From: Salinarchaeum sp. IM2453
GTDB taxonomy: Archaea > Halobacteriota > Halobacteria > Halobacteriales > Salinarchaeaceae
Length of the DNA stretch: 64,000 bases
NCBI RefSeq assembly: GCF_019693215.1
Contig: NZ_CP081183.1
Span: 1,429,226-1,493,225, forward strand
Direction: 5' to 3'
In this document: positions 1-64,000 of the stretch, in pieces
Layout of the letters: each line of letters begins with the position of its first letter
Position numbering within the stretch: the first letter of the stretch is position 1
Made by a program: the position numbers and the translations under genes
Notes under the pieces: generated by a model
Seen by the model: the letters and a program-made list of their open reading frames with translations, nothing else
Databases searched by the model: none
What the model was told of the DNA's origin: nothing

Positions 1-72
1 TGTTCCTGCTGACCGGATATTCAATAGTGAGCCGAAACCGTTTAATCATTATACTGTCATAGGCTATGTATA

Positions 73-1320
73 GTGAATCTGGTCACAACACGCACCTTCA
101 CTGCGTCACTCACCAATGACCGTGAGGGTGTTGTGCGTGACCTTGATTCACTGGCTCGTTCCGGTAGTAAAATCTGGAACGTCGCTCGGTGGACCATCAG
201 CCGCATCTGGGACCACACCGGAACCATTCCGGATGAAGGACCGCTCAAGTCCTACATGAAAACCCAAGCGTGTTGGAAAGATTTGAACTCGCAGTCAAGT
301 CAGGCAATCGTTGAAGAATTGGCTGGCGCTTTCCAGTCGTGGTTTGAACAGGACGACCCAGACGCCAACCCACCGGGGTATCGCAAAGATGGAGATGAGC
401 GCCCACGTTCAACTGTTACGTTCAAAGAAGACGGCTTCAAACTCGACACGAAACACCAGCAAGTCCGGTTGTCGAAAGGGAAGAACCTGAAAGACGGATG
501 GAGTGATTTCGTTCTCTGCGAATACGAACCCGGTCCAGACGTAGATCTGTCTGATGTAGAAACCGTACAGCAGGTCCGAATTGTCTGGAACGGTAACCGC
601 TGGGAACTACACTTCGTCTGTAAGGTTAGCATTGATGCAGAGGACTCAGCAGGTGAGAAAACCGCAGGTGTTGACCTCGGCATCTGTAACACGGCGGCTG
701 TCTCTGTCGGTGATGAAACGCTGTTGTATCCGGGCAACGCCCTGAAAGAAGACGCACATTACTTCCGGCAGGAAGAATACGACACAGAAGGCAAGAACGG
801 CCCCAGCACCCATGCTGAGTGGGCAAGGCAGAAGAAATCCCGGCGACAAGAGCATTTCTTGCATGCGATCTCGACAGACATTGTTGAGCAGTGTGCTGCC
901 CGTGGTGTTGGGACGATAGCAGTCGGTCACCCGGAAAACATTCGCGCTGATGAAGACTGGGGCCGACACGGGAACAAACGCCTGCACGACTGGGCGTTTG
1001 AAACACTGCTCAGTCACATTGAGTACAAAGCCGAAGAACGCGGGATTGGGGTTGAGCGGGTTGACGAGTACGAGTTGGCTACGTCGATCACGTGCTGTGA
1101 GTGTGGGATGAAAGCCGATTCAAACCGTGTTGAACGTGGTTTGTACGTCTGTGAGGTGTGTGGGTTGGTTGCGAATAGCGACTGTAATGCGGCTGAAAAC
1201 ATGCGAGCGACGGTAACTCCGAGTCCGTCACAGGATAGGAGTAACGGCTGTCTGGCCCAGCCATCGGTCCGCCTGTTCGACAAATCGACGGGGAGAGTCG
1301 CCCCACAAGAACAGGTATGA
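73..1320 (+). CDS. tnpB: IS200/IS605-family TnpB (IS1341-type) protein, possibly altered active site
   Basis: A 415-aa TnpB-like protein, the family of RNA-guided nucleases of IS605-type elements. It starts at GTG. The RuvC-I aspartate is in GVDLGICNT (about residue 200). The C-terminal zinc ribbon has Cys pairs CCECG and CEVCG (about 340-365), followed by RuvC-III NSDCNAAENM (about 370). At the RuvC-II position, where most TnpBs have a glutamate after a hydrophobic strand, this copy reads TIAVGHPENIR, so the catalytic acid may be shifted or lost. No tnpA is nearby. The gene is followed by a terminal hairpin at 1367-1386, and it converges on the DUF99 gene. Length is normal for the family. 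The family call is firm; activity is uncertain. Confidence 0.93.
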   Translation: MNLVTTRTFTASLTNDREGVVRDLDSLARSGSKIWNVARWTISRIWDHTGTIPDEGPLKSYMKTQACWKDLNSQSSQAIVEELAGAFQSWFEQDDPDANPPGYRKDGDERPRSTVTFKEDGFKLDTKHQQVRLSKGKNLKDGWSDFVLCEYEPGPDVDLSDVETVQQVRIVWNGNRWELHFVCKVSIDAEDSAGEKTAGVDLGICNTAAVSVGDETLLYPGNALKEDAHYFRQEEYDTEGKNGPSTHAEWARQKKSRRQEHFLHAISTDIVEQCAARGVGTIAVGHPENIRADEDWGRHGNKRLHDWAFETLLSHIEYKAEERGIGVERVDEYELATSITCCECGMKADSNRVERGLYVCEVCGLVANSDCNAAENMRATVTPSPSQDRSNGCLAQPSVRLFDKSTGRVAPQEQV

Positions 1321-1366
1321 CCGTAGACCGGCAAATATCCCAACGCTTGCGGTGCGGTTCGGGAAG

Positions 1367-1386
1367 CCCCGTCGTTCACGACGGGG
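1367..1386 (+). repeat. Terminal hairpin of the first TnpB element (type A)
   Basis: Perfect inverted repeat: stem CCCCGTCG, loop TTCA, stem CGACGGGG, followed by AGGAGG. It lies 46 bases after the tnpB stop and ends 6 bases before the stop codon of the convergent DUF99 gene. Position and shape fit the right end of an IS200/IS605-type element, and may also form the 3' part of the guide RNA (inference). Related hairpins occur alone at 4017-4036 and, decayed, at 20481-20517. Confidence 0.75.
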
Positions 1387-1392
1387 AGGAGG

Positions 1393-1950
1393 TCACCTGC
1401 GAAAGCGTCGTACTGCGCTTGCTGCGAGCTTGGCAACTCGAACTGGCTCGGGCCGTCTATTCTCTCCTGTATATGCTTGTATTACTGCTGCTGTTTCATC
1501 TTGGCTGAGTCCAGCACTTCGATAAAAAATCACGTGTCCATCTGTTACTGTCTGCTTTCTTTCTGGCAGACCCTGATACCGTCTATAACGTTGCCTGAAT
1601 TCACGACCAGAGAATGCCTTTCTAAGTGGTTGCTCCAGACCTTCACTTTCTTCGTATGATAACGCAATCACTGGTCGGTCGACTTCCTCAGCGATCTGGT
1701 CCATGTCGATTATATTGTACCACGCAGGAGCAATCCCATTGATAAATATATATCGGATGTCTTCACGGTCAAGGCTCTCGTACAATCCGATTATTGCCTC
1801 AGCACTGTCCATGCCTCCAATTGTGCAGTCACCAAACTCGAACCCATCTACTGCTCGATTTGCTTGAACAACGGCACCGGCCAATGTGCTCTTCTCATCA
1901 GAGTCAGTGAATGATTCTGCGACACCGAGTGCTCGTCTCCCGCTTTTCAT
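1393..1950 (-). CDS. DUF99 (UPF0215) endonuclease V-like protein
   Basis: A 185-aa protein beginning MKSGRRALGVAESF, the typical start of archaeal DUF99/UPF0215 proteins. The family is structurally related to endonuclease V (RNase H-like fold) but its function is not established. Conserved-looking stretches include GGMDSAEAIIGL and the central FINGIAPAWYNIID (about residues 85-100). Its 3' end almost touches the right end of the upstream TnpB element, so the insertion landed just beyond the stop codon. It is followed closely upstream by the small DUF5786 gene on the same strand. The family assignment is confident, the function is not. Confidence 0.88.
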   Translation of the reverse strand: MKSGRRALGVAESFTDSDEKSTLAGAVVQANRAVDGFEFGDCTIGGMDSAEAIIGLYESLDREDIRYIFINGIAPAWYNIIDMDQIAEEVDRPVIALSYEESEGLEQPLRKAFSGREFRQRYRRYQGLPERKQTVTDGHVIFYRSAGLSQDETAAVIQAYTGENRRPEPVRVAKLAASAVRRFRR

Positions 1951-1956
1951 CTAAAA

Positions 1957-2136
1957 CTAGCTTGCGTTGTTTTTGATATCCTGTAGCCGGCTGATGAGTT
2001 CATCATTGCTGGCTCCAATTTCGTACTCCACGGATCCATTGTGCTCGGCTTCTTCTGTTTCCACATCATCTTCATTAAAATCAGCATCAATTTCCTGATT
2101 TTCCTGTTCGGACTCGTCGTAACTCCCAAACCCCAT
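1957..2136 (-). CDS. Small acidic DUF5786 haloarchaeal protein
   Basis: A 59-aa, very acidic protein starting MGFGSYDESEQENQEID, the hallmark N-terminus of the haloarchaeal DUF5786 family. The C-terminal half (EIGASNDELISRLQDIKNN) looks helical. An ATG two codons upstream (2142) is in frame, but the MGFGSYDE start is the one conserved in the family. It lies 6 bases upstream of the DUF99 gene on the same strand, so the two are probably cotranscribed. Function is unknown; a nucleic-acid or partner-binding role would be a guess. Confidence 0.85.
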   Translation of the reverse strand: MGFGSYDESEQENQEIDADFNEDDVETEEAEHNGSVEYEIGASNDELISRLQDIKNNAS

Positions 2137-2231
2137 ACACATTATTATAACGGCTTTGATCCACTAAAATATCTCGGTGGTCATTCTCATGATACCGCAT
2201 AGCATTAGCTGTTCCGTGCCAACTATTTCAT

Positions 2232-2843
2232 ATGGAAGTCTATAACGTAACTGCAGAAGCAGAGACGTTCACCAGTAATGTATTCCTCGTACCAGGAGAG
2301 ACAACCGCGCTTGTCGATACTGGAGCAATGGATGATGTTACATCTGTAATCTCTGATTATGTAGATGTGGTAGACGCTGTCTATATAACTCATCAGCATA
2401 GTGATCATATCGATCAACTTGATAACATTATTGAAAGATTCGCCCCGACTGTTGCTACATTTGAGGACCATGAACATCAGACAAAGACGCTAGATGATGG
2501 AGATCATGTCCAACTAGGTGACGATACATATGAGGTCGTTCACTCGCCTGGACACGCAGATGATCATGTTGCACTCATTGGGCCAAATAGAATTTTTTCT
2601 GGCGACGTCGTTGTTTATAATGACAGCGCGTTTGGCGACGGAAGCTTTGGTCGAACTGATCTTCCAGGCCAATCACGGGATCAACTCATTCATTCTTTGG
2701 AGACAATCCTTGATCGGCTTCCAGATACAGTTAGACACATGCATCCAGGACACGGAGATTCCTATGAGGGGGACGTAAGATCTGTTATTGAACGTGCCCT
2801 TCGACGAGCACGGAGAAAAGAACCGAAATATTCAGATAATTAA
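2232..2843 (+). CDS. MBL-fold metallo-hydrolase (glyoxalase II-like)
   Basis: A 203-aa metallo-beta-lactamase-fold hydrolase. The dinuclear metal site is complete: HQHSDH (about residues 56-61), HSPGHADDH (about 104), FSGDVV (about 124) and the late [12 protein letters not shown] (about 175). It is most like the short hydroxyacylglutathione hydrolase/glyoxalase II-like proteins common in haloarchaea; the substrate cannot be told from sequence. It is divergent from DUF5786. Its TAA stop overlaps the stop of the convergent L40e gene inside the palindrome TTAA at 2840-2843. Confidence 0.9.
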
Positions 2844-2989
2844 GCTGCTCGCGATTCCTTTGCTTTTGGTCGCAGATTCTTATGTCCACATTTTCGACAT
2901 TGGTCCGCCCGCTGTGGATTCCGGGCGTTGCAGCGCATACAAATTTGTTTTTCGAGCATCCGTTCTTCTGCTTTATCGAATCCAGCCAT
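2840..2989 (-). CDS. rpl40e: 50S ribosomal protein L40e
   Basis: A 49-aa protein with the start [20 protein letters not shown], a four-cysteine zinc site C-x2-C...C-x2-C (ICMRC at about 16-20, QCRKCG at about 31-36) and a basic tail [13 protein letters not shown]. This matches archaeal L40e, a small zinc-binding protein of the large ribosomal subunit, in both length and residue pattern. The protein is too short to show up in an ORF list with a 60-residue cut-off. It converges on the MBL hydrolase gene and the two stop codons overlap in TTAA. The start is the only Met in a suitable place. Confidence 0.94.
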
Positions 2990-3112
2990 ACCACTAACTT
3001 AGATGGTAGAGTGAAAAGCGTTTTTGAATTGACACGGCCTTTCTTAACTCTCACCGTATTTCGAGATCAAATTCTTTCTGGTTTTAGCCGCTTGAGGAGG
3101 TCAATGACAAGA

Positions 3113-3937
3113 TCAGCTTGTTTCAGTCGGATCTGAGCGATCTTTCACCCATGCATCAGAACGATACTTCGCCTCGGCTAATTCCTTTGCTTTTGCAATT
3201 TCTTCATTGCTCCATTCGCCCTGTGATGCGTCTGTCCATGCTGTAAGTGTTTCTTTGAGCGTTCTTACAGCATTTTTTCGGGTCAGTCCTACCTGCTCGT
3301 TAATCGAGGTAACCCGATCCCTGTATGTTTTTGCGTTTGTCTCTGGATTTGCAAAACAACCCAGTTGTGTTTCTGGTGTGAGCTTGTATGATATTGATCC
3401 GTGTTGGATTACTGTTTCCTGCTGCCTATTCTGTGCGTTCCCACTAATCTTCTGCCCGTCTACTACGATGTCATGCGCCGGGTTAACCCCCCGGAGATAA
3501 CATGCTGGCTCGTGTATAGCAGGATACTCCCTCTCGGCAAAATCAGCAGCAATGTTCATCTTGTTAAATGCCTCTAACACTGGCTGACAAAGCAGGTGAT
3601 AACTTTCCATTACATCCTGAGGTAGTTCTTTACTTGGGGCAATGATACTGTAGGAGATATCGCCAATTGTATCGTGATAAATTCCTCCTCCTCCGGTCGG
3701 TCGTCGAGTTACATCAATCGACTGTTGATCACAAAATTCCCAATCAACTGTCTCAGCTGCCTGCCGATACCCGAGTGATAGCGTGCTTGGCTTCCACCGG
3801 TACACACGAACCGTCCTTGGCCCTCCGTTACGCGCTGTTTCTGCAGCAACCTCTTCCAATGCCATTTGCATTGGGCCGGATCGCGTTTCCTCTTCTGGAA
3901 TTACACGCCATTCCTTTTCCGCGAGAAGACTTGTCAT
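3113..3937 (-). CDS. lplA: Lipoate-protein ligase A family protein
   Basis: About 274 aa, biotin/lipoate A/B protein ligase fold. Recognisable stretches are MALEEV near the start, the strand LSLGYRQ, the binding motif RPTGGGGIYHD (about residues 80-90) and NPAHDIVVDGQKISGNAQ with its conserved lysine (about 160-175). Family members attach lipoate, or octanoate, to E2 and GcvH domains of 2-oxoacid dehydrogenases and the glycine cleavage system. The ATG at 3937 is preferred over an in-frame GTG at 3958, because it sits closer to the usual family start. It lies upstream of L40e on the same strand with a 123-base gap. Substrate (lipoate versus octanoate) is not decidable here. Confidence 0.87.
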   Translation of the reverse strand: MTSLLAEKEWRVIPEEETRSGPMQMALEEVAAETARNGGPRTVRVYRWKPSTLSLGYRQAAETVDWEFCDQQSIDVTRRPTGGGGIYHDTIGDISYSIIAPSKELPQDVMESYHLLCQPVLEAFNKMNIAADFAEREYPAIHEPACYLRGVNPAHDIVVDGQKISGNAQNRQQETVIQHGSISYKLTPETQLGCFANPETNAKTYRDRVTSINEQVGLTRKNAVRTLKETLTAWTDASQGEWSNEEIAKAKELAEAKYRSDAWVKDRSDPTETS

Positions 3938-4250
3938 AACCTTTTGCTGGACAGCCACCTGCTAAGTTGTTTCGCTCCCCGAATCAACTGCTGTTACAGA
4001 AAATTCGAGACGAAAGCCTTGCCCTTCAGGGTGGGGAGGATACCAAAGCACCAGCTACAGCCATCAACACACGTAAATGTCATCGTCGAAGTCAACAACC
4101 GGGTACTTGTCGAGATATGCTTCTATCCGTCGCATAACCGTTACGTGCTTGGTAGGCAAAATTGGGATGGTAGTATCGATAACGAATACACGTGATTGTT
4201 CATGTCAAAAAGAATCGATGGGTAATTTATTGCCATCGAGTCGTTAATGC
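3938..4250. other. Intergenic region with a decayed IS605-type end
   Basis: This stretch separates lplA from the radical SAM gene. I see no convincing coding frame. It contains one element-end-like hairpin (listed separately at 4017-4036) with GGGGAGGATACC after it, typical of haloarchaeal IS200/IS605 right ends, but no transposase. The remainder is AT-rich and probably holds the promoter of the radical SAM gene. Confidence 0.55.
4017..4036 (+). repeat. Solitary type A hairpin (IS605-end remnant)
   Basis: Stem CCTTGCCC, loop TTCA, stem GGGTGGGG. All eight positions pair as RNA if G-U wobbles are allowed. The TTCA loop and trailing AGGA match the hairpin after the first tnpB (1367-1386). No transposase is attached, so this is probably what remains of an excised or deleted element. 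Confidence 0.6.
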
Positions 4251-5390
4251 ATGTCATATAAAATGGATTCGTCGCCACACTCAGGAGGATCCAGCCAGTC
4301 TCCACACTCAGGAGGTCATCCAGGCAGCAGAGATTATTCTGAAGCTCCACTGATCGTTACTTGGGAAACAACACAGGCATGTGCACTGTCATGCGACCAC
4401 TGCCGAGCAGAAGCGGAACCAAATCGGCATCCAAACGAACTCTCTACCGAAGAGGCAAAAGAACTCTTCCGATCAGTAAAAGAATTCTCGCCGGAGCCGA
4501 TACTAGTATTATCAGGTGGAGATCCACTGGAGCGACCAGACCTATTTGAATTACTCGAAGCAGCTGTTGACATGGGTCTATCACCATCAATTACGCCAGC
4601 AACGACTGGTAAGCTCACAAAGTCAGCAATCAAGCGGTTCAAAGAGATTGGTATTGGACGAATGGCACTCAGCCTTGACGGTGCCACAGCTGAAACGCAC
4701 GATTCGTTCAGGGGGGAGCCCGGTACATTCGAAACAACGATTCAGGCAGCCGAATACGCAAATGAGATTGGCGTGCCAATTCAGATTAATACAACAGTCA
4801 CAGCGCAGACTGTTGATGAGTTACCAGAGATCATCAAACTTGTCGACTCATACAATGCTGCGATGTGGGAGGTGTTTTTCCTTGTTCCAATCGGGAGAGG
4901 AACAGAGCTAAATCAACTTTCACCACAGCAAGCATACGAAACGATGGAATGGCTCTACAGGGCGAGCAGAGATAAATCATTCCGAGTTATCACTGTCGAG
5001 GCGCCATTTTATCGTCGAGTTGCACAGAGAATACAACGAGAGGAAGGACACCCGCCAAAACCTGTTGGGTCGACCGGTGCAGGAAATGGATTTGTTTTTA
5101 TAGATCACACAGGCGAAGTTTATCCATCTGGATTTCTCCCCAGAAGCGTTGGGTCTGTACGTGAGAAATCGCTTCCTGATCTGTATCAGTCAGCAGAGTT
5201 GATGGAGCAATTACGGGACAGACAGTCTTTCTCTGGACCGTGCGGTAATTGTCCAATAACAGAGCAGTGTGGTGGATCACGATCACGGGCATATGCAGCA
5301 ACTGGAGACCCAACAGAAAGCGACCCGCTTTGTCCTTGGGCAGTCACTGGAGATACCGGATACGAGCCAGTCTTTAACTTTTCAGGCTGA
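4251..5390 (+). CDS. Radical SAM/SPASM domain protein
   Basis: A 379-aa radical SAM enzyme. The 4Fe-4S/SAM motif is CALSCDHC (Cx3Cx2C, about residues 44-51), followed by the LSGGDPLERPDL glycine motif (about 87) and a TIM-barrel region. The C-terminal SPASM-like segment has cysteines in GPCGNCPITEQCGG and DPLCPW (about 325-365) for auxiliary Fe-S clusters. It resembles the NirJ/AhbC/AhbD-type enzymes of heme metabolism and peptide-modifying SPASM proteins; sequence alone does not separate these, and no clear substrate gene is adjacent. The N-terminus carries a near-duplicate SPHSGG stretch. An alternative start is ATG at 4263. Confidence 0.87.
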   Translation: MSYKMDSSPHSGGSSQSPHSGGHPGSRDYSEAPLIVTWETTQACALSCDHCRAEAEPNRHPNELSTEEAKELFRSVKEFSPEPILVLSGGDPLERPDLFELLEAAVDMGLSPSITPATTGKLTKSAIKRFKEIGIGRMALSLDGATAETHDSFRGEPGTFETTIQAAEYANEIGVPIQINTTVTAQTVDELPEIIKLVDSYNAAMWEVFFLVPIGRGTELNQLSPQQAYETMEWLYRASRDKSFRVITVEAPFYRRVAQRIQREEGHPPKPVGSTGAGNGFVFIDHTGEVYPSGFLPRSVGSVREKSLPDLYQSAELMEQLRDRQSFSGPCGNCPITEQCGGSRSRAYAATGDPTESDPLCPWAVTGDTGYEPVFNFSG

Positions 5391-5392
5391 GT

Positions 5393-5435
5393 CCCCGTTC
5401 TTAAGGAGCGACCAACGGGGGCGAGTAGGCAGGGG
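5393..5435 (+). repeat. Type B hairpin motif, solitary copy
   Basis: Begins CCCCGTTCTTAAGGAGCG and ends GCGAGTAGGCAGGGG. It matches the two-stem motif that flanks the third TnpB gene (33799-33841) but has lost several base pairs. It starts two bases after the radical SAM stop codon and ends about 20 bases before the left end of the second TnpB element. It may be an older insertion remnant next to which the newer element landed, or part of that element's left end. Confidence 0.6.
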
Positions 5436-5540
5436 TTCGTAACTGCTTCCAAATTTAGTAGTATTTGGTAGTATTCGGATATATTCAGGAGTCTTATTTG
5501 AACGTAAAATACTTATATATAGCTGACTTATTACTAAGTG

Positions 5541-5711
5541 ATGGCTGACAACGACTCGACTAACGTGAACATCGAACTTCCACAGGAGGACTTCGAGTTC
5601 CTGAGACAATATAAAGACGAGATGGGGTTGACATGGGAAGGTCTGTTAAAAGCCGGAACACCATTCAAAGACTGGAAAAATCAGCAATACACCACCCCCA
5701 CCGACGAATGA
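5541..5711 (+). CDS. Small IS-associated protein upstream of tnpB
   Basis: A 56-aa acidic protein with the pattern NVNIELPQEDFEFLRQYKDE, then MGLTWEGLLKAGTPFKDWK. The strand-then-two-helices outline resembles a short ribbon-helix-helix DNA-binding protein, but I cannot confirm that. Its stop codon overlaps the ATG of the following tnpB (ATGA at 5708-5711), so translation of the two is probably coupled. It sits wholly inside the element ends, so it belongs to the transposon. Possible roles are repression of tnpB or a TnpB partner; both are inference. The TATA-like stretch ACTTATATATAG lies about 25-30 bases upstream. Confidence 0.75.
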   Translation: MADNDSTNVNIELPQEDFEFLRQYKDEMGLTWEGLLKAGTPFKDWKNQQYTTPTDE

Positions 5712-7444
5712 CGATGCAACTGACCGAACAGTTCCATATTCCGAGAGAATACCACAACGCTTGTGACCGACTCACCACGTTCGTCGAGCGTCACACTCAG
5801 CGGTTTCTCAGAGAGAAATACTGGACGGATTGCCATATCAAAGCTGTCGACAACCACGTCGGACAGTCCTATACCTACATCCGAGACGGCGATACAGACC
5901 CGTTTGAGGGCGTTGATGAATACCTCTACAGCCGGTTTAAGCGATGTGTCTACCACCGTGTCACCAGCACGCTTGAGGCTCACGCCGATGAACTACGAGC
6001 GTTTGAGTTCGTTGTTGAAACGGTCACTGAACGGAAAATAAAACAAATCGGGTGGCGGCGGCTACGCGACCGATTGTTCAGCGACGACTCGCCATACATC
6101 CAGTGGGCCGTGTTGGAATCAGTTGTCGAACAATTGAACAACTACTACGACCGTCATGGTCGGTTCCCCGACGACTATACTGATATGGTCGGGTGTCCTG
6201 AACCAAACGGAACACTCCCATATGCACCTGACACAGGCGACTACCACATTCACGAGGTGACTGTTCGGGATGGTCGACTCAGTATTACGTTGAACGCCCC
6301 TGATTCACTCTCGCCGGAGTCGTACCACGATTGGACCGACCACGAAATCAACTTCCCAGTCCATACGCAGTTCCAGCAGATGATTTCAGCTGGTGAGGTG
6401 GGCGCACCAACGCTCCACGAATCCGATCACGGATACACGCTGGATCTTCCGGTTTCGGTTCCTGAACAGGACACCAACACTGTTTCCGACCGCGTGCTGT
6501 CGGTCGATCTTGGTGTGAAAAAGCAAGCTACGGCGGTCGTGATCGAAGACGGTGAGGGACAAATCAGCCCACCGGAGATTGTCGACCACTCGGCAAAAGA
6601 CAAACTGTTCCGACTGAACACTGAGGCGGAAAGCATCAATGACAGGTTAGCAGAACTCCGGCGACAGGGGAAAGCTCACACTGATCGGTTTGCCCATCTA
6701 CAGAGTGAATACGAACAGGTCAGACGCAAAGAATGCCGACTCCGCGAGCAAATCCAGCACGACGTAGCCAATCAGCTGGTGTGGACCGCGCTACAATACC
6801 AGTGCGAAACAATCGTCTTTGAGTCGCTCGGACAGATGGAATCGCCGGATGTAACTGGTTCGCTGGCCCGTTCGATTTCGACGTGGGCGCGTGGCAATCT
6901 ATTAGATCGAGCCGACTACAAAGCCGAGTTGGTTGGAATCGAGACAGCGACGGTGAATCCGTGGATGACAAGCCGATACTGTCCTCGGTGTGGTGAACGC
7001 GGTGAGACAGTCACCGCTCCGGACGATCACACCGAGTGTCGCCACGGCGGTCACTTCCACTGCCCGCACTGTGGCTACGAGTGCGACCGTGACGTAGTTG
7101 GTGCGATCAATGTTGGACGGAAATATCTCTCAGACAGCAGGATGGAAGCGGTGAAACCTGTCGCCTATATGGAGACAGGAAATGCTGTTCACGCCAGTTT
7201 TCCATCACCTGCTGACAACGGAGAGACAGGTGCCCGTTCAACTGGCGTTCAGTCCACAGCCACACAGGAACAGGATACGGCAAGCGGCTGTCAGCCCCGG
7301 CTGACTCAATACTGTCCCACTGTGCGGAGTGGTGAGTCAGACATGGGTGGACTGCATCAAAATCATGGTAGCAACACGGGCAGGCAGTTGCCCAGCGGTA
7401 GTGTCACAACGCACGTTCTTGCCAGTGCTATTGAATCCGACTGA
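5708..7444 (+). CDS. tnpB: TnpB RNA-guided endonuclease family protein, complete
   Basis: A 578-aa TnpB with all three RuvC acids visible: VDLGVKKQA (Asp, about residue 265), IVFESLGQM (Glu, about 372) and YECDRDVVGAINVG (Asp, about 460). The zinc ribbon Cys pairs are YCPRCGE and FHCPHCGY with a His-rich insert between them. The start at 5708 follows from the ATGA overlap with the upstream small gene; an open frame continues upstream to 5633 but overlaps that gene. A tail of roughly 110 residues follows the nuclease domain, low in recognisable structure, and in DNA terms is similar in the decayed copy at 9174-10743. It probably overlaps the element's guide RNA. Confidence 0.93.
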   Translation: MTMQLTEQFHIPREYHNACDRLTTFVERHTQRFLREKYWTDCHIKAVDNHVGQSYTYIRDGDTDPFEGVDEYLYSRFKRCVYHRVTSTLEAHADELRAFEFVVETVTERKIKQIGWRRLRDRLFSDDSPYIQWAVLESVVEQLNNYYDRHGRFPDDYTDMVGCPEPNGTLPYAPDTGDYHIHEVTVRDGRLSITLNAPDSLSPESYHDWTDHEINFPVHTQFQQMISAGEVGAPTLHESDHGYTLDLPVSVPEQDTNTVSDRVLSVDLGVKKQATAVVIEDGEGQISPPEIVDHSAKDKLFRLNTEAESINDRLAELRRQGKAHTDRFAHLQSEYEQVRRKECRLREQIQHDVANQLVWTALQYQCETIVFESLGQMESPDVTGSLARSISTWARGNLLDRADYKAELVGIETATVNPWMTSRYCPRCGERGETVTAPDDHTECRHGGHFHCPHCGYECDRDVVGAINVGRKYLSDSRMEAVKPVAYMETGNAVHASFPSPADNGETGARSTGVQSTATQEQDTASGCQPRLTQYCPTVRSGESDMGGLHQNHGSNTGRQLPSGSVTTHVLASAIESD

Positions 7445-7609
7445 ACACTACCAAATGCTACTGATAATCTGAACGGTAGTTCACTCAGGCTCAACAGTAG
7501 CAATCCAATCACTGCTGACAGGAGATATATCTTCGTGTTACGACATACATAAGTCGGACACTCGTCAATAAATTATCACGATAAATTGAATGTATGGGGA
7601 GTGGTACTG

Positions 7610-8119
7610 ATGACAACCGAAGAGGAATTTGAGAACAAGATAACTGATCAAACACATCACAATCGAACAGGCAATTCACCAGACCACAAGAACACGACCA
7701 CATGTGAAATGTGTGATCAATCTATCTCGGAGTCAGAAATTGTTCATCTCGAAGTCGGAAATGAGTCTTCACATCCGATGTGTGCATATTGCGCAAGTAC
7801 CTTTTTTGATAAAGCAGATGCATCAGACCTGATGGACTCGTCAGATCAAACAATTCAGCAACCAGTTGAGAAAAATAATTCATCAGCTCCTTCGGCAGTT
7901 GACTGGAAACCAAACGAACCAGCTTCAACCTCTGGGATTACAGGGCAGCTATTACAGATTCACTATCTATCTCTATCGCTCCTCTGGGCAATCCATCAAA
8001 CGAATGTGCGGATTGTTGAGCAAGTTCTTGATGAAGTTGATGTTCAGCAAGTAATGATTATTGGGATGGTGTTAGCAACAACAATTGCTGTGGTGATGTT
8101 CAGCACGGCTCCCCCATGA
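7610..8119 (+). CDS. Hypothetical protein with treble-cys zinc finger and C-terminal membrane helix
   Basis: A 169-aa protein I do not recognise by family. It has a CEMCDQSI...HPMCAYC zinc-binding pattern (about residues 30-65), a polar low-complexity linker, and a C-terminal hydrophobic stretch MIIGMVLATTIAVVMF that should be one membrane helix. The layout suggests a tail-anchored cytoplasmic zinc-finger protein. The ATG at 7610 is chosen; an in-frame TTG at 7586 would add eight residues. It stands alone between the second TnpB element and the convergent cysteine synthase. Confidence 0.7.
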   Translation: MTTEEEFENKITDQTHHNRTGNSPDHKNTTTCEMCDQSISESEIVHLEVGNESSHPMCAYCASTFFDKADASDLMDSSDQTIQQPVEKNNSSAPSAVDWKPNEPASTSGITGQLLQIHYLSLSLLWAIHQTNVRIVEQVLDEVDVQQVMIIGMVLATTIAVVMFSTAPP

Positions 8120-8213
8120 AATTACTTCGATCTACTCCGCTCGAACTCTGTCCTCGATTCGTTGAGAACGGGGGATAGCCTGTAACAATTAAATCGTTTG
8201 AAGAAGTAGACCA

Positions 8214-9122
8214 CTACTGAAATAGATCGGTTGAAAGATATCGCTCCCCTGGATCAGGAAGAATCACAACGGTGAGTTCACTCGGATGCTGACTACTATA
8301 TTCTGCGGCTGCATGTAGTGCCGCTCCCCCAGAAATTCCGATTAGTAAACCCTCCTCACTGCCGATACGACGTGCTGCTGATTTTGCCTCTTCAGCAGAG
8401 ACATCATAGACAGTATCAACGACATCATCATCATACGTGTCCGGTAGGAATCCAGGCCCGAGTCCCTGAATATCATGACCATCAGAACACTGCTCTGTGA
8501 TTGTTGGTGATGCCATCGGCTCGACGGCGACAGAGGTCAGCGATTGTTTTTCTTGGGTACTTTTTATGTACTTACTAACTCCCGTGATTGTTCCCCCTGT
8601 TCCAACCCCAGCAACGATAGCATCAACTTCTCCTTCTGTCGCCTCCCAGATCTCCGGGCCAGTAGTTTGTTCGTGCGCAGCAGGATTGGCATGGTTCTCA
8701 AACTGTCGAGCCATAATGGCATTATCATGGTTTGAAACAATCTCTTCAGCCCGCTGATTGGCACCAGACATCCCATCGTCAGCCGGTGTCAGTTCCAGAT
8801 CAGCCCCAAGTGCCCGAAGCATTGCCCGCCGTTCTTCAGACATAGATTCCGGCATGGTAAGGACACAATCATACCCACGAGCGGCACATACTGAAGCAAG
8901 GCCGATACCGGTGTTCCCACTTGTCGACTCAACGACAAGCCCATCTGAAGTGAGCTCACCAGACTCCTCAGCTGCATTAATCATCTCACGAGCAATTCGA
9001 TCCTTTACTGAGTATGGATTTGCTGCTTCGACCTTGGCATACAGTCGATCACCAAACGAATCGAGATAAAGCAATGGTGTGCCACCAATGAGCTCATCAA
9101 TGGAAGAAACTTTTTGCGTCAT
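8214..9122 (-). CDS. cysK: Cysteine synthase family protein (PLP-dependent), copy 1
   Basis: A 302-aa fold-type II PLP enzyme. NPYSVKDRIA carries the Schiff-base lysine (about residue 39), ESTSGNTGIGLA is the substrate-binding loop (about 65), and GVGTGGTITGVSKYI is the phosphate loop (about 170). It should make cysteine from O-acetylserine or a related activated serine and sulfide; a cystathionine synthase-like activity is possible. The ATG at 9122 is the right start: the frame stays open further upstream, but that DNA belongs to a transposase remnant. That remnant begins only about 50 bases from the start codon and may have replaced part of the promoter. A second copy lies at 31504. Confidence 0.92.
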   Translation of the reverse strand: MTQKVSSIDELIGGTPLLYLDSFGDRLYAKVEAANPYSVKDRIAREMINAAEESGELTSDGLVVESTSGNTGIGLASVCAARGYDCVLTMPESMSEERRAMLRALGADLELTPADDGMSGANQRAEEIVSNHDNAIMARQFENHANPAAHEQTTGPEIWEATEGEVDAIVAGVGTGGTITGVSKYIKSTQEKQSLTSVAVEPMASPTITEQCSDGHDIQGLGPGFLPDTYDDDVVDTVYDVSAEEAKSAARRIGSEEGLLIGISGGAALHAAAEYSSQHPSELTVVILPDPGERYLSTDLFQ

Positions 9123-9173
9123 TTGAATACATGCACAAACGGGAATAACTAAGGCCCATCGATTGAGAAAAAC

Positions 9174-10743
9174 GTGACCGAATACGTCTACGACCGCTTC
9201 AAACGATGTGTCTACCACCGCGTTACGCACGTTCTTGATGCTCACAGTGATGAGTTTCAGGCGTTTCAGTTCGTCACCGACACAGTTGCAGAACGCAAGA
9301 TTCGACGCATCGGCTGGCAGAGACTCCGCCAACGGTTGGTCGATGCGGACTCACCATACATCAACTGACGCGTACTGGAATCCGTTGTCGAGCAACTCAA
9401 CACCCACTACGATCAGCACGGACGCTTCCCCGAGACGTACACGGAACTGGTCAAAACGCCCGAACCCAACGGCACACTGCCGTATGCACCTGATAAAGGC
9501 GATTACCACATCCACGAACTCACGGTCGAAAACGGCGACCTTCGCTTCGTGTTGAACGCGCCAGACTCGCTCTCGCCCGACAGCTATCACGACTGGACGC
9601 GACACGAACTTCGCTTCCCGATCCATTCCCGATGTCACGAGATGCTCGACACGGGCGATCTGCAAGCACCGACACTCCATTTCTCCGAGCATGGCTACAC
9701 GCTTGACGTGCCCGTATCGATACCAGAACAGGAAACGGAGACAGTGTCCGACCGTGTGTTAGCGGTTGACCTCGGTGTCAAAAAACAAGCCACGGCGGTC
9801 GGTCTCGACGGCGGTGACAAGACACACGAGCAGGTGACGCCGCCACAGTTTCTTGACCATCCAGCCAAGGACAAACTATTCCGAGTGAAAGCCGACGCCG
9901 AAGGCATCAACGACCGGCTGGCAGAACTCCGGCGACAGGGAAAATCCCACACGGAACGGTTCGACCACTTGCTCTGTGAGTACCGCCAGACGCGGCGGAA
10001 AGAACGCCGCCTGCGCGAGCAAATCCAACACGATATAGCCAACCAACTCGTCTGGATAGCTGCTGAACACGGTTGTGAAACCATCGTGTTCGAGTCTCTC
10101 GGGCAGATGGAGTCGCCAGCTGCAAGCGGCTCGGTCGCGTGGTCGATCAGTTCGTGGGCACGGGGTGAACTGCTTGCTTACGTCGAGTACAAGGCGGGGT
10201 TGCTCGGGATCGAGTTCACCACAGTGAAGCCGTGGGGAACGTCGCGGTTCTGTCCGGTGTGGTGAGCGTGGAGAGACGGTGAACGCGCCGAACGACCACA
10301 CGAAGTGTCGTCACGGCGGGCATTTCCACTGTCCGACGTGTGGGTATGAATGTGACCGTGACGTGGTTGGAGCGGTGAACGTCGGGCGGAAACACCTCTC
10401 TGACAGCAAGATGGAGGAGGCGAACTCTGCTGCCTACATGGCGGCAGAGAATCACGCCAGTTTTCCATCACCTTCAGAGAGTGCCCGTTCTGCTGGCGTT
10501 CAGTCCGCGACCGACAAACAGGATCAGGCGAGCGGTCGTCAGACCCGCCTCGCTCAGCACCGTCCTCGGTCACTCACTGCGAAATCGGGGGAGGGAGATA
10601 TGGGTGGACTGCAGCAACATCACGGTAGTAACACGGGGCAGCGGTGGCCCAGAGGTAGTGTGACACAATCCGTCCTCGCCAATGCTACTGATTGTGACCG
10701 ACCACTACCGAATCCTACTGAAAATTGGAACGGTAGGCCATGA
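9174..10743 (+). pseudogene. tnpB: Decayed TnpB (IS1341-type), 5'-truncated with nonsense codon and frameshift
   Basis: Aligned with the intact copy at 5708-7444, this sequence lacks about the first 75 residues, starting at TEYVYDRFKRCVYHRVT. It has a TGA at 9366-9368 where the intact copy has Trp (SPYIQW). It then continues in the same frame through NAPDSLSPDSYHDW, VDLGVKKQA and VFESLGQM to 10265. There a 2-base deletion in the first zinc-ribbon pair (CPRCG became CPVW-stop) shifts the frame. The remainder (HFHCPTCGYECDRDVVGAVNVG) reads on to 10743. The right end is retained (CTACCGAATCCTACTG at 10705-10720). It is certainly non-functional as a protein. The GC-richer codons than its neighbours fit a foreign origin. 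Confidence 0.92.
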
Positions 10744-11039
10744 CTAATCAACGCCTGCGGAGCCTGCACTTCCTATGCGGATGGGCAACATCAACTGAGA
10801 ACTTGTAACAAAGTGCATCGCGGAACCAAGAGACCCCTGCCTCAAAAAGACTCTTGTCACCAATGAGTGGACAAGGGCTGAATGTTGAGATTATTGGTCT
10901 ATTTCTCTACAGGGAAAGCAGGCAGAGTACATCAGGGATTGATCCCGGAGTAGTTCACAGAATTGACCTGGACATTTTTGTAGGAAAGCTAGAAAACACT
11001 TAAGTATGTACTCCGGTGAAAATCGGTGTAGAAAAGGCG
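10744..11039. other. Intergenic DNA with a truncated element end
   Basis: Follows the decayed TnpB. CCCCTGCCTCAA at 10834-10845 matches the first 12 bases of the type B hairpin at 33799, but the partner strand is gone. No coding frame is convincing. The TATA-like ACTTAAGTATG near 10998-11008 is suitably placed for a leaderless or short-leader transcript of the next gene. Confidence 0.5.
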
Positions 11040-11237
11040 ATGGTTCGGAAAAAGAAGCTTAGCCCGAGTGGTGCGAAAGGCGAGGATGGTGAGTATAACA
11101 ATGTTCATCTTAACCTCCACCGAGACGAACTTGAAGTTGCTGGCATGGATATTGGGGATGAAGTGTTTGTTCGGGTTCGTGAGGATAAGATCATTATTCA
11201 GAAAGCGGACACAGATGATGTAGAACACGATTTTTGA
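11040..11237 (+). CDS. AbrB/SpoVT-like small DNA-binding protein
   Basis: A 65-aa protein, MVRKKKLSPSGAK..., with HRDELEVAGMDIGDEVFVRVREDKIIIQKA (positions about 25-55). That is a swapped-hairpin AbrB/SpoVT pattern: strand, short helix, GD turn, strand with V and I, and a terminal I-I-I-K strand. Family members are dimeric transcription factors or antitoxins; no toxin gene is adjacent. The ATG at 11040 is preferred over an upstream in-frame start at 11016. It precedes pyrD by 56 bases on the same strand. Similar small proteins are common in haloarchaea with unknown targets. Confidence 0.75.
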   Translation: MVRKKKLSPSGAKGEDGEYNNVHLNLHRDELEVAGMDIGDEVFVRVREDKIIIQKADTDDVEHDF

Positions 11238-11293
11238 TTTGATCAAACCGGTTCCGGGGGGCTTTTACATGACGGAGTCATCAGCATGGGTAG

Positions 11294-12352
11294 ATGGGAG
11301 TATACGACATACTCAAGCCTATATTATTCCGCCTACCCCCAGAAACCGCTCACGAAACAGCACTTACTGGCCTCAAAACGATACAGGACACCCCGATCGA
11401 ATCTGTGCTGCGGTCTCGGTTTTGCGTTGATGACTCCCGCCTTACTGTTTCTACACTTGATCAAACGTTTCCGAATCCTGTCGGGTTAGCTGCTGGGTTC
11501 GATAAAAATGCGACGGCTCCAGGCTCGCTTTCGGCTCTTGGATTTGGACATATCGAACTCGGTGCCGTTACAGCAGAATCTCAGCCTGGTAACCCCAAAC
11601 CTCGACTCTTCCGCCTCCCAGAAGACGAAGCCCTGATCAACCGGATGGGATTTAATAATGCCGGTGCTGATGAAATCGGTGATCGACTTGATACGCTTTC
11701 ACTCCCCGATATTCCATTAGGTGTAAACTTAGGTAAATCAAAGACGACCCCTCTTTCCGAGGCCCCGGACGATTATGCGTATTCATTCAATCGTGTGGCT
11801 GATGCCGGTGACTTTTTTGTTGTCAATGTTTCAAGTCCAAATACACCTGGACTTCGTTCTCTTCAAGATCGCGGACCGCTTGTTGACATTCTCTCTCGAT
11901 TACAGGATGAGGGGGCTGATCCGCTGCTCGTAAAACTCTCACCTGATCTGACTAAAGAAGCAACTGATGACGCACTTGATGTTGTAAACGAGCTGGGCCT
12001 TGACGGGGTTGTTGCCGTAAATACAACTACTGAACGCCCTAATCGACTACAGCACCCTAACCAAGTCGAATCCGGTGGATTGTCTGGCGCACCACTCAAT
12101 ACACGAGCGACAGAACGTATTCAGTATGTTGCAGAACGCGTAGATGTTCCAGTTATCGGGGTGGGTGGAATTGCATCCGCTGAAGATGCATATCAAAAAC
12201 TCCGTGCTGGTGCTGATATAGTGCAATTATACACCGGGTTTGTCTATGAGGGCCCAACTGTTGCCAGACAGATCAACCGCGGATTACTTGAATATCTTGA
12301 TCGGGATGGATATGATTCTGTAGAAGATGTTATCGGTGTAGACTTAGAGTAA
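11294..12352 (+). CDS. pyrD: Dihydroorotate dehydrogenase (quinone), class 2
   Basis: A 352-aa FMN enzyme that oxidises dihydroorotate to orotate in pyrimidine synthesis, passing electrons to quinone. The class 2 signature is present: an N-terminal helical membrane-association segment (DILKPILFRLPPETAHETAL), NPVGLAAGFDKNA (about residue 62), INRMGFNN (about 115), VNVSSPNTPGLRSLQ with the catalytic serine region (about 178), and phosphate-binding VIGVGGIASAEDAYQKLRAGA near the end. Length is typical. It stands alone; the only same-strand neighbour is the AbrB-like gene. Confidence 0.95.
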   Translation: MGVYDILKPILFRLPPETAHETALTGLKTIQDTPIESVLRSRFCVDDSRLTVSTLDQTFPNPVGLAAGFDKNATAPGSLSALGFGHIELGAVTAESQPGNPKPRLFRLPEDEALINRMGFNNAGADEIGDRLDTLSLPDIPLGVNLGKSKTTPLSEAPDDYAYSFNRVADAGDFFVVNVSSPNTPGLRSLQDRGPLVDILSRLQDEGADPLLVKLSPDLTKEATDDALDVVNELGLDGVVAVNTTTERPNRLQHPNQVESGGLSGAPLNTRATERIQYVAERVDVPVIGVGGIASAEDAYQKLRAGADIVQLYTGFVYEGPTVARQINRGLLEYLDRDGYDSVEDVIGVDLE

Positions 12353-12501
12353 GTTGTCTTTCTACAGAGAACGCAAGCCAAGCATTTGTGAACTGATCTT
12401 TGACGCAGTTCGCAGCAAATCGAGACGGATACCGCAGAGCTTGCCTTCGAAGCTGCTGGCTTGATCTGCTCTAGTTATTGGACAACGAGAAGCATCAACT
12501 G

Positions 12502-14328
12502 CTATTTGAGTGCCTCCAACTCAAATTCAAACGCTGCAACGGGAACCTCTAAGTTATGTTCTGTTAGCACAGATGGATGGATCTCTCCGATTACGCCGAC
12601 GGTGTTTCCATCCAATACGATATCTGCCACCCGTCCTTCGATAAACGTCGGGTGCGCTGTCGCTGGGGTTCTAAGCTCAAGATCATACAAGTTGGCAAGT
12701 GCCTGTAACCGCCCTCGGGCCTTTTCGTACGTTGCTTCATTACTTGCTAATACCCCGCCTACTCTCTTTTGCTCCGAAACACCTGTATTTTCTCTTGGAT
12801 CGACACCTGCTGTAAAGCCTATCTCTGCGAGGTTTTGTGGATACTCTCGGTGTGTATTCCGTTCCAATACCATCAGTAGTGATGGCAGCACCCATGTTCG
12901 AAGGGTTGTATATTCTTCACTGTATGGCTCTTTGATTGTTGGCGGAACATCGATTCCGATCATATCAGCTGTGATACCCTCTACATTTTGGTCTTCGTTC
13001 TCTCGGTATTCTTCGATTGCTATCTCTCCTTCGGCAATCGAAACCGAATCTGGGATAGGGAGGCTCATGCGTCTAAAATTTTCTTCCTCATTTATCATAT
13101 GGAAGTTTAGCATGTCTTCAAACCCTAACCCGACAAGCGACCGACGGACTGCTTCTTCATGTCGTGATCGCTCATGTCGCTCTCCAACGGTTGAGACATC
13201 CGGATATTTTGGATCTAATTTGTTGAATCCGTATGCCCGTCCAACGTCATCAATCAAATCAACTGGATGTAGTACATCAGTTCTATACGATGGAATCTCT
13301 ACCGTGTATTCAACAGTCTCATCCGTCTCTTCGCGCACTGCAGATAGTCCCGATCTCTCGAATAGATCAATAACCTCCTCTGGATCAAAATCGACACCGA
13401 CAATCGTTTCAATTCGGTCATGTGTTACTGTTTTTTCTCGTGTAGAAAGATCAGGCCTAGCTAATTCGGATCCAGCATATTCGCCAGTTGTCTCTGAGTC
13501 GTACTCAACGTTTACTTCTTCAATTGTTGCTCCTCGAGCAGCAAGAGCGTAGCAAACGATTGAAAGCATTCGATCTATCGTCCACTGATCTGTTCCCGTC
13601 ATCTCAATGAATAAATCCCGAGATTTCGTCGTCACCTCCGTCCGTCGACCATTAATGACTGGTGGGAACGAAAATAGTCCAATATCGTCATAAATCGCTG
13701 GCATCCGATCATAGTTCTCTACGATGGAACCATATTCTTGACCAGTCGGATGCTCTCTGATGACCGTTTCTGGAGTCATTTCAGCGCTTGATTCCAACGG
13801 GACAAATTTGTCTTCATCTGGCGCAATACCGGTATACTTAATTCGTTTTGCTGGTTCCTCGCTTGTTGCTTCTGTGAGGCTTTCGCCTTTCAACATCGTC
13901 AGGTCGTGAATACCAATTGCACCTTTCTTTCGTTGCCGGCCCATCGTTGCATGAAGCTTCTCTTGCAACTGAATGAGTGAGGTCAGTGTATTTTCATCTA
14001 AATCAACATTTCTGGCAATTGCGCCTGTGACGTATGGACGTTGCTCAGGTACATTTTCGTCTACTTCAATTGTCCAGTCTGGTTCGTTTGTATTTGGGAC
14101 ATCTACACCTCGATCCATCCCATATTGATACCGCAGTGAACGTGCGATTCCTTCTACAGACAATCGATCAAGTCTGTCTGGCGCAAACTCAAGCTCAAGG
14201 GCTCCTTCCTCTGTTCGTCCTTCAAGCTCTAGTCCCAGTGCAAATAGATCATCAATTAGATCTTGGTCTGACTTATCAACACCCGTAAGATTTCGAAGTT
14301 CGTCCGGATCAACCTCAACTACAGGCAT
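12502..14328 (-). CDS. pheT: Phenylalanine-tRNA ligase beta subunit
   Basis: A 608-aa archaeal-type PheT, shorter than bacterial forms and lacking the N-terminal tRNA-binding EMAP domain. It begins MPVVEVDPDELRNLTG and contains the B3/B4 editing region (IGIHDLTMLKG, about residue 138; PPVINGRRTEVTTKSRDLFIE, about 225) and B5 (about 280-360). The C-terminal catalytic-like core ends in a GVIGEIHPSVL segment. Its ATG overlaps the pheS stop by one base (TAATG), so the subunits are cotranslated. The long open frame on the opposite strand is a shadow. Confidence 0.95.
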   Translation of the reverse strand: MPVVEVDPDELRNLTGVDKSDQDLIDDLFALGLELEGRTEEGALELEFAPDRLDRLSVEGIARSLRYQYGMDRGVDVPNTNEPDWTIEVDENVPEQRPYVTGAIARNVDLDENTLTSLIQLQEKLHATMGRQRKKGAIGIHDLTMLKGESLTEATSEEPAKRIKYTGIAPDEDKFVPLESSAEMTPETVIREHPTGQEYGSIVENYDRMPAIYDDIGLFSFPPVINGRRTEVTTKSRDLFIEMTGTDQWTIDRMLSIVCYALAARGATIEEVNVEYDSETTGEYAGSELARPDLSTREKTVTHDRIETIVGVDFDPEEVIDLFERSGLSAVREETDETVEYTVEIPSYRTDVLHPVDLIDDVGRAYGFNKLDPKYPDVSTVGERHERSRHEEAVRRSLVGLGFEDMLNFHMINEEENFRRMSLPIPDSVSIAEGEIAIEEYRENEDQNVEGITADMIGIDVPPTIKEPYSEEYTTLRTWVLPSLLMVLERNTHREYPQNLAEIGFTAGVDPRENTGVSEQKRVGGVLASNEATYEKARGRLQALANLYDLELRTPATAHPTFIEGRVADIVLDGNTVGVIGEIHPSVLTEHNLEVPVAAFEFELEALK

Positions 14329-15830
14329 TAGTAAATCACCTCCGCATTTCGCAGGAACTCAATGTCTGTGAGTGTTCCGTGCAAATCGCGAATATCTTCT
14401 GCTCCTGTCAATAACATTGCCAACCGTTCTAACGCAAGACCCCATGCCATTACGTCTTCTTCAACACCAAGTGGTTCTAACATTTCTGGTCGGAAAATAC
14501 CTGAGTTACCAATCTCGATCATTTCTCCTGTTTCCGGGTGCTCTCCGAACAACTCAAAGCTCGGCTCCGTGTATGGATTATAATGTGGTTTAAACTGGAT
14601 GTCATGAATCCCGAACTGTGCATAAAATTCTTCGAATGTACCCATTAGATCTCTCGCAGATAAATCCTCAGCAAGAACCCATCCTTCAATCTGGAAGAAC
14701 TCAAGTAGATGCGTTGCATCAAGCGTATCATTTCGATAAGCCTTTTCAACACTGAAGAAACGCGCTGGTGGCTCAATCTTGCCAATTTGCTCTCCAGCCA
14801 GATGCCGAGCAGAGAGAGACGTCGTATGCCCTCGAAGTGCGAGAGCACTTGCAAATTCCTTACTCCACGGAGAATGATATCCTTCTCCATCTTCTCCGAC
14901 GCCGTTTCTGTGTGCACTTTCTACCCGGCCAACAAGATCATCTGGTAGCGAATTAATTTGTCGTGGTTTTTCCATTGCAAATCGGTCCCAGTGTGTCCTT
15001 GCTGGATGATCCTGCGGCATAAAGAGACAATCGTTAATCCAGAAGTCGGCATCAACATGTGGACCGTCCATCTCTTTGAATCCCATCCCAACTAAGACTT
15101 CCTTAACTCGGTCTGCAATCGCACGAAGAATGTGCTTTCTCCCCAGTGGTGCTTGGTCAGCAGCTGCCTCAACATTATATTCTGCAAACTCGACATCTTT
15201 CCATCTGTCACTAGCAAGCAACTCAGGTGTGATTTGTCCAACTGACTCTGCTGCTTCGATACCTTCCATCAACACGGTTACCCCTTCATCTGTGAGTGTT
15301 ACCGCCCGGACTGTTTGTTCTATTCGAGTTATAAGCCCTCGTGAGTCTAATCGATCAACTACCTCTGACTGTAGACTATCCTCTCCTACATCAATCTTCT
15401 CTAAAGCCTCCACTTCAACATCTGCCTCTGGATCTGCTTCCGGGTTTGGCGTTACTTCCCCTCCGTCAACTGTTCCATACTCTTTTCGAGCAAAATTAGC
15501 AAGTGCGATTTCCACCTGCTGGTTGGATAATCCTGCTGCACTAATTGCATCCCCGATATTGATTCTCTCGCTGTCTGCTTTTCTTGCAGCCTCATACAGC
15601 CGAACTTCAGGCAGCCCTTCCTTGAGATAGGTTTCTCCTTCATCTGTAAGTTCAATTTCTTCTTCAGTTTTACTCGCAATATTGACGTACCCCTCCTCTT
15701 CTAGCGCAAAAGCAGCCCCAGCAACTGTTTCTTGCTTCTGTTCTGTTTTTGCTGCAATCTGTTCAATTGTCTGTTCTTCTGTCGCACTTGCTGTTTCAAG
15801 CACCGAAACTTGTGGTTTTGGTAACTTCAT
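14328..15830 (-). CDS. pheS: Phenylalanine-tRNA ligase alpha subunit
   Basis: A 500-aa catalytic subunit. The first 200 residues hold winged-helix-like repeats (for example TEEQTIEQIAAKTEQ, about 16-30), typical of archaeal/eukaryal PheS. The class II core has motif 2-like PPARFFSVEKAYRNDTLDATHLLEFFQIEGW (about residues 355-385), FKPHYNPYTEPSFE (about 418) and motif 3 GVEEDVMAWGLALERLAML (about 460). It charges tRNA-Phe together with PheT. It is the first gene of the pheST pair; the upstream 384 bases contain transposon debris. Confidence 0.96.
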   Translation of the reverse strand: MKLPKPQVSVLETASATEEQTIEQIAAKTEQKQETVAGAAFALEEEGYVNIASKTEEEIELTDEGETYLKEGLPEVRLYEAARKADSERINIGDAISAAGLSNQQVEIALANFARKEYGTVDGGEVTPNPEADPEADVEVEALEKIDVGEDSLQSEVVDRLDSRGLITRIEQTVRAVTLTDEGVTVLMEGIEAAESVGQITPELLASDRWKDVEFAEYNVEAAADQAPLGRKHILRAIADRVKEVLVGMGFKEMDGPHVDADFWINDCLFMPQDHPARTHWDRFAMEKPRQINSLPDDLVGRVESAHRNGVGEDGEGYHSPWSKEFASALALRGHTTSLSARHLAGEQIGKIEPPARFFSVEKAYRNDTLDATHLLEFFQIEGWVLAEDLSARDLMGTFEEFYAQFGIHDIQFKPHYNPYTEPSFELFGEHPETGEMIEIGNSGIFRPEMLEPLGVEEDVMAWGLALERLAMLLTGAEDIRDLHGTLTDIEFLRNAEVIY

Positions 15831-16214
15831 ATTTTGATCCTATTATTTCAGTTGAATGGTTGATTCCCTGACAGAATCCAACGCTAGCCGTCCCCGACTC
15901 AAATGACCGTTTCATCATCAAACAAGAGACAAAAAACCGAACCCTAAGAATGAACCTGATTGATTTGTTGTGCGTCGGGAATAGGGCTCGGTTGCCATAC
16001 TCGAATTCTCGAAACGACGGTTCAAAAACGTTACGCGTTCGTTAGCTGATTGTAGGAGCTAAGGCCCCCTTTCTCACCGAGCCGTCAACGACGGCGAGTA
16101 GACAGAGGTAGTTGACTACTTCTATAGTCCATGAATCTCTCTATAAAATGCCTTCTAAATCATCACAGAAGTTGGATTCCCACGACTAAAGGGGGTCTAT
16201 CCCTTTCTACCTGC
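15831..16214. other. Intergenic region between divergent pheS and thyA, with IS debris
   Basis: No gene is supported. The part nearest thyA holds a solitary type B hairpin (16065-16108) and a stretch at about 16170-16190 (TTCCCACGACTAAAG) that resembles common haloarchaeal IS200/IS605 termini. An open frame extends upstream of thyA to 16131, but its residues do not look like thymidylate synthase. Promoters for both pheS and thyA must lie here. Confidence 0.5.
16065..16108 (+). repeat. Type B hairpin motif, solitary copy
   Basis: Same layout as the copy at 33799: an outer stem beginning CCCCCTTTCTCA and ending GAGTAGACAGAGG, and an inner hairpin CCGTC-AAC-GACGG that pairs perfectly although its bases differ from the inner stem at 33799 (CCGCC-GAA-GGCGG). 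The changed but still paired inner stem suggests selection on structure. No transposase is present. Confidence 0.65.
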
Positions 16215-17231
16215 ATGGAGCAATATCTTACTCTCGTCAAGGATGTTCTTGCTGAGGGATCATATAAACCAAACCGGACGGGTGTTGATACGATATCCTC
16301 ATTCAGCCAGCACTACTCTATTGATGTTTCTGATGGGTATCCACTACTGACCACAAAGCGAATGGATAACTTCCGCTGGGACTCCATGATCCATGAACTT
16401 TTGTGGTATCTTTCTGGTGAAGAGCATATCCGAAATCTTCGCGAGAAAACTGGAATATGGGATGCGTGGGCAAATGAAGAAGGACACTTAGATACAGCAT
16501 ATGGGCGCTTCTGGAGACGATATCCTGTTCCCGAAAACGAGGGTCGCCTCTCAGGCGAACATTGGCCTGAAGATAAAGATCGATGGATCACTGTAGAAGA
16601 AAACAATCGGAGAGTGTTTGATCAACTTCAGTACGTAATCGACACATTACAGGAGCAACCACATTCCCGGCGGCTCGTTGTTTCAGCTTGGCATCCTGCC
16701 AATGCTGCTGACTCGACACTCCCTCCGTGTCATTATACCTTTGTTTTTAACGTCCAGGGTGATTCTCTCAACCTACACTTAACTCAGCGATCCGGTGATA
16801 TTGCGTTGGGTATACCGTTCAATATCGCTTCATATTCATTACTACTGATTGCGATTGCACAGCAAACCGGGTTTGAGGTTGGACGATTTGCACACACGAT
16901 TGTTGATGCACACATCTACTGCGGGACTGGCGACCGTGGCCAATGGTATGACGATAATCTCAGTCGTCTTCAGTCAAAGCTCGATTCAGTAGATTCAAAC
17001 AACGGCTATCGTGATCTCAAAAACTGGATTGAAGAAAATGCACCCTCAGAACCCGAGGATAAGCAAAACTACGATCACGTGCCAGGATTACTAGAACAGG
17101 TTTCCAGAGAGCCATATAGCCGTCCTCAGATTGAAGTCGCAGATCGCCCAATTGACGATCTAACGTATGATGATATTGAGCTTTCTGACTACGAGTGTCA
17201 TCCAGGAATTAAATTTGCTGTCGCTGAATAA
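16215..17231 (+). CDS. thyA: Thymidylate synthase
   Basis: A 338-aa ThyA, converting dUMP to dTMP with methylene-tetrahydrofolate. Visible: GTLTS-type start region (NRTGVDTISSFSQ), the RW-containing FRWDSMIHELLWYL (about residue 55), the catalytic cysteine in LPPCHYTFVF (about 175), and QRSGDIALGIPFNIASYSLL (about 195), HIYCGTGDRGQ. It is longer than bacterial ThyA because of inserts around residues 95-130 and 240-280. The ATG at 16215 fits the family start MEQYL. It is followed by folA after two bases, so dTMP formation and dihydrofolate recycling are in one operon. Many haloarchaea use ThyX instead. Confidence 0.95.
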   Translation: MEQYLTLVKDVLAEGSYKPNRTGVDTISSFSQHYSIDVSDGYPLLTTKRMDNFRWDSMIHELLWYLSGEEHIRNLREKTGIWDAWANEEGHLDTAYGRFWRRYPVPENEGRLSGEHWPEDKDRWITVEENNRRVFDQLQYVIDTLQEQPHSRRLVVSAWHPANAADSTLPPCHYTFVFNVQGDSLNLHLTQRSGDIALGIPFNIASYSLLLIAIAQQTGFEVGRFAHTIVDAHIYCGTGDRGQWYDDNLSRLQSKLDSVDSNNGYRDLKNWIEENAPSEPEDKQNYDHVPGLLEQVSREPYSRPQIEVADRPIDDLTYDDIELSDYECHPGIKFAVAE

Positions 17232-17233
17232 CA

Positions 17234-17731
17234 ATGCCTGCTAATTTCACTATTGTTGTCGCTGTTGCACAGAACGGTATCATCGGTCGTGATGGTCAAA
17301 TGCCGTGGCACTATCCAAAAGATCTTGAACACTTTAAGGAAACAACTATGGGCTGTCCGGTAATTGTTGGCCGCAAAACATTTGAAAGTATTTACGACCG
17401 CATTGGGTCTCCTCTACCAGGTCGAACTAATATCGTGCTTTCCCGGTCTGACCCTGAGTTACCAGAAGATGTTATCCTTGCTTCTTCAATCCAGGAAGCG
17501 AAACAAAAAGCTGCAGAACATGGAAGCGAAGCGTTTGTTATCGGTGGCGCAGCAATATATGAGGAATTCCTTCCAGACGTTGACCGTATGATCGTGACGA
17601 TTATCCATAGCCGCTATGAAGGTGATACCCAGTTCCCGATGTGGCCACCTGATGAGAAAACATGGACTGTTGCTGACCGATCTGATCATGACGAACTTTC
17701 GTTTGTCACATACGAGCGCACTGAGCCTTAG
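17234..17731 (+). CDS. folA: Dihydrofolate reductase
   Basis: A 165-aa DHFR. Motifs: VVAVAQNGIIGRDGQMPWHYPKDLEHFK (the Met20-loop region, about residues 8-35), VIVGRKTFESI for NADPH binding (about 44), and FVIGGAAIYEEFLP (about 102). It regenerates tetrahydrofolate after the ThyA reaction. Its ATG is two bases after the thyA stop, so the genes are cotranscribed and probably coupled. The protein is strongly acidic, as expected of a halophilic enzyme, and of normal length. Confidence 0.95.
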   Translation: MPANFTIVVAVAQNGIIGRDGQMPWHYPKDLEHFKETTMGCPVIVGRKTFESIYDRIGSPLPGRTNIVLSRSDPELPEDVILASSIQEAKQKAAEHGSEAFVIGGAAIYEEFLPDVDRMIVTIIHSRYEGDTQFPMWPPDEKTWTVADRSDHDELSFVTYERTEP

Positions 17732-17763
17732 CCGACGTCAATACTTGTAGCAAAAGCATTCGG

Positions 17764-18792
17764 CTAGTACTGTTCTTCGGTCTGTACCTGTCGCTTTCGG
17801 CCCATCTCAGCAAGTAACCGTCCTATCTGCACCCGCTCATTTGTCCCTTCTGCGAGATTCATATCAATTTCTCCAGCGAGTTGATATAATCTGGCGAGCT
17901 GGCTACTATCGTATCGTGATCGGCCTGTAGCAAGAATTTGCGATAGTATTTCGTTGCCAGATAATCCTTCTTTAATCAGCAGATCATCTAACTCAGAACG
18001 GGCATCTTTGAACTCTCCCGACTCAGCTGCGTCAAGCATTGCTTCAATTGCCTCGCTTGGTCCAATCTCATCAAGTGCCTGATATGCTGCATTCATATCG
18101 ATTTTATCCTCAGCGTACGCAGTTGCCTGTGCACCTAGAATTGCCTTCCGTATGTTTCCATCCGCATAGTTAGCGATAAACTCAATTCCATCCTCTGTGT
18201 ACTCTATCTTTTCCTCTTCCACAATGTTCTGAAGAATCTCTGCAATCGCTTCTGCTGACGGTGCCGCCATAGGCACAGGAACGCACCGAGACCGAAGTGC
18301 TGGAATTAGTTTTGTAGGCTGCCGGGTCGCAATGACAAACTGTGTGTTTTGGTGATACTGTTCCATCACCCGGCGAAGTGCTTGCTGAAAGTCTTCACGG
18401 ATCCCTTCTGCGTTATCAAGCAGTAACGTTTTGTAACTTCCTGTCACTGGTGAATAACTGGCTGATTCCTTGAGAACATGGTTGATCATATCTCGCTTCG
18501 AGAGACCACTTTTGCCTGTCAGAAACGACGCAAATCGCGGATCGTTCTTGATATCTGTTTTATTGCGGTTAAAAAAATCTGCTACGTTAATCTCAATAAA
18601 GTCATTATCCGGGTCCTCATGGGCCTCCCTTACAAGTGCCCGTACACCGGCTGTCTTCCCAGCACCTGGTGGTCCATGAACAAGCAAGTTTACCGGATTG
18701 TCAACAGCGCCCCGAAGCTGTTTTTGTGCTATTTCTTGTGGAATATCCTCAATATTGGGCGCATATGCTGTTGTCCACAGTGGTGTTTCCAT
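17764..18792 (-). CDS. Replication factor C small-subunit-like AAA+ protein with altered Walker B
   Basis: A 342-aa RFC small-subunit relative, probably the haloarchaeal RfcC-type paralogue of the clamp loader. It has Walker A HGPPGAGKT (about residue 40), the arginine-finger SRC motif in ALRSRCVPVPM (about 175), and the collar-domain helices to the C-terminus. Walker B reads TLLLDNAEG, where active RFC small subunits have LDEAD: the catalytic Glu is Asn. The sensor-1 region reads IATRQPT rather than the usual SCNY. It probably works as a non-hydrolysing or regulatory subunit of the clamp loader (inference). The sliding clamp gene pcn lies about 0.9 kb away. Confidence 0.85.
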   Translation of the reverse strand: METPLWTTAYAPNIEDIPQEIAQKQLRGAVDNPVNLLVHGPPGAGKTAGVRALVREAHEDPDNDFIEINVADFFNRNKTDIKNDPRFASFLTGKSGLSKRDMINHVLKESASYSPVTGSYKTLLLDNAEGIREDFQQALRRVMEQYHQNTQFVIATRQPTKLIPALRSRCVPVPMAAPSAEAIAEILQNIVEEEKIEYTEDGIEFIANYADGNIRKAILGAQATAYAEDKIDMNAAYQALDEIGPSEAIEAMLDAAESGEFKDARSELDDLLIKEGLSGNEILSQILATGRSRYDSSQLARLYQLAGEIDMNLAEGTNERVQIGRLLAEMGRKRQVQTEEQY

Positions 18793-19045
18793 CGTATTTT
18801 CCTAATGTCTTATCTGGTAAGAAAGAGTCGGTATTATTCTCGCTTTCCTTAGTGACAATTGGGCTTCTCTGTTCACAGAAAATCAAAGCGGATGCCACAT
18901 GATTTGCTCTCGAGGCTGTTGGCGCATAGGTCAGCTAATCATCGTGAAGTGGGCTGTCTATATGTTTGTTAGGTCAGCGTTTGAATACCGCTGGTGCGTA
19001 ACGCTAACCGTTATTGCTATTAAAGTGAGCCAGCCAACATAATGT

Positions 19046-19633
19046 GTGTCCCATTTCAAGTATCCTTGTCCGGACTGTCGGTCTACGACCGACCTGCATG
19101 ATCCAGATTGTGCATTTGGGGGGATGTCACGAACTGAAATCGAAAAAGCGTATACCGACATTTTAGCTGTTCTTTCAACAGGTCCAAGTGGAACTACAAC
19201 GCTCCGTCGTCGCTCTGATGAGTGGTCTGAACTCCATGATGCGGCACTACAGAAACTCCGACAAGAACATCGTGTTGAGGAAAACGATGGGATGCTTGAG
19301 ATGCTTACCCCTGAAGAACGAACCGATCGCGTAAGTGTTCCCACACAAGAGCCTCTCCGAACTATCTACGAACACGGTAGCGTCCCTGGATGTCATGATA
19401 ACAGTGTATTTGCCCTAATTTCATACTACGAGATGGTTGGATTCTCTTGGGAAGAAACTCGTGACAAGGTTATTGATTGGCTTCGAGAAAGCGGTGCTTG
19501 GGACAGAGGTGGATTCGAAGAAGCATCTCCGGAGGAGTTAGTTGACAAAAAGCGACATGTCTACGAAACTGGCTACGGATGGAAAGAAAAAGCAACTGCG
19601 GCCAAACGTGTTATTGACCGTCGGTTAAAATAA
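19046..19633 (+). CDS. Conserved haloarchaeal protein with N-terminal zinc-binding motif
   Basis: A 195-aa acidic protein I recognise only as a conserved haloarchaeal type. The N-terminus FKYPCPDCRSTTDLHDPDCAFGG has three cysteines plus His/Asp suited to zinc binding. The middle (about 25-110) looks like a winged helix with LRRRSDEWSELHDAALQKLRQEHRV. The C-terminal half is helical (SVFALISYYEMVGFSWEETRDKVIDWL; GWKEKATAAKRVID). It starts at GTG; no in-frame ATG is available nearby. It converges with pcn at a 28-base gap holding a T-run, a probable terminator. A nucleic-acid-binding role is a guess. Confidence 0.75.
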   Translation: MSHFKYPCPDCRSTTDLHDPDCAFGGMSRTEIEKAYTDILAVLSTGPSGTTTLRRRSDEWSELHDAALQKLRQEHRVEENDGMLEMLTPEERTDRVSVPTQEPLRTIYEHGSVPGCHDNSVFALISYYEMVGFSWEETRDKVIDWLRESGAWDRGGFEEASPEELVDKKRHVYETGYGWKEKATAAKRVIDRRLK

Positions 19634-19661
19634 ACTACTCCGTCAAACGTTTTTTCTGCCC

Positions 19662-20405
19662 TTAGTCGCTCTGTATCCGTGGTGCAAGCATATAGGTTAC
19701 TTGTCCCTTTCCTTCTGCAATATCAAAGTGCAGTTTCACTGGGAATTCTTCACCCAGCTCTGCTGTTACCTCTGCATCTTTTGGAATTGCCTTGTTCATG
19801 TCTGATAGATAATCAAGACTGAAAAGTGAGTGTGCTGGTCCTAATTCTAGATCGATCAAATCCTCTTCGTGTAACTCAAAGTGTACATCGTCTGTGTCTC
19901 CCTCTGCATCCACATAGAAGAATCCTTGTTGCTCATCGACACCAAGTGCGATATGGTCCGAGACCATGTCTGCAGCCGTTACGGCCCGGTCTACATCTTC
20001 TCCAGACAAAATGATTTCAGCCGCCAAATCTAGGTCTGGAATATCTGGTTCTTGGCGAATTGAATCTGGATCAATCAGTGCAAGTGTATACTCAAGCCCG
20101 TCAATACGAATCTCAAGTTTTCTTGTCTTTTCATCAAGCTCAAGCTCGATTAATTGTCCTCGATTAGCCATTCCAGCAATGTCCTCTAATCGAGACAGAT
20201 TGACACCGATAATACCGCCGTCTGCTTCATATGATTCAAATGCATCTGCATTAAGGGTGAGATCGACCATCCCAACGTTTGCCGGATCAACTGCTCGAAT
20301 CTCTAGACCTTCCTCTTCCAAGCGAATCTTACATTCCTCAACCAGCACGCTCACGGAGTCAAGAGTTTCTTGGAGCGTCTCCGCGCTCACAATCGCTTTG
20401 AACAT
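19662..20405 (-). CDS. pcn: DNA polymerase sliding clamp (PCNA)
   Basis: A 247-aa [33 protein letters not shown] opens the first clamp domain. The central DNA-facing and interdomain connector region includes [20 protein letters not shown] (about residues 108-127), and the C-terminal domain ends [15 protein letters not shown]. The protein forms a trimeric ring that tethers polymerase and other replication factors. It is strongly acidic, with few basic residues even on the inner ring, as in other haloarchaeal clamps. Length is exactly as expected. The upstream 730 bases contain only element remnants. Confidence 0.96.
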
Positions 20406-21139
20406 ATATTAAGAAATATTTGGCACCATGGGATAAAAACCATGGACATTTGTCTCTAATCCAGTCAACTGTTCCGGATTGACCTCCTCCCACTCGTGAA
20501 CGGGGCGGGACTCCCACGGTACCGCACCGCTGGGTTGGGAGTTACAGGGTTGCAGTCCAATCGGCATGACCAGACTACTGGCAGGGTCATTTGAAACTCT
20601 TTGATTTTCGTGATGACGAGAATCTTCGATTCTCGAACCACCAAGCCGCAGTCTCCGATCCCGGCATGGGATTCAGCGTTACCGTGCTGATCGGAATTCA
20701 CAACCAGCGGCCCGAAGGGGATTCATTCAGAGTGGTGTGGCCCCAATCCCGATATTATCCGTTTATTCGGTCGACAAGGCCGCCTCAGTGCGGTCATATC
20801 CATATCTTGATCACACATAAAACTCCGGAATAGCTCAATCTCGTGGAGAGATGCCCCGTTGTTGGCTTCATCCCACGGCTAAAGCCGATGGGCGTTCGCC
20901 TTGCTCCGCTGTAAAGTGGTTCGAGAGATTTCGTGTCTCGTCATCACGGAAGCGGTCTTCCGTACAACTTCGAGACATTAGACCTTCTTTTTCCGTAAAT
21001 AGCGCTTTATTCGAAAGAATATACTCACTATCCTAATCGAATAACTGCCAACTGATCTGCACATCTCGGCGACCGGTTATAGATGTAAAGTATACCGTCG
21101 CAGTAAGAAATCTCGGAGCTTGCTCCTGAGGTGAACTCA
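20406..21139. other. Gene-free region with decayed IS605-type DNA
   Basis: I see no gene in these 734 bases. At about 20470-20720, on the minus strand, lies what looks like the 3' part of an IS1341-type element: a short open frame ending near 20465 with a decayed TTCA hairpin at its end. At about 20868-20890, CCCACGGCTAAAGCCGATGGG forms another terminal-like inverted repeat. Promoters for pcn (near 20410) must be here. Confidence 0.55.
20481..20517 (-). repeat. Decayed type A hairpin on the minus strand
   Basis: Read on the minus strand it is a stem CCCGCCCCG, loop TTCA, then CGAGTGGG and AGGAGGTCA. The loop and trailing AGGAGGTCA match the hairpin at 1367-1386, while the stem has two or three mismatches. 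It marks the right end of a lost IS605-type element. Confidence 0.55.
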
Positions 21140-22480
21140 CTACAGTGCTTCTTTGTACGCCTCTAATGTTTCATTGACATCTTCTTCGGTGTGGGCGTAC
21201 GTGATGAACTGTGCTTCAAATTGATTCTGGCTGAGCAGAATATCTTGCTCAAGCATTGCTGGTCTAAAGATGCGCTTCCACCGCTCGGTTTCACCCTGCT
21301 TGACATCCTTGCCTGACTTTGGGCAGTATTCATGTCGGGAGCAGCCTGATCGCTGTGTGCAACCTGTTTCACAATGGTTATTGAATGAGGCTGGACCTTC
21401 TCGGGTAAAGAGTACTTTGAACATGCCATCTGTCCCAGCCACGGTATACTCAGGCGCTTGACTCTCAATGATCTCTGCTAGACCGGAACGAAGTTGCTCT
21501 CCTAGTTTGTGGATATGATCGTGTACATCATTTTCTGCTGCGTATCGGAGCGATTCAAGCCCAGCAGCCATTGTTACTGGATGGCCAGAGAACGTTCCAG
21601 CCTGAAACACATCTCCTGACGGAGTGAACTCCTTGATAATCTCTGCTTTCCCACCAATTGCACCGACCGGGAATCCTCCTCCGATTAATTTCCCAAATGT
21701 TGTGATGTCTGGGTCAATCCCGTATTTCCCCTGTGCACAACTCAGGCCCCCAACTCTAAACCCTGTAATCACTTCATCCCAGATCAACAGTGAACTATGT
21801 TCCGTACAGAGGTCCCGAAGTGTTTCATGGAATCCATCGACTGGGGGAATGATTCCGACATTGGCAAGAATCGGTTCTGTAATAACTGCTGCAATTTCAT
21901 CCCCATGCGCTTCAAATACTTGCTTTGCCTTCTCAATATCATTGAAGGGTATAGGAATCGTATGTTTTGCAAAATCAGACGGTATTCCGGGACTTGAAGG
22001 ATGTGTATGCTCTGAATCTCCTTCTACAAGTGTTGATTCCTGTGCTCCGTGGTATCCACCCTTCATAACAACGACTTTCTCGCGATTTGTATATGCCCTA
22101 GCCAACCGAATTGCAGACACTGTTGCTTCGGTGCCTGAATTGACGAACCGTATCATCTCTACGCTGGGGACGTGTCGAACGACAAACTCTGCATGTTCGA
22201 CTTCGATTTCTGTCGGCATACCATACATTGGTCCAGCACTTGCTTCCGATTGTATCCGAGCAGCTACCGGATCAGGCAACTGATGCCCATATAGCAATGG
22301 CCCAAGACCCATTACCCAGTCGACGTATCGGTTTCCATCTGCATCAATGACGTGTCCACCGTCACCTCTTCGGATGAAGCGTGGATACGGTTCTGGTGCC
22401 GCTCTGACTGCTGAGTTTACACCACCGGGAAGTACAGAAAGAGCTCGATCGTATAGTTCGCGCGACTGCTTGTCACCCAT
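21140..22480 (-). CDS. hemL: Glutamate-1-semialdehyde 2,1-aminomutase
   Basis: A 446-aa class III aminotransferase-fold enzyme making 5-aminolevulinate, the first dedicated tetrapyrrole precursor, via the C5 route. Motifs: [11 protein letters not shown] near the start, [17 protein letters not shown] (about residue 115), [13 protein letters not shown] (about 143), [14 protein letters not shown] (about 238) and the PLP lysine in [18 protein letters not shown] (about 265). A Cys-rich insertion [20 protein letters not shown] (about 370) is a known-looking haloarchaeal addition. ATG 22480 is preferred; an in-frame TTG lies at 22546. Confidence 0.94.
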
Positions 22481-22586
22481 GCATGCTGCTTCTGCATCGG
22501 CACCTAAAACACAATCGCCATCGGCACAGTGTGTGTCTATTCTCAATCAACTGATTGCTTATCGGACACGTCAGGCGGTGGCCACT

Positions 22587-22739
22587 TCATGTTCGCTGTA
22601 CTGTTCGTTGCCGTGCTGCCTCTGCAATGCCGGCATTAGCCGAGCATGATGGACACGCTCTAATTTGTCCGTTTTCATCCGCAAAGACGCGGACGAACTG
22701 TTCTGATACGTGGGATCCACAATGATCGCATGTTGCCAT
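22587..22739 (-). CDS. Small zinc-finger protein (DUF7563-like)
   Basis: A 50-aa protein: MATCDHCGSHVSEQFVRVF, then IRACPSCSANAGIAEAARQR. Two CxxC pairs separated by about 25 residues make one zinc-ribbon-like site. Small single-domain zinc fingers of this form are abundant in haloarchaea, and some affect gene expression; nothing here indicates the target. It lies upstream of hemL on the same strand with a 106-base gap and downstream of larB. The open frame continues upstream of the chosen ATG but without the family pattern. Confidence 0.8.
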   Translation of the reverse strand: MATCDHCGSHVSEQFVRVFADENGQIRACPSCSANAGIAEAARQRTVQRT

Positions 22740-22852
22740 AGTATTCACCGGCCTTGATAACCGGTACCACTTGATATGTACCCACATATAATATCTTTTC
22801 ACTTGCCTGCGACACTTGCCGGATATAAAACCCTAATATTTTGGGTTAGGCT

Positions 22853-23608
22853 TTATTTGGAAGCTGTCTTAGCGATCAATCCAGCCTGTGCACCAGCAAC
22901 AAATCCAGCGTCGATATTTACCACTGAGAGTACGGTACAAGACTGTAACATTCCAAGTAGCGCTGCTTCACCAGCTCCTCCTTTCCCATACCCACTGGAA
23001 ACCGGAACACCAACTACTGGAACATCAACCAATCCGGCAACAACCGTTGGCAAGGCACCTTCTCGTCCAGCAGCTACAACAACAACATCGGATTGACGGA
23101 TAACATCTAATTGATCGATCAGCCTTGCAATTCCAGCAACCCCTACATCTGTAATCTCGTGGACTGTTGCTCCCATCTCGCGAGCGATTATAGCTGCTTC
23201 ACGTGCAGCAGCTATGTCAACAGTTCCTCCAGTCACCACAGCGACCTCTCCACCCTCATTCGGTCTGTTATAGCTATTTGCTTTTGCAACGATTATTTTT
23301 GCTCGAGAATGGACTTCTACTGTATCGCTTGCTGATAACTGCTGTAGCCTCTCAGCAACTGATTCTTGTCTGTTTGATTCCAACCGTGTAACAATTGCTC
23401 GTCCTGTTGTCTCTATAGCTGTTTCTGCTAAATCGATAATTTCTGACGTTGTTTTACCTTCCCCAAATATTGCTTCGGGAATTCCGCTTCGCTGCTCTCG
23501 CGTTGCATCAAAACGACCAGCTTCTGATGTTGCGTATCCTGCCAACCGTGATTCCGCTTCTGCAGGGGAAATCTCTCCAGCGGCTACTGCTTCCAATAAT
23601 TCGCGCAT
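22853..23608 (-). CDS. larB: LarB-like pyridinium-3,5-biscarboxylic acid mononucleotide synthase
   Basis: A 251-aa protein with an N-terminal helical segment (MRELLEAVAAGEISPAEAESRL) and a C-terminal PurE/AIR-carboxylase-like Rossmann domain: GEVAVVTGGTVDIAAAREAA (about residue 122), MGATVHEITDVGVAGIARL (about 147), VVVVAAGREGALPTVVAGLVDVPVVGVPVSSGYGKGG (about 178). LarB carboxylates and hydrolyses nicotinic acid adenine dinucleotide at the start of nickel-pincer nucleotide cofactor synthesis. LarC/LarE are not in this window, so the pathway is not shown here to be complete. The gene is followed closely by the small zinc-finger and hemL genes. Confidence 0.88.
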   Translation of the reverse strand: MRELLEAVAAGEISPAEAESRLAGYATSEAGRFDATREQRSGIPEAIFGEGKTTSEIIDLAETAIETTGRAIVTRLESNRQESVAERLQQLSASDTVEVHSRAKIIVAKANSYNRPNEGGEVAVVTGGTVDIAAAREAAIIAREMGATVHEITDVGVAGIARLIDQLDVIRQSDVVVVAAGREGALPTVVAGLVDVPVVGVPVSSGYGKGGAGEAALLGMLQSCTVLSVVNIDAGFVAGAQAGLIAKTASK

Positions 23609-23787
23609 AGTCTGTTTTAGACATCATACATAATCAGCACTCGGAAACGCCTCTTTTCGTGATCTTAATTGTGGGTTCTTTTATGATATTGATTTCAGAC
23701 AACAACTCTCATAGTCTAGTTAATGTGACACACATTCTATTGAGTATGCTGCCTGTATCGGAGTTTCTACCGGGCGAATACAGGAAA

Positions 23788-23797
23788 CCTTATAAGG
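23788..23797 (+). promoter_or_regulatory. TATA box for a leaderless transcript
   Basis: CCTTATAAGG, a strong archaeal TATA element, is centred about 30 bases before the ATG at 23822. That spacing puts the transcription start at or beside the start codon, as expected for a leaderless haloarchaeal mRNA. Confidence 0.6.
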
Positions 23798-23821
23798 AAT
23801 CCTCAGAAATCTTCTCATTGT

Positions 23822-23989
23822 ATGGCAGATCTTATAGTCAAAGCAGCAGTTAAAGAAGCGCTTGAGGACAAAAACGTAGCATCTGATTTCTATGCAGCTC
23901 TTGACGAAGAAGTCGAGGAACTGCTTCAGGATGCTGCAGAACGAGCGGAAGCAAACGACCGCAAAACAGTCCAGCCTCGAGATCTGTAA
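23822..23989 (+). CDS. DUF1931 histone-fold-like small protein
   Basis: A 55-aa protein: MADLIVKAAVKEALEDKNVAS, then FYAALDEEVEELLQDAAERAEANDRKTVQPRDL. The long central helix followed by a short strand-like KTVQPRDL resembles the histone fold (compare the RKTV.P.D pattern of archaeal histones), as in the haloarchaeal short DUF1931 family. It lacks most basic residues of DNA-binding histones, so DNA binding is uncertain. It is too short for a 60-residue cut-off. It has a good TATA box for leaderless transcription and stands alone. Confidence 0.87.
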   Translation: MADLIVKAAVKEALEDKNVASDFYAALDEEVEELLQDAAERAEANDRKTVQPRDL

Positions 23990-24146
23990 TCGGTCTACGA
24001 TTTAGTAGATCTCACTTGTCGCGCTGAGTCGTAGTCTCTTGACGGGATGCCGCTTTTTTATTATCTCTGAACCTTACGAAGTCACGTTGCTATAGCGATA
24101 GTAAGACAAAAACGCTTGAGATACCCCCCCGCGTAATCTCAGATAT

Positions 24147-24365
24147 TTAGTTGTCGTATTTCCATACAACGTATGCTAGCAGTAGAAGGAGCAGGCCCCA
24201 AATAACTCCGAGTCCGGTCTGGATTGGATTATAGCCTTCGTATAGTTGTATCCCTACAAGCGAGATGATCGTCACAACGCCGATTACCAGCAACATCTGA
24301 TAAACTCGATCCATTCCCACAATTCCATCATATAGACGTTTTGCAAACCCCCTTTCTGAGGACAT
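24147..24365 (-). CDS. Small two-helix membrane protein
   Basis: A 72-aa protein: MSSERGFAKRLYDGIVGMDRVYQ, then two hydrophobic stretches, MLLVIGVVTIISLVGIQLY (about 24-42) and GLGVIWGLLLLLLAYVVW (about 51-68). Both termini should face the same side. The MSSERG start is preferred; the open frame further upstream runs into the divergent sufU gene and has no matching character. No function is apparent. It is divergent from sufU. Confidence 0.7.
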   Translation of the reverse strand: MSSERGFAKRLYDGIVGMDRVYQMLLVIGVVTIISLVGIQLYEGYNPIQTGLGVIWGLLLLLLAYVVWKYDN

Positions 24366-24470
24366 ACTTTGTAAGTAGTAGGCTTTTCCCCGATAATAAT
24401 TGCCTTCTGAGTCTGTTACGATTGTCGCGTGCGGAATACTTTTTCCCTTTGTGCACATACAAATATTCAA

Positions 24471-24890
24471 ATGAGTCTTGGATCCGATATCTATCGTCAG
24501 CAGATTCTTGATCATTACAAGAATCCTCGCAACTACGGTGAACTTGAAGACCCAACATATTCTCATATTGGCGAAAACCCAATGTGTGGAGATGAAATTC
24601 AGGTTGATGTACAGATTGATGAAACTAATGGCACTATTGAAAATATCGCGTTTCAAGGAGATGGTTGTGCAATTAGCCTTGCAGCAGCTTCTTTGCTCTC
24701 CGAAGAGTTACAGGGAGAAAATATTGAAACGCTTCAAGAGATGGATCGAGATGACATAATCGACTTACTTGGTGTTGAAATATCACCAATGCGCGTCAAA
24801 TGTGCAGTATTAGCAGAAAAAGTTCTGCAAGATGGCTATGACATTTATCTTGGAGAAAAAAATCAAACGAAAACCACGACCGAAGACTAA
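24471..24890 (+). CDS. sufU: SufU/IscU-like Fe-S cluster scaffold protein
   Basis: A 139-aa scaffold-type protein. The three conserved cysteines are visible in NPMCGDEI (about residue 40), QGDGCAIS (about 66) and RVKCAVLA (about 118), and the start MSLGSDIYRQQILDHYKNPRNYG is the standard SufU N-terminus. SufU-type proteins accept sulfur from the cysteine desulfurase SufS, with a zinc-bound site, and feed cluster assembly. The sufCBD genes lie 20 kb away in this window. No desulfurase is adjacent. The ATG at 24471 matches the family start. Confidence 0.93.
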   Translation: MSLGSDIYRQQILDHYKNPRNYGELEDPTYSHIGENPMCGDEIQVDVQIDETNGTIENIAFQGDGCAISLAAASLLSEELQGENIETLQEMDRDDIIDLLGVEISPMRVKCAVLAEKVLQDGYDIYLGEKNQTKTTTED

Positions 24891-24964
24891 CTCACCTGAG
24901 GATCCTAAAAACTGGAGTTGCCCTTCGATAACAGGTGCTTATTCAACACTCTCAGATAATCGCT

Positions 24965-25327
24965 TCACAGAAAGTCTCTGACCTCTGTATACCACATATC
25001 ATGGTGGTCTAACTCGCCGACATATCGGGCTATTGTGGCGGCAATCACGTGCCAGCAGAGATCAGTTGGATCGTTTTGATCGAGGTTATACTTCGTATCA
25101 TCACAGTTGCACGAGTTGTTCTCAATGACGTATTCTTCCGTTTCTCCCACGACGACCGTAAAATCCCTGTACTCTTTGACTCTTTTTTCACTGACTGCTT
25201 CAATTGCTCGACGTCCTCGGTCCCCATGCTCTTGAAGGATATCCTCTGTAATGTCTGAGTTTAGCTCTCCAGACTCCTCTAGCTTTCTCTTCCAATCTAT
25301 TTCTTTGTCTGGGGACTCTGATGACAC
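24965..25327 (-). CDS. SWIM-type zinc finger protein
   Basis: A 120-aa acidic protein with a C-terminal SWIM-like zinc motif: SCNCDD (CxC, about residue 73) followed about 17 residues later by LCWHVIA (CxH). The middle strand-rich segment EYRDFTVVVGETEEYVIENN leads into the finger, as is usual in SWIM domains. Small SWIM proteins are frequent in haloarchaea and may bind DNA or recombination proteins; the specific role is unknown. Start is GTG at 25327. It is divergent from trm1. Confidence 0.8.
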   Translation of the reverse strand: MSSESPDKEIDWKRKLEESGELNSDITEDILQEHGDRGRRAIEAVSEKRVKEYRDFTVVVGETEEYVIENNSCNCDDTKYNLDQNDPTDLCWHVIAATIARYVGELDHHDMWYTEVRDFL

Positions 25328-25407
25328 GTCTTATGTATTATTTGGGGAGGCATGACTAAACTGGTTCGGACCACTACTATTTTGACTGACGCAGACTGAT
25401 TTGTATC

Positions 25408-26517
25408 ATGCGCGTCACTGAGGGGTCTGTTGAAATTGATATTCCGGGGACATCACAGGAGGAAATTGAAGAAGATGTGTTTTACAATCCAAACCAAGTG
25501 CTCAATCGCGATCTAACGATCGCCGTCCTTCGCGCTTATCGCGATGTAAATTCTAATGCATCAACGTATCTTGATGCGATGGCTGCTTCTGGAATTCGAG
25601 GAATTCGCGCTGCTGCTGAAGGATGGGACGCTACACTTTGTGATACCAACCCTGAAGCAGTGTCACTGTGTAAGCAGAATTTAGCCCACAATGACCTTGA
25701 AGGGACAGTTGTGCATAAAGATGCCAATGCACACATTCACCAGCATTCCTACGATGTTATTGATATTGACCCATTTGGTTCTCCCATTCCGTTTGCCGAC
25801 GCCGCCTTATCAAATGCACATGACCTTGTCTGTATTACTGCAACCGACACCGCACCGCTCTGTGGTGCACATTTCAACGCCGGAATTCGGCGCTATGATT
25901 CTGTTCCCAGAAATACTGAATTTCATCCAGAAGTAGGGTTACGGACTCTCATTTCGACTCTTGCCCGAACTGCAGCACGATATGACCGTGCTATTCAACC
26001 ATTGCTATCACATTCGACTCGTCACTACCATCGCGTCTACCTTGCCTTTGAAGACGGAGCACAAGTAGCTGACTCCGCTCTTGAGAACCTTGGATATCTT
26101 CTGTACTGTCCAGAATGTCTTTACAGAGAGACCCAATATACACGCTTTCCATCATTCTCTGATGAGTGTCCTAACTGTGAAAGTGAGCAGACTGTCATCG
26201 GGGGTCCACTATGGCTTGCCGAGACCACTGATTCTGAATTTACAACACGTGTACAGCAACGGATTGATGAATCTCTCGAAGATCCTGACAATGTTTCTAC
26301 CCTCATAGAATCGGTTGATGATGAGATTACGACACCGACACACTACGACCAACACAAACTTTGTCAACGATGGAGTCGTCCAGCCTCCGCAATGGATGAC
26401 TTTCTTGATGCCATACGCGATGCTGGCTACCAGGCCTCTCGAGCACACTATTCGGGAACTGCGTTTAAGACTCCGGCAACTGTAACTGAAATCCGGAAAG
26501 CAACCAAATCCCTGTGA
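25408..26517 (+). CDS. trm1: tRNA (guanine(26)-N(2))-dimethyltransferase
   Basis: A 369-aa Trm1. The SAM-dependent methyltransferase core has TYLDAMAASGIRGIRAAAEG (motif I, about residue 52), TLCDTNPEAVSL (about 77) and the catalytic-type DIDPFGSPIPFADAAL (about 118). The C-terminal domain includes a zinc site from LYCPECLYR and DECPNCESEQ (about 230-260). It dimethylates G26 between the D and anticodon stems of tRNAs. The start MRVTEGSVEIDIP is typical. It is followed 30 bases later by the deaminase and ahcY genes on the same strand. Confidence 0.95.
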   Translation: MRVTEGSVEIDIPGTSQEEIEEDVFYNPNQVLNRDLTIAVLRAYRDVNSNASTYLDAMAASGIRGIRAAAEGWDATLCDTNPEAVSLCKQNLAHNDLEGTVVHKDANAHIHQHSYDVIDIDPFGSPIPFADAALSNAHDLVCITATDTAPLCGAHFNAGIRRYDSVPRNTEFHPEVGLRTLISTLARTAARYDRAIQPLLSHSTRHYHRVYLAFEDGAQVADSALENLGYLLYCPECLYRETQYTRFPSFSDECPNCESEQTVIGGPLWLAETTDSEFTTRVQQRIDESLEDPDNVSTLIESVDDEITTPTHYDQHKLCQRWSRPASAMDDFLDAIRDAGYQASRAHYSGTAFKTPATVTEIRKATKSL

Positions 26518-26547
26518 ACTTATACTCTTGACTGTTCAATCACAGGT

Positions 26548-27831
26548 ATGTCGCTACTTATCGAAGGAGGTCAGGTCCTCCGTCCTGATTTTTCAACGGA
26601 AAGAGCAGACGTTCTTGTTGAAGATGGAATAATTCAATCAATTGGCGATATTGAGGACGGCGACCGTATCCTCGATGCCACGGGGAGTATTGTTATACCG
26701 GGATTGATAAATGCACATACCCATGTCGCAATGACCTTGCTTCGGGGGTACTCTGACGATAAACAACTTGATGCTTGGCTACAGGAAGACATTTGGCCTG
26801 TTGAAGCAGAACTCACAGCGGCCGATGTTCGGGCAGGGGCTGAGCTTGGACTGATTGAGCTTATCAAATCTGGCACAACAGCAATTGCGGACATGTACTT
26901 CTCCATGGATGAGGTGGTAGACGCAGTACAGCAGGCCGGAATCCGTGCTCGTCTCGGATATGGTGCTATTACTGTTGGCAAGGATGATACCGACGCTCAC
27001 GAAGAAATGAAGACCAGCCTTGAGTTTGCTGTTGAATACGATGGATCTGCCGATGGACGAATCCGCACTGCATTTATGCCACATAGCCTCACAACAGTTG
27101 GTGAAGAGTACTACCGTGAATACATACCAAAGGCCCGTGACCACGAAATCCCAATTCATATTCATGCGAACGAAACACAGGACGAAGTAACCCCGATTGT
27201 CGAGGAACATAACAAGCGGCCTCTCAGATACGCTGCAGATATGGGACTGCTTGAACCAAGTGACTTCCTCGCACATGGAGTACATCTTGATGATTCTGAA
27301 ATATCACTACTTACTGACCGTGGGAGCAGTGTTATTCACTGTCCAGCTTCAAACATGAAACTAGCGAGTGGTGTTGCACCTGTACAGAAGCTGCTTGATG
27401 CGAATGTTTCAGTCGGACTTGGAACTGACGGTGCCGCCTCAAATAATACTCTGGATATGATTGATGAAATGAGGGATGCAGCACTACTCGGAAAAGTTGG
27501 TACGGGCGATGCTAGTGCAGTTCCAGCCGAGTCGGTTCTTCACATGGCGACAGCCGGTGGCGCGAATGCAATTGACATTGGAAGTGGGATTATTAAAGAA
27601 GGTGAGCCAGCTGACTTGGCAGTTATTGATCTTAACCGTCCGCATCTTAACCCTGTCCATGACCCAGTAAGCCATGTTGTTTATGCTGCCAACGGCGGTG
27701 ACGTCAGGCACACAATCTGTGATGGCCAAATCCTAATGCGTGATCGCACTGTCCTAACTCTTGATGAGCAAGCAGTCCGTCGTCGAGCTAACAACCGTGC
27801 AGAACAACTAATCGTCCGAGCAACCACATAG
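26548..27831 (+). CDS. mtaD: 5'-methylthioadenosine/S-adenosylhomocysteine deaminase family amidohydrolase
   Basis: A 427-aa metal-dependent amidohydrolase. The metal ligands are in NAHTHVAM (about residue 55), IHIHANETQ (about 205), FLAHGVHLD (about 240) and GLGTDGAASNN (about 290), in the order found in the MtaD/SAH deaminase/TrzN family. It probably deaminates methylthioadenosine, S-adenosylhomocysteine or adenosine-type by-products of SAM use. The position next to ahcY, 50 bases downstream, and behind a methyltransferase supports a role in clearing SAM by-products. Chlorohydrolase-type annotations of such proteins are usually misleading. Confidence 0.9.
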   Translation: MSLLIEGGQVLRPDFSTERADVLVEDGIIQSIGDIEDGDRILDATGSIVIPGLINAHTHVAMTLLRGYSDDKQLDAWLQEDIWPVEAELTAADVRAGAELGLIELIKSGTTAIADMYFSMDEVVDAVQQAGIRARLGYGAITVGKDDTDAHEEMKTSLEFAVEYDGSADGRIRTAFMPHSLTTVGEEYYREYIPKARDHEIPIHIHANETQDEVTPIVEEHNKRPLRYAADMGLLEPSDFLAHGVHLDDSEISLLTDRGSSVIHCPASNMKLASGVAPVQKLLDANVSVGLGTDGAASNNTLDMIDEMRDAALLGKVGTGDASAVPAESVLHMATAGGANAIDIGSGIIKEGEPADLAVIDLNRPHLNPVHDPVSHVVYAANGGDVRHTICDGQILMRDRTVLTLDEQAVRRRANNRAEQLIVRATT

Positions 27832-27881
27832 TGGACAGATAGTTCGGTATTGTTTTGAGTTGCCCGCCCTTCAGTTATTGT

Positions 27882-29165
27882 ATGTCAGAGTATCCTTCGA
27901 TTAGTAATCAGGTTGAAGACATTGATGCACTTCGAGAAGAAGGTCAGCAGAAAATGTCTTGGGCCCGCCAGCACATGCCAATAATCGAGCACCTTCGTGA
28001 AGATTATCGCTCAAACCAGCCCTTTGAAGGGTACACGATAGGCATGGCGATGCATGTTGAGGCTAAAACGGCTGTTCTAGTTGAACTCCTTGCCGAAGGA
28101 GGTGCGGAGGTAGCAATCACCGGCTGTAACCCTCTCTCGACGCACGATGATGTTTCTGTAGCACTTGATTCACACCCTTCTATCACCAGTTATGCTCGAC
28201 ACGGCGCTGAAGATGAAGACTACTATGCAGCAATTGATGCTGTTCTCTCTCACAGCCCTGAAATCACTATTGATGATGGAATGGATATGGTCGCTGCCGT
28301 CCATGAAGATCATCCAGAACTTATTGATACCATCATCGGTGGTGCAGAGGAGACCACAACCGGCGTACATCGATTGCGAGCTATGGATGAAGATGGTGAA
28401 CTAAACTACCCAGTATTTGCTGTCAATGATACGCCCATGAAAAGACTCTTCGATAATATTCATGGCACCGGTGAATCTTCATTAGCTAATATTGCGATGA
28501 CTACAAACCTATCATTCGCAGGTAAAACCGTAGTTGTCGGCGGCTATGGATACTGTGGAAAAGGGGTCGCAAAGAAAGCAGCAGGGCAGAATGCACACGT
28601 CATTGTCACTGAGGTTGAGCCCCGACGCGCACTCGAAGCTCATATGGAAGGATATGAAGTCATGCCGATGAACGAAGCAGCAGCCAAAGGGGATATCTTT
28701 ATCACAACAACTGGTAATCGGGATGTTATTACTGAAGATGACTTTGAGCAGCTGCGTGACGGTGCTGTTCTTGCTAATGCAGGTCACTTTGACGTAGAAA
28801 TAGACCTTGACACTCTTTCTGACATGGCAGCTGACCAATACACTGCTCGTGAAGGAGTAGAGGCTTATGAAATGCCGGATGGACGTCGGATCAATGTTCT
28901 CGCTGAAGGTCGGCTTGTTAACTTAGCCAGCCCGGTTTCTCTTGGCCATCCAGCAGAAGTGATGGACCAGAGCTTTGCTATTCAAGCTGTCTGTGTTCGT
29001 GAACTTATCGAGCATGGTGACAAGTATGAACCCGGAGTCCATGATGTTCCAGACCGTTTAGACCAAGAAATCGCTGAAATCAAACTCGACGCAGAGGGCG
29101 TTGATATTGACACACTTACTGATACACAACAGGAGTATCTCGACTCTTGGGACCACGGAACATAA
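27882..29165 (+). CDS. ahcY: Adenosylhomocysteinase
   Basis: A 427-aa enzyme hydrolysing S-adenosylhomocysteine to adenosine and homocysteine, removing product inhibition of methyltransferases. Motifs: GYTIGMAMHVEAKTAVLVELL (about residue 48), GGAEETTTGVHRLRAM (about 150), the NAD-binding VVVGGYGYCGKGVAKKAAG (about 216), FITTTGNRDVI (about 270) and LANAGHFDVEID (about 295). The ATG at 27882 gives the standard start MSEYPSISNQVED. It lies downstream of the MTA/SAH deaminase, so the two handle related by-products. Confidence 0.95.
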   Translation: MSEYPSISNQVEDIDALREEGQQKMSWARQHMPIIEHLREDYRSNQPFEGYTIGMAMHVEAKTAVLVELLAEGGAEVAITGCNPLSTHDDVSVALDSHPSITSYARHGAEDEDYYAAIDAVLSHSPEITIDDGMDMVAAVHEDHPELIDTIIGGAEETTTGVHRLRAMDEDGELNYPVFAVNDTPMKRLFDNIHGTGESSLANIAMTTNLSFAGKTVVVGGYGYCGKGVAKKAAGQNAHVIVTEVEPRRALEAHMEGYEVMPMNEAAAKGDIFITTTGNRDVITEDDFEQLRDGAVLANAGHFDVEIDLDTLSDMAADQYTAREGVEAYEMPDGRRINVLAEGRLVNLASPVSLGHPAEVMDQSFAIQAVCVRELIEHGDKYEPGVHDVPDRLDQEIAEIKLDAEGVDIDTLTDTQQEYLDSWDHGT

Positions 29166-29292
29166 CCCCCATAGACGGGATATACTGAGTACTTCGGGTA
29201 TCGATCATGAAGCAGCTTCCCGATTGGCTAGCTATCTCACACTAGTTAATTTCAGAATGGAATAAATACCCCAGGTTCTGTTTTGTATTTAT

Positions 29293-29802
29293 ATGTCGAA
29301 TTCGAAGGGCGATCGGCGTGAACGTGAACTAGTAAATCTCCTTGACGATGCTGGATTTGCTGTTATGCGCGCACCAGCCAGTGGGAGTGCCACAGAACGC
29401 GAACTTCCCGATGTTTTGGCCGGAAACACTGAACGGTTTTACGCAATTGAAGCCAAGTCGAGTGCGAGCGATTCCATCTATATCGGTGGTGAGGAAGTAG
29501 AAGCTTTGGTTTACTTTGCACAAAACTTTGGCGCAAAACCTCGTATTGGTGTTCGATTTGACCGTGAAGACTGGTATTTCTTCCATCCTTCTGAACTATA
29601 TGTCACTGATGGTGGTAACTACCGCGTTAAACGATCAACTGCTATCGCTGAGGGGACCGATTTTAACGAGCTCGCTGGCCATTCCAAACAGACCCGACTT
29701 GTAGACGATGAGGATGAGGAATCTCCGGTCCGTGATATTCTTGAAGCTGTTGAGTCTGGATCAATCTCTATTGAAGAAGCCGAGGCAATTTTGGACGCGT
29801 AA
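29293..29802 (+). CDS. hjc: Holliday junction resolvase Hjc
   Basis: A 169-aa archaeal resolvase. The nuclease motif is complete: glutamate in [12 protein letters not shown] (about residue 10), Asp in ELPDVLAG (about 40) and the E-x-K of YAIEAKSS (about 52-56). The PD-(D/E)XK core ends by about residue 120, after which there is an acidic haloarchaeal tail ([31 protein letters not shown]). It cleaves four-way junctions in recombination. The gene stands alone with an A/T-rich promoter region just upstream. Confidence 0.93.
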
Positions 29803-29869
29803 CTATCTAACAATTACTTTGCGTAACTAAGCTCGCTTCGAAGCGCTTTTTTTACCGGGTTTGGTTGTT

Positions 29870-30127
29870 ATGAGTATGAGCGATGATGACAGTATCCCTC
29901 GGTGGGTTCTCGAAACGGCCGTTGCTGCTGGATCCGTTATTGCAGTGATTGGGGCGCTTTATTATATCGGCCTTTCATACGAGTTTGATCCGATATATGA
30001 GGCCGAGCAAGGAGGCGAAATCCTCGTTTATGCCCTCATTGGCTTCATCTTGTTTATGGCCGCTGTTGGTCTGCTGATTGCCATGAATATCATCCCGCTT
30101 CGTGAAGAAGACGGTAATGCAACATAA
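29870..30127 (+). CDS. Small two-helix membrane protein
   Basis: An 85-aa protein with two predicted membrane helices: AVAAGSVIAVIGALYYIGL (about residues 16-34) and VYALIGFILFMAAVGLLIAM (about 52-71), linked by an acidic loop and ending in an acidic tail. It is a conserved-looking haloarchaeal type (DUF7472-like) without known function. ATG at 29870 is chosen; an in-frame TTG at 29861 is less likely. It follows hjc by 67 bases on the same strand. Confidence 0.78.
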   Translation: MSMSDDDSIPRWVLETAVAAGSVIAVIGALYYIGLSYEFDPIYEAEQGGEILVYALIGFILFMAAVGLLIAMNIIPLREEDGNAT

Positions 30128-30277
30128 ATAGGCTTTCTGTCTACTTCTTTGCTATACCTTATTACAATCCTTGCATCTCCATTTTGCCTGAAAAATCGGT
30201 TAACGTAACGGCTTCGCGACTGCTCTCGTACAGCTACCTTTGCTGTACTGAGAAAGAATCAGACTTGCACAAGTCGC

Positions 30278-31285
30278 TCATTGGTCGATCTTTCGCTCGT
30301 AATATTCAATAGGATGGTTGATCTCCTTGCATAGCTCATCCTTGTTCACACACAGATCATACTCAACCATTGTCGTACAACTTGGGGGTGCATACTCGCC
30401 ACCCCTTTTATCTCGTAGATGCGCTAACTGGTATGCGATTTCTTCTTTACTTATCTCCTGATCTATGAACTCATATACCTCGTCTTTATCCATCTCCATC
30501 CCTGCCAAAAATGCAACTACTGCAAATTGCCCGGGTAATTCAACCGAATCTCCCGACCGAATTTGACGAAGTAGTGCAGTCATGCATGGAGGAAATGCAG
30601 GCTCGTCTATTGTTTCGTACGACAGCGAAAACTCATGTCCTGCGAGCAGCTCAGAGAGTTCTTCTTTCTCTTCGGCTAGTGTATCCGCAATCGAATCGGG
30701 CACTTGCAGTGGTAATCCCTCTGTGACTCGATTTACAACTGCCTCCTCAAGCAACATCAACAATTCTTCTTCGGTGACTGGAACTTCTCCAGCTGTGACA
30801 GCCCGCTCCACCAGTCGCCATTTCTGATCTTCAAGATTTCTTGAGAGTTGCAGATATGTGGATACGTCCATCTGAAACGATCCATCTCGATTCTGTGTAA
30901 TCTGATGGCTGAGATTAAACTCATCAAGCAGACGGCTGATTGTCAACTGTGGCCTCTGTATGGAACGCCCTGTGTCTTTTGTTCCAATATCTGCCTCAAA
31001 TCGCTGTCGAGCAGTCGCTGCTTCTGCTCTAGCGTATGTGTCAGTTGCCATTGGGTCATCAATCAGCGAAATAAGTACTCGAGCCACTGGATATGAGAGT
31101 AACTCAACGCGATTCCTGCGCGGATCGCCAATGTGTCCTTCTGACAGTCCCGATTTAATCCGCGCTTTGCTTCGACGAACAACTGCAGTCTCATTTTCAA
31201 CCACATCCAACAGGTCGATTCCCGCATTCTCAACAGCAGTTCGTGCGCTTTCGAAGAACGGATACCGGGCGTGCAACCGGTCCAT
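30278..31285 (-). CDS. priL: DNA primase large subunit
   Basis: A 335-aa PriL. The start MDRLHARYPFFESARTAVE and the early helical region (SYPVARVLISLIDD, about residue 65) are typical. The four Fe-S cluster cysteines are in FPPCMTALL (about 233), PPSCTTMVEYDLCVN (about 303-313) and DELCKEINHPIEYYERK (about 320). It partners the catalytic PriS, which is not in this window, to make RNA primers. It is slightly shorter than many archaeal PriL proteins. It is divergent from cysteine synthase copy 2, with a 218-base gap. Confidence 0.94.
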   Translation of the reverse strand: MDRLHARYPFFESARTAVENAGIDLLDVVENETAVVRRSKARIKSGLSEGHIGDPRRNRVELLSYPVARVLISLIDDPMATDTYARAEAATARQRFEADIGTKDTGRSIQRPQLTISRLLDEFNLSHQITQNRDGSFQMDVSTYLQLSRNLEDQKWRLVERAVTAGEVPVTEEELLMLLEEAVVNRVTEGLPLQVPDSIADTLAEEKEELSELLAGHEFSLSYETIDEPAFPPCMTALLRQIRSGDSVELPGQFAVVAFLAGMEMDKDEVYEFIDQEISKEEIAYQLAHLRDKRGGEYAPPSCTTMVEYDLCVNKDELCKEINHPIEYYERKIDQ

Positions 31286-31503
31286 GTCGTGATGCCTCTG
31301 TTTAGTTTGATCTTTTCGGTGCTTAATAGTCGTTGGATTTCACTTTGACATATCTCTTGAACAGCTCAGATATCACCTGTGATTTCCACAGAAGAATCAA
31401 AACAAATCACCATGGAAATTTCCCCTGCGGTTGCTGACATAACCTCCACATATATTAGCGCTACAAGTAGCGATTAAGGCAATTGACACATATATGTACG
31501 ACA

Positions 31504-32397
31504 ATGCGCGATTCGATTGTTGAAACTCTGGGTACGCCTCTCGTGCGTATTGCTGACCTTGATGGACGAACAGTTGCTGCGAAAATTGAATCATTCAATC
31601 CCAGCGGATCTGCGAAGGCCCGACCTGCCATTGCTATGATTCGGCAAGCAGAACAGGATGGAAAAATCTCGCCTGGAGACCGAATTGTAGAGCCAACGAG
31701 CGGTAATACTGGTATTGGGCTTGCAATGGCATGTGCTGCACTTGATTATGAATTGACGGTTGTCATGCCGGCCTCAAAGTCTTCTGAACGAAGACAGCTC
31801 ATGCGTGCGTATGGAGCCGACATCGAGCTAGTTGAAGGTGAAATTGATACAGCCCGTGAACGTGCAAAAGAGATTGCAGATAATGGCGCTGCATATCTTA
31901 ACCAGTTCTCTAATCCGGCAAATCCTCAGTCTCACTACCGCGGCACTGGTAGAGAAATTCTCAATCAAGTAGGTGACCGATCCATTGATGCGTTTGTTGC
32001 CGGTGTTGGAACCGGTGGGACAATCTCTGGAACCGGGAAACGTCTTCGAGAAATATTTCCTGATATACAGATTGTGGCCGTTGAGCCGGAACGAAATGCA
32101 GTTTTATCTACAGGGGTTTCTGGAGATGATAACTTCCAAGGCATGGGTCCTGGATTTATAAGCGAAAATCTCGACCAATCCATTATTGACGAAATCAAAA
32201 CTGTTGCTCTTGAAGATGCAGAACAAGAGTGCCGCCGCTTAGCGAAACAACAAGGAATCCTTGTTGGCCAGTCAAGTGGTGCCATGTCGATTACTGCCAA
32301 ATCAGTTGCTCGCCAGCTTCCAGAAGGATCACTTGTTGTTACTGTATTTTGGGACTCAGGTGAACGATATCTCTCTACAGGATTATTTGACGAGTAA
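31504..32397 (+). CDS. cysK: Cysteine synthase family protein (PLP-dependent), copy 2
   Basis: A 297-aa fold-type II PLP enzyme. NPSGSAKARPA holds the PLP lysine (about residue 37; the following Asp of the usual KDR is Ala), EPTSGNTGIGLAMA is the substrate loop (about 64) and GVGTGGTISGTGKRL the phosphate loop (about 167). It differs enough from copy 1 (8214-9122) that they are ancient paralogues rather than a recent duplication, and substrates may differ. ATG at 31504 is used. A run of six T directly after the stop could end the transcript, and the third TnpB element begins 25 bases later. Confidence 0.92.
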   Translation: MRDSIVETLGTPLVRIADLDGRTVAAKIESFNPSGSAKARPAIAMIRQAEQDGKISPGDRIVEPTSGNTGIGLAMACAALDYELTVVMPASKSSERRQLMRAYGADIELVEGEIDTARERAKEIADNGAAYLNQFSNPANPQSHYRGTGREILNQVGDRSIDAFVAGVGTGGTISGTGKRLREIFPDIQIVAVEPERNAVLSTGVSGDDNFQGMGPGFISENLDQSIIDEIKTVALEDAEQECRRLAKQQGILVGQSSGAMSITAKSVARQLPEGSLVVTVFWDSGERYLSTGLFDE

Positions 32398-32421
32398 TTT
32401 TTTAACGTTTACAGGCTACGT

Positions 32422-32464
32422 CCCCGTCCTCAAGGAGCGACCGAAGGGAGCGAGTAGGGCGGGG
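32422..32464 (+). repeat. Type B hairpin, left of the third TnpB
   Basis: Outer stem CCCCGTCCT pairs with AGGGCGGGG over nine positions with one G-U, enclosing CAAGGAGCGA and GAGCGAGT segments that match the right-hand copy. The inner stem is weaker than in the other copies. It begins 25 bases after the cysteine synthase stop. Confidence 0.7.
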
Positions 32465-32524
32465 ATACAGCCGTTCGCTCCTTTTCCCGAATGTTCAAGT
32501 GACAGGCAACCCAATAAGTCAGTA

Positions 32525-33844
32525 GTGGTTGAGGAGACGTTCAAGTACGCTGCAACGCCGGAAGACGCCGAGACAGCGACTGCTGCATGGGCCGATATTC
32601 AAACGTGTCGGGAAGTATACAATCACGCGCTCACACAAGAATATCGGCCACGTCCAGACTACAACAAACCATCGTACCGGGAGATGCAGAACAAACTCAC
32701 CGGCCCAACCGGGTGGAAGAAACGCTGGCCGGAATGGAAGAACGTGTATTCCAAGTGCCTGCAAATGGCTATCCGGCGCATCAAACAAAGCGAAACAGTG
32801 CTTGAATCACTCCAAGACCGAGGGTACGACGTTGGACGGTTGAAATGGAAACCACCGCGAGAGTTCCGCAGCATCGTGTACAACCAATCCGGTTTCGACG
32901 TGGATCATAACACGGACCGGACTGACCACGCAATCGTGAACTTCTCCAAAATCGGTGACTTCCATCTCACCTACCACCGCCCACTCCCCGACGACGGCGA
33001 GATTACACAAATCATCCTGAAAAAAGAGAAAACCGGTGACTGGTCTGTCAGCATCGTCGTTGAGTACGACCCGGACTACCCGGAGAAACCGCCTGTCGAG
33101 GATATTGACCCGGTAGATACAGTCGGGATTGACCTCGGTATCACGAAGTTCATTCACGACTCAGACGGTCGGTCGTTCAAATCACTTGACGAACAGCGTG
33201 ACCGCGATCGCATCGAACGCCGACACCGCAATCTCTCCCGAAAAACATACGACTCGAACAACTGGAAGACAGCTCGGCGGAAACTCGCTCAGGCATACGA
33301 CCGGTTGCAGAACCGTCGTGAAGACTACCGGGAGAAACTCGCCAATGAATACACCACTCGGTACGACGCAGTGTTTCTCGAAGACATGGACGTGAAAGCG
33401 ATGACAGAAAATGGTGGGAACAGTCGGAACATTGCATCGATGTCGTGGCGGGAAACGATTCAAGCGTTCAAACGTCACGGGAAGAAAAACGGGTGTCACG
33501 TGATTGAAGTGCCGCCAGAAGGCACGACGAAACGCTGTTCACAATGTGGGTGTGAGACAGACAAACCGTTATGGGTACGTGAGCATTCCTGCCCGGCGTG
33601 TGGGTTCGAAGCTGACAGGGACTACAATGCGGCCTTAGAAATCAAGCGTCTGGGGCTGGAGCAACTTGGAGTGGAAGCACAGACGATGACAGTAGGTCAG
33701 GGCATGGCCGAATCAACGCCTGTGGAGACTGTGCTCCCTGGGAAGACTGAGACGGAAGTCAGTAATGTCTCTCCAAAGCGCGTCGTTGAACCAGGAAGCC
33801 CCTGCCTCAAGGAGCCGCCGAAGGCGGCGAGTAGGCAGGGGTAG
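32525..33844 (+). CDS. tnpB: TnpB RNA-guided endonuclease family protein, complete
   Basis: A 439-aa TnpB of a different subgroup from the other two in the window. Start is GTG at 32525, giving MVEETFKYAATPEDAE; the frame is open further upstream but that part runs through the hairpin and the cysteine synthase gene. The RuvC acids are intact: VGIDLGITKF (about residue 200), VFLEDMDVKAM (about 285) and FEADRDYNAALEI (about 362). The zinc ribbon is RCSQCGC...HSCPACGF. The last codons read through the right-hand type B hairpin (ending KEPPKAASRQG), so the 3' end of the gene and the element end are the same DNA. It is apparently functional. Confidence 0.93.
   Translation: MVEETFKYAATPEDAETATAAWADIQTCREVYNHALTQEYRPRPDYNKPSYREMQNKLTGPTGWKKRWPEWKNVYSKCLQMAIRRIKQSETVLESLQDRGYDVGRLKWKPPREFRSIVYNQSGFDVDHNTDRTDHAIVNFSKIGDFHLTYHRPLPDDGEITQIILKKEKTGDWSVSIVVEYDPDYPEKPPVEDIDPVDTVGIDLGITKFIHDSDGRSFKSLDEQRDRDRIERRHRNLSRKTYDSNNWKTARRKLAQAYDRLQNRREDYREKLANEYTTRYDAVFLEDMDVKAMTENGGNSRNIASMSWRETIQAFKRHGKKNGCHVIEVPPEGTTKRCSQCGCETDKPLWVREHSCPACGFEADRDYNAALEIKRLGLEQLGVEAQTMTVGQGMAESTPVETVLPGKTETEVSNVSPKRVVEPGSPCLKEPPKAASRQG
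33799..33841 (+). repeat. Type B hairpin, right of the third TnpB (best-preserved copy)
   Basis: Outer stem CCCCTGCCT with AGGCAGGGG (nine perfect pairs) encloses a second hairpin CCGCC-GAA-GGCGG (five perfect pairs), with CAAGGAG and CGAGT in the internal loop. It lies inside the final codons of tnpB, directly before the TAG stop. It could be both the transposon right end and the core of the TnpB guide RNA (inference from the TnpB family). Confidence 0.75.
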
Positions 33845-33850
33845 TTCACT

Positions 33851-34321
33851 TCAGCCGGTAAACTCGTCTTCTGTAATCCGTACAATCACCGTATCATCGA
33901 CGTCTTGGAGGTCATATTCTGGTGTTTCTTCCTCTGACCGCCGCACGTACAATGGTTCTACCAGCCTTTTTTGATCTACTGGAGAGTCTTCCTTTACTCC
34001 GTATATCATCAGATATTCACCTGTCTCATCTGGATCTTGTTCTCCAGCACGAACTTTTTCGGCAAGTGACCGTGAGAGCCACTCATCTTTACCGATTGAT
34101 GTGTCCCTTACAAGTGATTGCTTAACAAACCTAGTGATATGCCAGTTTATGTCATTAAGCAACGCTACTGCTGTCCCAATACTCAGTGTCTCAATATGGA
34201 TTGAGTTTTCATATGGTTGTGTAATATCATACGCGGCTAATGCTTCTCTAGATGTTTCACGGGACAATAGTTCTGCTCGGATGCTAATATCATCTGCCCC
34301 GAGCAATACGACTTCCGTCAC
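33851..34321 (-). CDS. Conserved haloarchaeal DUF5804 protein
   Basis: A 156-aa protein: MTEVVLLGADDISIRAELLSRETSREALAAYDITQPYENS, with a middle part GTAVALLNDINWHITRFVKQSLVRD and a C-terminal EPLYVRRSEEE...DVDDTVIVRITEDEF. The pattern matches the DUF5804 family, of unknown function. The last two residues and stop lie next to the TnpB element end (stop only 6 bases from the tnpB stop), so the C-terminus may have been slightly altered by the insertion. It is divergent from ftsZ. Confidence 0.85.
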   Translation of the reverse strand: MTEVVLLGADDISIRAELLSRETSREALAAYDITQPYENSIHIETLSIGTAVALLNDINWHITRFVKQSLVRDTSIGKDEWLSRSLAEKVRAGEQDPDETGEYLMIYGVKEDSPVDQKRLVEPLYVRRSEEETPEYDLQDVDDTVIVRITEDEFTG

Positions 34322-34424
34322 AATTTATACTTTCTTTGCCACGATTTTGTGAATTTCGATGCCGTATGACGCCTGTCATGCATAGGGGAAACATAATTAC
34401 GCTCCAGATACAACAGATGGTCAA

Positions 34425-35606
34425 ATGGATTCAATTATTGACGAAGCTATTGAAGAAGCGGAGGAACGCGACGGCTCCGCTGAGTTCACTGACGAAAATA
34501 CCGGCACTGAATCTCAGTCCCGATCAGGTAGCATGACTGATGAAGAGTTGTACGATGTCCTTGAAGACCTCCAAACGGACATCACTGTTGTTGGCTGTGG
34601 TGGAGCAGGCAGCAACACAATTAACAGAATGCATGAAGAGGGAATCCATGGTGCTCGACTGATCGCTGCAAATACTGATGTCCAACATCTCGTCGAAATT
34701 GAAGCCGATGAGAAAATCCTCATTGGTGAACAAAAAACGGGCGGCCGTGGTGCTGGATCTCTTCCACAGGTTGGAGAAGAAGCTGCTCTGGAAAGCCAAG
34801 ACGAGATTCTAAACGCAATTGACGGCTCTGACATGGTGTTTGTTACTGCCGGGCTTGGTGGAGGAACTGGCACTGGGGCGGCTCCTGTCGTTGCAAAGGC
34901 TGCTCGTGAATCTGGAGCCCTGACTATTTCTGTTGTCACGACGCCCTTTACTGCTGAGGGTGAAGTCCGTCGTACAAACGCTGAGGCCGGTCTCGAACGA
35001 CTTCGAGATGTATCGGATACTGTTATCGTTGTCCCAAATGACCGACTTCTTGATTCAGTCGGTAAACTGCCTGTTCAACAGGCGTTTAAGGTCTCCGATG
35101 AGGTACTGATGCGGTCTGTCAAAGGGATCACTGAACTGATTACCAAATCAGGCCTTGTGAATCTCGACTTTGCTGACGTTCGGACTGTCATGGAACGAGG
35201 TGGCGTTGCAATGATTGGTCTTGGTGAGTCCGACTCAGAAGCCAAGGCTGAGGACTCAGTCAAGAGCGCTCTCCGGTCTCCCCTCCTTGATGTTGACATC
35301 TCCGGTGCTAATTCCGCACTTGTCAATGTTACCGGCGGCCAAGATATGGCAATTGAGGAAGCTGAAGGTGTTGTTGAAGAAATCTATGACCGAATTGATC
35401 CAGATGCTCGTATCATCTGGGGAACCTCCATTGACGAATCACTCGAAGGAACCATGCGTACGATGGTTGTTGTTACCGGTGTTGAATCCCCACAAATCTA
35501 TGGCGGAGGCACGCAGCCCGAAATCGGTGGATCCTCCTCTTCCGAATCCAATTCAAGTTCAAGTCCAAGTGAGCCAAGCGACCAAGGGATTGACTTCATT
35601 GAATAA
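34425..35606 (+). CDS. ftsZ1: Cell division protein FtsZ, FtsZ1 type
   Basis: A 393-aa tubulin-family GTPase. [17 protein letters not shown] (about residue 52), the tubulin signature [15 protein letters not shown] (about 140), T5/T6 [24 protein letters not shown] (about 170) and the T7 catalytic loop [11 protein letters not shown] (about 245) are all present. The acidic N-terminal extension and the short tail ending DQGIDFIE are those of FtsZ1. Haloarchaea usually have FtsZ1 and FtsZ2, FtsZ1 acting as the assembly scaffold of the division ring. The downstream secE-spt5 order is a common archaeal arrangement. Confidence 0.96.
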
Positions 35607-35660
35607 CGACGCTGCACCAACAGATAGAAGGGTGTCGACTAGCCTATATCAAACCAAGAG

Positions 35661-35828
35661 ATGAACGTTCCAACTGATCTTACCTCATATGTCAGGGTCT
35701 TGCGTATGGCAAGCACCCCGTCGTGGCAAGAGTTTTCGCAGGTTGCAAAAGTCGCTGCTATTGGAATCCTGCTTATCGGATTTATCGGCTTCACAATCTT
35801 TGTTTTAATGAGTTTCCTACCAGGGTGA
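35661..35828 (+). CDS. secE: Protein translocase subunit SecE (Sec61 gamma)
   Basis: A 55-aa single-pass membrane protein: MNVPTDLTSYVRVLRMASTPSWQEFSQVAKVAA amphipathic helix, then IGILLIGFIGFTIFVLMSFL membrane helix. The TPSWQEF segment is the usual SecE hinge. It works with SecY and SecG in the translocation pore. It lies 4 bases before spt5, and the secE-spt5 pair behind ftsZ is a conserved archaeal gene order that supports the call. It is too short for a 60-residue cut-off. Confidence 0.95.
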   Translation: MNVPTDLTSYVRVLRMASTPSWQEFSQVAKVAAIGILLIGFIGFTIFVLMSFLPG

Positions 35829-35832
35829 TATC

Positions 35833-36270
35833 ATGCCGATGTATGCCGTAAAGACGACAGCTAGTCAAGAACAGACCGTCGCTGATATGATCATCAACCG
35901 TGAAGAGCCGTCAATCCATGCCGCACTAGCGCCAGATTCACTTACGTCGTATGTGATGGTCGAGGCAGATGATGCCTCTGTGTTTGAGCGTATCTTAGAC
36001 GAAATCCCTCATGCCCGTGGTGTTGTCGAGGGCGAATCTGATATCTCTGAAGTAGAGCATTTCCTCTCACCAACACCAGATGTTGAGGGTATTGCGGAAG
36101 GAGATATTGTGGAATTGATCGCTGGTCCATTTAAGGGTGAAAAAGCGCAGGTTCAGCGCATTGACGAAGGCAAAGATCAGGTCACTGTTGAATTGTACGA
36201 GGCAACGGTTCCAATTCCGGTGACGGTCCGAGGAGACCAGATCCGCGTTCTTGACAGCGAAGAGCGGTAG
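35833..36270 (+). CDS. spt5: Transcription elongation factor Spt5
   Basis: A 145-aa Spt5/NusG: an N-terminal NGN domain (MPMYAVKTTASQEQTVADMI, with SYVMVEADDASVFERILDEIPHARG, to about residue 75) and a KOW domain (IAEGDIVELIAGPFKGEKAQVQRIDEGKDQVTVELYEATVPIPVTVRGDQIRVL, about 87-140). It clamps RNA polymerase on DNA with Spt4 for processive elongation. It is directly downstream of secE, probably one transcript. Confidence 0.96.
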   Translation: MPMYAVKTTASQEQTVADMIINREEPSIHAALAPDSLTSYVMVEADDASVFERILDEIPHARGVVEGESDISEVEHFLSPTPDVEGIAEGDIVELIAGPFKGEKAQVQRIDEGKDQVTVELYEATVPIPVTVRGDQIRVLDSEER

Positions 36271-36326
36271 AATAGTCTCTTTTCGGATATTGTTATTAGC
36301 TTCTAACAGCTTTTGATAGATTCCTC

Positions 36327-37133
36327 CTATTCTTTGCCAGCTTCATTCTCTACAGAGATATCTTCAACTTCGTAGGTAATCCCGGCGTTGCGGAGGGGAT
36401 CAGTCACTCGTCCGATCGTATCAGCGGTTGCAATGATGACTCCGTTGATGCCCCGCCTTGCTGCATCAGCAACGACTTCACCAACTCCGAAGATCACATC
36501 GGCCTCAACATCTACCTTTCGTAGTGCAACGATTGGTTCAACGCCAGCAGCAGCGACAAGGTCTGCATCATTGCATCGTGCTTTTGTAGTCCGTTGATTG
36601 ATATTTCGGCTTCCACCTGACTGAATTGTTGGCATTTGGAGGATTGTGACATTTCCTGGCTCTAAATCGATGATCCCATCAAAATCAGTCACGCCGACTT
36701 CTTCGCCTTTGGACGCATCCGTCGTTGCAATACCTGTTGCTGCTCCTTCTTTTCCTGGACTTGCATGAAGTAATCCATCTTCTACACTCAGCGTTACCGA
36801 ATCTCCTTCTTCGATAGCTTCAATGGCAATAGCGGCGTCCTCTTTCATCCCACCTAATATGTCATCTGTGACGTGTTCGATGTACTCCTGCGCCTCTGTT
36901 GCTTCTGATAGTATCCAGTCGACGCCTTCCGTTGTTACCCGATATCGTGATCGGCCTTCTTTTCTGACCAACCCGTCTTCTACTAATGACCGCATATACT
37001 CGCTCACTGCTTGGCTGGTGATTCCAACAGCGTCTGCAACTTCCCCTTGGCTTACAGCGGGCTGGTTCTCTACAATCTCTACGAGAATTCGAAACCGTGT
37101 TGCAGCCCGCTTATCTTCCAGCACATCAGCCAT
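36327..37133 (-). CDS. Winged-helix transcriptional regulator with C-terminal sensor-like domain
   Basis: A 268-aa protein. The N-terminal winged helix (residues about 12-75) includes ENQPAVSQGEVADAVGITSQAVSEYMRSLVEDGLVRKEGRSRYRVTTEG. The rest is a small-molecule-binding-like domain (DUF7839 type) with repeated alternating strands and helices, for example GEEVGVTDFDGIIDLEPGNVTILQMPTI and ADLVAAAGVEPIVAL. This is a conserved haloarchaeal regulator with unknown ligand and targets. It stands between spt5 (convergent) and a 379-base non-coding stretch. Confidence 0.83.
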   Translation of the reverse strand: MADVLEDKRAATRFRILVEIVENQPAVSQGEVADAVGITSQAVSEYMRSLVEDGLVRKEGRSRYRVTTEGVDWILSEATEAQEYIEHVTDDILGGMKEDAAIAIEAIEEGDSVTLSVEDGLLHASPGKEGAATGIATTDASKGEEVGVTDFDGIIDLEPGNVTILQMPTIQSGGSRNINQRTTKARCNDADLVAAAGVEPIVALRKVDVEADVIFGVGEVVADAARRGINGVIIATADTIGRVTDPLRNAGITYEVEDISVENEAGKE

Positions 37134-37512
37134 ACTGCAATGTAGTTCACCTGCATATAATAAACCGATGGTAAACTACTTTCGACATTTCCGATTTGGA
37201 ACTGTTCGGTAATCTGTGTCATACTAAACTATTTTCTTACGTTTTTATTATCGGCTTAGATGGATTCGCTGTCAGATACAATGCTGCTCTATCACTTCGG
37301 TTGCGTGGCCGTAGAGTTGTTCCCCTTGTCTTGGACGTTCATATCGGTACCGTCCCCTTCGAGGGTCGGTGATGTTTCGGGCCCAGACAATCTCCCTGTT
37401 CTTCTTTGGAATACTTTACTTTGCCATCTATCTCACTCAAGCTATCTCCCTACAGATCACATTTGTCCCGTCAATTTCATGCTGATTGGGTACTCAGTAT
37501 GTATCACTGATA
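37134..37512. other. Non-coding region between divergent regulator and artA
   Basis: No gene is supported. The AT-rich part near 37150-37250 should hold the promoter of the winged-helix gene. A GC-richer middle section (about 37270-37400) has short open frames on the plus strand, including a hydrophobic 37-codon one near 37370-37483, but none has a recognisable family, good start or codon pattern. It may be debris of a lost gene. Confidence 0.4.
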
Positions 37513-38445
37513 ATGGGTTCAACTGTCTTTTTCACTATTTCTGAATTTCTTCAGGGTGTTTCCGACTTGTATCTCTATTTAGCAATTCTCACTGTTGGCG
37601 CATTTCTTCTTGCTGCTATTCTAGAGCTTACTGATCGTGTCTCAATCGCTGTTCCTATTGCAGGGGTTGGTTGGGTGATCTTTGGTCTTTTCTGGCTCTC
37701 GATGTTTCCATACTACTATTATGATGTCCAAAGTCCATTACAGGCTGTCTTGAGTTTTGCTGGAGTTCCCATCGCTTGGTATACTGGATATGTGCTTGCT
37801 TCTGGGCGAACGACATTGCTAAGCGTATCTCGAGCTATCAGTATCATGGGTCTCATCTACCTTACTGCGACTGCTGTTGATCCACTTAGAATCCTTCTTA
37901 TTGAGACAGTCGCAGTTAAAACACACTTTGGAATGGAGTTGCTTGGTTACAGCCCTGGCATAACTGAAGGTCCAAACGGATACATGAGCCGATTTGACTT
38001 TGATGGATATACGACTTATATAGTTCTTGCTTGTACTGGCATTGGAAGCATCTCTGTGTTTGCCGGACTGATTGCATCAGTTTCTGCCCCGCTTAAGCGG
38101 AAAGTTGTGGGAATCGCTGTTGTCACTACTGTTATTTGGGCACTGAACTTACTTCGCAACATCTTCATTGGTCTCGCGTCACCCCTTGGATGGTTCGATT
38201 ATTCGATTTTTCACACAATTACTGGAATCTTTGCGGAGGGAGTACGAACATCGTATTTCATCTCGCACCATCTTATTTCTCAATCACTCTCCGTTGGTGT
38301 CCTTCTGCTAATCACGCTCTTTACTGTTCGACTGGTTCCAGAAACGCTAGAACCATTAGAAGAGGCTCTCTATGTTCTAACAGGCAACGAGTACGATCTT
38401 GAAGATGCATTTGGACAACCAATTCGAACCGACGGCGGAGATTGA
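37513..38445 (+). CDS. artA: Archaeosortase A
   Basis: A 310-aa integral membrane protein with about eight hydrophobic helices. The exosortase/archaeosortase catalytic triad is visible: cysteine in VLACTGIGSISVFAGL (about residue 178), Arg in NLLRNIFIGL (about 221) and His in SYFISHHLISQSLS (about 260). ArtA removes the PGF-CTERM signal from surface proteins such as the S-layer glycoprotein and links them to archaeal lipid. ATG at 37513 gives the usual start just before the first helix. Its 3' end overlaps the next gene by 41 bases. Confidence 0.93.
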   Translation: MGSTVFFTISEFLQGVSDLYLYLAILTVGAFLLAAILELTDRVSIAVPIAGVGWVIFGLFWLSMFPYYYYDVQSPLQAVLSFAGVPIAWYTGYVLASGRTTLLSVSRAISIMGLIYLTATAVDPLRILLIETVAVKTHFGMELLGYSPGITEGPNGYMSRFDFDGYTTYIVLACTGIGSISVFAGLIASVSAPLKRKVVGIAVVTTVIWALNLLRNIFIGLASPLGWFDYSIFHTITGIFAEGVRTSYFISHHLISQSLSVGVLLLITLFTVRLVPETLEPLEEALYVLTGNEYDLEDAFGQPIRTDGGD

Positions 38446-39124
38446 GATTGCTGACCGGGGGGCCTATCTCTCCGAGCACGATATCTTGGTCTGTGCTGAT
38501 CTTCATCTTGGTCGAGATATAACAGCCAATACAGAATTTCCACTTGGTGCCCCTGACCGTATTCTTTCTAGACTTACACAATTGCTAGACCGGTTTACCC
38601 CAGATGAAGTGGTACTTGCAGGTGACGTTTTACATGCGTTTGACCACATCCCTTCCGGTGTTGAGGAGACGTTTGTTTCTTTGATAGAAGCCATCGAATC
38701 CATAGATGCCAAACCTATTTTTATCGAAGGCAATCACGATAGTTTCCTTTCAACATTGCACGATGGTCCTGTTCGAGATGCATACCGCATTACGGATGAC
38801 ATTGTTATCTGTCACGGTCACAAGCATCCAGTCTCTGACGCCACTTGGTACATCTGCGGTCATGTACATCCAGCGATCAACATCGAAGGACAACGCCACC
38901 CTTGTTATCTACATACTCCAATACGAGATGCTGAACCCAGAGTGACCGTTCTACCCAGTTTTACTGATATTGCTCCCGGGATGAAAATTAACGGCGTTAT
39001 CAAGGACGAGTTACCATCTCCACTCATACAGAACATTGATCGTTACCATCCTGGTATCTGGGATACACAGACTGAGCAGTCCTTCTGGTTTCCGCCGATG
39101 TCTGAACTTCGGAGAATGCTATGA
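38405..39124 (+). CDS. Calcineurin-like metallophosphoesterase
   Basis: A 239-aa phosphoesterase with all five metal motifs: VCADLHLGRD (about residue 32), VVLAGDVLHAF (about 70), FIEGNHDSF (about 103), IVICHGHKHP (about 133) and YICGHVHPAI (about 149). The family is of the small archaeal MPE type related to ICC/YkuE and putative ssDNA nucleases; substrate is unknown. An in-frame TTG two codons upstream is possible. The overlap with artA is unusual in size, so the start may lie further in, but FEPTAEIEIADRGAYL is a typical family beginning. Confidence 0.87.
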   Translation: MHLDNQFEPTAEIEIADRGAYLSEHDILVCADLHLGRDITANTEFPLGAPDRILSRLTQLLDRFTPDEVVLAGDVLHAFDHIPSGVEETFVSLIEAIESIDAKPIFIEGNHDSFLSTLHDGPVRDAYRITDDIVICHGHKHPVSDATWYICGHVHPAINIEGQRHPCYLHTPIRDAEPRVTVLPSFTDIAPGMKINGVIKDELPSPLIQNIDRYHPGIWDTQTEQSFWFPPMSELRRML

Positions 39125-39172
39125 GACTTCTGACTGTCTGATTCGACTTTGTCTGCGATCAGTTCTTTCTCT

Positions 39173-40456
39173 CTATTTTTCTTTTAGATGGTTGTCCTGA
39201 ATTACGCTAGCCGCCTTCACACCGCTTCGCATTGCACCTTCGATAGATGACCACTCTGTGAACTCTCCTGCAAAATAGCAGTTTCCGTCAGGTGTATCAA
39301 CGTCTGGCAGTGATTCGTGAATATTTGGTGGCTGCTGGAATTGAGCAAATGTGATTCGGTCTGTTGCAATTGTTTCCATGTCTGAGAAGTTTCTACTTGG
39401 ATACCAATTGGCTAGGGCCTGTTTCGTTTGGTCTGCTAACTCTTCGTTGTTCAATTCAGTCTTTACTTTTTCTCCTAGATATACAGCGGCGATTAATTCC
39501 TTAGATCCCGAAGAGTACTCTGGTGCCACAGAGGAGATCGGCACAATGTGACTTGGAGAGGATCCTTCAATATTCAATAACAGTCGCTTTCCTTCCGGTG
39601 CAGCCGACGAATTAACTGCATAGTATTGCGTAATCACTCCTTTTCCAGCTGTTGGAACCGCCTCCACACCAGATAGACACTTCGCTATCTTTGCATCTGT
39701 GCTAATCACTGCAATGTCAGCCGATCTTGTATCATCCTCTATGTGGACTGTTACGTTCTCTTCTGTACTATCAATCCCTGTAATCCTTGTTTTTGTCTCA
39801 ATGTTGACTCCTGCTGTTTTTGCATTCTTTTTGAGCTGTTTTGATATCTCTCCCATCCCATTTGCTGGCACTGCAATTTTTCCTTGTCCAAGGGTACGAA
39901 ACGTGTATTCGAAAACTCGTTTTGATGTTTGCAGTGACCGGTCTAACGTGATGCCACCATAGAATGGAGCGATAAAGTTATTAATGAACTTCTTAGAGAA
40001 TCCTTCTTTGGCTAGATAATTCTCGATTGTTGTGTCATCTCCTTTGAATATAGTCTCATGATCCTTATTTCGTAACTTCCACCGGAGTCGCATGACACGC
40101 AATTTATCAAAAAATGTTACCTCCCGATTGGTTGCTGATTCAAGAATCGCCATAGGATCTCGTAGTGGATCAGACAACACTGACCGTTTACCAGATCGTG
40201 CTAACACTGCTCCTGGCGTGAAGTACCGAAGATCAAGGGAGTTAAGATCAAGTTCCTGTTTTACTGTTGGATATTCGGTAAAAAGTACTTGGAATCCTCT
40301 GTCAAGTGTATAGCCGTCTATGTCCCGTGATCTAACCCGGCCACCAACTTCTGATTGCTCTTCGTATATTGTCACATCTGCCCCAGTGCTCGCAAGATGA
40401 CGAGCTGCTGTTAATCCAGCAATGCCGGCTCCAATGATCGCAACTTCCAATGTCAT
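39173..40456 (-). CDS. FAD-dependent oxidoreductase (amine oxidase/desaturase-like)
   Basis: A 427-aa flavoprotein. The dinucleotide fold VAIIGAGIAGLTAARHLASTGADVTIYEEQSEVGGRVRS spans residues about 3-42, and the C-terminal FAD contact is NCYFAGEFTEWSSIEGAMRSGVKAA (about 395). It belongs to the NAD(P)-binding Rossmann/amine oxidase superfamily that includes phytoene desaturases, protoporphyrinogen oxidase and carotenoid isomerases. The substrate cannot be fixed; no carotenoid gene lies next to it. ATG at 40456 gives the start just before the nucleotide-binding strand. It is divergent from the threonine-synthase-like gene. Confidence 0.88.
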   Translation of the reverse strand: MTLEVAIIGAGIAGLTAARHLASTGADVTIYEEQSEVGGRVRSRDIDGYTLDRGFQVLFTEYPTVKQELDLNSLDLRYFTPGAVLARSGKRSVLSDPLRDPMAILESATNREVTFFDKLRVMRLRWKLRNKDHETIFKGDDTTIENYLAKEGFSKKFINNFIAPFYGGITLDRSLQTSKRVFEYTFRTLGQGKIAVPANGMGEISKQLKKNAKTAGVNIETKTRITGIDSTEENVTVHIEDDTRSADIAVISTDAKIAKCLSGVEAVPTAGKGVITQYYAVNSSAAPEGKRLLLNIEGSSPSHIVPISSVAPEYSSGSKELIAAVYLGEKVKTELNNEELADQTKQALANWYPSRNFSDMETIATDRITFAQFQQPPNIHESLPDVDTPDGNCYFAGEFTEWSSIEGAMRSGVKAASVIQDNHLKEK

Positions 40457-40521
40457 CTTTCGATTAATCCCATACACGGGCCTGATATGTAGGTTTTTGT
40501 TTCTTGGATAGACAAGAATTA

Positions 40522-41757
40522 ATGCCCTCAGATAAACCCTACAGTATGGAATCTTCCGACGCTGCTGCTGGTCTTTTGTGTACTAATTGTGGCACTTCAC
40601 ATTCTCTTTCCGCTACCGCAACACGATGTCCGTCATGCGATGGTGCTCTTATTGTCTCGTATAACTACGATGATATTAATGTTGAGGAGATAACCAATTT
40701 CTCTCCTGCAACAATGTGGGGATTTGATCAATTGCTTCCAGCCACTGCAGGCGCGGCAGTTAGTATGAGCGAAGGGAATACTCCGATGATTGAGTGCCCT
40801 GATGCAGCAACTGAACTTGGTGTTGAGGAATTATATATCAAAGACGAAGCTCAGTTACCTACCGGTACCTTCCAAGATCGAGGGTTTGCTGTTACAGTTA
40901 GCGCACTTGCGTCGACTGATATCACAGATGTTGCCCTTCCGTCAACTGGGGCCGCTGGACAATCAGCGGCAGCGTACGCTGCTCGTGCTGATCTCGATGC
41001 ACACGTATTCCAACCCAGCCGTGCTGACTTCATTAGCCAAGCAATGACAAACGTGCATGATGCCGATCTTAATGTCGTTAAGGGCCGATATCAAGATGCA
41101 GTAAAAACATATTCAGACACAGCTACCACTGCTGGTTGGCATCCATTAGCCCCTTTTGCAACGCCATACAGAATTGCGGGTGTAAAGACGATTATCTTCG
41201 AAATCCTTGACGACCTAGACTGGTCAGCTCCTGATGTAGTTGTTCTTCCCGAAGGATCTGGTCTGCTTACATACGCAATATATCGAGGTATCGTTGATAT
41301 GCAGCAGCTTGGGCTCATTGATGAACCTCCAGCTCTGCTCTTAGCCCAACCCACTGATTGTGCTCCTCTTGCTGAGGCTATTCAGTCTGATGAGCCAGTA
41401 ACTCAGTGGACGCACCCAGACACCATCTGTGGTGAACTTGAAGTTTCAGATCCTGACGAGGGTGAAATCGTTACTGATGCTGTACATGCCACCAACGGCA
41501 TTGGAGCAACGGCGGGAGACAAACCAAGTCTCGGAACAGCTTGCTGGCTGGCCGCAAATGATGGAGTTGAACTTCGCCTTGGTGGTGCTGTTGGCCTCCA
41601 GAGCCTTTTCAATGCTAGTTCAACTGCGCAGATCAACGACGCAGAGCAGGTGGTCGTATTAAATACCGGATCTGCAATTCGAGATGCCGATCTTATCCGC
41701 AGTCATCTGATGAGCACCGAATGGGACCGTATGCCTACACCTGTTAGCGAGTCATGA
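40522..41757 (+). CDS. Threonine synthase-like protein lacking the PLP lysine
   Basis: About 411 aa, fold-type II PLP family related to ThrC. The N-terminus has a zinc ribbon (LLCTNCG...TRCPSCDG, about residues 18-42), as in archaeal threonine synthases. At the position of the Schiff-base lysine (normally GSFKDRG) it reads PTGTFQDRGFAV (about 118), so Lys is Gln. The substrate loop normally SSGNAG reads PSTGAAGQSAA (about 143). The phosphate-loop region has VVVLPEGSG. It is therefore probably not a standard PLP enzyme. The ATGA overlap with the LysE exporter gene suggests a shared task in threonine/homoserine handling. Start may instead be ATG at 40546. Confidence 0.85.
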   Translation: MPSDKPYSMESSDAAAGLLCTNCGTSHSLSATATRCPSCDGALIVSYNYDDINVEEITNFSPATMWGFDQLLPATAGAAVSMSEGNTPMIECPDAATELGVEELYIKDEAQLPTGTFQDRGFAVTVSALASTDITDVALPSTGAAGQSAAAYAARADLDAHVFQPSRADFISQAMTNVHDADLNVVKGRYQDAVKTYSDTATTAGWHPLAPFATPYRIAGVKTIIFEILDDLDWSAPDVVVLPEGSGLLTYAIYRGIVDMQQLGLIDEPPALLLAQPTDCAPLAEAIQSDEPVTQWTHPDTICGELEVSDPDEGEIVTDAVHATNGIGATAGDKPSLGTACWLAANDGVELRLGGAVGLQSLFNASSTAQINDAEQVVVLNTGSAIRDADLIRSHLMSTEWDRMPTPVSES

Positions 41758-42428
41758 CACTCACGTCTTTCCTTGCAGGTGCAGCCTTCGGGGTTGCTCT
41801 TACTGCTCCTCCAGGGCCAATGAACGCAGTTATTGCTGAGGAGAGCGCACTTCGGGGCTGGAAAGCAGGCTTTCATGCTGGCATCGGGGCTATGACAGCC
41901 GATCTTCTGTTCATGTTCTTGGCTTTAGTTGGGGCTGTTACAATTATTGAGCGGGTTCCAGCGATCCAGACTACCATGATCGCCATTGGTGGAATATTGA
42001 TGTGTTATTTTGCCTATGATGCATTCAAAGGTGTTCGTAGTTCATTCATTGATGAGCCAGCGGAGCAGGAAAGTCGAGGATTTAGTAAAGCATTTGCACT
42101 TTCATTGACCAATCCGTATCAGATTATCTTCTGGTTAACTATTGGTGTCGGACTGCTACAGGAAGGCCAATTTAATATGTCTGAGTACGTTCCTGTCATC
42201 GATACCTACCTTCCAGAGCAGATGCTTATCGTTCAGACAGGATCTGTAGCTCTTCTCTTTGGTGTTTTCGCCGGAATATTCCTATGGGTGATTTCATTCC
42301 CTGCAATCGTTGCTTTAGCCGATGACCGCATTGATTCTGCGACCCCAGCCATTGCTGCACTGTCCGGTCTTGTACTTGCTGGTTTTGGTGTCACTTTCTT
42401 ATTGGATGCACTCACTACAATTGTTTAA
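41754..42428 (+). CDS. LysE/RhtB family amino acid exporter
   Basis: A 224-aa transporter with about six hydrophobic helices. The family signature is GVALTAPPGPMNAVIAEESALRGWKAGFHAGIGAMTAD (about residues 13-50), followed by YFAYDAFKG and SLTNPYQIIFWLTIGVGL (about 118). LysE/RhtB proteins export basic amino acids, threonine or homoserine. The start overlaps the stop of the threonine-synthase-like gene (ATGA), so the proteins are coproduced. The substrate is inferred only from this neighbour. Confidence 0.9.
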   Translation: MTLTSFLAGAAFGVALTAPPGPMNAVIAEESALRGWKAGFHAGIGAMTADLLFMFLALVGAVTIIERVPAIQTTMIAIGGILMCYFAYDAFKGVRSSFIDEPAEQESRGFSKAFALSLTNPYQIIFWLTIGVGLLQEGQFNMSEYVPVIDTYLPEQMLIVQTGSVALLFGVFAGIFLWVISFPAIVALADDRIDSATPAIAALSGLVLAGFGVTFLLDALTTIV

Positions 42429-42445
42429 TCAAGAAAACAGTAGTA

Positions 42446-43147
42446 TCACTGATCTTCTGATTTCGCTGTCTCCATTGGATCGATTACTGCTACTTCATCC
42501 GTTAACCACTCTCTAATCCATCGAACTCGCTTCATTCGCTGGTGTGCGATACTCCTCGCTGTGTCGCTCTCGATCCGGTCGATCACGTCTACACCGCGAT
42601 CGATTACGCGATCAACCATTTCAGCGGCATCTACATGGACTCGTGACTCATATCCCATTCGGAGCATCATGAGCGTGACCCCATTAGTACCAATTTTATC
42701 AAGCAGATCTGCTTCGACCAGTGATCGAGTCTCAAGTGATAGGTCCGACAAATCTCCCTGATACGAATGCCGTCGAACTGATCGACAGACAGAATCAATA
42801 AACGACTCTGGGTAGTCTCCCTGAGAATTTAAGTACTCTCGTGTCACTCTAGCACCTTCTTCTGGATGGGTTTCTTGGTCGGCTTCTAACTTTGCCACAT
42901 CGTGGAATATTGCGGAAACTCGGGTAATATCGACATCGGCTCCTTCTTTTCTGGCAATCTCTTCGGAAAGCTCAACGACATTAAGAATATGATTATATCG
43001 ATATTCTGCTGAGTGCCAAGGGTACCAACGCATTCGCCCGCCATCCATTTCACGCTCTACACTTGCAAGTAAATATTCATAGACGAAATCCTGCATCGCG
43101 TTAAATTCCTCTTCTGAGACCCGATCCTCCTTTATTTCGACGCCCAC
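42446..43147 (-). CDS. HD-domain phosphohydrolase
   Basis: A 233-aa HD-superfamily protein. Motifs: HSAEYRYNHILNVVELSEEIARKEG (about residues 45-70), the HD pair in VSAIFHDVAKLEAD (about 83), HPEEGARVTREYL (about 96), VRRHSYQG (about 126) and EADLLDKIGTNG (about 146). This is complete for a metal-dependent phosphohydrolase acting on nucleotides or nucleic acids; the substrate is unknown. It converges with the LysE-type gene and has tRNA-Gln about 140 bases upstream on the same strand. Confidence 0.85.
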   Translation of the reverse strand: MGVEIKEDRVSEEEFNAMQDFVYEYLLASVEREMDGGRMRWYPWHSAEYRYNHILNVVELSEEIARKEGADVDITRVSAIFHDVAKLEADQETHPEEGARVTREYLNSQGDYPESFIDSVCRSVRRHSYQGDLSDLSLETRSLVEADLLDKIGTNGVTLMMLRMGYESRVHVDAAEMVDRVIDRGVDVIDRIESDTARSIAHQRMKRVRWIREWLTDEVAVIDPMETAKSEDQ

Positions 43148-43290
43148 GGAACCACCTCGACAATGACTAAACTGTTGTTCATAGCTACTGTTAATAACGG
43201 CTGTTTGACTCTTTAGGCTTACGTACCATTCATCATTTGAGTTTCACGTTAGAAGCTATGTGGATTCGATAAAATCTAAAGAACCAACAT

Positions 43291-43362
43291 AGCCCCGAGC
43301 GGATTCGAACCGCTGTCAGGGGCTCCAAAGGCCCCTATGATTGGCCACTACACCACGGGGCT
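43291..43362 (-). tRNA. tRNA-Gln (TTG)
   Basis: Seventy-two bases on the minus strand. Acceptor stem AGCCCCG pairs with CGGGGCT over seven bases; the anticodon stem-loop is GGGGC-CTTTGGA-GCCCC with anticodon TTG; the T arm is AGCGG-TTCGAAT-CCGCT. The D arm GTGGTGTAGTGGCCAATC is normal. No CCA is encoded and no intron is seen. Confidence 0.96.
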
Positions 43363-43405
43363 GCACTACCATGTAGGTACGGGGTAATACAAGTGCTTTA
43401 TCGTT

Positions 43406-43822
43406 TCAATTCACCTTGAGGCACTCACACGCATCGTATTGTGCATCGAAACAGTCTGGGCACTCATCAGGACGATTGATAATTGTGTCAAGTCGATCAG
43501 CAACCGTTTCATCTATAACGCTTTCCAGTGCCCTGGCCTCTCCTTTGTAGTCTTCAACTTCGAGTACGTTTCGTAGAAATCGTTGAATAATACAGTATGT
43601 TTCAAGAGCCGTTTGTGCCCGTTCTTCCCCTTCCTCCGTTAATTGTGCGCCCTTGTATTTTTCATGTCTAACTAACCCCTCTGATTCGAGTTTACCGATC
43701 ATTTCTGTTGCGCTTGCTGGGCTAACCTCAAGTAGATCGGCCAATGTCCCGGTTGACGCGGCTCCGTCATCAAGTTCCTGTGCGAGATAGATTGCCTTTA
43801 GATACTGGTTAGTTGTATTCAT
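43406..43822 (-). CDS. DtxR/MntR/SirR-family metal-dependent regulator
   Basis: A 138-aa regulator. The N-terminal winged helix is typical: NTTNQYLKAIYLAQELDDGAASTGTLADLLEVSPASATEMIGKLESEGLVRHEKYKGAQLTEEGEE, and the dimerisation/metal part follows with LRNVLEVEDYKGEARALESVIDETVADRLD. The tail CPDCFDAQYDACECLKVN has four cysteines, a metal- or redox-binding cluster rather than the SH3-like third domain of DtxR. Family members repress iron or manganese genes. Its ATG overlaps the stop of the ferritin-like gene (ATGA), and it ends the sufCBD block. Confidence 0.9.
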   Translation of the reverse strand: MNTTNQYLKAIYLAQELDDGAASTGTLADLLEVSPASATEMIGKLESEGLVRHEKYKGAQLTEEGEERAQTALETYCIIQRFLRNVLEVEDYKGEARALESVIDETVADRLDTIINRPDECPDCFDAQYDACECLKVN

Positions 43823-44301
43823 GATTGTTGCTCCATCACTGAAAGAACATCTTCAACGCCCGCTTCTTCCTCCGCCCGGATATCTCTAAGCACCGACAAA
43901 ACTCGATCTCGATCAATTGAAAATTCTGCCTCACTTTGCTCGATTGCCTCTATTAAATCGTCATAGAACTTGTATGCGGTTTCTTCGTTACAGAGTTGAT
44001 CATATAATACGCCGTCAAAATCCTCTGGCTGCGTGTTTGCATACTGTTCATCAACTAACTTTTCGATTGACTCATATGGAACTGTTTCTGTATCAAGTTC
44101 GTCAATGAGCTCTTCTACACGTTGGCGGTGCTCTGTTGATTCTCCTGCACTCTCTTCAAGTAAGGTGTGAACCTCGTCAGTCACCTCCATTGTGTCTAGG
44201 TGTCGTCGTGTTCGTGCCTCGATTACCTCCTCAAGCACGGCCCCGATCTGCAATAGCCGCGCGAGTTGGTGATCCGACGAGACACGCTGCTGTAAACTCA
44301 T
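43819..44301 (-). CDS. Ferritin-like/rubrerythrin-type helical protein
   Basis: A 160-aa, mostly helical protein. Ferritin-like features are the long helices with acidic and His residues: LARLLQIGAVLEEVIEARTRRHLD, AGESTEHRQRVEELIDEL, and LCNEETAYKFYDDLIEAIE (about residue 105), then EEEAGVEDVLSVM. NEETAYKFYDDL resembles the E-x-x-Y helix of rubrerythrin-type diiron proteins. A role in iron storage or detoxification is inferred from this and from its position between sufD and a DtxR-type regulator. Confidence 0.75.
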   Translation of the reverse strand: MSLQQRVSSDHQLARLLQIGAVLEEVIEARTRRHLDTMEVTDEVHTLLEESAGESTEHRQRVEELIDELDTETVPYESIEKLVDEQYANTQPEDFDGVLYDQLCNEETAYKFYDDLIEAIEQSEAEFSIDRDRVLSVLRDIRAEEEAGVEDVLSVMEQQS

Positions 44302-44358
44302 ACGTATACAGTAATAGGCCCAGAACTTAATATAGCCGGTCCAAAATAGTGAGAGAAT

Positions 44359-45567
44359 TCAGGAGTGGAGACGTGCCATTATCTCTGATTCGATGTCGGC
44401 CCTAAATTCGTCAATATCAATCTCTTCGAGCACTGGCACAAAGAAGCCTTCAACTAGCATATCAATTGCTTGCTGTTTTTCGATTCCACGTGATGTTAGA
44501 TATAGTAATTCTTCTTCGTCTACTTGCCCAACTGTGGCAGAGTGACTGGCCTCTGTATCGTGATTGTGAATGATGAGCTTAGGAGATGCATCTGCCTCTG
44601 CATCATCTGAAAGCATCAGCGTATTTTCACGCTGATATGAACTTGTGTCCCATGCGTCTCTTCCGACATCTTGGACACCTTCATACACTGATCTCGCTTT
44701 GTCATCTAACACTCCGCGTGTGACCAAATCGGCAGTTGTGTGTGCAGCTTCATGCCAGACACGAGCATTAACATCAAGATGCTGATCCTCGCGGCCGAAG
44801 AAGGTTCCAACGATCTTTGTCTCGCTTCCGTCTCCGACGAGCTTTGTTTCCACATCTGACCGCGTCAGACGGGAGCCAATATTAGCTTCAATCCAGTTGA
44901 CCATTGCATCGCGCTGAACAGTTCCTCGTTTTAGTGTGTAATTATACGTGTCTTCTGGCAGTGTCTGCAATGATCCGTACTGAACATAGCTGTTCTGCTT
45001 TCCGACAACTTCAACGATATTACTAAAGTATTGACTGTCGGAATCGCCCGCAGCTGTGATACTCTCAAGAATCGTTGCTGATGCTGATTCTTCCGCAACA
45101 ACCAGCGTCTGACTAAACAGCGAAGGAGACTCCATTTCTCCTCTGATCGTTATTTCATCTGCCGTCGTTCCTTCTGGAACGTATACGAATGTTCCCGTCG
45201 TGAACAATGCAGCTGACAGAGCAGTAAAGTAATTCTCAGCCGGATCAATAACACTCCCGAGGTGTTCCTTGAGAAGCTCTTCGTGTTCTTCTAGGGCATT
45301 TTGGAATGACTTGACTTCCACTCCTTCTGGTCCTTCCCGAACTGTTTCTTCTGACTGTGACTGGGCATCGATAAACTTCTCAAAGTCCAGCTCAGAAAGG
45401 TTTGTCCACCGACGTCCTGGAGTTTCAATAACATCCGGTAAGTCGGCCTCATCAAGGGCACTTAATCCATTAAGCCGCATTTCTAATAGCCAGTCTGGCT
45501 CATCGCGAGCCTCTGAAAGCTCCCGAACTGTCGTTTCCGACAGCGTCGATGGTCGCTGTACAGACAT
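44359..45567 (-). CDS. sufD: Fe-S cluster assembly protein SufD
   Basis: A 402-aa SufD. It has the SufB/SufD beta-helix core: FVYVPEGTTADEITIRGEMES (about residue 126), ATILESITAAGDSDSQYFSNIVEVVGKQNSYVQYGSLQ (about 168), WIEANIGSRLTRSDVE (about 223), and C-terminal EEELLYLTSRGIEKQQAIDMLVEGFF (about 350). SufD partners SufB and SufC in the scaffold that assembles 4Fe-4S clusters. Its ATG overlaps the sufB stop by one base (TAATG). Normal length. Confidence 0.96.
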   Translation of the reverse strand: MSVQRPSTLSETTVRELSEARDEPDWLLEMRLNGLSALDEADLPDVIETPGRRWTNLSELDFEKFIDAQSQSEETVREGPEGVEVKSFQNALEEHEELLKEHLGSVIDPAENYFTALSAALFTTGTFVYVPEGTTADEITIRGEMESPSLFSQTLVVAEESASATILESITAAGDSDSQYFSNIVEVVGKQNSYVQYGSLQTLPEDTYNYTLKRGTVQRDAMVNWIEANIGSRLTRSDVETKLVGDGSETKIVGTFFGREDQHLDVNARVWHEAAHTTADLVTRGVLDDKARSVYEGVQDVGRDAWDTSSYQRENTLMLSDDAEADASPKLIIHNHDTEASHSATVGQVDEEELLYLTSRGIEKQQAIDMLVEGFFVPVLEEIDIDEFRADIESEIMARLHS

Positions 45568-46994
45568 TATCCTAGTGATCCCTCCATTTCAAGCTCAACG
45601 AGACGGTTCAGTTCAACGGCATACTCAATTGGAAGCTCTTCAGTGATCGGCTCAATAAATCCTGAGACAATCATCTGCTTTGCATCGTCATCGTCTAACC
45701 CTCGTGACTGTAGGTAGAACACGTCTTCATCACCAATCTTTCCGACCGTTGCTTCGTGAGCTACATCAACTGATGACTCGTTAATTTCCATATACGGCAT
45801 GGTGTCCGAGGTTGATTCGTTGTCAAACATCAGTGCATCACACTCTACTGCTGTTGAGGAGTTCTCTGCTCCTTCACTGATGTGTACAAGGCCTCGGTAA
45901 TTGGTCCGTCCTCCGTCCTTACTGATTGATTTTGACTCGATCGTTGACTTTGTCTTTGGAGCATTATGATATACCTTTGCTCCGGTGTCGATGTCCTGGC
46001 CTTCTCCTGCAAATGCGATTGTAATGTGATTATCGCTTGCGCCTCGGCCCTGAAGTACCGAGGATGGGTATAGCATCGTTGCCTTTGATCCCATGGACCC
46101 AGAGATCCATTCCATCCGGCCGTTTTCTTCAACGAGTGCTCGCTTTGTGTTGAGATTGAAGGTGTTCTTAGACCAGTTCTGTACAGTTGAATACTGCACG
46201 TGGGCATTCTCTTTTACAAACACCTCGACTCCACCAGCGTGGAGATTATGTGCCCCATACTTTGGAGCAGAACAGCCTTCGATGTAGTGTACTTCTGCAC
46301 CTTCTTCTGCGACAATCAGTGTGTGTTCGAATTGTCCCATCCCTTCCGAGTTCATCCGGAAGTATGCCTGAACTGGCATTTCCACCGTAACTCCTTCCGG
46401 AACATACACGAATGACCCACCAGACCACACTGCACCGTGAAGTGCAGCAAATTTGTTATCTGATGGAGGAACACACTTTGTCATGAAATACTCTTTGACA
46501 ATCTCTTCATGCTCCTGTACCGCTTCGTCCATGTTACAAAAGATGACGCCTTTCTCTTCCCACTCCTCTTTCATATTTTGATAGACAATCTCCGACTCGT
46601 ACTGTGCTCCTACCCCGGAGAGTGCCTTCTTTTCAGCTTCTGGAATACCCAGTTTATCAAACGTATCCTGAATATCATCTGGCAGTTCATCCCAGTCGTC
46701 TGCTCCTGCCCGCTCGTCGACATCAGGACGGATATACGGCACAATCTCTTCGACATCAAGCTCCGACAAATCGGGCATCGCCGGCCATCCCTGCGGCATT
46801 GGCATTGCCTCATATTGGCGGAACGCCTTAAGCCGTCGCTCAAGCATCCACTCTGGCTCATCCTTATCCTCGCTGATCATCCGCACGATATCCTCAGTCA
46901 GTCCCTTTTCTGATTTGACTGCTGAGCGCTCTTGTTTTTTGAACTCAAATCGTTTCTCCGTGTCTGTCTCTTGTAGATGTTCTTCTGAACTCAT
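45567..46994 (-). CDS. sufB: Fe-S cluster assembly protein SufB
   Basis: A 475-aa SufB. Core motifs: KALSGVGAQYESEIVYQNMKEEWEEKGVIFCNMDEAVQEH (about residues 122-160), YFMTKCVPPSDNKFAALHGAVWSGGSFVYVPEGV (about 170), AEVHYIEGCSAPKY (about 235), NTKRALVEENGRMEWISGSMGSKATMLYPSS (about 275) and YLQSRGLDDDDAKQMIVSGFIEPI near the end. It is the scaffold subunit on which clusters form. It lies 15 bases after sufC and overlaps sufD, so sufCBD is one operon. Confidence 0.97.
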   Translation of the reverse strand: MSSEEHLQETDTEKRFEFKKQERSAVKSEKGLTEDIVRMISEDKDEPEWMLERRLKAFRQYEAMPMPQGWPAMPDLSELDVEEIVPYIRPDVDERAGADDWDELPDDIQDTFDKLGIPEAEKKALSGVGAQYESEIVYQNMKEEWEEKGVIFCNMDEAVQEHEEIVKEYFMTKCVPPSDNKFAALHGAVWSGGSFVYVPEGVTVEMPVQAYFRMNSEGMGQFEHTLIVAEEGAEVHYIEGCSAPKYGAHNLHAGGVEVFVKENAHVQYSTVQNWSKNTFNLNTKRALVEENGRMEWISGSMGSKATMLYPSSVLQGRGASDNHITIAFAGEGQDIDTGAKVYHNAPKTKSTIESKSISKDGGRTNYRGLVHISEGAENSSTAVECDALMFDNESTSDTMPYMEINESSVDVAHEATVGKIGDEDVFYLQSRGLDDDDAKQMIVSGFIEPITEELPIEYAVELNRLVELEMEGSLG

Positions 46995-47009
46995 AGTTTT
47001 CCTCTAATA

Positions 47010-47927
47010 TTATGCAGTGTTGTAAACTTGCTCGCGAACCCAGTCGTAACCCTTGTCCTCAAGTTCTTTTGCCAGACTGGAGTCACCACTCATTGCAACT
47101 TCTCCATCAAGGATCACATGCACGTGATCCGGCTCAACATAGTCAAGAATTCGCTGGTAGTGGGTAATCTGTAAGATTCCTGTGTTCTGTTCGTCTCGAA
47201 GTGCGTTAATTCCGTTAGCGACATCCTGGAGTCGATCAATGTCAAGTCCAGAGTCGATTTCATCTAGTACCGCAATTTCCGGATTGAGGATGGCCGCTTG
47301 GAGTACTTCATTTTGCTTCTTCTCACCACCAGAGAACCCGGCATTGAGATACCGTCGAGCAAACGACTCATCCATGTCTAGTTGCTCCATTTTTTCTTCG
47401 AGCAGCTGCTGGAATTCTGTAACGCTGACCTCACCTTCGTCTGCTGGCCCTTCCATTGGGGAGGTGTCATATCCTGCATCTTCCTCTTTTTCTTCCTCTG
47501 CTGATGCTTCTTCCTCAGCTTCTTCGTCCTCGAAGAGCTCTTCTCGCTCTTCTAATTTTGCATTCAACGCGGTTCGAAGGAAATTCATCATCGTAACTCC
47601 TTCAATTTCAACTGGATACTGAAATCCAAGGAAGATACCAAGGGCAGCTCGTTCGTTTGGCTCAAGTTCGAGTAGGTTCCAGTCACGCTTGTCTTCTGGA
47701 ATCCCCTCAAACTCATCACCCTCAAGATGTAGTTCAATTGATCCTTCTGTCACTTCATAACCTGGATGGCCAGCAATTACCTTTGCTAGTGTGGATTTTC
47801 CACTTCCATTTGGCCCCATAAGCGCGTGAATCTCTCCTGAGCTGACTGTCAGGTCAACCCCTCGTAGGATCTTCTCGTTTTCTTCTGCAACGTTAGCGTG
47901 AAGATTTGATATCTCAAGTTGTGCCAT
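47010..47927 (-). CDS. sufC: Fe-S cluster assembly ATPase SufC
   Basis: A 305-aa ABC-type ATPase. Walker [27 protein letters not shown] (about residues 37-60), the signature [16 protein letters not shown] (about 208) and Walker [19 protein letters not shown] (about 230) are clear. An acidic insertion of some 45 residues with the run [18 protein letters not shown] (about 150-168) precedes the signature, making the protein longer than bacterial SufC; such inserts are typical of haloarchaea. It is the first gene of sufCBD. Confidence 0.97.
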
Positions 47928-48254
47928 GCTGTTGTTGGTAAATAGGACTTACCCCACATATGACTTTCGTATTATCTAAAAATCTATCTTCGTTGTTGAA
48001 AAATCGTTTTCGTGATCGATAAAAAATATATGCGATTTAGATGGGATATAATTATATATTCTTTATAAAATCTTTATACTAACAGACTATTGCCGTTTAT
48101 AGCTTAGTGATCGGTCTGCCATTGTCTCGCATATGTTTATTTAATACCTTGATCTTCCGCACACTAAAATATCAGCACTGAGGAGATTTAGTTGCTTTAT
48201 CGAACTCATGACTCACCGGTTGGGCGGTCAGAAATTTTATGCTAAGCCATCAAC
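47928..48254. other. AT-rich intergenic region upstream of sufC and beyond polB
   Basis: No gene is seen. The region 47960-48080 is very AT-rich with several TATA-like runs (for example AATTATATATTC near 48050) that could serve sufC or an antisense transcript. The polB 3' end enters at 48255. Confidence 0.45.
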
Positions 48255-51200
48255 TCACATAAACTGTCCAAGCCCTGTCTGCTCTTGGCCACTCTTGACT
48301 TCCTGCCATGATATCTCAAGTGCTTCAAGAATACGTTCAATTGGCCCTTTTAAGGTTTTGTCCAGCATTTTTTCCCAGTCAATTTCGAACTCTTCGGGAA
48401 GTTGATCAGCATACTCAAAGCAGATTACATCTGGATTCTGCTTGAATTCTCTGTATATCTCATTTTCTTGTGGATCAAAACCATGTTCTTGTTCCATTCG
48501 CTGGAAGAACTCAGCGTGAACGCCCTCTAAGTATATTCGTTTTGGCTTGCTCCCTCGTCCAAAGTTCGTTCCGAGTAACTCGTTTGCGTACCGAGCTCCT
48601 CGCACTTGTGCCGTATCTGTATCGTAGCTATCTAACCGCTTTCCGATACCACCTGGAATTGCAATTTCTTCAGGATCGACCTTTCCTCCTTGGAAGTCAT
48701 CGATTACCGAGTGTACGTATGACTTTACTTCGTCAATATCTTCGCCTTTAACAATCATATCAATGACTTCGAGCTGAACTTCTTTTGTGATTGATGCGAT
48801 GTCTGACCGCTGGTACTCGAAGCCGGTGATATCGATATCATCAACATCCTTTCCTTCTTTCCAAATGATATGTCCGGCATACCGTTTCTTTTTGCCTGCT
48901 TGGAAGAAGCGCCGATATAGCTTTTCAAACTCTATTTGGAACCGATGTGCGTGTGCGTTAAGCTCCTCTTTTGCAAATATATCGTATGACTTGTTGATGT
49001 GCTTTTCAATATCAAACGATCTCTCAATTGCTTTTTCTTTCTCTACGTTCTCACCAAGCTCTAGCATCACACTATCTGTGTTGTGCAGTACAATCCCTCC
49101 GACACCATCGACGAAATTATTATTTTTCTTCACCTCCAGATCATACACTTCTGTTAGCTCTGTCGTTTCTCGCGTTTCTAGCGTCGGTGTTGCTTCCTTT
49201 ATTCGTGACCTTCCGATGACAATCCGGTAACGGTCGGATTCAGTATCTTGATCGTACGTGTGATCAATATTGTTAGCAATGAGTAGGTATGATACTCCGG
49301 CTGCGCAGACTTGACTTGTAGTCTCAAACACTCGTCCCGTAAGTGACGACTTCGATTCTGTAGCCTTGTTTGCTGTATCTGTTACTAGCTTAAGAAATCG
49401 TTTTTGCTGTTTTACTGGTGCGTTAAGTATGAACGACGGTACTTGTTTTTCTGTCTCATCTTCAAATAGTTTCGCACATAGTATTTTGGCATCTCTGTCG
49501 TCGATAACAATATCGTTCTCGACCTTCTGCGTGTTCTGTTTTCCAAAGAGCAGCTCACAGTCTTGGTGTAGTTGTGACCGTACCTCTGTTGGCACGTCTT
49601 CAAACGTTACTGTCGTCGTATTAGCAACTGAACCACATCTGATATACAGTGCTGACACACGCGACAGCGCTGAACCTGCTTCTGTGTCCCAGTTGATCGT
49701 CTTTAGTATCTTCTTATCCTGTGGATTTCTGTCACCTATCTCGTTTCCAGAATTCCCTATTTGATCGTCTTTGTCTTTGAGTAATCTTTTCACATCAACC
49801 TCTGCTTGACTGTTGTCACCGCCTGGTGACGGAATTCGGACGGGAGCATCAACATCACTTGGAGCAGTCTGTGTGTATTTATCTCTGTCTTCAACGATAT
49901 ACGAGTGGTCAGGTGTCGTGACCGAACCTCCATATTCATCTCTTAACTCGACAATCGGCTTATCGGTCTCATGCTTGATGACCCGTTGAATCGGTTGCCA
50001 CTCTGCAGCTCCATCAGTTGTTAGTGACAGTGCCTCCCAGCCGTCAAGTGTCGATCGTTCTTTTCCAGCATGCTTTGTCTTACCTCCATCTGCTGACAGG
50101 ACTGCTTTTCTTTCTGAAGTCTGTGTTGCGATGTCGTACAGCTGACCGATCTGGATGATACGCACACGTTGATCTGGATCCCGAACGACAACTGGGCGGT
50201 CCTCGGTGACACTATCTCCATACACAACTTCATACCCTTCTTCATTGGCAACCGCTTCAGTATGGTTGATCACCTCTCGTCCAGTTGCCGTCACCGCAGC
50301 ACCCATCTCTTTGTCATACAGGCGGAAACGGTCCCAACCCAGTACACCATACAGTGACTGCCCTATCGGTTGGAATTGACCGTTTCGACCTGCTAACAGT
50401 GTGTGGTTGTCCTCAACAGTAACACAATAAACCCCGTTATCTGCTGTACTCTCTGTTACATCAGAATCTGCATCAAATGTTGCTTCACAATCTGTATGTC
50501 GTCTGACTATCCAGTGATTGTCGGCTGAATCATATGAAACGACATCCCCAACATGTGCACATAGCCGTAGTATGTCATCTCGGAGTTGTTTGCTTTCGAT
50601 GGTTACACGTTGCTCTGTTTGGTCTTTTTCCGTAGTGAATATTGTATCAATAAATTGTTGTTTTTGTGTCTCTGATCCGCTGTATACATACTCTGGGATT
50701 CGCCTTTCATTCTCTCTGTGACAGTGACTTCTGATATTCCGACTGACTCTGGGGTCCGTAATGTGTATCTCTCCTTCTTCGATTTTATACTCAGCAGTCA
50801 CCGCTTGCACCGACCCAGTGAGAGATGCAGGCGACGACATCTCAATGACTATGTGATCCTTCTTATCTTCATTTGTCTTTGTTCTCCCATAAATGAGATA
50901 TTGAGCCAATACATTCAACCAGTCATTTGTAGTAATTTGACCAGTTGCGGCTTCCTGTGGATATGATGTAGTAACGACTCCTCCGTCTGTAACCTCTTTT
51001 TTGATACCGTTATTCAACTGTGATAGATCTGTATCTTGAATCTGGTCAGGAAGCTGATCTTCATGTTCAATCTGCCAATCTGTTGGTATCTCGTATACCT
51101 GCTGGTCATCGAGATTCCCTGCTTTTGTAAATGTTATATCTGGATTTGCAGTCTCTGCGTTCGGCTCCTGTATAAGCATTCGGTGATTTGACGTCACCCG

Positions 51201-53147
51201 GAAATCAATTGTGTCCGTCTGGATATCAAGTAATTTTCCGCGATATTCTGGATATGCATGCGTCTTAATGACGGGCTTTGTTTCCAGTGTTTTTGTATCT
51301 GGATCAAGTGAGTATACCTCTTCTCCTACCTTAAGATCACGAATATTTTGTATACCATTTGGAGTTAGTACCTCCGTATCTGGCGTGAAGCAGTTCATAA
51401 TCACCTTTACAGCTGCCTGCTGTCGGTCAAACCGCTCGTAGTCCTCTGTCTCAGGGTCGAATTCGTTTCGTTGTTCTTTTTTTGCCTCTCGTTCGTTCAA
51501 CAGTTCGTCGACCATCTCTCGGATGATCCCGTCAGGTTCTTTTCTGAAATGAGTATCATTTGGTGCGATGTATGTATCCTCGCCATATTCCTCAGGATTC
51601 ACCTTTGTTTCTGGCGATGCGTTAATTGTTACCATGCACATCGGGTACAGCGATTTTAAGTCCAGCACACTAACATTTTCTCTAACTCCAGTAATCGGAT
51701 CAAATACTGCTCCCCCCTCGTAGTCTTCTCCGCTATGTTGTCCTTTTGACGGTAGTGCAAAATCCCCGTGTACCTTCTGTAGAACGTAAATATCAACGGC
51801 GTCACCCGGCGTTGTCGCGTCTTCCAACCGACAGCCAACGAAGGACTTGACTTCATTCCAGAATGGGATGATATCTTGGGTTCGATTTAATTCTACACAG
51901 AGCTCAACGTCACGAAGATTATATTCCAGCAGTCGCTCCGGATTTTCTTCCCAAAGGTCCCCAAGGTCTCCTTGGTACCGTTCTTTACCGACGCCCAGCT
52001 CACGTTCACCAACGTCATCTAGCCGGTAAGAATCGAGCTCAGTAAACTTCGTTCGCTGGTATGCATACAGAAGATCAAATACAACGCGTCCTTTGACATC
52101 TGGACCGCCCCAATCCGAACGCCAGACTTCATTTACCCGAGATAGTCGATCAATATCTAAATCATAGTTGGTTCTGTCGTTCAATTCTTCCAGTCTGTCA
52201 AGCAGATACGGTGCGTCAAAATCAGTAAAGTTCCAGCCACTCAGTATATCCACATCTTTTTGCTCAATATATTGAATAACTTCATCAAGCATCTCCTCTT
52301 CCGTCTCATACGACTTGATCTTGATTTCCGTGTCGTCCTGTAGTGGTTGATAGTCAGAGAGTGTGTTTCCAACTTCTTCTATTTCTGTGTCTGGCTTGTA
52401 CAGCCACCCAATGTATTCATCATCGTATGAATCATGAGTTGTCAAACATATAATCGGTTCTTCACCGTCCTCAGGGAATCCGTGCCGATCATCTACCTCT
52501 ATATCTAAAAAGCAAACCCGGGGATCAACGTTGACTGTCGTTGCTGCTACTTCACTGTGGTGAACTATGATTGTACTATCGTCGTCTCGCCGTTTAGGAA
52601 CAGCAATTCCATCGTTGAGTCCCTTATCAATAAGAAAACGATCTGGAAATAGTATATCTGCTTCATAGTGTTCAAAGTCATCTCGAATTCTGCCGACATC
52701 ACGTGGGGTTCGCGTATAAATACGCACGAGCTCGTTCTCACGAATGCTCTGATAAGGCTCCTCATCTTCATCAGTTTCTTCCCAGTCTACGATTGCATCG
52801 TAGTTCAACAGATCTGACTTGTCAACGCTATCCGCTGGAGCGTAAAAGTATGGCTGAAATCCGCGTATTTGAATGTGCTCGGCTGTCCCGTCACCCGTTC
52901 GTCCAAATACGTGAATGATTGGCCGTTCATTTTCTCCCGTTCCTTCGATTGTATAATCTACCTGCGTGATCGATATGGCAATTGTCCCATCTGCTGCTGG
53001 TAGTGAATAGCGCTCCGGATCAATTACCTGTTCAACATTATCCTCATCTGCGACCGCCTTTGCCTCGGCTTTGATTTGATCCGTGTCAGACGCTGAAGAA
53101 CCATTAGTGTCAAAGTCCCCAAGTGACTGCTGTCCCGGGTCAGTCAT
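48255..53147 (-). CDS. polB: Family B DNA polymerase with two inteins
   Basis: The precursor is 1630 aa; removing two inteins (345 and 378 aa) leaves about 907 aa, normal for haloarchaeal PolB. Exonuclease motifs: CFLDIEVDD (about residue 208), SGWNFTDFDAPYL (about 293) and YNLRDVELCVEL (about 410). Polymerase motif A is DLKSLYPMCMVTINASPET (about 490). Motif B KVIMN/SLYG is split by intein 1, and motif C YGD/TDS is split by intein 2. ATG at 53147 (MTDPGQQSLGDF) is preferred because the residues upstream look unrelated. It follows flpA by 58 bases on the same strand. The enzyme is a main replicative candidate, with PCNA also encoded here. Confidence 0.96.
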   Translation of the reverse strand: MTDPGQQSLGDFDTNGSSASDTDQIKAEAKAVADEDNVEQVIDPERYSLPAADGTIAISITQVDYTIEGTGENERPIIHVFGRTGDGTAEHIQIRGFQPYFYAPADSVDKSDLLNYDAIVDWEETDEDEEPYQSIRENELVRIYTRTPRDVGRIRDDFEHYEADILFPDRFLIDKGLNDGIAVPKRRDDDSTIIVHHSEVAATTVNVDPRVCFLDIEVDDRHGFPEDGEEPIICLTTHDSYDDEYIGWLYKPDTEIEEVGNTLSDYQPLQDDTEIKIKSYETEEEMLDEVIQYIEQKDVDILSGWNFTDFDAPYLLDRLEELNDRTNYDLDIDRLSRVNEVWRSDWGGPDVKGRVVFDLLYAYQRTKFTELDSYRLDDVGERELGVGKERYQGDLGDLWEENPERLLEYNLRDVELCVELNRTQDIIPFWNEVKSFVGCRLEDATTPGDAVDIYVLQKVHGDFALPSKGQHSGEDYEGGAVFDPITGVRENVSVLDLKSLYPMCMVTINASPETKVNPEEYGEDTYIAPNDTHFRKEPDGIIREMVDELLNEREAKKEQRNEFDPETEDYERFDRQQAAVKVIMNCFTPDTEVLTPNGIQNIRDLKVGEEVYSLDPDTKTLETKPVIKTHAYPEYRGKLLDIQTDTIDFRVTSNHRMLIQEPNAETANPDITFTKAGNLDDQQVYEIPTDWQIEHEDQLPDQIQDTDLSQLNNGIKKEVTDGGVVTTSYPQEAATGQITTNDWLNVLAQYLIYGRTKTNEDKKDHIVIEMSSPASLTGSVQAVTAEYKIEEGEIHITDPRVSRNIRSHCHRENERRIPEYVYSGSETQKQQFIDTIFTTEKDQTEQRVTIESKQLRDDILRLCAHVGDVVSYDSADNHWIVRRHTDCEATFDADSDVTESTADNGVYCVTVEDNHTLLAGRNGQFQPIGQSLYGVLGWDRFRLYDKEMGAAVTATGREVINHTEAVANEEGYEVVYGDSVTEDRPVVVRDPDQRVRIIQIGQLYDIATQTSERKAVLSADGGKTKHAGKERSTLDGWEALSLTTDGAAEWQPIQRVIKHETDKPIVELRDEYGGSVTTPDHSYIVEDRDKYTQTAPSDVDAPVRIPSPGGDNSQAEVDVKRLLKDKDDQIGNSGNEIGDRNPQDKKILKTINWDTEAGSALSRVSALYIRCGSVANTTTVTFEDVPTEVRSQLHQDCELLFGKQNTQKVENDIVIDDRDAKILCAKLFEDETEKQVPSFILNAPVKQQKRFLKLVTDTANKATESKSSLTGRVFETTSQVCAAGVSYLLIANNIDHTYDQDTESDRYRIVIGRSRIKEATPTLETRETTELTEVYDLEVKKNNNFVDGVGGIVLHNTDSVMLELGENVEKEKAIERSFDIEKHINKSYDIFAKEELNAHAHRFQIEFEKLYRRFFQAGKKKRYAGHIIWKEGKDVDDIDITGFEYQRSDIASITKEVQLEVIDMIVKGEDIDEVKSYVHSVIDDFQGGKVDPEEIAIPGGIGKRLDSYDTDTAQVRGARYANELLGTNFGRGSKPKRIYLEGVHAEFFQRMEQEHGFDPQENEIYREFKQNPDVICFEYADQLPEEFEIDWEKMLDKTLKGPIERILEALEISWQEVKSGQEQTGLGQFM
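49080..50213 (-). other. PolB intein 2, in motif C (378 aa)
   Basis: Inserted between Asp and Thr of YGD-TDS, the catalytic aspartate motif. It begins with Ser (SVTEDRPVVVRDPDQ), has block B GGSVTTPDHSYIV, a central region with a degenerate LAGLIDADG-like stretch (ALSRVSALYIRCGSV), block F VYDLEVKKNNNFVDG and a canonical end GGIVLHN before extein Thr. Acidic residues expected in active homing motifs are missing, so the nuclease is probably dead while splicing residues look intact. Confidence 0.92.
50358..51392 (-). other. PolB intein 1, in motif B (345 aa)
   Basis: Inserted between Asn and Ser of KVIMN-SLYG. It begins CFTPDTEVLTPNGIQNIRDL (block A), has block B FRVTSNHRMLI with the T-x-x-H motif, a central region with weak traces of a LAGLIDADG endonuclease (LNVLAQYLIYGR and QFIDTIFTTEKD), and block F VYCVTVEDNHTLLAG. 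The C-terminus is GQFQPIGQ before extein Ser: Gln instead of the common Asn, and Gly instead of the penultimate His. Boundaries follow from reconstructing the polymerase motif. Confidence 0.92.
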
Positions 53148-53205
53148 GACTGCTCTGTAGGTGCTCCTGTAGTGAAAAACCTCCTCATTGTGCTTTTGCT
53201 CCACC

Positions 53206-53835
53206 TTATTTTGGCGTTGCAATGACCGCTAAATGATCGCTATGATACGGCTCAAGTCGCTGTGTTGACAAAATTTCGTATTCTTCTTCTAATTCTCGCT
53301 TAACAGATGCAAATACTGTCTCTGGATCACCGGTCACATCCTCACTTCGGGCCTTAACAGCAAGGATTAGTTGTCCGTTGTTTTTGAGGAATTTCCGATT
53401 TTCATTAGCAACCTGTGCCTGCCCGCGGGTTGCGACATCCTGTATGATTGTATCGAGGTTTGCCTCAACAATATGAGAGTATGTGTCCGGCTTTCGTGCA
53501 TCTTTAAGCAATGGAAAGACGTTTGATCGCGTTTCTGCGACATCTACAAGATCCTTCGCTGGCCGTGGGGAAAACTCGATAGCGTACACCGGTCCAGCGA
53601 AATCAGCAACATGGCTTACCGTTGTTCCATTAGCTGCGCCCAGATATAGCACAGTATCATCGCCTGCTATCCCCGTATCAACTCCTTTCTCAAACATTGC
53701 TCCAAGCTTTGATCTATGTGGATTCCACTGTCTCCATCCATCGATAACTGGTTCACCATATACAGCCGATCCTTGTGTTGATAATGCCATTTCGCCTCCA
53801 AAATCACGGTACTGAACGCCTTCTGGTAGTGTCAT
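53206..53835 (-). CDS. flpA: Fibrillarin-like rRNA/tRNA 2'-O-methyltransferase
   Basis: A 209-aa fibrillarin: AVYGEPVIDGWRQWNPHRSKLGAMFEKGV near the start, SAM-binding VLYLGAANGTTVSHVADFAGPVYAIEFSPRP (about residues 63-95), and VEANLDTIIQDVATRGQAQVANENRKFLKNNGQLILAVKA. It is the catalytic subunit of C/D box sRNPs, with Nop5 and L7Ae. It overlaps the nop5 stop by one base (TGATG), so the two are coupled. Typical length. Confidence 0.96.
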   Translation of the reverse strand: MTLPEGVQYRDFGGEMALSTQGSAVYGEPVIDGWRQWNPHRSKLGAMFEKGVDTGIAGDDTVLYLGAANGTTVSHVADFAGPVYAIEFSPRPAKDLVDVAETRSNVFPLLKDARKPDTYSHIVEANLDTIIQDVATRGQAQVANENRKFLKNNGQLILAVKARSEDVTGDPETVFASVKRELEEEYEILSTQRLEPYHSDHLAVIATPK

Positions 53836-54671
53836 CAGTGATCACCCCGATTCTGAATTGTCTGAATTCGATCCAGTAACTCAGCTTCTAATTCTGGTCG
53901 ATATTCTCCGGAATAGTGGTCAACTCGCGCTGCAATCGATAACTTTCCGGCAAACGCGCGTGCTGCTGATCCTCGCTCCTGCTGTGGAGTCTCTCTCACA
54001 TACTCATGTGTAAATATAACTCCATGCTTTGGAGATGGAGCGTTACCACGAAGATGCGCGAACAGAGCATCCTCTGCCCCGAGAACCTGCACAGTACTTG
54101 ATGGCATCTTTGCCAAATCTTCAAGGCCCCCAGCCAGCGCAATCAGCCTTGCTGCAAGCACTGGGTCTGACAGTGCTGATAAATTCGGTGCAACTGTTGG
54201 TGCTTGCTGGTTGATATAATCCTGTAGTTGATCTGCTTGATCAAGTAAGTCAACTCCTCTGTTTGCTAAACTGATTACCTGTGTCTCTGTTTCATTTTCT
54301 GGTTCTCGTTTCGCTACTGTTCGTAAGTACTCCTCACTGGTTCCTGTTTCCTCATACAGACTTCCAGCCCATTCTGATACTCGCTCTATAATTTCATTTC
54401 CTTGTGACAAGCAGTCGTCCATCGCTCGAACTGCATGAATCAGTTGTTGATCACTCGATTGCTCTTGTTCTTTGATTGTTTTTCTTGCTGCTTCAATCGT
54501 AGCCTTCTGCAGCCATTCATAATATTCTGATTTGGATGTTACTTCTGTTTCCTCTATGGCTTTCTCCGGCCATTCTGCTGGCTCCGAGGCGGACCCTGCC
54601 AGAATTCCCTGTACTGCTATGGTAATCTTGTCTGGATTGGACCCTACGTACCAGCCCTCTTCACTACTCAT
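53835..54671 (-). CDS. nop5: Nop5/Nop56 C/D box sRNP core protein
   Basis: About 278 aa. The Nop domain is clear: NLSALSDPVLAARLIALAGGLEDLAKMPSSTVQVLGAEDALFAHLRGNAPSPKHGVIFTHEYVRETPQQERGSAARAFAGKLSIAARVDHYSG (about residues 150-250). The N-terminal fibrillarin-binding part is short and the coiled-coil middle is present. It is smaller than eukaryal Nop56, as usual in archaea. The ATG at 54671 or 54695 is possible. It pairs with flpA to form the methylation complex. Confidence 0.93.
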   Translation of the reverse strand: MSSEEGWYVGSNPDKITIAVQGILAGSASEPAEWPEKAIEETEVTSKSEYYEWLQKATIEAARKTIKEQEQSSDQQLIHAVRAMDDCLSQGNEIIERVSEWAGSLYEETGTSEEYLRTVAKREPENETETQVISLANRGVDLLDQADQLQDYINQQAPTVAPNLSALSDPVLAARLIALAGGLEDLAKMPSSTVQVLGAEDALFAHLRGNAPSPKHGVIFTHEYVRETPQQERGSAARAFAGKLSIAARVDHYSGEYRPELEAELLDRIQTIQNRGDH

Positions 54672-54753
54672 GTTTATCTCTTGTACGTCGCTCATCAAAA
54701 CTTGCTTGCACCGATGCCGACGTGTTCTTGTGTGGTGGGCTCCTATTATATGT

Positions 54754-55107
54754 ATGATACTTGTTCAAGGTACTGTCGATGATACCACATTGACAGGTAC
54801 CATCTTTGAACCAGGTGAATCTCCCCCACAATACCCTGGATCCCCAGATACTGGAAGCCCGTATGTATGGGTCTGTGACTCATTTTATCAGGTCAGTAGT
54901 GGCGGTCAGACACAACAAATCGCTGGTGAATCCATTCAAGTTGCATTTGACCCACCACAGCCAAAAGGATTTGAAACAGAGGAGGCAGCAATTACGGCTG
55001 CCGAAGAGCACCTCCGTACCCAATTTGCGCGTGTCGGGGTGGATCGTTCAGACGTTGACATCTCAACTCGCGATCCACAAGAAGCGGAGTCGACACCGAA
55101 TATCTAG
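54754..55107 (+). CDS. Conserved haloarchaeal protein (DUF7113-like)
   Basis: A 117-aa protein: MILVQGTVDDTTLTGTIFEPGESPPQYPGSPDTGSPYVWVCDSFYQVSSGGQTQQIAGESIQVAFDPPQPKGFETEEAAITAAEEHLRTQFARVG. It looks like a beta-rich domain followed by one helix. A known haloarchaeal type without function, as far as I can tell. It is divergent from nop5 and its TAG stop overlaps the nurA stop in the palindrome CTAG (55104-55107). Confidence 0.77.
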   Translation: MILVQGTVDDTTLTGTIFEPGESPPQYPGSPDTGSPYVWVCDSFYQVSSGGQTQQIAGESIQVAFDPPQPKGFETEEAAITAAEEHLRTQFARVGVDRSDVDISTRDPQEAESTPNI

Positions 55108-56408
55108 TACAGCTCGTTCCACCGGTGGCTGTCATAGTCCTTGTGCTGCTCTGTGTTGAACTTAATTTCAAACTCTGACTGCAAGGCAGCTGTCTCGTCT
55201 TTGCTGATTCTGGCGAGTTCATCAGCCTTAGCAACTGCCTCCGGCGGCCCTTGTTGTGTTGCGACTTCTTTAAGAATCCATTTGGTCAGTTGCTCTCGTC
55301 GCTCCGGGTCCTTTGTAATACCATATGGCGATTCAATCCGATATAGAAGGTCGCTTCTTGGCTCGTACAACACAAAGAACGTTACTTCATAGTCCTCTGG
55401 GTCAAGCGTCCGTTCAAGATCGAACAATGACGCGTCCGCGGACACATACCTGTCTGCACCGCCTCTGGATCGGAACCAGTTCGTATATGTAAGATGTTCC
55501 TCATCTCTGACTCGCTTTCTCTGCACATCGCCATTTTCATCTCTGTTGTACTCATAACCTACTTTCTCCAATATTTTCTTGAAAAATGCTGTATCGTTTA
55601 CCCAGGGCGTTTGGGGCGTACTCTCTTGTCTCTCCAATGTCCTTGTCAATGCCTGCGTTGATGGATTTTTTACAAACCCCAGCAATGGAATCTCGTTGGA
55701 CACAAAATGATTGACAAGCCCGATGTAGTTCTTGATTATATCACGTGGATTCCCTTTTACATCTCGTGTATCTCCTTCATCGTACAGTAGCTCACGGAGT
55801 TCCGGATGGTCTGCCCAGTTTAGAATACCTTTTGGATAGATCGGACCATCGAGAACAAGTAATCCATCTATCTGATTGATGTGTGACAATGCATGCTTGC
55901 TTTCAGAGAGATGCAGTGCGATATCGTGTACAACGCTTTCCTCAAACCGCTCTACTGAAGGTGCTGGTAACAAGATGTTTTGCGTGTTTCCCTCATCGAG
56001 CTTCTCTGTTTTCTCACTAATACCCACAGGAGTAGTTGAATGAACTGTCGTTGTTATCGTACGTTTTCGATGCAAATCAAGTTCTGTTGGAACGGCCGCC
56101 ATTGCTGCTTGTGCAACATCAAGCACAATTCCGTTCTTAAATGATGTTGGATTGATTGTTCCTGAATCCAGTCCATAGCTACGCTCAAAGATCGTCTCTT
56201 GTAGCGCAGCCTCCTCAATTTTAACCTCCCGTAGGTACTGTCCTTCCAGCGGAGATAGAATTTTTTCTCCCTCTTGGTTATACAACGGATTTAGAAAGTC
56301 ATTCCATACCGTACCGGCGATGTTTCGATGCTCGCTTTCATCTACCTCTGATTTGATCCGGCGAGCGTGCTTTGTAATCCCCTCCATATGAACCGGATCA
56401 AGTACCAT
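55104..56408 (-). CDS. nurA: NurA-domain 5'-3' nuclease
   Basis: A 434-aa NurA protein. The RNase H-like catalytic Asp lies in SYGLDSGTINPTSFKNGIVLDVAQAAMA (about residues 78-105) and a second acidic site in IDGLLVLDGPIYPKGIL (about 180). The C-terminal part contains RFLYE-type features VTFFVLYEPRSDLLYRIESPYGI and ends HRWNELY. NurA works with the HerA translocase to resect DNA ends; herA is not in this window. It lies 167 bases downstream of the Cas5-like gene on the same strand. It looks like the ordinary haloarchaeal copy, but cotranscription is possible. Confidence 0.88.
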   Translation of the reverse strand: MVLDPVHMEGITKHARRIKSEVDESEHRNIAGTVWNDFLNPLYNQEGEKILSPLEGQYLREVKIEEAALQETIFERSYGLDSGTINPTSFKNGIVLDVAQAAMAAVPTELDLHRKRTITTTVHSTTPVGISEKTEKLDEGNTQNILLPAPSVERFEESVVHDIALHLSESKHALSHINQIDGLLVLDGPIYPKGILNWADHPELRELLYDEGDTRDVKGNPRDIIKNYIGLVNHFVSNEIPLLGFVKNPSTQALTRTLERQESTPQTPWVNDTAFFKKILEKVGYEYNRDENGDVQRKRVRDEEHLTYTNWFRSRGGADRYVSADASLFDLERTLDPEDYEVTFFVLYEPRSDLLYRIESPYGITKDPERREQLTKWILKEVATQQGPPEAVAKADELARISKDETAALQSEFEIKFNTEQHKDYDSHRWNELY

Positions 56409-56575
56409 ACCTAACCTTTCTATCTGAACTCTGAAAAAGTCCTCGTAGCAAATCCCCAGCTCGTATTCTCATCCCGCTTTATCAGTTGTTGCAAATACGA
56501 TTTCTTTATTCAGAATTCCCGCTGGAATAATCTCGGCAAATTCAGCGGTATTTGAGGATCTGTGCATTGGTCAAT

Positions 56576-57487
56576 CTACCCGTTTCTATCCATTTCTTGA
56601 CACTGGTTGTGAAGCGGTTTCACTCGCAATTCACCGAAGCCATATCGGGAGTGTGAGCCGACCCGAGTGAGGCCGTTCTTCGCAGTCTCGATTGGACGAT
56701 CACCGAGGTACTTCACGACCTGTCTGTGGTCCACCGTCTCCAGTCGGAACACCTCACGCTGTTCGAGGATCTTCTCTTCGCGGAACCGGAGATCATCGCG
56801 GTTCTCGGCCCACCACCACGGAACGGGCTGATCGTTGGCTTCTGGATACTCCGATTTCAGCACGAATGGTGTTACGAGTTCGATCAGGTACGTGTCCGCA
56901 CCGTCAAGCCGCGAGTACTCCAGTTCGTCGAGGTCCACCATCTGCGTGTCCTTCAGATGGACCTCGCCGTAGCCGTAGTTGCGCTTGCCGCCGAACTGGA
57001 GTCCATCAAGCACACCCTCGCCGAGCGGGAGAATCGCCGGGTCATCGGTGTGTAGGTAGGCGTGAACGTACCACTTCGTCGTCTGTTGTTGCTTCCGTTG
57101 ATCCTCCCGGCGGCCCATGATCGTCTCGTGAGCGATCGTCGGGTGGCCGCCGTGGATACGGAGATCGTGCGTATTCAGTGCGTCACGAGCGCGGGTATCC
57201 AGCAGCCACGGATGCATTGCCTCCCGCTGGAGGAACAGATCATCGTAACTCTCCACATCAGGCAGCCCACTTCCGAGGTACGGTCGGATACCACTCTGCG
57301 AGTGTTCTTCGGGGAACGTCCCGAACTGTCCCGGCACGAACACACCGTGACTAGCGGACACTGCTGCGTGTGTCTCTGGCTCCAGATGCTGGCCGAGGGC
57401 GTGCAGGATAGCGTTCCCCGACACGTAGTACGGGTGGCCGATGTAGTCCATCCGCAGTTCCCACAGGACTTGCTGAATCTGCGTCAT
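56576..57487 (-). CDS. Diverged Cas5-like RAMP protein of an HRAMP-type operon
   Basis: A 303-aa protein with two glycine-rich loops typical of RAMP/Cas5/Cas6 ferredoxin-like folds: GLQFGGKRNYGYGEVHL (about residues 162-178) and TRVGSHSRYGFGELRVKPL (about 277-295). The start region MTQIQQVLWELRMDYIGHPYYVSGNAI has the strand-helix expected of such a fold. It is the last gene of a tight operon with a Cas7-like protein. The start at 57487 overlaps the upstream stop (ATGA); an in-frame ATG at 57502 is less likely. Codons are GC-richer than its neighbours. In HRAMP this would be the Cas5 homologue (inference; I compared from memory). Confidence 0.75.
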   Translation of the reverse strand: MTQIQQVLWELRMDYIGHPYYVSGNAILHALGQHLEPETHAAVSASHGVFVPGQFGTFPEEHSQSGIRPYLGSGLPDVESYDDLFLQREAMHPWLLDTRARDALNTHDLRIHGGHPTIAHETIMGRREDQRKQQQTTKWYVHAYLHTDDPAILPLGEGVLDGLQFGGKRNYGYGEVHLKDTQMVDLDELEYSRLDGADTYLIELVTPFVLKSEYPEANDQPVPWWWAENRDDLRFREEKILEQREVFRLETVDHRQVVKYLGDRPIETAKNGLTRVGSHSRYGFGELRVKPLHNQCQEMDRNG

Positions 57488-58224
57488 CTGTCTGGCCTCC
57501 ACTCGGTAAAATCCTCGATGTACTGAAGGGCGTTACTCCAAGACTGAATCCGCCGCAGGTTCGCATCGAGGGTCATGTCGTACTTGTCGCTATCAGTGTC
57601 CAGTGGGTGTGCAGTGAGTCGGTTCCAGGCCGACGCCCACGACCGCCACGGGCGACTCCCGAGGCGTGCTGATGGACGATCGCCGGCCTCGATGTCGATC
57701 CGAAGCGTGAAGCGGTCGCCGTCGAAGACAGTCCGGAACGGGACAGCCTCACCCGCCGGATCGACGATCAACCGCAACTCCTCGAAGTCGTTGCCTCGGT
57801 TGTAGTTGTCCAGCAGCGCCGCCACGAGCAGTGTGTGGTACTTTAGACTCGTGTACGGATGATACACCGATTCGTTGAATGCGGCGGCCACGTCGCTCGT
57901 GAGCCACTGTTCGTGTGTCGCCTGTGCGTCCTCGATGCCGATCAAATCCGCCACCTCGCTCTCGATGGTCGCCCGTGAGAACTCGCCAGGATCGTAGGCT
58001 GTCTCGCCGGTCAGTAGCGAGAGTCGGTAGTGATCATCGTGCGTCGGGATCGTCTGCTCTTGCGTCTGTTGTGGTCGAGAGAGTGCAGCTGCATCGCCGT
58101 CTGCACCCTCGGGTACCGACTGGTTCACTAGAACGCCAGCGAACTCGTCGCGGGCGTCCTCGTGACTCTCGCCGGTGAACTTGTGGGCATCGTGCCGGAA
58201 GGCGGTGAGCATCACGTCACTCAT
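57484..58224 (-). CDS. Uncharacterised HRAMP-associated protein
   Basis: A 246-aa acidic protein between the Cas7-like and Cas5-like genes, with ATGA overlaps on both sides (57484-57487 and 58221-58224). I recognise no domain. It has a long helical middle (SDVAAAFNESVYHPYTSLKYHTLLVAALLDNYNRG), then strands LRLIVDPAGEAVPFRTVFDGDRFTLRID and a C-terminal region DSDKYDMTLDANLRRIQSWSNALQYIEDFTEWRPDR. The order fits the third conserved gene described for HRAMP systems. It could be a Cas8- or Cas11-like subunit; that is untested. Confidence 0.75.
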   Translation of the reverse strand: MSDVMLTAFRHDAHKFTGESHEDARDEFAGVLVNQSVPEGADGDAAALSRPQQTQEQTIPTHDDHYRLSLLTGETAYDPGEFSRATIESEVADLIGIEDAQATHEQWLTSDVAAAFNESVYHPYTSLKYHTLLVAALLDNYNRGNDFEELRLIVDPAGEAVPFRTVFDGDRFTLRIDIEAGDRPSARLGSRPWRSWASAWNRLTAHPLDTDSDKYDMTLDANLRRIQSWSNALQYIEDFTEWRPDR

Positions 58225-59084
58225 ACATCCTCCACACGCTCGGCGAGCGCAGTCTGGAACTCCGGTAGGTACTCCGCTTCCCACTGGTCGTCCTTCTCGT
58301 CCATCTTCTGTGTGTCGTCTTTGCCTCGGTCGAACACACGGCGGAGTTCGTGTTCCTCGTAGAGCGGATTCACGAGGTCGCAGTCCACGATACCACCACC
58401 GAAGTTCCGGGCACCACCGAGTTGGTGCATGAAGTCGGTCTTGTGGGCATCGAGGAAGTCGATAGCTTCGGCGAGCAGCGCGACGAACTCGGGCTTGGTC
58501 TCCCGAAAGGAGAGGTGCCAGCAGCCGTCGAGGTTGCCGACGGCGTCCAGTTCGGCGTTTCTGAGTGGTTCTCGGTTGTCTTCCTCATTCCGGGAGACGA
58601 CGTTTCGGTTGATTCGCCGGTAGTGACCTTCCGCCTGTCCGCGCGTGTAGTCCACGCTGGAGCGGACAGGCGAGAACTGGATCGGGCGACGCATCACCTT
58701 CCCGGGCCGGTTCCCGAACCCACCGAAGAGGTCCAGAATCACGCAGCCGTTGTCGTCATCATCGTCGAGACACGCGCCCTTCTCGTGGTAGCCAGCGTCA
58801 AGGTCACGGTTGTAGACGCCGTCCTTGCGGAAGTTCGCGTTGGCCTCTCCAGGGTGACAGGCAGTCCCGCCGCGTTCCTGGACGACCTTTTCCATCCCGT
58901 GACGGAGCCACCCGGAGAGGCTGAAGGCCGGGATGATGCCGCCAATCTGATTCTGCGGGTCGTTGTCCTCGTAGTTTCCATTCGAGGCATGGTGTCTGTC
59001 CGTCATGATCGAATCGCCGATGACCAGCAGGTCCGTCTGGATTCGCACGAACACGTCGCAGTTGATATTTTCTACTGTCATCAT
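58221..59084 (-). CDS. Diverged Cas7-like RAMP protein of an HRAMP-type operon
   Basis: A 287-aa protein with Cas7/RAMP hallmarks: the early strand DVFVRIQTDLLVIGDS, IIPAFSLSGWLRHGMEKVVQE (about residues 48-70, equivalent to the conserved P-x-S-S-x-x-G-x-x-R helix of Cas7), a Cys- and Asp-rich stretch, the turn ILDLFGGFGNRP (about 118), and the glycine-rich HQLGGARNFGGGIVDCDLVNPL (about 220). This is the expected backbone subunit that would coat a guide RNA. Start at 59084 or 59081. It follows the Tat-signal gene by 7 bases and overlaps the next gene (ATGA). No CRISPR array is in the window. Confidence 0.8.
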   Translation of the reverse strand: MMTVENINCDVFVRIQTDLLVIGDSIMTDRHHASNGNYEDNDPQNQIGGIIPAFSLSGWLRHGMEKVVQERGGTACHPGEANANFRKDGVYNRDLDAGYHEKGACLDDDDDNGCVILDLFGGFGNRPGKVMRRPIQFSPVRSSVDYTRGQAEGHYRRINRNVVSRNEEDNREPLRNAELDAVGNLDGCWHLSFRETKPEFVALLAEAIDFLDAHKTDFMHQLGGARNFGGGIVDCDLVNPLYEEHELRRVFDRGKDDTQKMDEKDDQWEAEYLPEFQTALAERVEDV

Positions 59085-59091
59085 TCACCCG

Positions 59092-59562
59092 CTATTGCTG
59101 TTCCTCCGTTTCACCAGCTGCCACGTCCGCTGCTGCGTTGAGCCGGCGCGCATTGTCTCGAGCATCTTCTGGTGAGAGAATCTGTTTCAGCGAGAGTCGT
59201 GGCTCGCTACTGCCGGTGTAGATGTCCATTTGGACGCTATGCTCGTCGGTATCTTCGGCTCTGTAGCCCTCGATCCGAACTCCACCCTCCTCGGGAATGG
59301 CGAACATCTCAGCAACAGGGCTAGGAGTGGTGACACTCCCACAATCCGCACGGACGCAATCCATCCCTCGTGAGATGTCTGGTTCGAGCTGGGTTGCTGC
59401 AGCACCGTTCGCTGCCCCAGTGAGTCCCGCAAGTGCCGCAGCAGCACCGAGGAACTTGCGCCGCGAAAATCCCCCATCAGTGAGTGCTTGCGTCGTGGTT
59501 GAGCCGTTCGATTCCTCTCTCGTGACGGAGCGTTCAAGTCCGTCGCGGTCTGATTTCTTCAT
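59092..59562 (-). CDS. Tat-signal protein at the head of the RAMP operon
   Basis: A 156-aa protein. The N-terminus has GGFSRRKFLGAAAALAGLTGAANGAAA (about residues 32-58), a twin-arginine signal: S-R-R-K-F-L followed by a hydrophobic stretch and an AXA cleavage site; no lipobox Cys. The mature part (about 98 residues) is acidic, with two cysteines in MDCVRADCGSV and no domain I recognise. ATG at 59562 is chosen; the frame continues upstream into a hairpin region. It is 7 bases from the Cas7-like gene. Why an exported protein precedes cytoplasmic RAMP proteins is unclear; it may be a separate gene in the same transcript. Confidence 0.72.
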   Translation of the reverse strand: MKKSDRDGLERSVTREESNGSTTTQALTDGGFSRRKFLGAAAALAGLTGAANGAAATQLEPDISRGMDCVRADCGSVTTPSPVAEMFAIPEEGGVRIEGYRAEDTDEHSVQMDIYTGSSEPRLSLKQILSPEDARDNARRLNAAADVAAGETEEQQ

Positions 59563-59587
59563 GGGTTTCTGCTGCCCAGAAGCCCGG

Positions 59588-59609
59588 CCCGCCTGTTCCA
59601 GCAGGCGGG
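59588..59609 (-). repeat. Perfect hairpin upstream of the RAMP operon
   Basis: Stem CCCGCCTG and its partner CAGGCGGG, eight pairs, loop TTCCAG. It sits 26 bases before the start codon of the Tat-signal gene, inside a GC-rich stretch that begins the island. Its surroundings (AAGCCCGG before, TGTTTCC after) resemble ends of IS605-type elements; it could instead be an mRNA leader structure controlling the operon. Confidence 0.6.
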
Positions 59610-59671
59610 TGTTTCCTATATCAGGCCACACCCCGAGGGGGCGGACTTCCTCACCATCTCCTATACTTTGT

Positions 59672-59713
59672 AATGGTAAAAGCCTTTCCATCACCTATAA
59701 AGGAAATGGTTAA
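59672..59713. promoter_or_regulatory. Candidate operator between the winged-helix gene and the RAMP operon
   Basis: AATGGTAAA at 59672-59680 is repeated as AATGGTTAA at 59705-59713 (33 bases apart, about three helical turns). Between them TTTCC (59685-59689) and GGAAA (59702-59706) form a short inverted repeat around a TATA-like CCTATAAAG. Site identity is inferred only from repetition and position. Confidence 0.4.
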
Positions 59714-59743
59714 GTGGATAGAAACCCATCACTTACATAGGCG

Positions 59744-59998
59744 ATGATCACCAAGGAAGATGATGTGCCGGGAAAAGAACGTGATGAGAAATCTGGCAAG
59801 TACACAGCTAGTTACACAGATTCCGATTTTCTGAACGCAATTAGATCTCTAGATGGAATGGCTGGTACGTCCGAGATCGCTGATGAGGTTGGTTGCACCC
59901 GGCGAACGGCATACACGCGCCTCAAATCCCTTGAAGAAAGGGGATGTGCTGAAAGCCGCCAAGTCGGGAACTCCTTGGTGTGGATCACTACTGAATAA
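59744..59998 (+). CDS. Small winged-helix DNA-binding protein
   Basis: An 84-aa protein with a complete winged helix: YTDSDFLNAIRSLDGMAGTSEIADEVGCTRRTAYTRLKSLEERGCAESRQVGNSLVWITTE (about residues 24-84). It is divergent from the Tat-signal/RAMP operon with about 180 bases between start codons. Two copies of AATGGTWAA (59672-59680 and 59705-59713) lie in that gap and could be operators. It is probably a local regulator of the operon (inference). It converges with cca, 24 bases apart. Confidence 0.82.
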   Translation: MITKEDDVPGKERDEKSGKYTASYTDSDFLNAIRSLDGMAGTSEIADEVGCTRRTAYTRLKSLEERGCAESRQVGNSLVWITTE

Positions 59999-60022
59999 AG
60001 AAAACCGTATTTGCAACAACTG

Positions 60023-61381
60023 TTATGGGGACGGCGAAAAATACTCCGCCAGTGCCGCCTCGAACTCTGGAAGCAGTGACTGTATCTCGTTATTTATTTT
60101 AATTTCATAGTTCTGCTCCAGTATGTCTTTGATTCTTGTTCCATGATGAACGTTGAGCAACTGCTGTGAATCGCACCACTCTTTTGCCGTCTGGATTGAT
60201 CGCTGTCTTTCGATTACGTATCGTCCGTCTTCAATGAACGGTCCATAAACCGTGCCATCGTCCCGGTATTTATTATAGAAGTCCTCCGCATGTTCCTTGA
60301 TATGGACCGGAGGGCCATCATGTCGCTGAATTGCGGCGCGCTTTTCGACATCGACTTCAACAAGAATCAGCGTCTGATCCTCACTAACTGCAATATCTGA
60401 CCGAAGCACGTCAAATCCATTTCGGGTGAGGCCTTCAGTAATTCCCTGCTTGGATGTTCGTAACTGCGGGTACAGATCGTCCTCAATAAGGTCCGGCGTC
60501 TCAAATACAAGCGCGAGCAACGTTGTGTCTCGATTGGCAAGTTCCTCATTTAGCTCCGTCTTACTGATTGACTGTTTTGCTGATGATTCGAAGAATCCGA
60601 TCTCCGGGCTTCGAAGGAATTCGCGCGCATAATGCTGGAATCGGGCAAAATTGTTCTCTGACAGGACGGCCGCAACATTTCGTTCTGGGTCTGTTGGATC
60701 TATAACAACAAGTGGATCATCAAATGTCTCTTGTGCATGCCCTACAGGATCAATATGAACCTGTGGTTTCCACTCTGCTGCAGCTGAAAGTAATTTTTCA
60801 GCTGTCCTATATTCTAAAATTAGCAGTTCTAATATGTATCCACTGAATCCTCTGGTACGAAGATTGCTCCCATATAGTTCCTGTCCAGCACAGAATCCTT
60901 TGAGTAACCGCACTTCGGATGCTAGCGTCGGGTTTATATTCTCCTTAACATACTCGTTGTGGAATGGAGTTCGGTCTACTGCAGACTGGATATCTTTAGC
61001 TGAGTCGACTGCATAACAGGGGACAATATCAACATCAAACCCACTCCACTGCCCTGTCACATATGGGTGTTCGGCATATTTCTCTTGTCCTGATGGGAGA
61101 ACTTCATGGCCAACTTGTAATCCGTACTGTGCAAGCTCACTTCTATCCAGTTCCGGAGAAAACTTAATGAATAGATCAATATCCCGATCACCGGACAACC
61201 ACGTACCTCGTGCAGTTGATCCGACTCGAATTACCTCCGCATCAACCTGAAGATTAGACACTGCAGCCTGTGCCCGCTGTATCAGTTCTTCAGCACCTTC
61301 CTCAAGAGCCTCCCACTCCTCTGGCTCTGGATCAACAATCTCTCGAGCCTGATCAAGAACAGCCGCAACATCCTCAGTCAT
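60023..61381 (-). CDS. cca: CCA-adding tRNA nucleotidyltransferase, archaeal class I
   Basis: A 452-aa class I CCA enzyme. The nucleotidyltransferase motif is RVGSTARGTWLSGDRDIDLFIKF with both metal aspartates (about residues 52-74). The third acid is in SGFDVDIVPCYAV (about 112), followed by TRGFSGYILELLILEY (about 180) and the tail domains to FEAALAEYFSPSP. It builds or repairs the 3' CCA of tRNAs, consistent with both tRNA genes in this window lacking encoded CCA. It converges with the small winged-helix gene. Confidence 0.95.
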   Translation of the reverse strand: MTEDVAAVLDQAREIVDPEPEEWEALEEGAEELIQRAQAAVSNLQVDAEVIRVGSTARGTWLSGDRDIDLFIKFSPELDRSELAQYGLQVGHEVLPSGQEKYAEHPYVTGQWSGFDVDIVPCYAVDSAKDIQSAVDRTPFHNEYVKENINPTLASEVRLLKGFCAGQELYGSNLRTRGFSGYILELLILEYRTAEKLLSAAAEWKPQVHIDPVGHAQETFDDPLVVIDPTDPERNVAAVLSENNFARFQHYAREFLRSPEIGFFESSAKQSISKTELNEELANRDTTLLALVFETPDLIEDDLYPQLRTSKQGITEGLTRNGFDVLRSDIAVSEDQTLILVEVDVEKRAAIQRHDGPPVHIKEHAEDFYNKYRDDGTVYGPFIEDGRYVIERQRSIQTAKEWCDSQQLLNVHHGTRIKDILEQNYEIKINNEIQSLLPEFEAALAEYFSPSP

Positions 61382-61503
61382 TGCGTTATAGTTTTATCGG
61401 CGGTGGTGAAAGGATATCGGTTCTCATTGTGAAGAACCAGCAGACGTCTCACCGAAAAACGAAAGCCTAATCAAAGTAATCACCCTATGTTTTGATGCGA
61501 AAA

Positions 61504-61576
61504 GCCGCCATAGCTCAGCTGGTAGAGCACCACGCTGTTAACGTGGTTGTCCCAGGTTCGAGCCCTGGTGGTGGCG
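61504..61576 (+). tRNA. tRNA-Asn (GTT)
   Basis: Seventy-three bases. Acceptor GCCGCCA pairs with TGGTGGC (one G-U); the D arm is TAGCTCAGCTGGTAGAGCA; the anticodon loop is CTGTTAA with anticodon GTT; the T arm is CCAGG-TTCGAGC-CCTGG; the discriminator base is G. No CCA is encoded. It ends one base before the stop codon of the convergent HTH_10 gene. Confidence 0.97.
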
Positions 61577-61577
61577 C

Positions 61578-62228
61578 TCATTCTGCTCTTATTTCAGATA
61601 TCCCAAACAGATCGCCGTATATCTTCGATTGTGCTGCTGCCATATGTTCCGCTAATGTCGATGGACATATGTCCAGTTCTTCGGCAACCTCCGTAGCGTT
61701 TGCTTGTCGTGGATACTTGAAATATCCCATTTCATACGCCGTTTCAATCACTTCGCGTTGCCGCTGTGTTAATTCACCGCGGTTAATCGGGACAAACTCG
61801 CCTCCATGTTGGTCATCTGCGTCAGCTTGTGAAATTGTTTGAATGGAGACATCATCGTACTGCTGCTTTAGTCCCTTCAGTAGTGAACTCAACGCTGATC
61901 TATCTGCAAGGTGTAGCGTAACATAGAGATTTCCGTTCTCTGATCGTGCGTCAGAAATCGGGTATCCTTGTTCTTCAATTGTGCTACAGGGACATCCCTC
62001 TGTCTCCCGATTAAATTCATACACGCCGTCGTGGTTGTATTCAAACACTGGATCAACGATATCTGGGATCGTATTTTCTTTTGAACGAGTTGTAAACTGC
62101 TCTGTAACGTCATCTCCACTGTGTGTCCACGTGATTTCTGTTACCGATTCGCCTGCATTAGCCGTTGTTTCAGCGATTGGACATCCCTTTGGAGATCCAA
62201 TCTCAAGTTCCACGCGTAATCCACTCAT
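61578..62228 (-). CDS. Bat-like HTH-10 transcriptional regulator
   Basis: A 216-aa protein. The C-terminal HTH-10 domain typical of haloarchaeal Bat-family regulators is clear: LTQRQREVIETAYEMGYFKYPRQANATEVAEELDICPSTLAEHMAAAQSKIYGDLFG (about residues 152-210). The N-terminal part (MSGLRVELEIGSPKGCPIAE, and ETEGCPCSTIEEQGYPISD) is a sensor-like domain with cysteine clusters but without the PAS/GAF arrangement of full-length Bat. It is divergent from a Brp/Blh-like gene with repeated palindromic sites in the shared region, so it probably regulates that gene. Confidence 0.88.
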   Translation of the reverse strand: MSGLRVELEIGSPKGCPIAETTANAGESVTEITWTHSGDDVTEQFTTRSKENTIPDIVDPVFEYNHDGVYEFNRETEGCPCSTIEEQGYPISDARSENGNLYVTLHLADRSALSSLLKGLKQQYDDVSIQTISQADADDQHGGEFVPINRGELTQRQREVIETAYEMGYFKYPRQANATEVAEELDICPSTLAEHMAAAQSKIYGDLFGISEIRAE

Positions 62229-62415
62229 ATAATTATCTAATAACCCCCTATATGAAGGTCCTCCGGTTACAACACTTTTATCATGCTGTTTACCTCTACA
62301 TTATGATATCGTTAAACTTATTTGGACAATGCGTACACATCTGTTCATTTATTCACCTTTAAACCATACATGAACATTGATTCAACCAGTATCCTGTCCA
62401 TATACTTACCGAATG

Positions 62416-62427
62416 TCCTATATAGGA
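62416..62427. promoter_or_regulatory. Palindromic site upstream of the Brp-like gene
   Basis: TCCTATATAGGA is a perfect 12-base palindrome, 33 bases before the Brp-like start codon and it also reads as a TATA box. Related sequences CATATAGGGA (62444-62453) and CCCTATATG (about 62246-62254) flank the same intergenic region near both divergent genes. They are candidate sites for the Bat-like regulator. Confidence 0.5.
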
Positions 62428-62460
62428 TGCGTTGTATCATTCTCATATAGGGACAAAATT

Positions 62461-63567
62461 ATGAGTAGCAAGTTTGGTTACGCAGATAGTCAATCCCTAT
62501 TTTCCGTCCCGCGGGAGTGGCAGTTGCTCTTGCCCGCTTGGATCTCTTTCGCAGTGGTAACTGTGCTCGTCGGGGGCCTTCGGCTTGCGGGCATTTCGAT
62601 CCCGATGTCCATCCAGTTACTGGCGTATCTGATCGGGCTTGTTGCAATTAATCTCCCGCACGGAGGGTTTGAAAATCTGCAGAACCTTCGCACCAGGTCG
62701 GCTAGATTCCAAGCAATATACGCGGTTGTTTTTGTCGCGATGGTTGCTGGATTTATCGGGCTGTTGCTTTGGAATGCTGTTATTGGTGTCGCGTTAATGA
62801 TCGCAGTTGCTTGTGTTAAGGGAGGCTTTGGTGGCCTCGCCGTCCTTGATGCAGTGACTGGTACTGATCATATTCAGTCACGCTTCCAGCGATGGCTTGG
62901 CGCAGGCGTCCGTGGCGGTGCTGTGATGCTTGTGCCATATGTCGCATTCACTGAAACGTTTGAACAGTACACCGCATACATGGTTGATGTCTTCGACCCA
63001 GGTGCCCTTGCAGCAGCGACATGGGCATTTCATCCGATCACGTACAATTACGCTGTCCCAGCTGCAATTCTTCTCGGCGTAATTGCACACATCGGCCTAG
63101 GGTATGCGCGTGATCCTGGAACCAGAACATGGTTAGCAGATGCAATCGAAACGATCCTTTTAGTCGTTTACTTCTCGGTTGTACCTGTTGTCTTAGCTGT
63201 CGGACTGTACTTCCCACTCTGGTACTCTGCCCGTCAAGTTGCTCGATCGGCCGCTGTTGATGATGAACGACCAGTTGAGGAGGGTGCATGGATGTCAGAA
63301 GAATATCGTAGTGAGCATGTAGCATCTCTTCTGAACTGGAGTATGTTTATCGTTGGCGGTGTGTTTACTGGGCTGCTTCTTGCTGCCCTCTGGTACTTCG
63401 CTCCGGAGCCTATCATGGAAGTCGCGGCAGCGGACTATGCCAGTGACACAACTGCGTTACTTGCCGGAGGTGTTGTGTTCTACACCATCTTTGTGAGCAT
63501 TATTGCTCTCCCCCACGTCGTTGTTGGTGGATTCATTGATCGACAGGGCATTTGGTTTATTCCGTAG
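62461..63567 (+). CDS. Brp/Blh-like membrane protein (beta-carotene dioxygenase family)
   Basis: A 368-aa protein with about nine hydrophobic helices. Histidines that could form the iron site are in INLPHGGFENLQNL (about residue 62, where canonical Brp has an LPHGxxDH-type motif), ATWAFHPITYNY (about 192) and ALPHVVVGGFIDRQGIWF (about 350). Brp/Blh proteins cleave beta-carotene to retinal for opsins. The replacement of the canonical DH by FEN may mean altered activity, so carotenoid cleavage is likely but not certain. ATG at 62461 is used. No opsin gene is in this window. Confidence 0.8.
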   Translation: MSSKFGYADSQSLFSVPREWQLLLPAWISFAVVTVLVGGLRLAGISIPMSIQLLAYLIGLVAINLPHGGFENLQNLRTRSARFQAIYAVVFVAMVAGFIGLLLWNAVIGVALMIAVACVKGGFGGLAVLDAVTGTDHIQSRFQRWLGAGVRGGAVMLVPYVAFTETFEQYTAYMVDVFDPGALAAATWAFHPITYNYAVPAAILLGVIAHIGLGYARDPGTRTWLADAIETILLVVYFSVVPVVLAVGLYFPLWYSARQVARSAAVDDERPVEEGAWMSEEYRSEHVASLLNWSMFIVGGVFTGLLLAALWYFAPEPIMEVAAADYASDTTALLAGGVVFYTIFVSIIALPHVVVGGFIDRQGIWFIP

Positions 63568-63622
63568 TTAATTACAGTCTCTTTTCGTAGCAATTTTCCT
63601 TTCTCGCGACCCGTCTTTTTTT

Positions 63623-64000
63623 GTGCAGTTGTGGTCGTACAAGCGAACAGTCCTCGTCGCATGTACTTTAGCATTCTTCGCGACGATGGTCGCCCGTCTT
63701 TCAATCAGCCCGGTCGTACCCGAAATTAGCAGTGAATTTGACATTTCCACCGGCGTTATTGGATTCGCACTCTCTGCTATGTGGTTTACCTACGCTGCTT
63801 CACAGTTCCCAAGTGGTCTTCTCGGGGACAAGGTCGGGGAACGGATAGTCATTCTTATCGCGGTTGTTGGGACAGCAGCGACGAGCTTTCTTATTGTAAT
63901 TTCTCCATCATATTGGATGTTCTTTATTGCTGTTCTCCTCTTGGGTGCATTTGCCGGATTGCATTATAGTGTTGCGACAACCCTACTTGCAAAGACATTC
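63623..64000 (+). CDS. MFS transporter, N-terminal part (cut by window end)
   Basis: The first 126 residues of a major facilitator transporter. GTG at 63623 gives MQLWSYKRTVLVACTLAFFATMVARLSISPVVPEISSEFDIS (helix 1), GVIGFALSAMWFTYAASQFPSGLLGDKVGERIVIL with the MFS loop 2-3 motif G-x-x-x-D-x-x-G-x-R variant (about residues 50-85), then two more helices. The gene runs off the end of the window. The substrate is unknown. It lies 55 bases behind the Brp-like gene on the same strand. Confidence 0.88.
   Translation, partial: MQLWSYKRTVLVACTLAFFATMVARLSISPVVPEISSEFDISTGVIGFALSAMWFTYAASQFPSGLLGDKVGERIVILIAVVGTAATSFLIVISPSYWMFFIAVLLLGAFAGLHYSVATTLLAKTF

What the first reader, a model, noticed from the sequence alone, without database searches (positions are those of the whole stretch)
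56576..59562. Array-less RAMP operon resembling HRAMP, with Cas7-like and Cas5-like proteins
Seen: three genes joined by two ATGA overlaps. The first has Cas7-type features (PAFSLSGWLRHG, LGGARNFGGG). The last has two Cas5/Cas6-type glycine-rich loops (FGGKRNYGYGEVHL, SHSRYGFGELRV). The middle one is unrecognised. Known, from memory: a derived class 1 CRISPR-Cas-related system without array, called HRAMP, was predicted in haloarchaea with diverged Cas5 and Cas7 plus an uncharacterised protein and variable nucleases. Not seen here: CRISPR array, Cas1/2, Cas10, Cas3 or an obvious dedicated nuclease in the operon. If it works as an RNA-guided complex, where its guides and nuclease come from is the open question.
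Basis: partly seen in the sequence, partly recalled or inferred. Interest (0 to 1): 0.88.

Follow-up and report, generated by a model that had tools for sequence, protein, structure and literature searches.

The report
CRISPR-like gene trio on jumping element
Three CRISPR-like (HRAMP) genes of a salt-loving archaeon turn out to be the contents of a jumping DNA element, one of many copies and fragments of it in this genome; this array-less, nuclease-poor form of HRAMP is therefore a mobile system, which changes the question of what it is for.

Summary
In detail: three overlapping genes (Cas7-like, unknown, Cas5-like) without array, Cas1/2, Cas10 or nuclease. They are homologous to a chromosomal HRAMP clade that carries HNH and exonuclease genes. 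The unit 56483-60022 is bounded by ~31-bp inverted repeats and a 4-bp target duplication (TTAT). The genome holds 23 such ends and many Cas5/Cas7 fragments. Across haloarchaea this HRAMP clade ends ~70-100 bp after Cas5 in the same repeat (40 of 48 loci, 0 of 14 in the HNH clade). Sixteen elements have matching NTAN duplications, and one has intact empty sites in three related species. Complete elements also carry a ~600-aa ISH3-like DDE transposase, usually found next to this HRAMP; the window copy lost it. The proteins are under purifying selection even in transposase-less copies. The clade lacks HNH and exonuclease; some members instead carry a TnpB-derived RuvC gene coupled to Cas7. I judge it a transposon-borne HRAMP variant, most likely an RNA-guided complex serving the element (binding, silencing or interference). 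CAST-like RNA-guided transposition is not excluded, but no evidence favours it: insertion sites share only TA, and no guide was found.

The parts
56479..56482 (.). left copy of 4-bp target-site duplication TTAT
   Evidence: identical to 60023-60026; same NTAN duplication in 15 other elements
56483..56513 (+). left terminal inverted repeat CAGTTGTTGCAAATACGATTTCTTTATTCAG
   Evidence: 23 copies of the pattern in the genome, 0 of the reversed control
56576..57487 (-). Cas5-like RAMP protein, 303 aa
   Evidence: PADLOC Cmr3 1.6e-6; 29/29 relatives hit it, best 8e-9; Csm4-like GGKRNxGYG loop (E 0.18)
57484..58224 (-). middle protein, 246 aa, conserved, no recognised family
   Evidence: no hit in Pfam, NCBIfam, PADLOC or PDB; conserved in both HRAMP clades; AF2 model uninformative, pLDDT 52
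58221..59084 (-). Cas7-like (Csm3-like) RAMP protein, 287 aa
   Evidence: Pfam RAMPs 4.8e-4, just below cut-off; PADLOC Csm3 1.8e-6; Foldseek of a weak model gives seven Cas7 chains first, E 0.02-0.22
59092..59562 (-). 156-aa protein with Tat-like leader, first gene of the operon; variable slot
   Evidence: TIGR01409 just below cut-off; 51% identical homologue in the same slot of L172
59560..59659 (-). structured leader RNA (three-way junction), member of a widespread haloarchaeal motif
   Evidence: model R1, 86.7 bits; covariation; not HRAMP-specific
59744..59998 (+). winged-helix DNA-binding protein, 84 aa, divergent from the operon; lies upstream of the transposase gene in complete elements
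   Evidence: Pfam HTH families, below cut-offs; L137 and L180 have wHTH directly upstream of the transposase
59991..60022 (-). right terminal inverted repeat
   Evidence: 92% complementary to left end
60023..60026 (.). right copy of target-site duplication TTAT (overlaps the stop codon of the CCA-adding enzyme gene)

Best explanation
The operon is the cargo of a non-autonomous transposable element (56483-60022) derived from a haloarchaeal DDE transposon that carries a nuclease-poor form of HRAMP. Shown: the unit moves as a discrete element (inverted repeats, 4-bp NTAN duplication, empty site of a sister element), complete relatives encode an ISH3-like transposase, and the three RAMP genes are kept by selection. 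Inferred: the Cas7-like and Cas5-like proteins with the middle protein assemble on an RNA, as in type III and IV complexes. The complex serves the element rather than a host CRISPR array, by binding target nucleic acid and silencing or helping to destroy rivals. In some sister elements a TnpB-derived RuvC protein coupled to Cas7 would supply cutting; in the window copy no nuclease is encoded, so it would act by binding, by the Cas7-like subunit itself, or with nucleases in trans. Guides would come from RNAs in trans (the genome has two cas1 loci elsewhere) and are not identified.
For: Inverted repeats and TSD; 23 ends and many Cas5/Cas7 fragments in the genome; a mini-element made only of the two ends. 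Right end ~70-100 bp after Cas5 in 40/48 clade A loci, 0/14 clade B. TSDs in 16 elements. Empty sites with single TTAT in three congeners of G032. DDE transposase with Pfam DDE_Tnp_1 7e-13 and ISH3 5e-34, in 19/394 genomes, about 14 copies near this HRAMP. Tree split of clades A and B, support 1.0. dN/dS 0.065-0.123 between transposase-less copies. TnpB-derived RuvC gene overlapping cas7, dN/dS 0.14-0.29. Other cargo: ParE/RHH pair, TPR-AAA protein, DUF4365. Two cas1 loci in the genome.
Against: No RNA, target or activity has been shown; RNP assembly rests on family resemblance. Cas7 and Cas5 matches are weak and the AF2 models poor. The middle protein is unassigned. An alternative use in target choice or transposition control is not excluded.
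Confidence: 0.55

Rival explanations
1. CAST-like: the RAMP complex reads a guide RNA and directs the ISH3-like transposase to chosen sites, a type III/HRAMP counterpart of Tn7 CRISPR-associated transposons.
For: Module inside a transposon, HNH and exonuclease lost as in CASTs, transposase mostly found with this HRAMP; HRAMP genes abut the right end.
Against: Insertion sites share only TA of NTAN; no match between 150-bp flanks and the element beyond control. Transposase-less elements keep HRAMP under selection. An element with the same transposase (91%) but no HRAMP is intact with matching TSD in H. salinarum. No TniQ/TnsC-like gene was recognised in the inspected elements.
Confidence: 0.13
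2. RNA-targeting interference in which the Cas7-like backbone itself cuts RNA, as Csm3 does, with no separate nuclease needed.
For: Closest profiles are Csm3 and Cmr3; conserved acidic and histidine residues near the N terminus, e.g. D24, D29, H31, H32, D42.
Against: Position of a catalytic Asp could not be mapped on the low-confidence model.
Confidence: 0.17
3. Self-regulation: the complex binds the element's own transcripts and limits transposition or copy number.
For: Divergent wHTH and palindromic operator-like sequences plus a structured leader show tight control of the locus.
Against: The same leader RNA family controls many unrelated genes; HRAMP persists where no transposase is left.
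Confidence: 0.08
4. Stand-alone chromosomal HRAMP defence operon; the repeats are unrelated MITEs that happen to flank it.
For: Clade B HRAMP is of that kind.
Against: Same ends at the same distance from Cas5 in 40/48 loci of many genera, matching duplications, empty site.
Confidence: 0.02

Closest known systems
HRAMP (haloarchaeal RAMP; PMC8730458, PMC12669027; original paper not held)
   Same: diverged Cas7 and Cas5 plus a conserved uncharacterised protein in haloarchaea, no array; homologous to an HNH-bearing clade
   Different: no HNH or exonuclease; bounded by transposon ends; transposase in complete elements; highly dispersed and fragmentary in the genome
CRISPR-associated transposons (Tn7-like I-F3, I-B2, V-K and others; Mu-like I-A; PMC12669027)
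   Same: class 1 effector genes inside a DDE transposon, interference nuclease absent
   Different: ISH3/IS4-like transposase instead of Tn7 or Mu machinery, type III-like Cas proteins, no array, no TniQ/TnsC recognised, guided insertion not shown
ISH3 family insertion sequences
   Same: transposase matches NCBIfam ISH3 at 5e-34
   Different: 118 bits against cut-off 225; ~600 aa; 4-bp NTAN duplication against 5 bp listed for ISH3 (PMC10264941); carries cargo
Type IV CRISPR-Cas
   Same: Cas7/Cas5 complex without Cas10, carried by mobile elements; type IV Cas7 among weak fold matches
   Different: no array, no DinG helicase, no Csf1 recognised

Membership tests
HRAMP | diverged Cas7 homologue | tested here: met
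   (individually weak, mutually consistent)
HRAMP | diverged Cas5 homologue | tested here: met
HRAMP | conserved uncharacterised third protein | tested here: met
   homologous in the HNH-bearing clade, 43-52%; identity with the protein of the original paper not checkable, paper not held
HRAMP | associated nuclease (HNH, PD-(D/E)xK) | tested here: not met
   none in the window element; HNH and exonuclease searched for in 48 clade A loci, none belonging to them; RuvC substitute in 8 loci
HRAMP | no CRISPR array at the locus | tested here: met
CRISPR-associated transposon | class 1 or 2 effector genes within transposon ends with target duplication | tested here: met
CRISPR-associated transposon | Tn7/Mu-type transposition genes | tested here: not met
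   ISH3-like DDE transposase only
CRISPR-associated transposon | guide RNA source and guided insertion | tested here: inconclusive
   no array, no flank match; trans guides not testable
Type III CRISPR-Cas | Cas10 | tested here: not met
   no such gene in the element
ISH3 IS family | transposase above family cut-off and 5-bp duplication | tested here: not met
   118 of 225 bits; 4-bp NTAN

The most novel reading that the evidence does not exclude
A type III-derived, array-less RAMP complex acts as the target selector of an ISH3-like transposon: an archaeal RNA-guided transposition system that uses guides supplied in trans.
Probability: 0.12. Interest if true: 0.95.

Novelty: new variant of a known kind. 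Interest (0 to 1): 0.8.

Why it matters
HRAMP has been read as a defence system with nucleases but no guides. Here about half of the HRAMP diversity sampled is transposon cargo that has dropped HNH and exonuclease, sometimes replacing them by a TnpB-derived RuvC gene. This gives HRAMP a natural carrier, a defined mobile unit with known ends to test, and a type III-like case of CRISPR machinery captured by a transposon family not listed among CASTs in the 2025 classification. It makes the guide question directly testable by pull-down and by transposition assay with and without the three genes.

Tried and rejected
Leader RNA as the HRAMP guide: the conserved structured leader looked like one, but it occurs in 215 of 394 genomes upstream of many non-HRAMP genes, so it is a general leader motif. 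Guide encoded in the element matching its insertion site: no signal. AF2 of the middle protein: pLDDT 52, no fold match. PDB profile searches for all three: nothing significant. Viral contigs: no relative. Empty site for the H. hubeiense plasmid element: none found. NurA gene beside the operon (55104-56408) as its nuclease: it lies outside the element, so set aside. Dedicated CRISPR repeat in the locus: none; an Rfam CRISPR-DR23 match at E 0.28, far below its gathering score and inside a coding gene (58162-58212), is taken as chance.

Full report
Observation. A fourth gene, 59092-59562 (156 aa, Tat-like leader), precedes them, and a divergent winged-helix gene lies at 59744-59998. The genes have G+C 0.59-0.61 in a 0.48 window.

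Identity of the proteins. The Cas7-like protein matches Pfam RAMPs at 4.8e-4 (21.1 bits, cut-off 22.1) and PADLOC Csm3 at 1.8e-6. Its AF2 model is poor (pLDDT 56, pTM 0.63), yet the first seven PDB fold matches are all Cas7 chains of Csm or type IV complexes, at weak E-values of 0.02-0.22. The Cas5-like protein matches PADLOC Cmr3 (1.6e-6); all 29 aligned relatives do, best 8e-9, and its GGKRNxGYG loop aligns with Csm4 (E 0.18). The middle protein has no match anywhere. The RAMP assignment therefore rests on several weak but consistent signals.

The mobile element. The region 56483-60022 is bounded by inverted repeats (56483-56513 and 59991-60022) and by TTAT on both sides. The genome (G000, 2.66 Mb) holds 23 copies of the repeat, against 0 for the reversed control, and 4 Cas7-like and 14 Cas5-like matches, most of them fragments; several of the Cas5 C-terminal ones lie beside a repeat. 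One copy (L020) consists only of the two ends of this element, the right one 100% identical over 163 bp.

Relatives. Cas7-like homologues occur in 105 of 394 haloarchaeal genomes. A tree of the three proteins splits into two clades; clade B is monophyletic with support 1.0. Clade B (14 loci) has HNH endonuclease and/or a DEDD-type exonuclease (identified from its sequence motif) in 14/14 and no inverted repeat after Cas5 (best match 16-17 mismatches in 31). Clade A (48 loci, 42 without duplicates, window included) has the repeat with at most 7 mismatches in 40/48 and no HNH or exonuclease of its own; the one neighbour match (L180) belongs to an adjacent clade B copy.

Proof of mobility. Sixteen elements, 3.5 to 10.9 kb long, carry matching 4-bp duplications; T and A at the two middle positions are invariant. 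Some left ends were found with the help of the duplication; of ten whose left end was found by sequence alone, eight match exactly, one has a mismatch (L204) and one does not match (L127). For the 4236-bp element of G032 (L135), three congeneric species have the uninterrupted site with one TTAT.

Transposase. Complete elements (L124-L127, L132, L133, L137) have a ~600-aa DDE protein on the left side of the element, Pfam DDE_Tnp_1 6.7e-13, NCBIfam ISH3 5.2e-34 but 118 of 225 bits. It occurs in 19 of 394 genomes, and by my count of listed places about 14 copies lie within ~10 kb of a clade A Cas7. The window genome has only a 186-residue remnant of it, so the window element is non-autonomous. 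In the window the right repeat directly follows the wHTH gene, where complete elements have the transposase. In H. salinarum KBTZ01 a 4.9-kb element with a transposase of this family (91% identical in L199, same species) has no HRAMP but keeps the HRAMP leader sequence beside its right end, so it is probably a deletion derivative.

Selection and cargo. dN/dS of the three genes is 0.06-0.16 in most pairs, including pairs of transposase-less elements such as window and L172 (0.065, 0.093, 0.123). The slot upstream of Cas7 varies: Tat-leader proteins (window, L172 and others) or, in 8 clade A loci (L124, L127, L131, L135, L177, L178, L188, L204), a TnpB C-terminal half of about 220 aa that overlaps or directly precedes Cas7, with Pfam Cas12f1-like_TNB and OrfB_IS605 matches, RuvC-like D, E and D motifs and dN/dS 0.14-0.29. 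Other cargo includes a ParE/RHH pair, a TPR-AAA protein, DUF3644 and DUF4365.

Guides. No array is present. Insertion flanks show no match to the element beyond control. A structured leader RNA precedes the operon: three-way junction, 92.9% of cells paired against 27-51% for slid versions, 31 two-sided changes against 12 in shuffles, with an alternative hairpin next to the start codon. It occurs in 215 of 394 genomes upstream of many other genes and is not in Rfam, so it is regulatory rather than a HRAMP guide. The genome has two cas1 loci, so guides could come in trans; this is untested.

Mechanism. Shown: a mobile unit, conserved three-protein module, loss of HNH and exonuclease, recruitment of a RuvC protein in some. 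Inferred: RNP assembly and RNA guidance, from kinship with type III and IV proteins. I favour cargo that serves the element through binding, silencing or interference; CAST-like target selection stays possible at about 0.12.

Novelty. The papers I could read describe HRAMP as array-less and nuclease-associated, and list CASTs only with Tn7-like, Mu-like or telomeric transposons (PMC8730458, PMC12669027). No held paper that I found links HRAMP to a transposon. The original HRAMP paper is not held, so the claim of novelty is provisional.

Noticed in passing
window 59560-59659 (-); also L180, L117, L240 and others: A leader RNA motif (three-way junction plus an alternative hairpin next to AUG, switch-like) with strong covariation, in 215 of 394 haloarchaeal genomes, no Rfam match; also upstream of SWIM zinc-finger-like genes, sometimes several copies within 10 kb; downstream proteins often begin with a ...GQE motif.
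   Followed up: partly
L124:8984-9646, L127, L131, L135, L177, L178, L188, L204: Stand-alone C-terminal half of TnpB (RuvC-like plus zinc ribbon) overlapping or abutting the start of the Cas7-like gene, under purifying selection: a possible swapped-in nuclease for HRAMP.
   Followed up: partly
L211:21450-26366 (Halobacterium salinarum KBTZ01 plasmid): Sister transposon with the same type of transposase and ends but with metallophosphatase cargo instead of HRAMP.
   Followed up: partly
L180 (Halosimplex pelagicum) 10001-12656 and 18071-20858: A clade A (transposon) and a clade B (HNH) HRAMP lie about 5 kb apart in one genome.
   Followed up: no
G000:C1:264000-272000 (L020): 436-bp mini-element made of the two ends of the window element, right end identical over 163 bp: recent mobilisation although no intact transposase of this family was found in the genome.
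   Followed up: partly
window 48255-53222 (-): Family B DNA polymerase ORF of 1655 aa that looks interrupted by inteins.
   Followed up: no
window upstream of the leader, 59660-59740, and the same region in L117, L112, L173: Palindromic sequences between the wHTH gene and the leader, likely operators of the wHTH protein; palindrome sequence changes from element to element.
   Followed up: no
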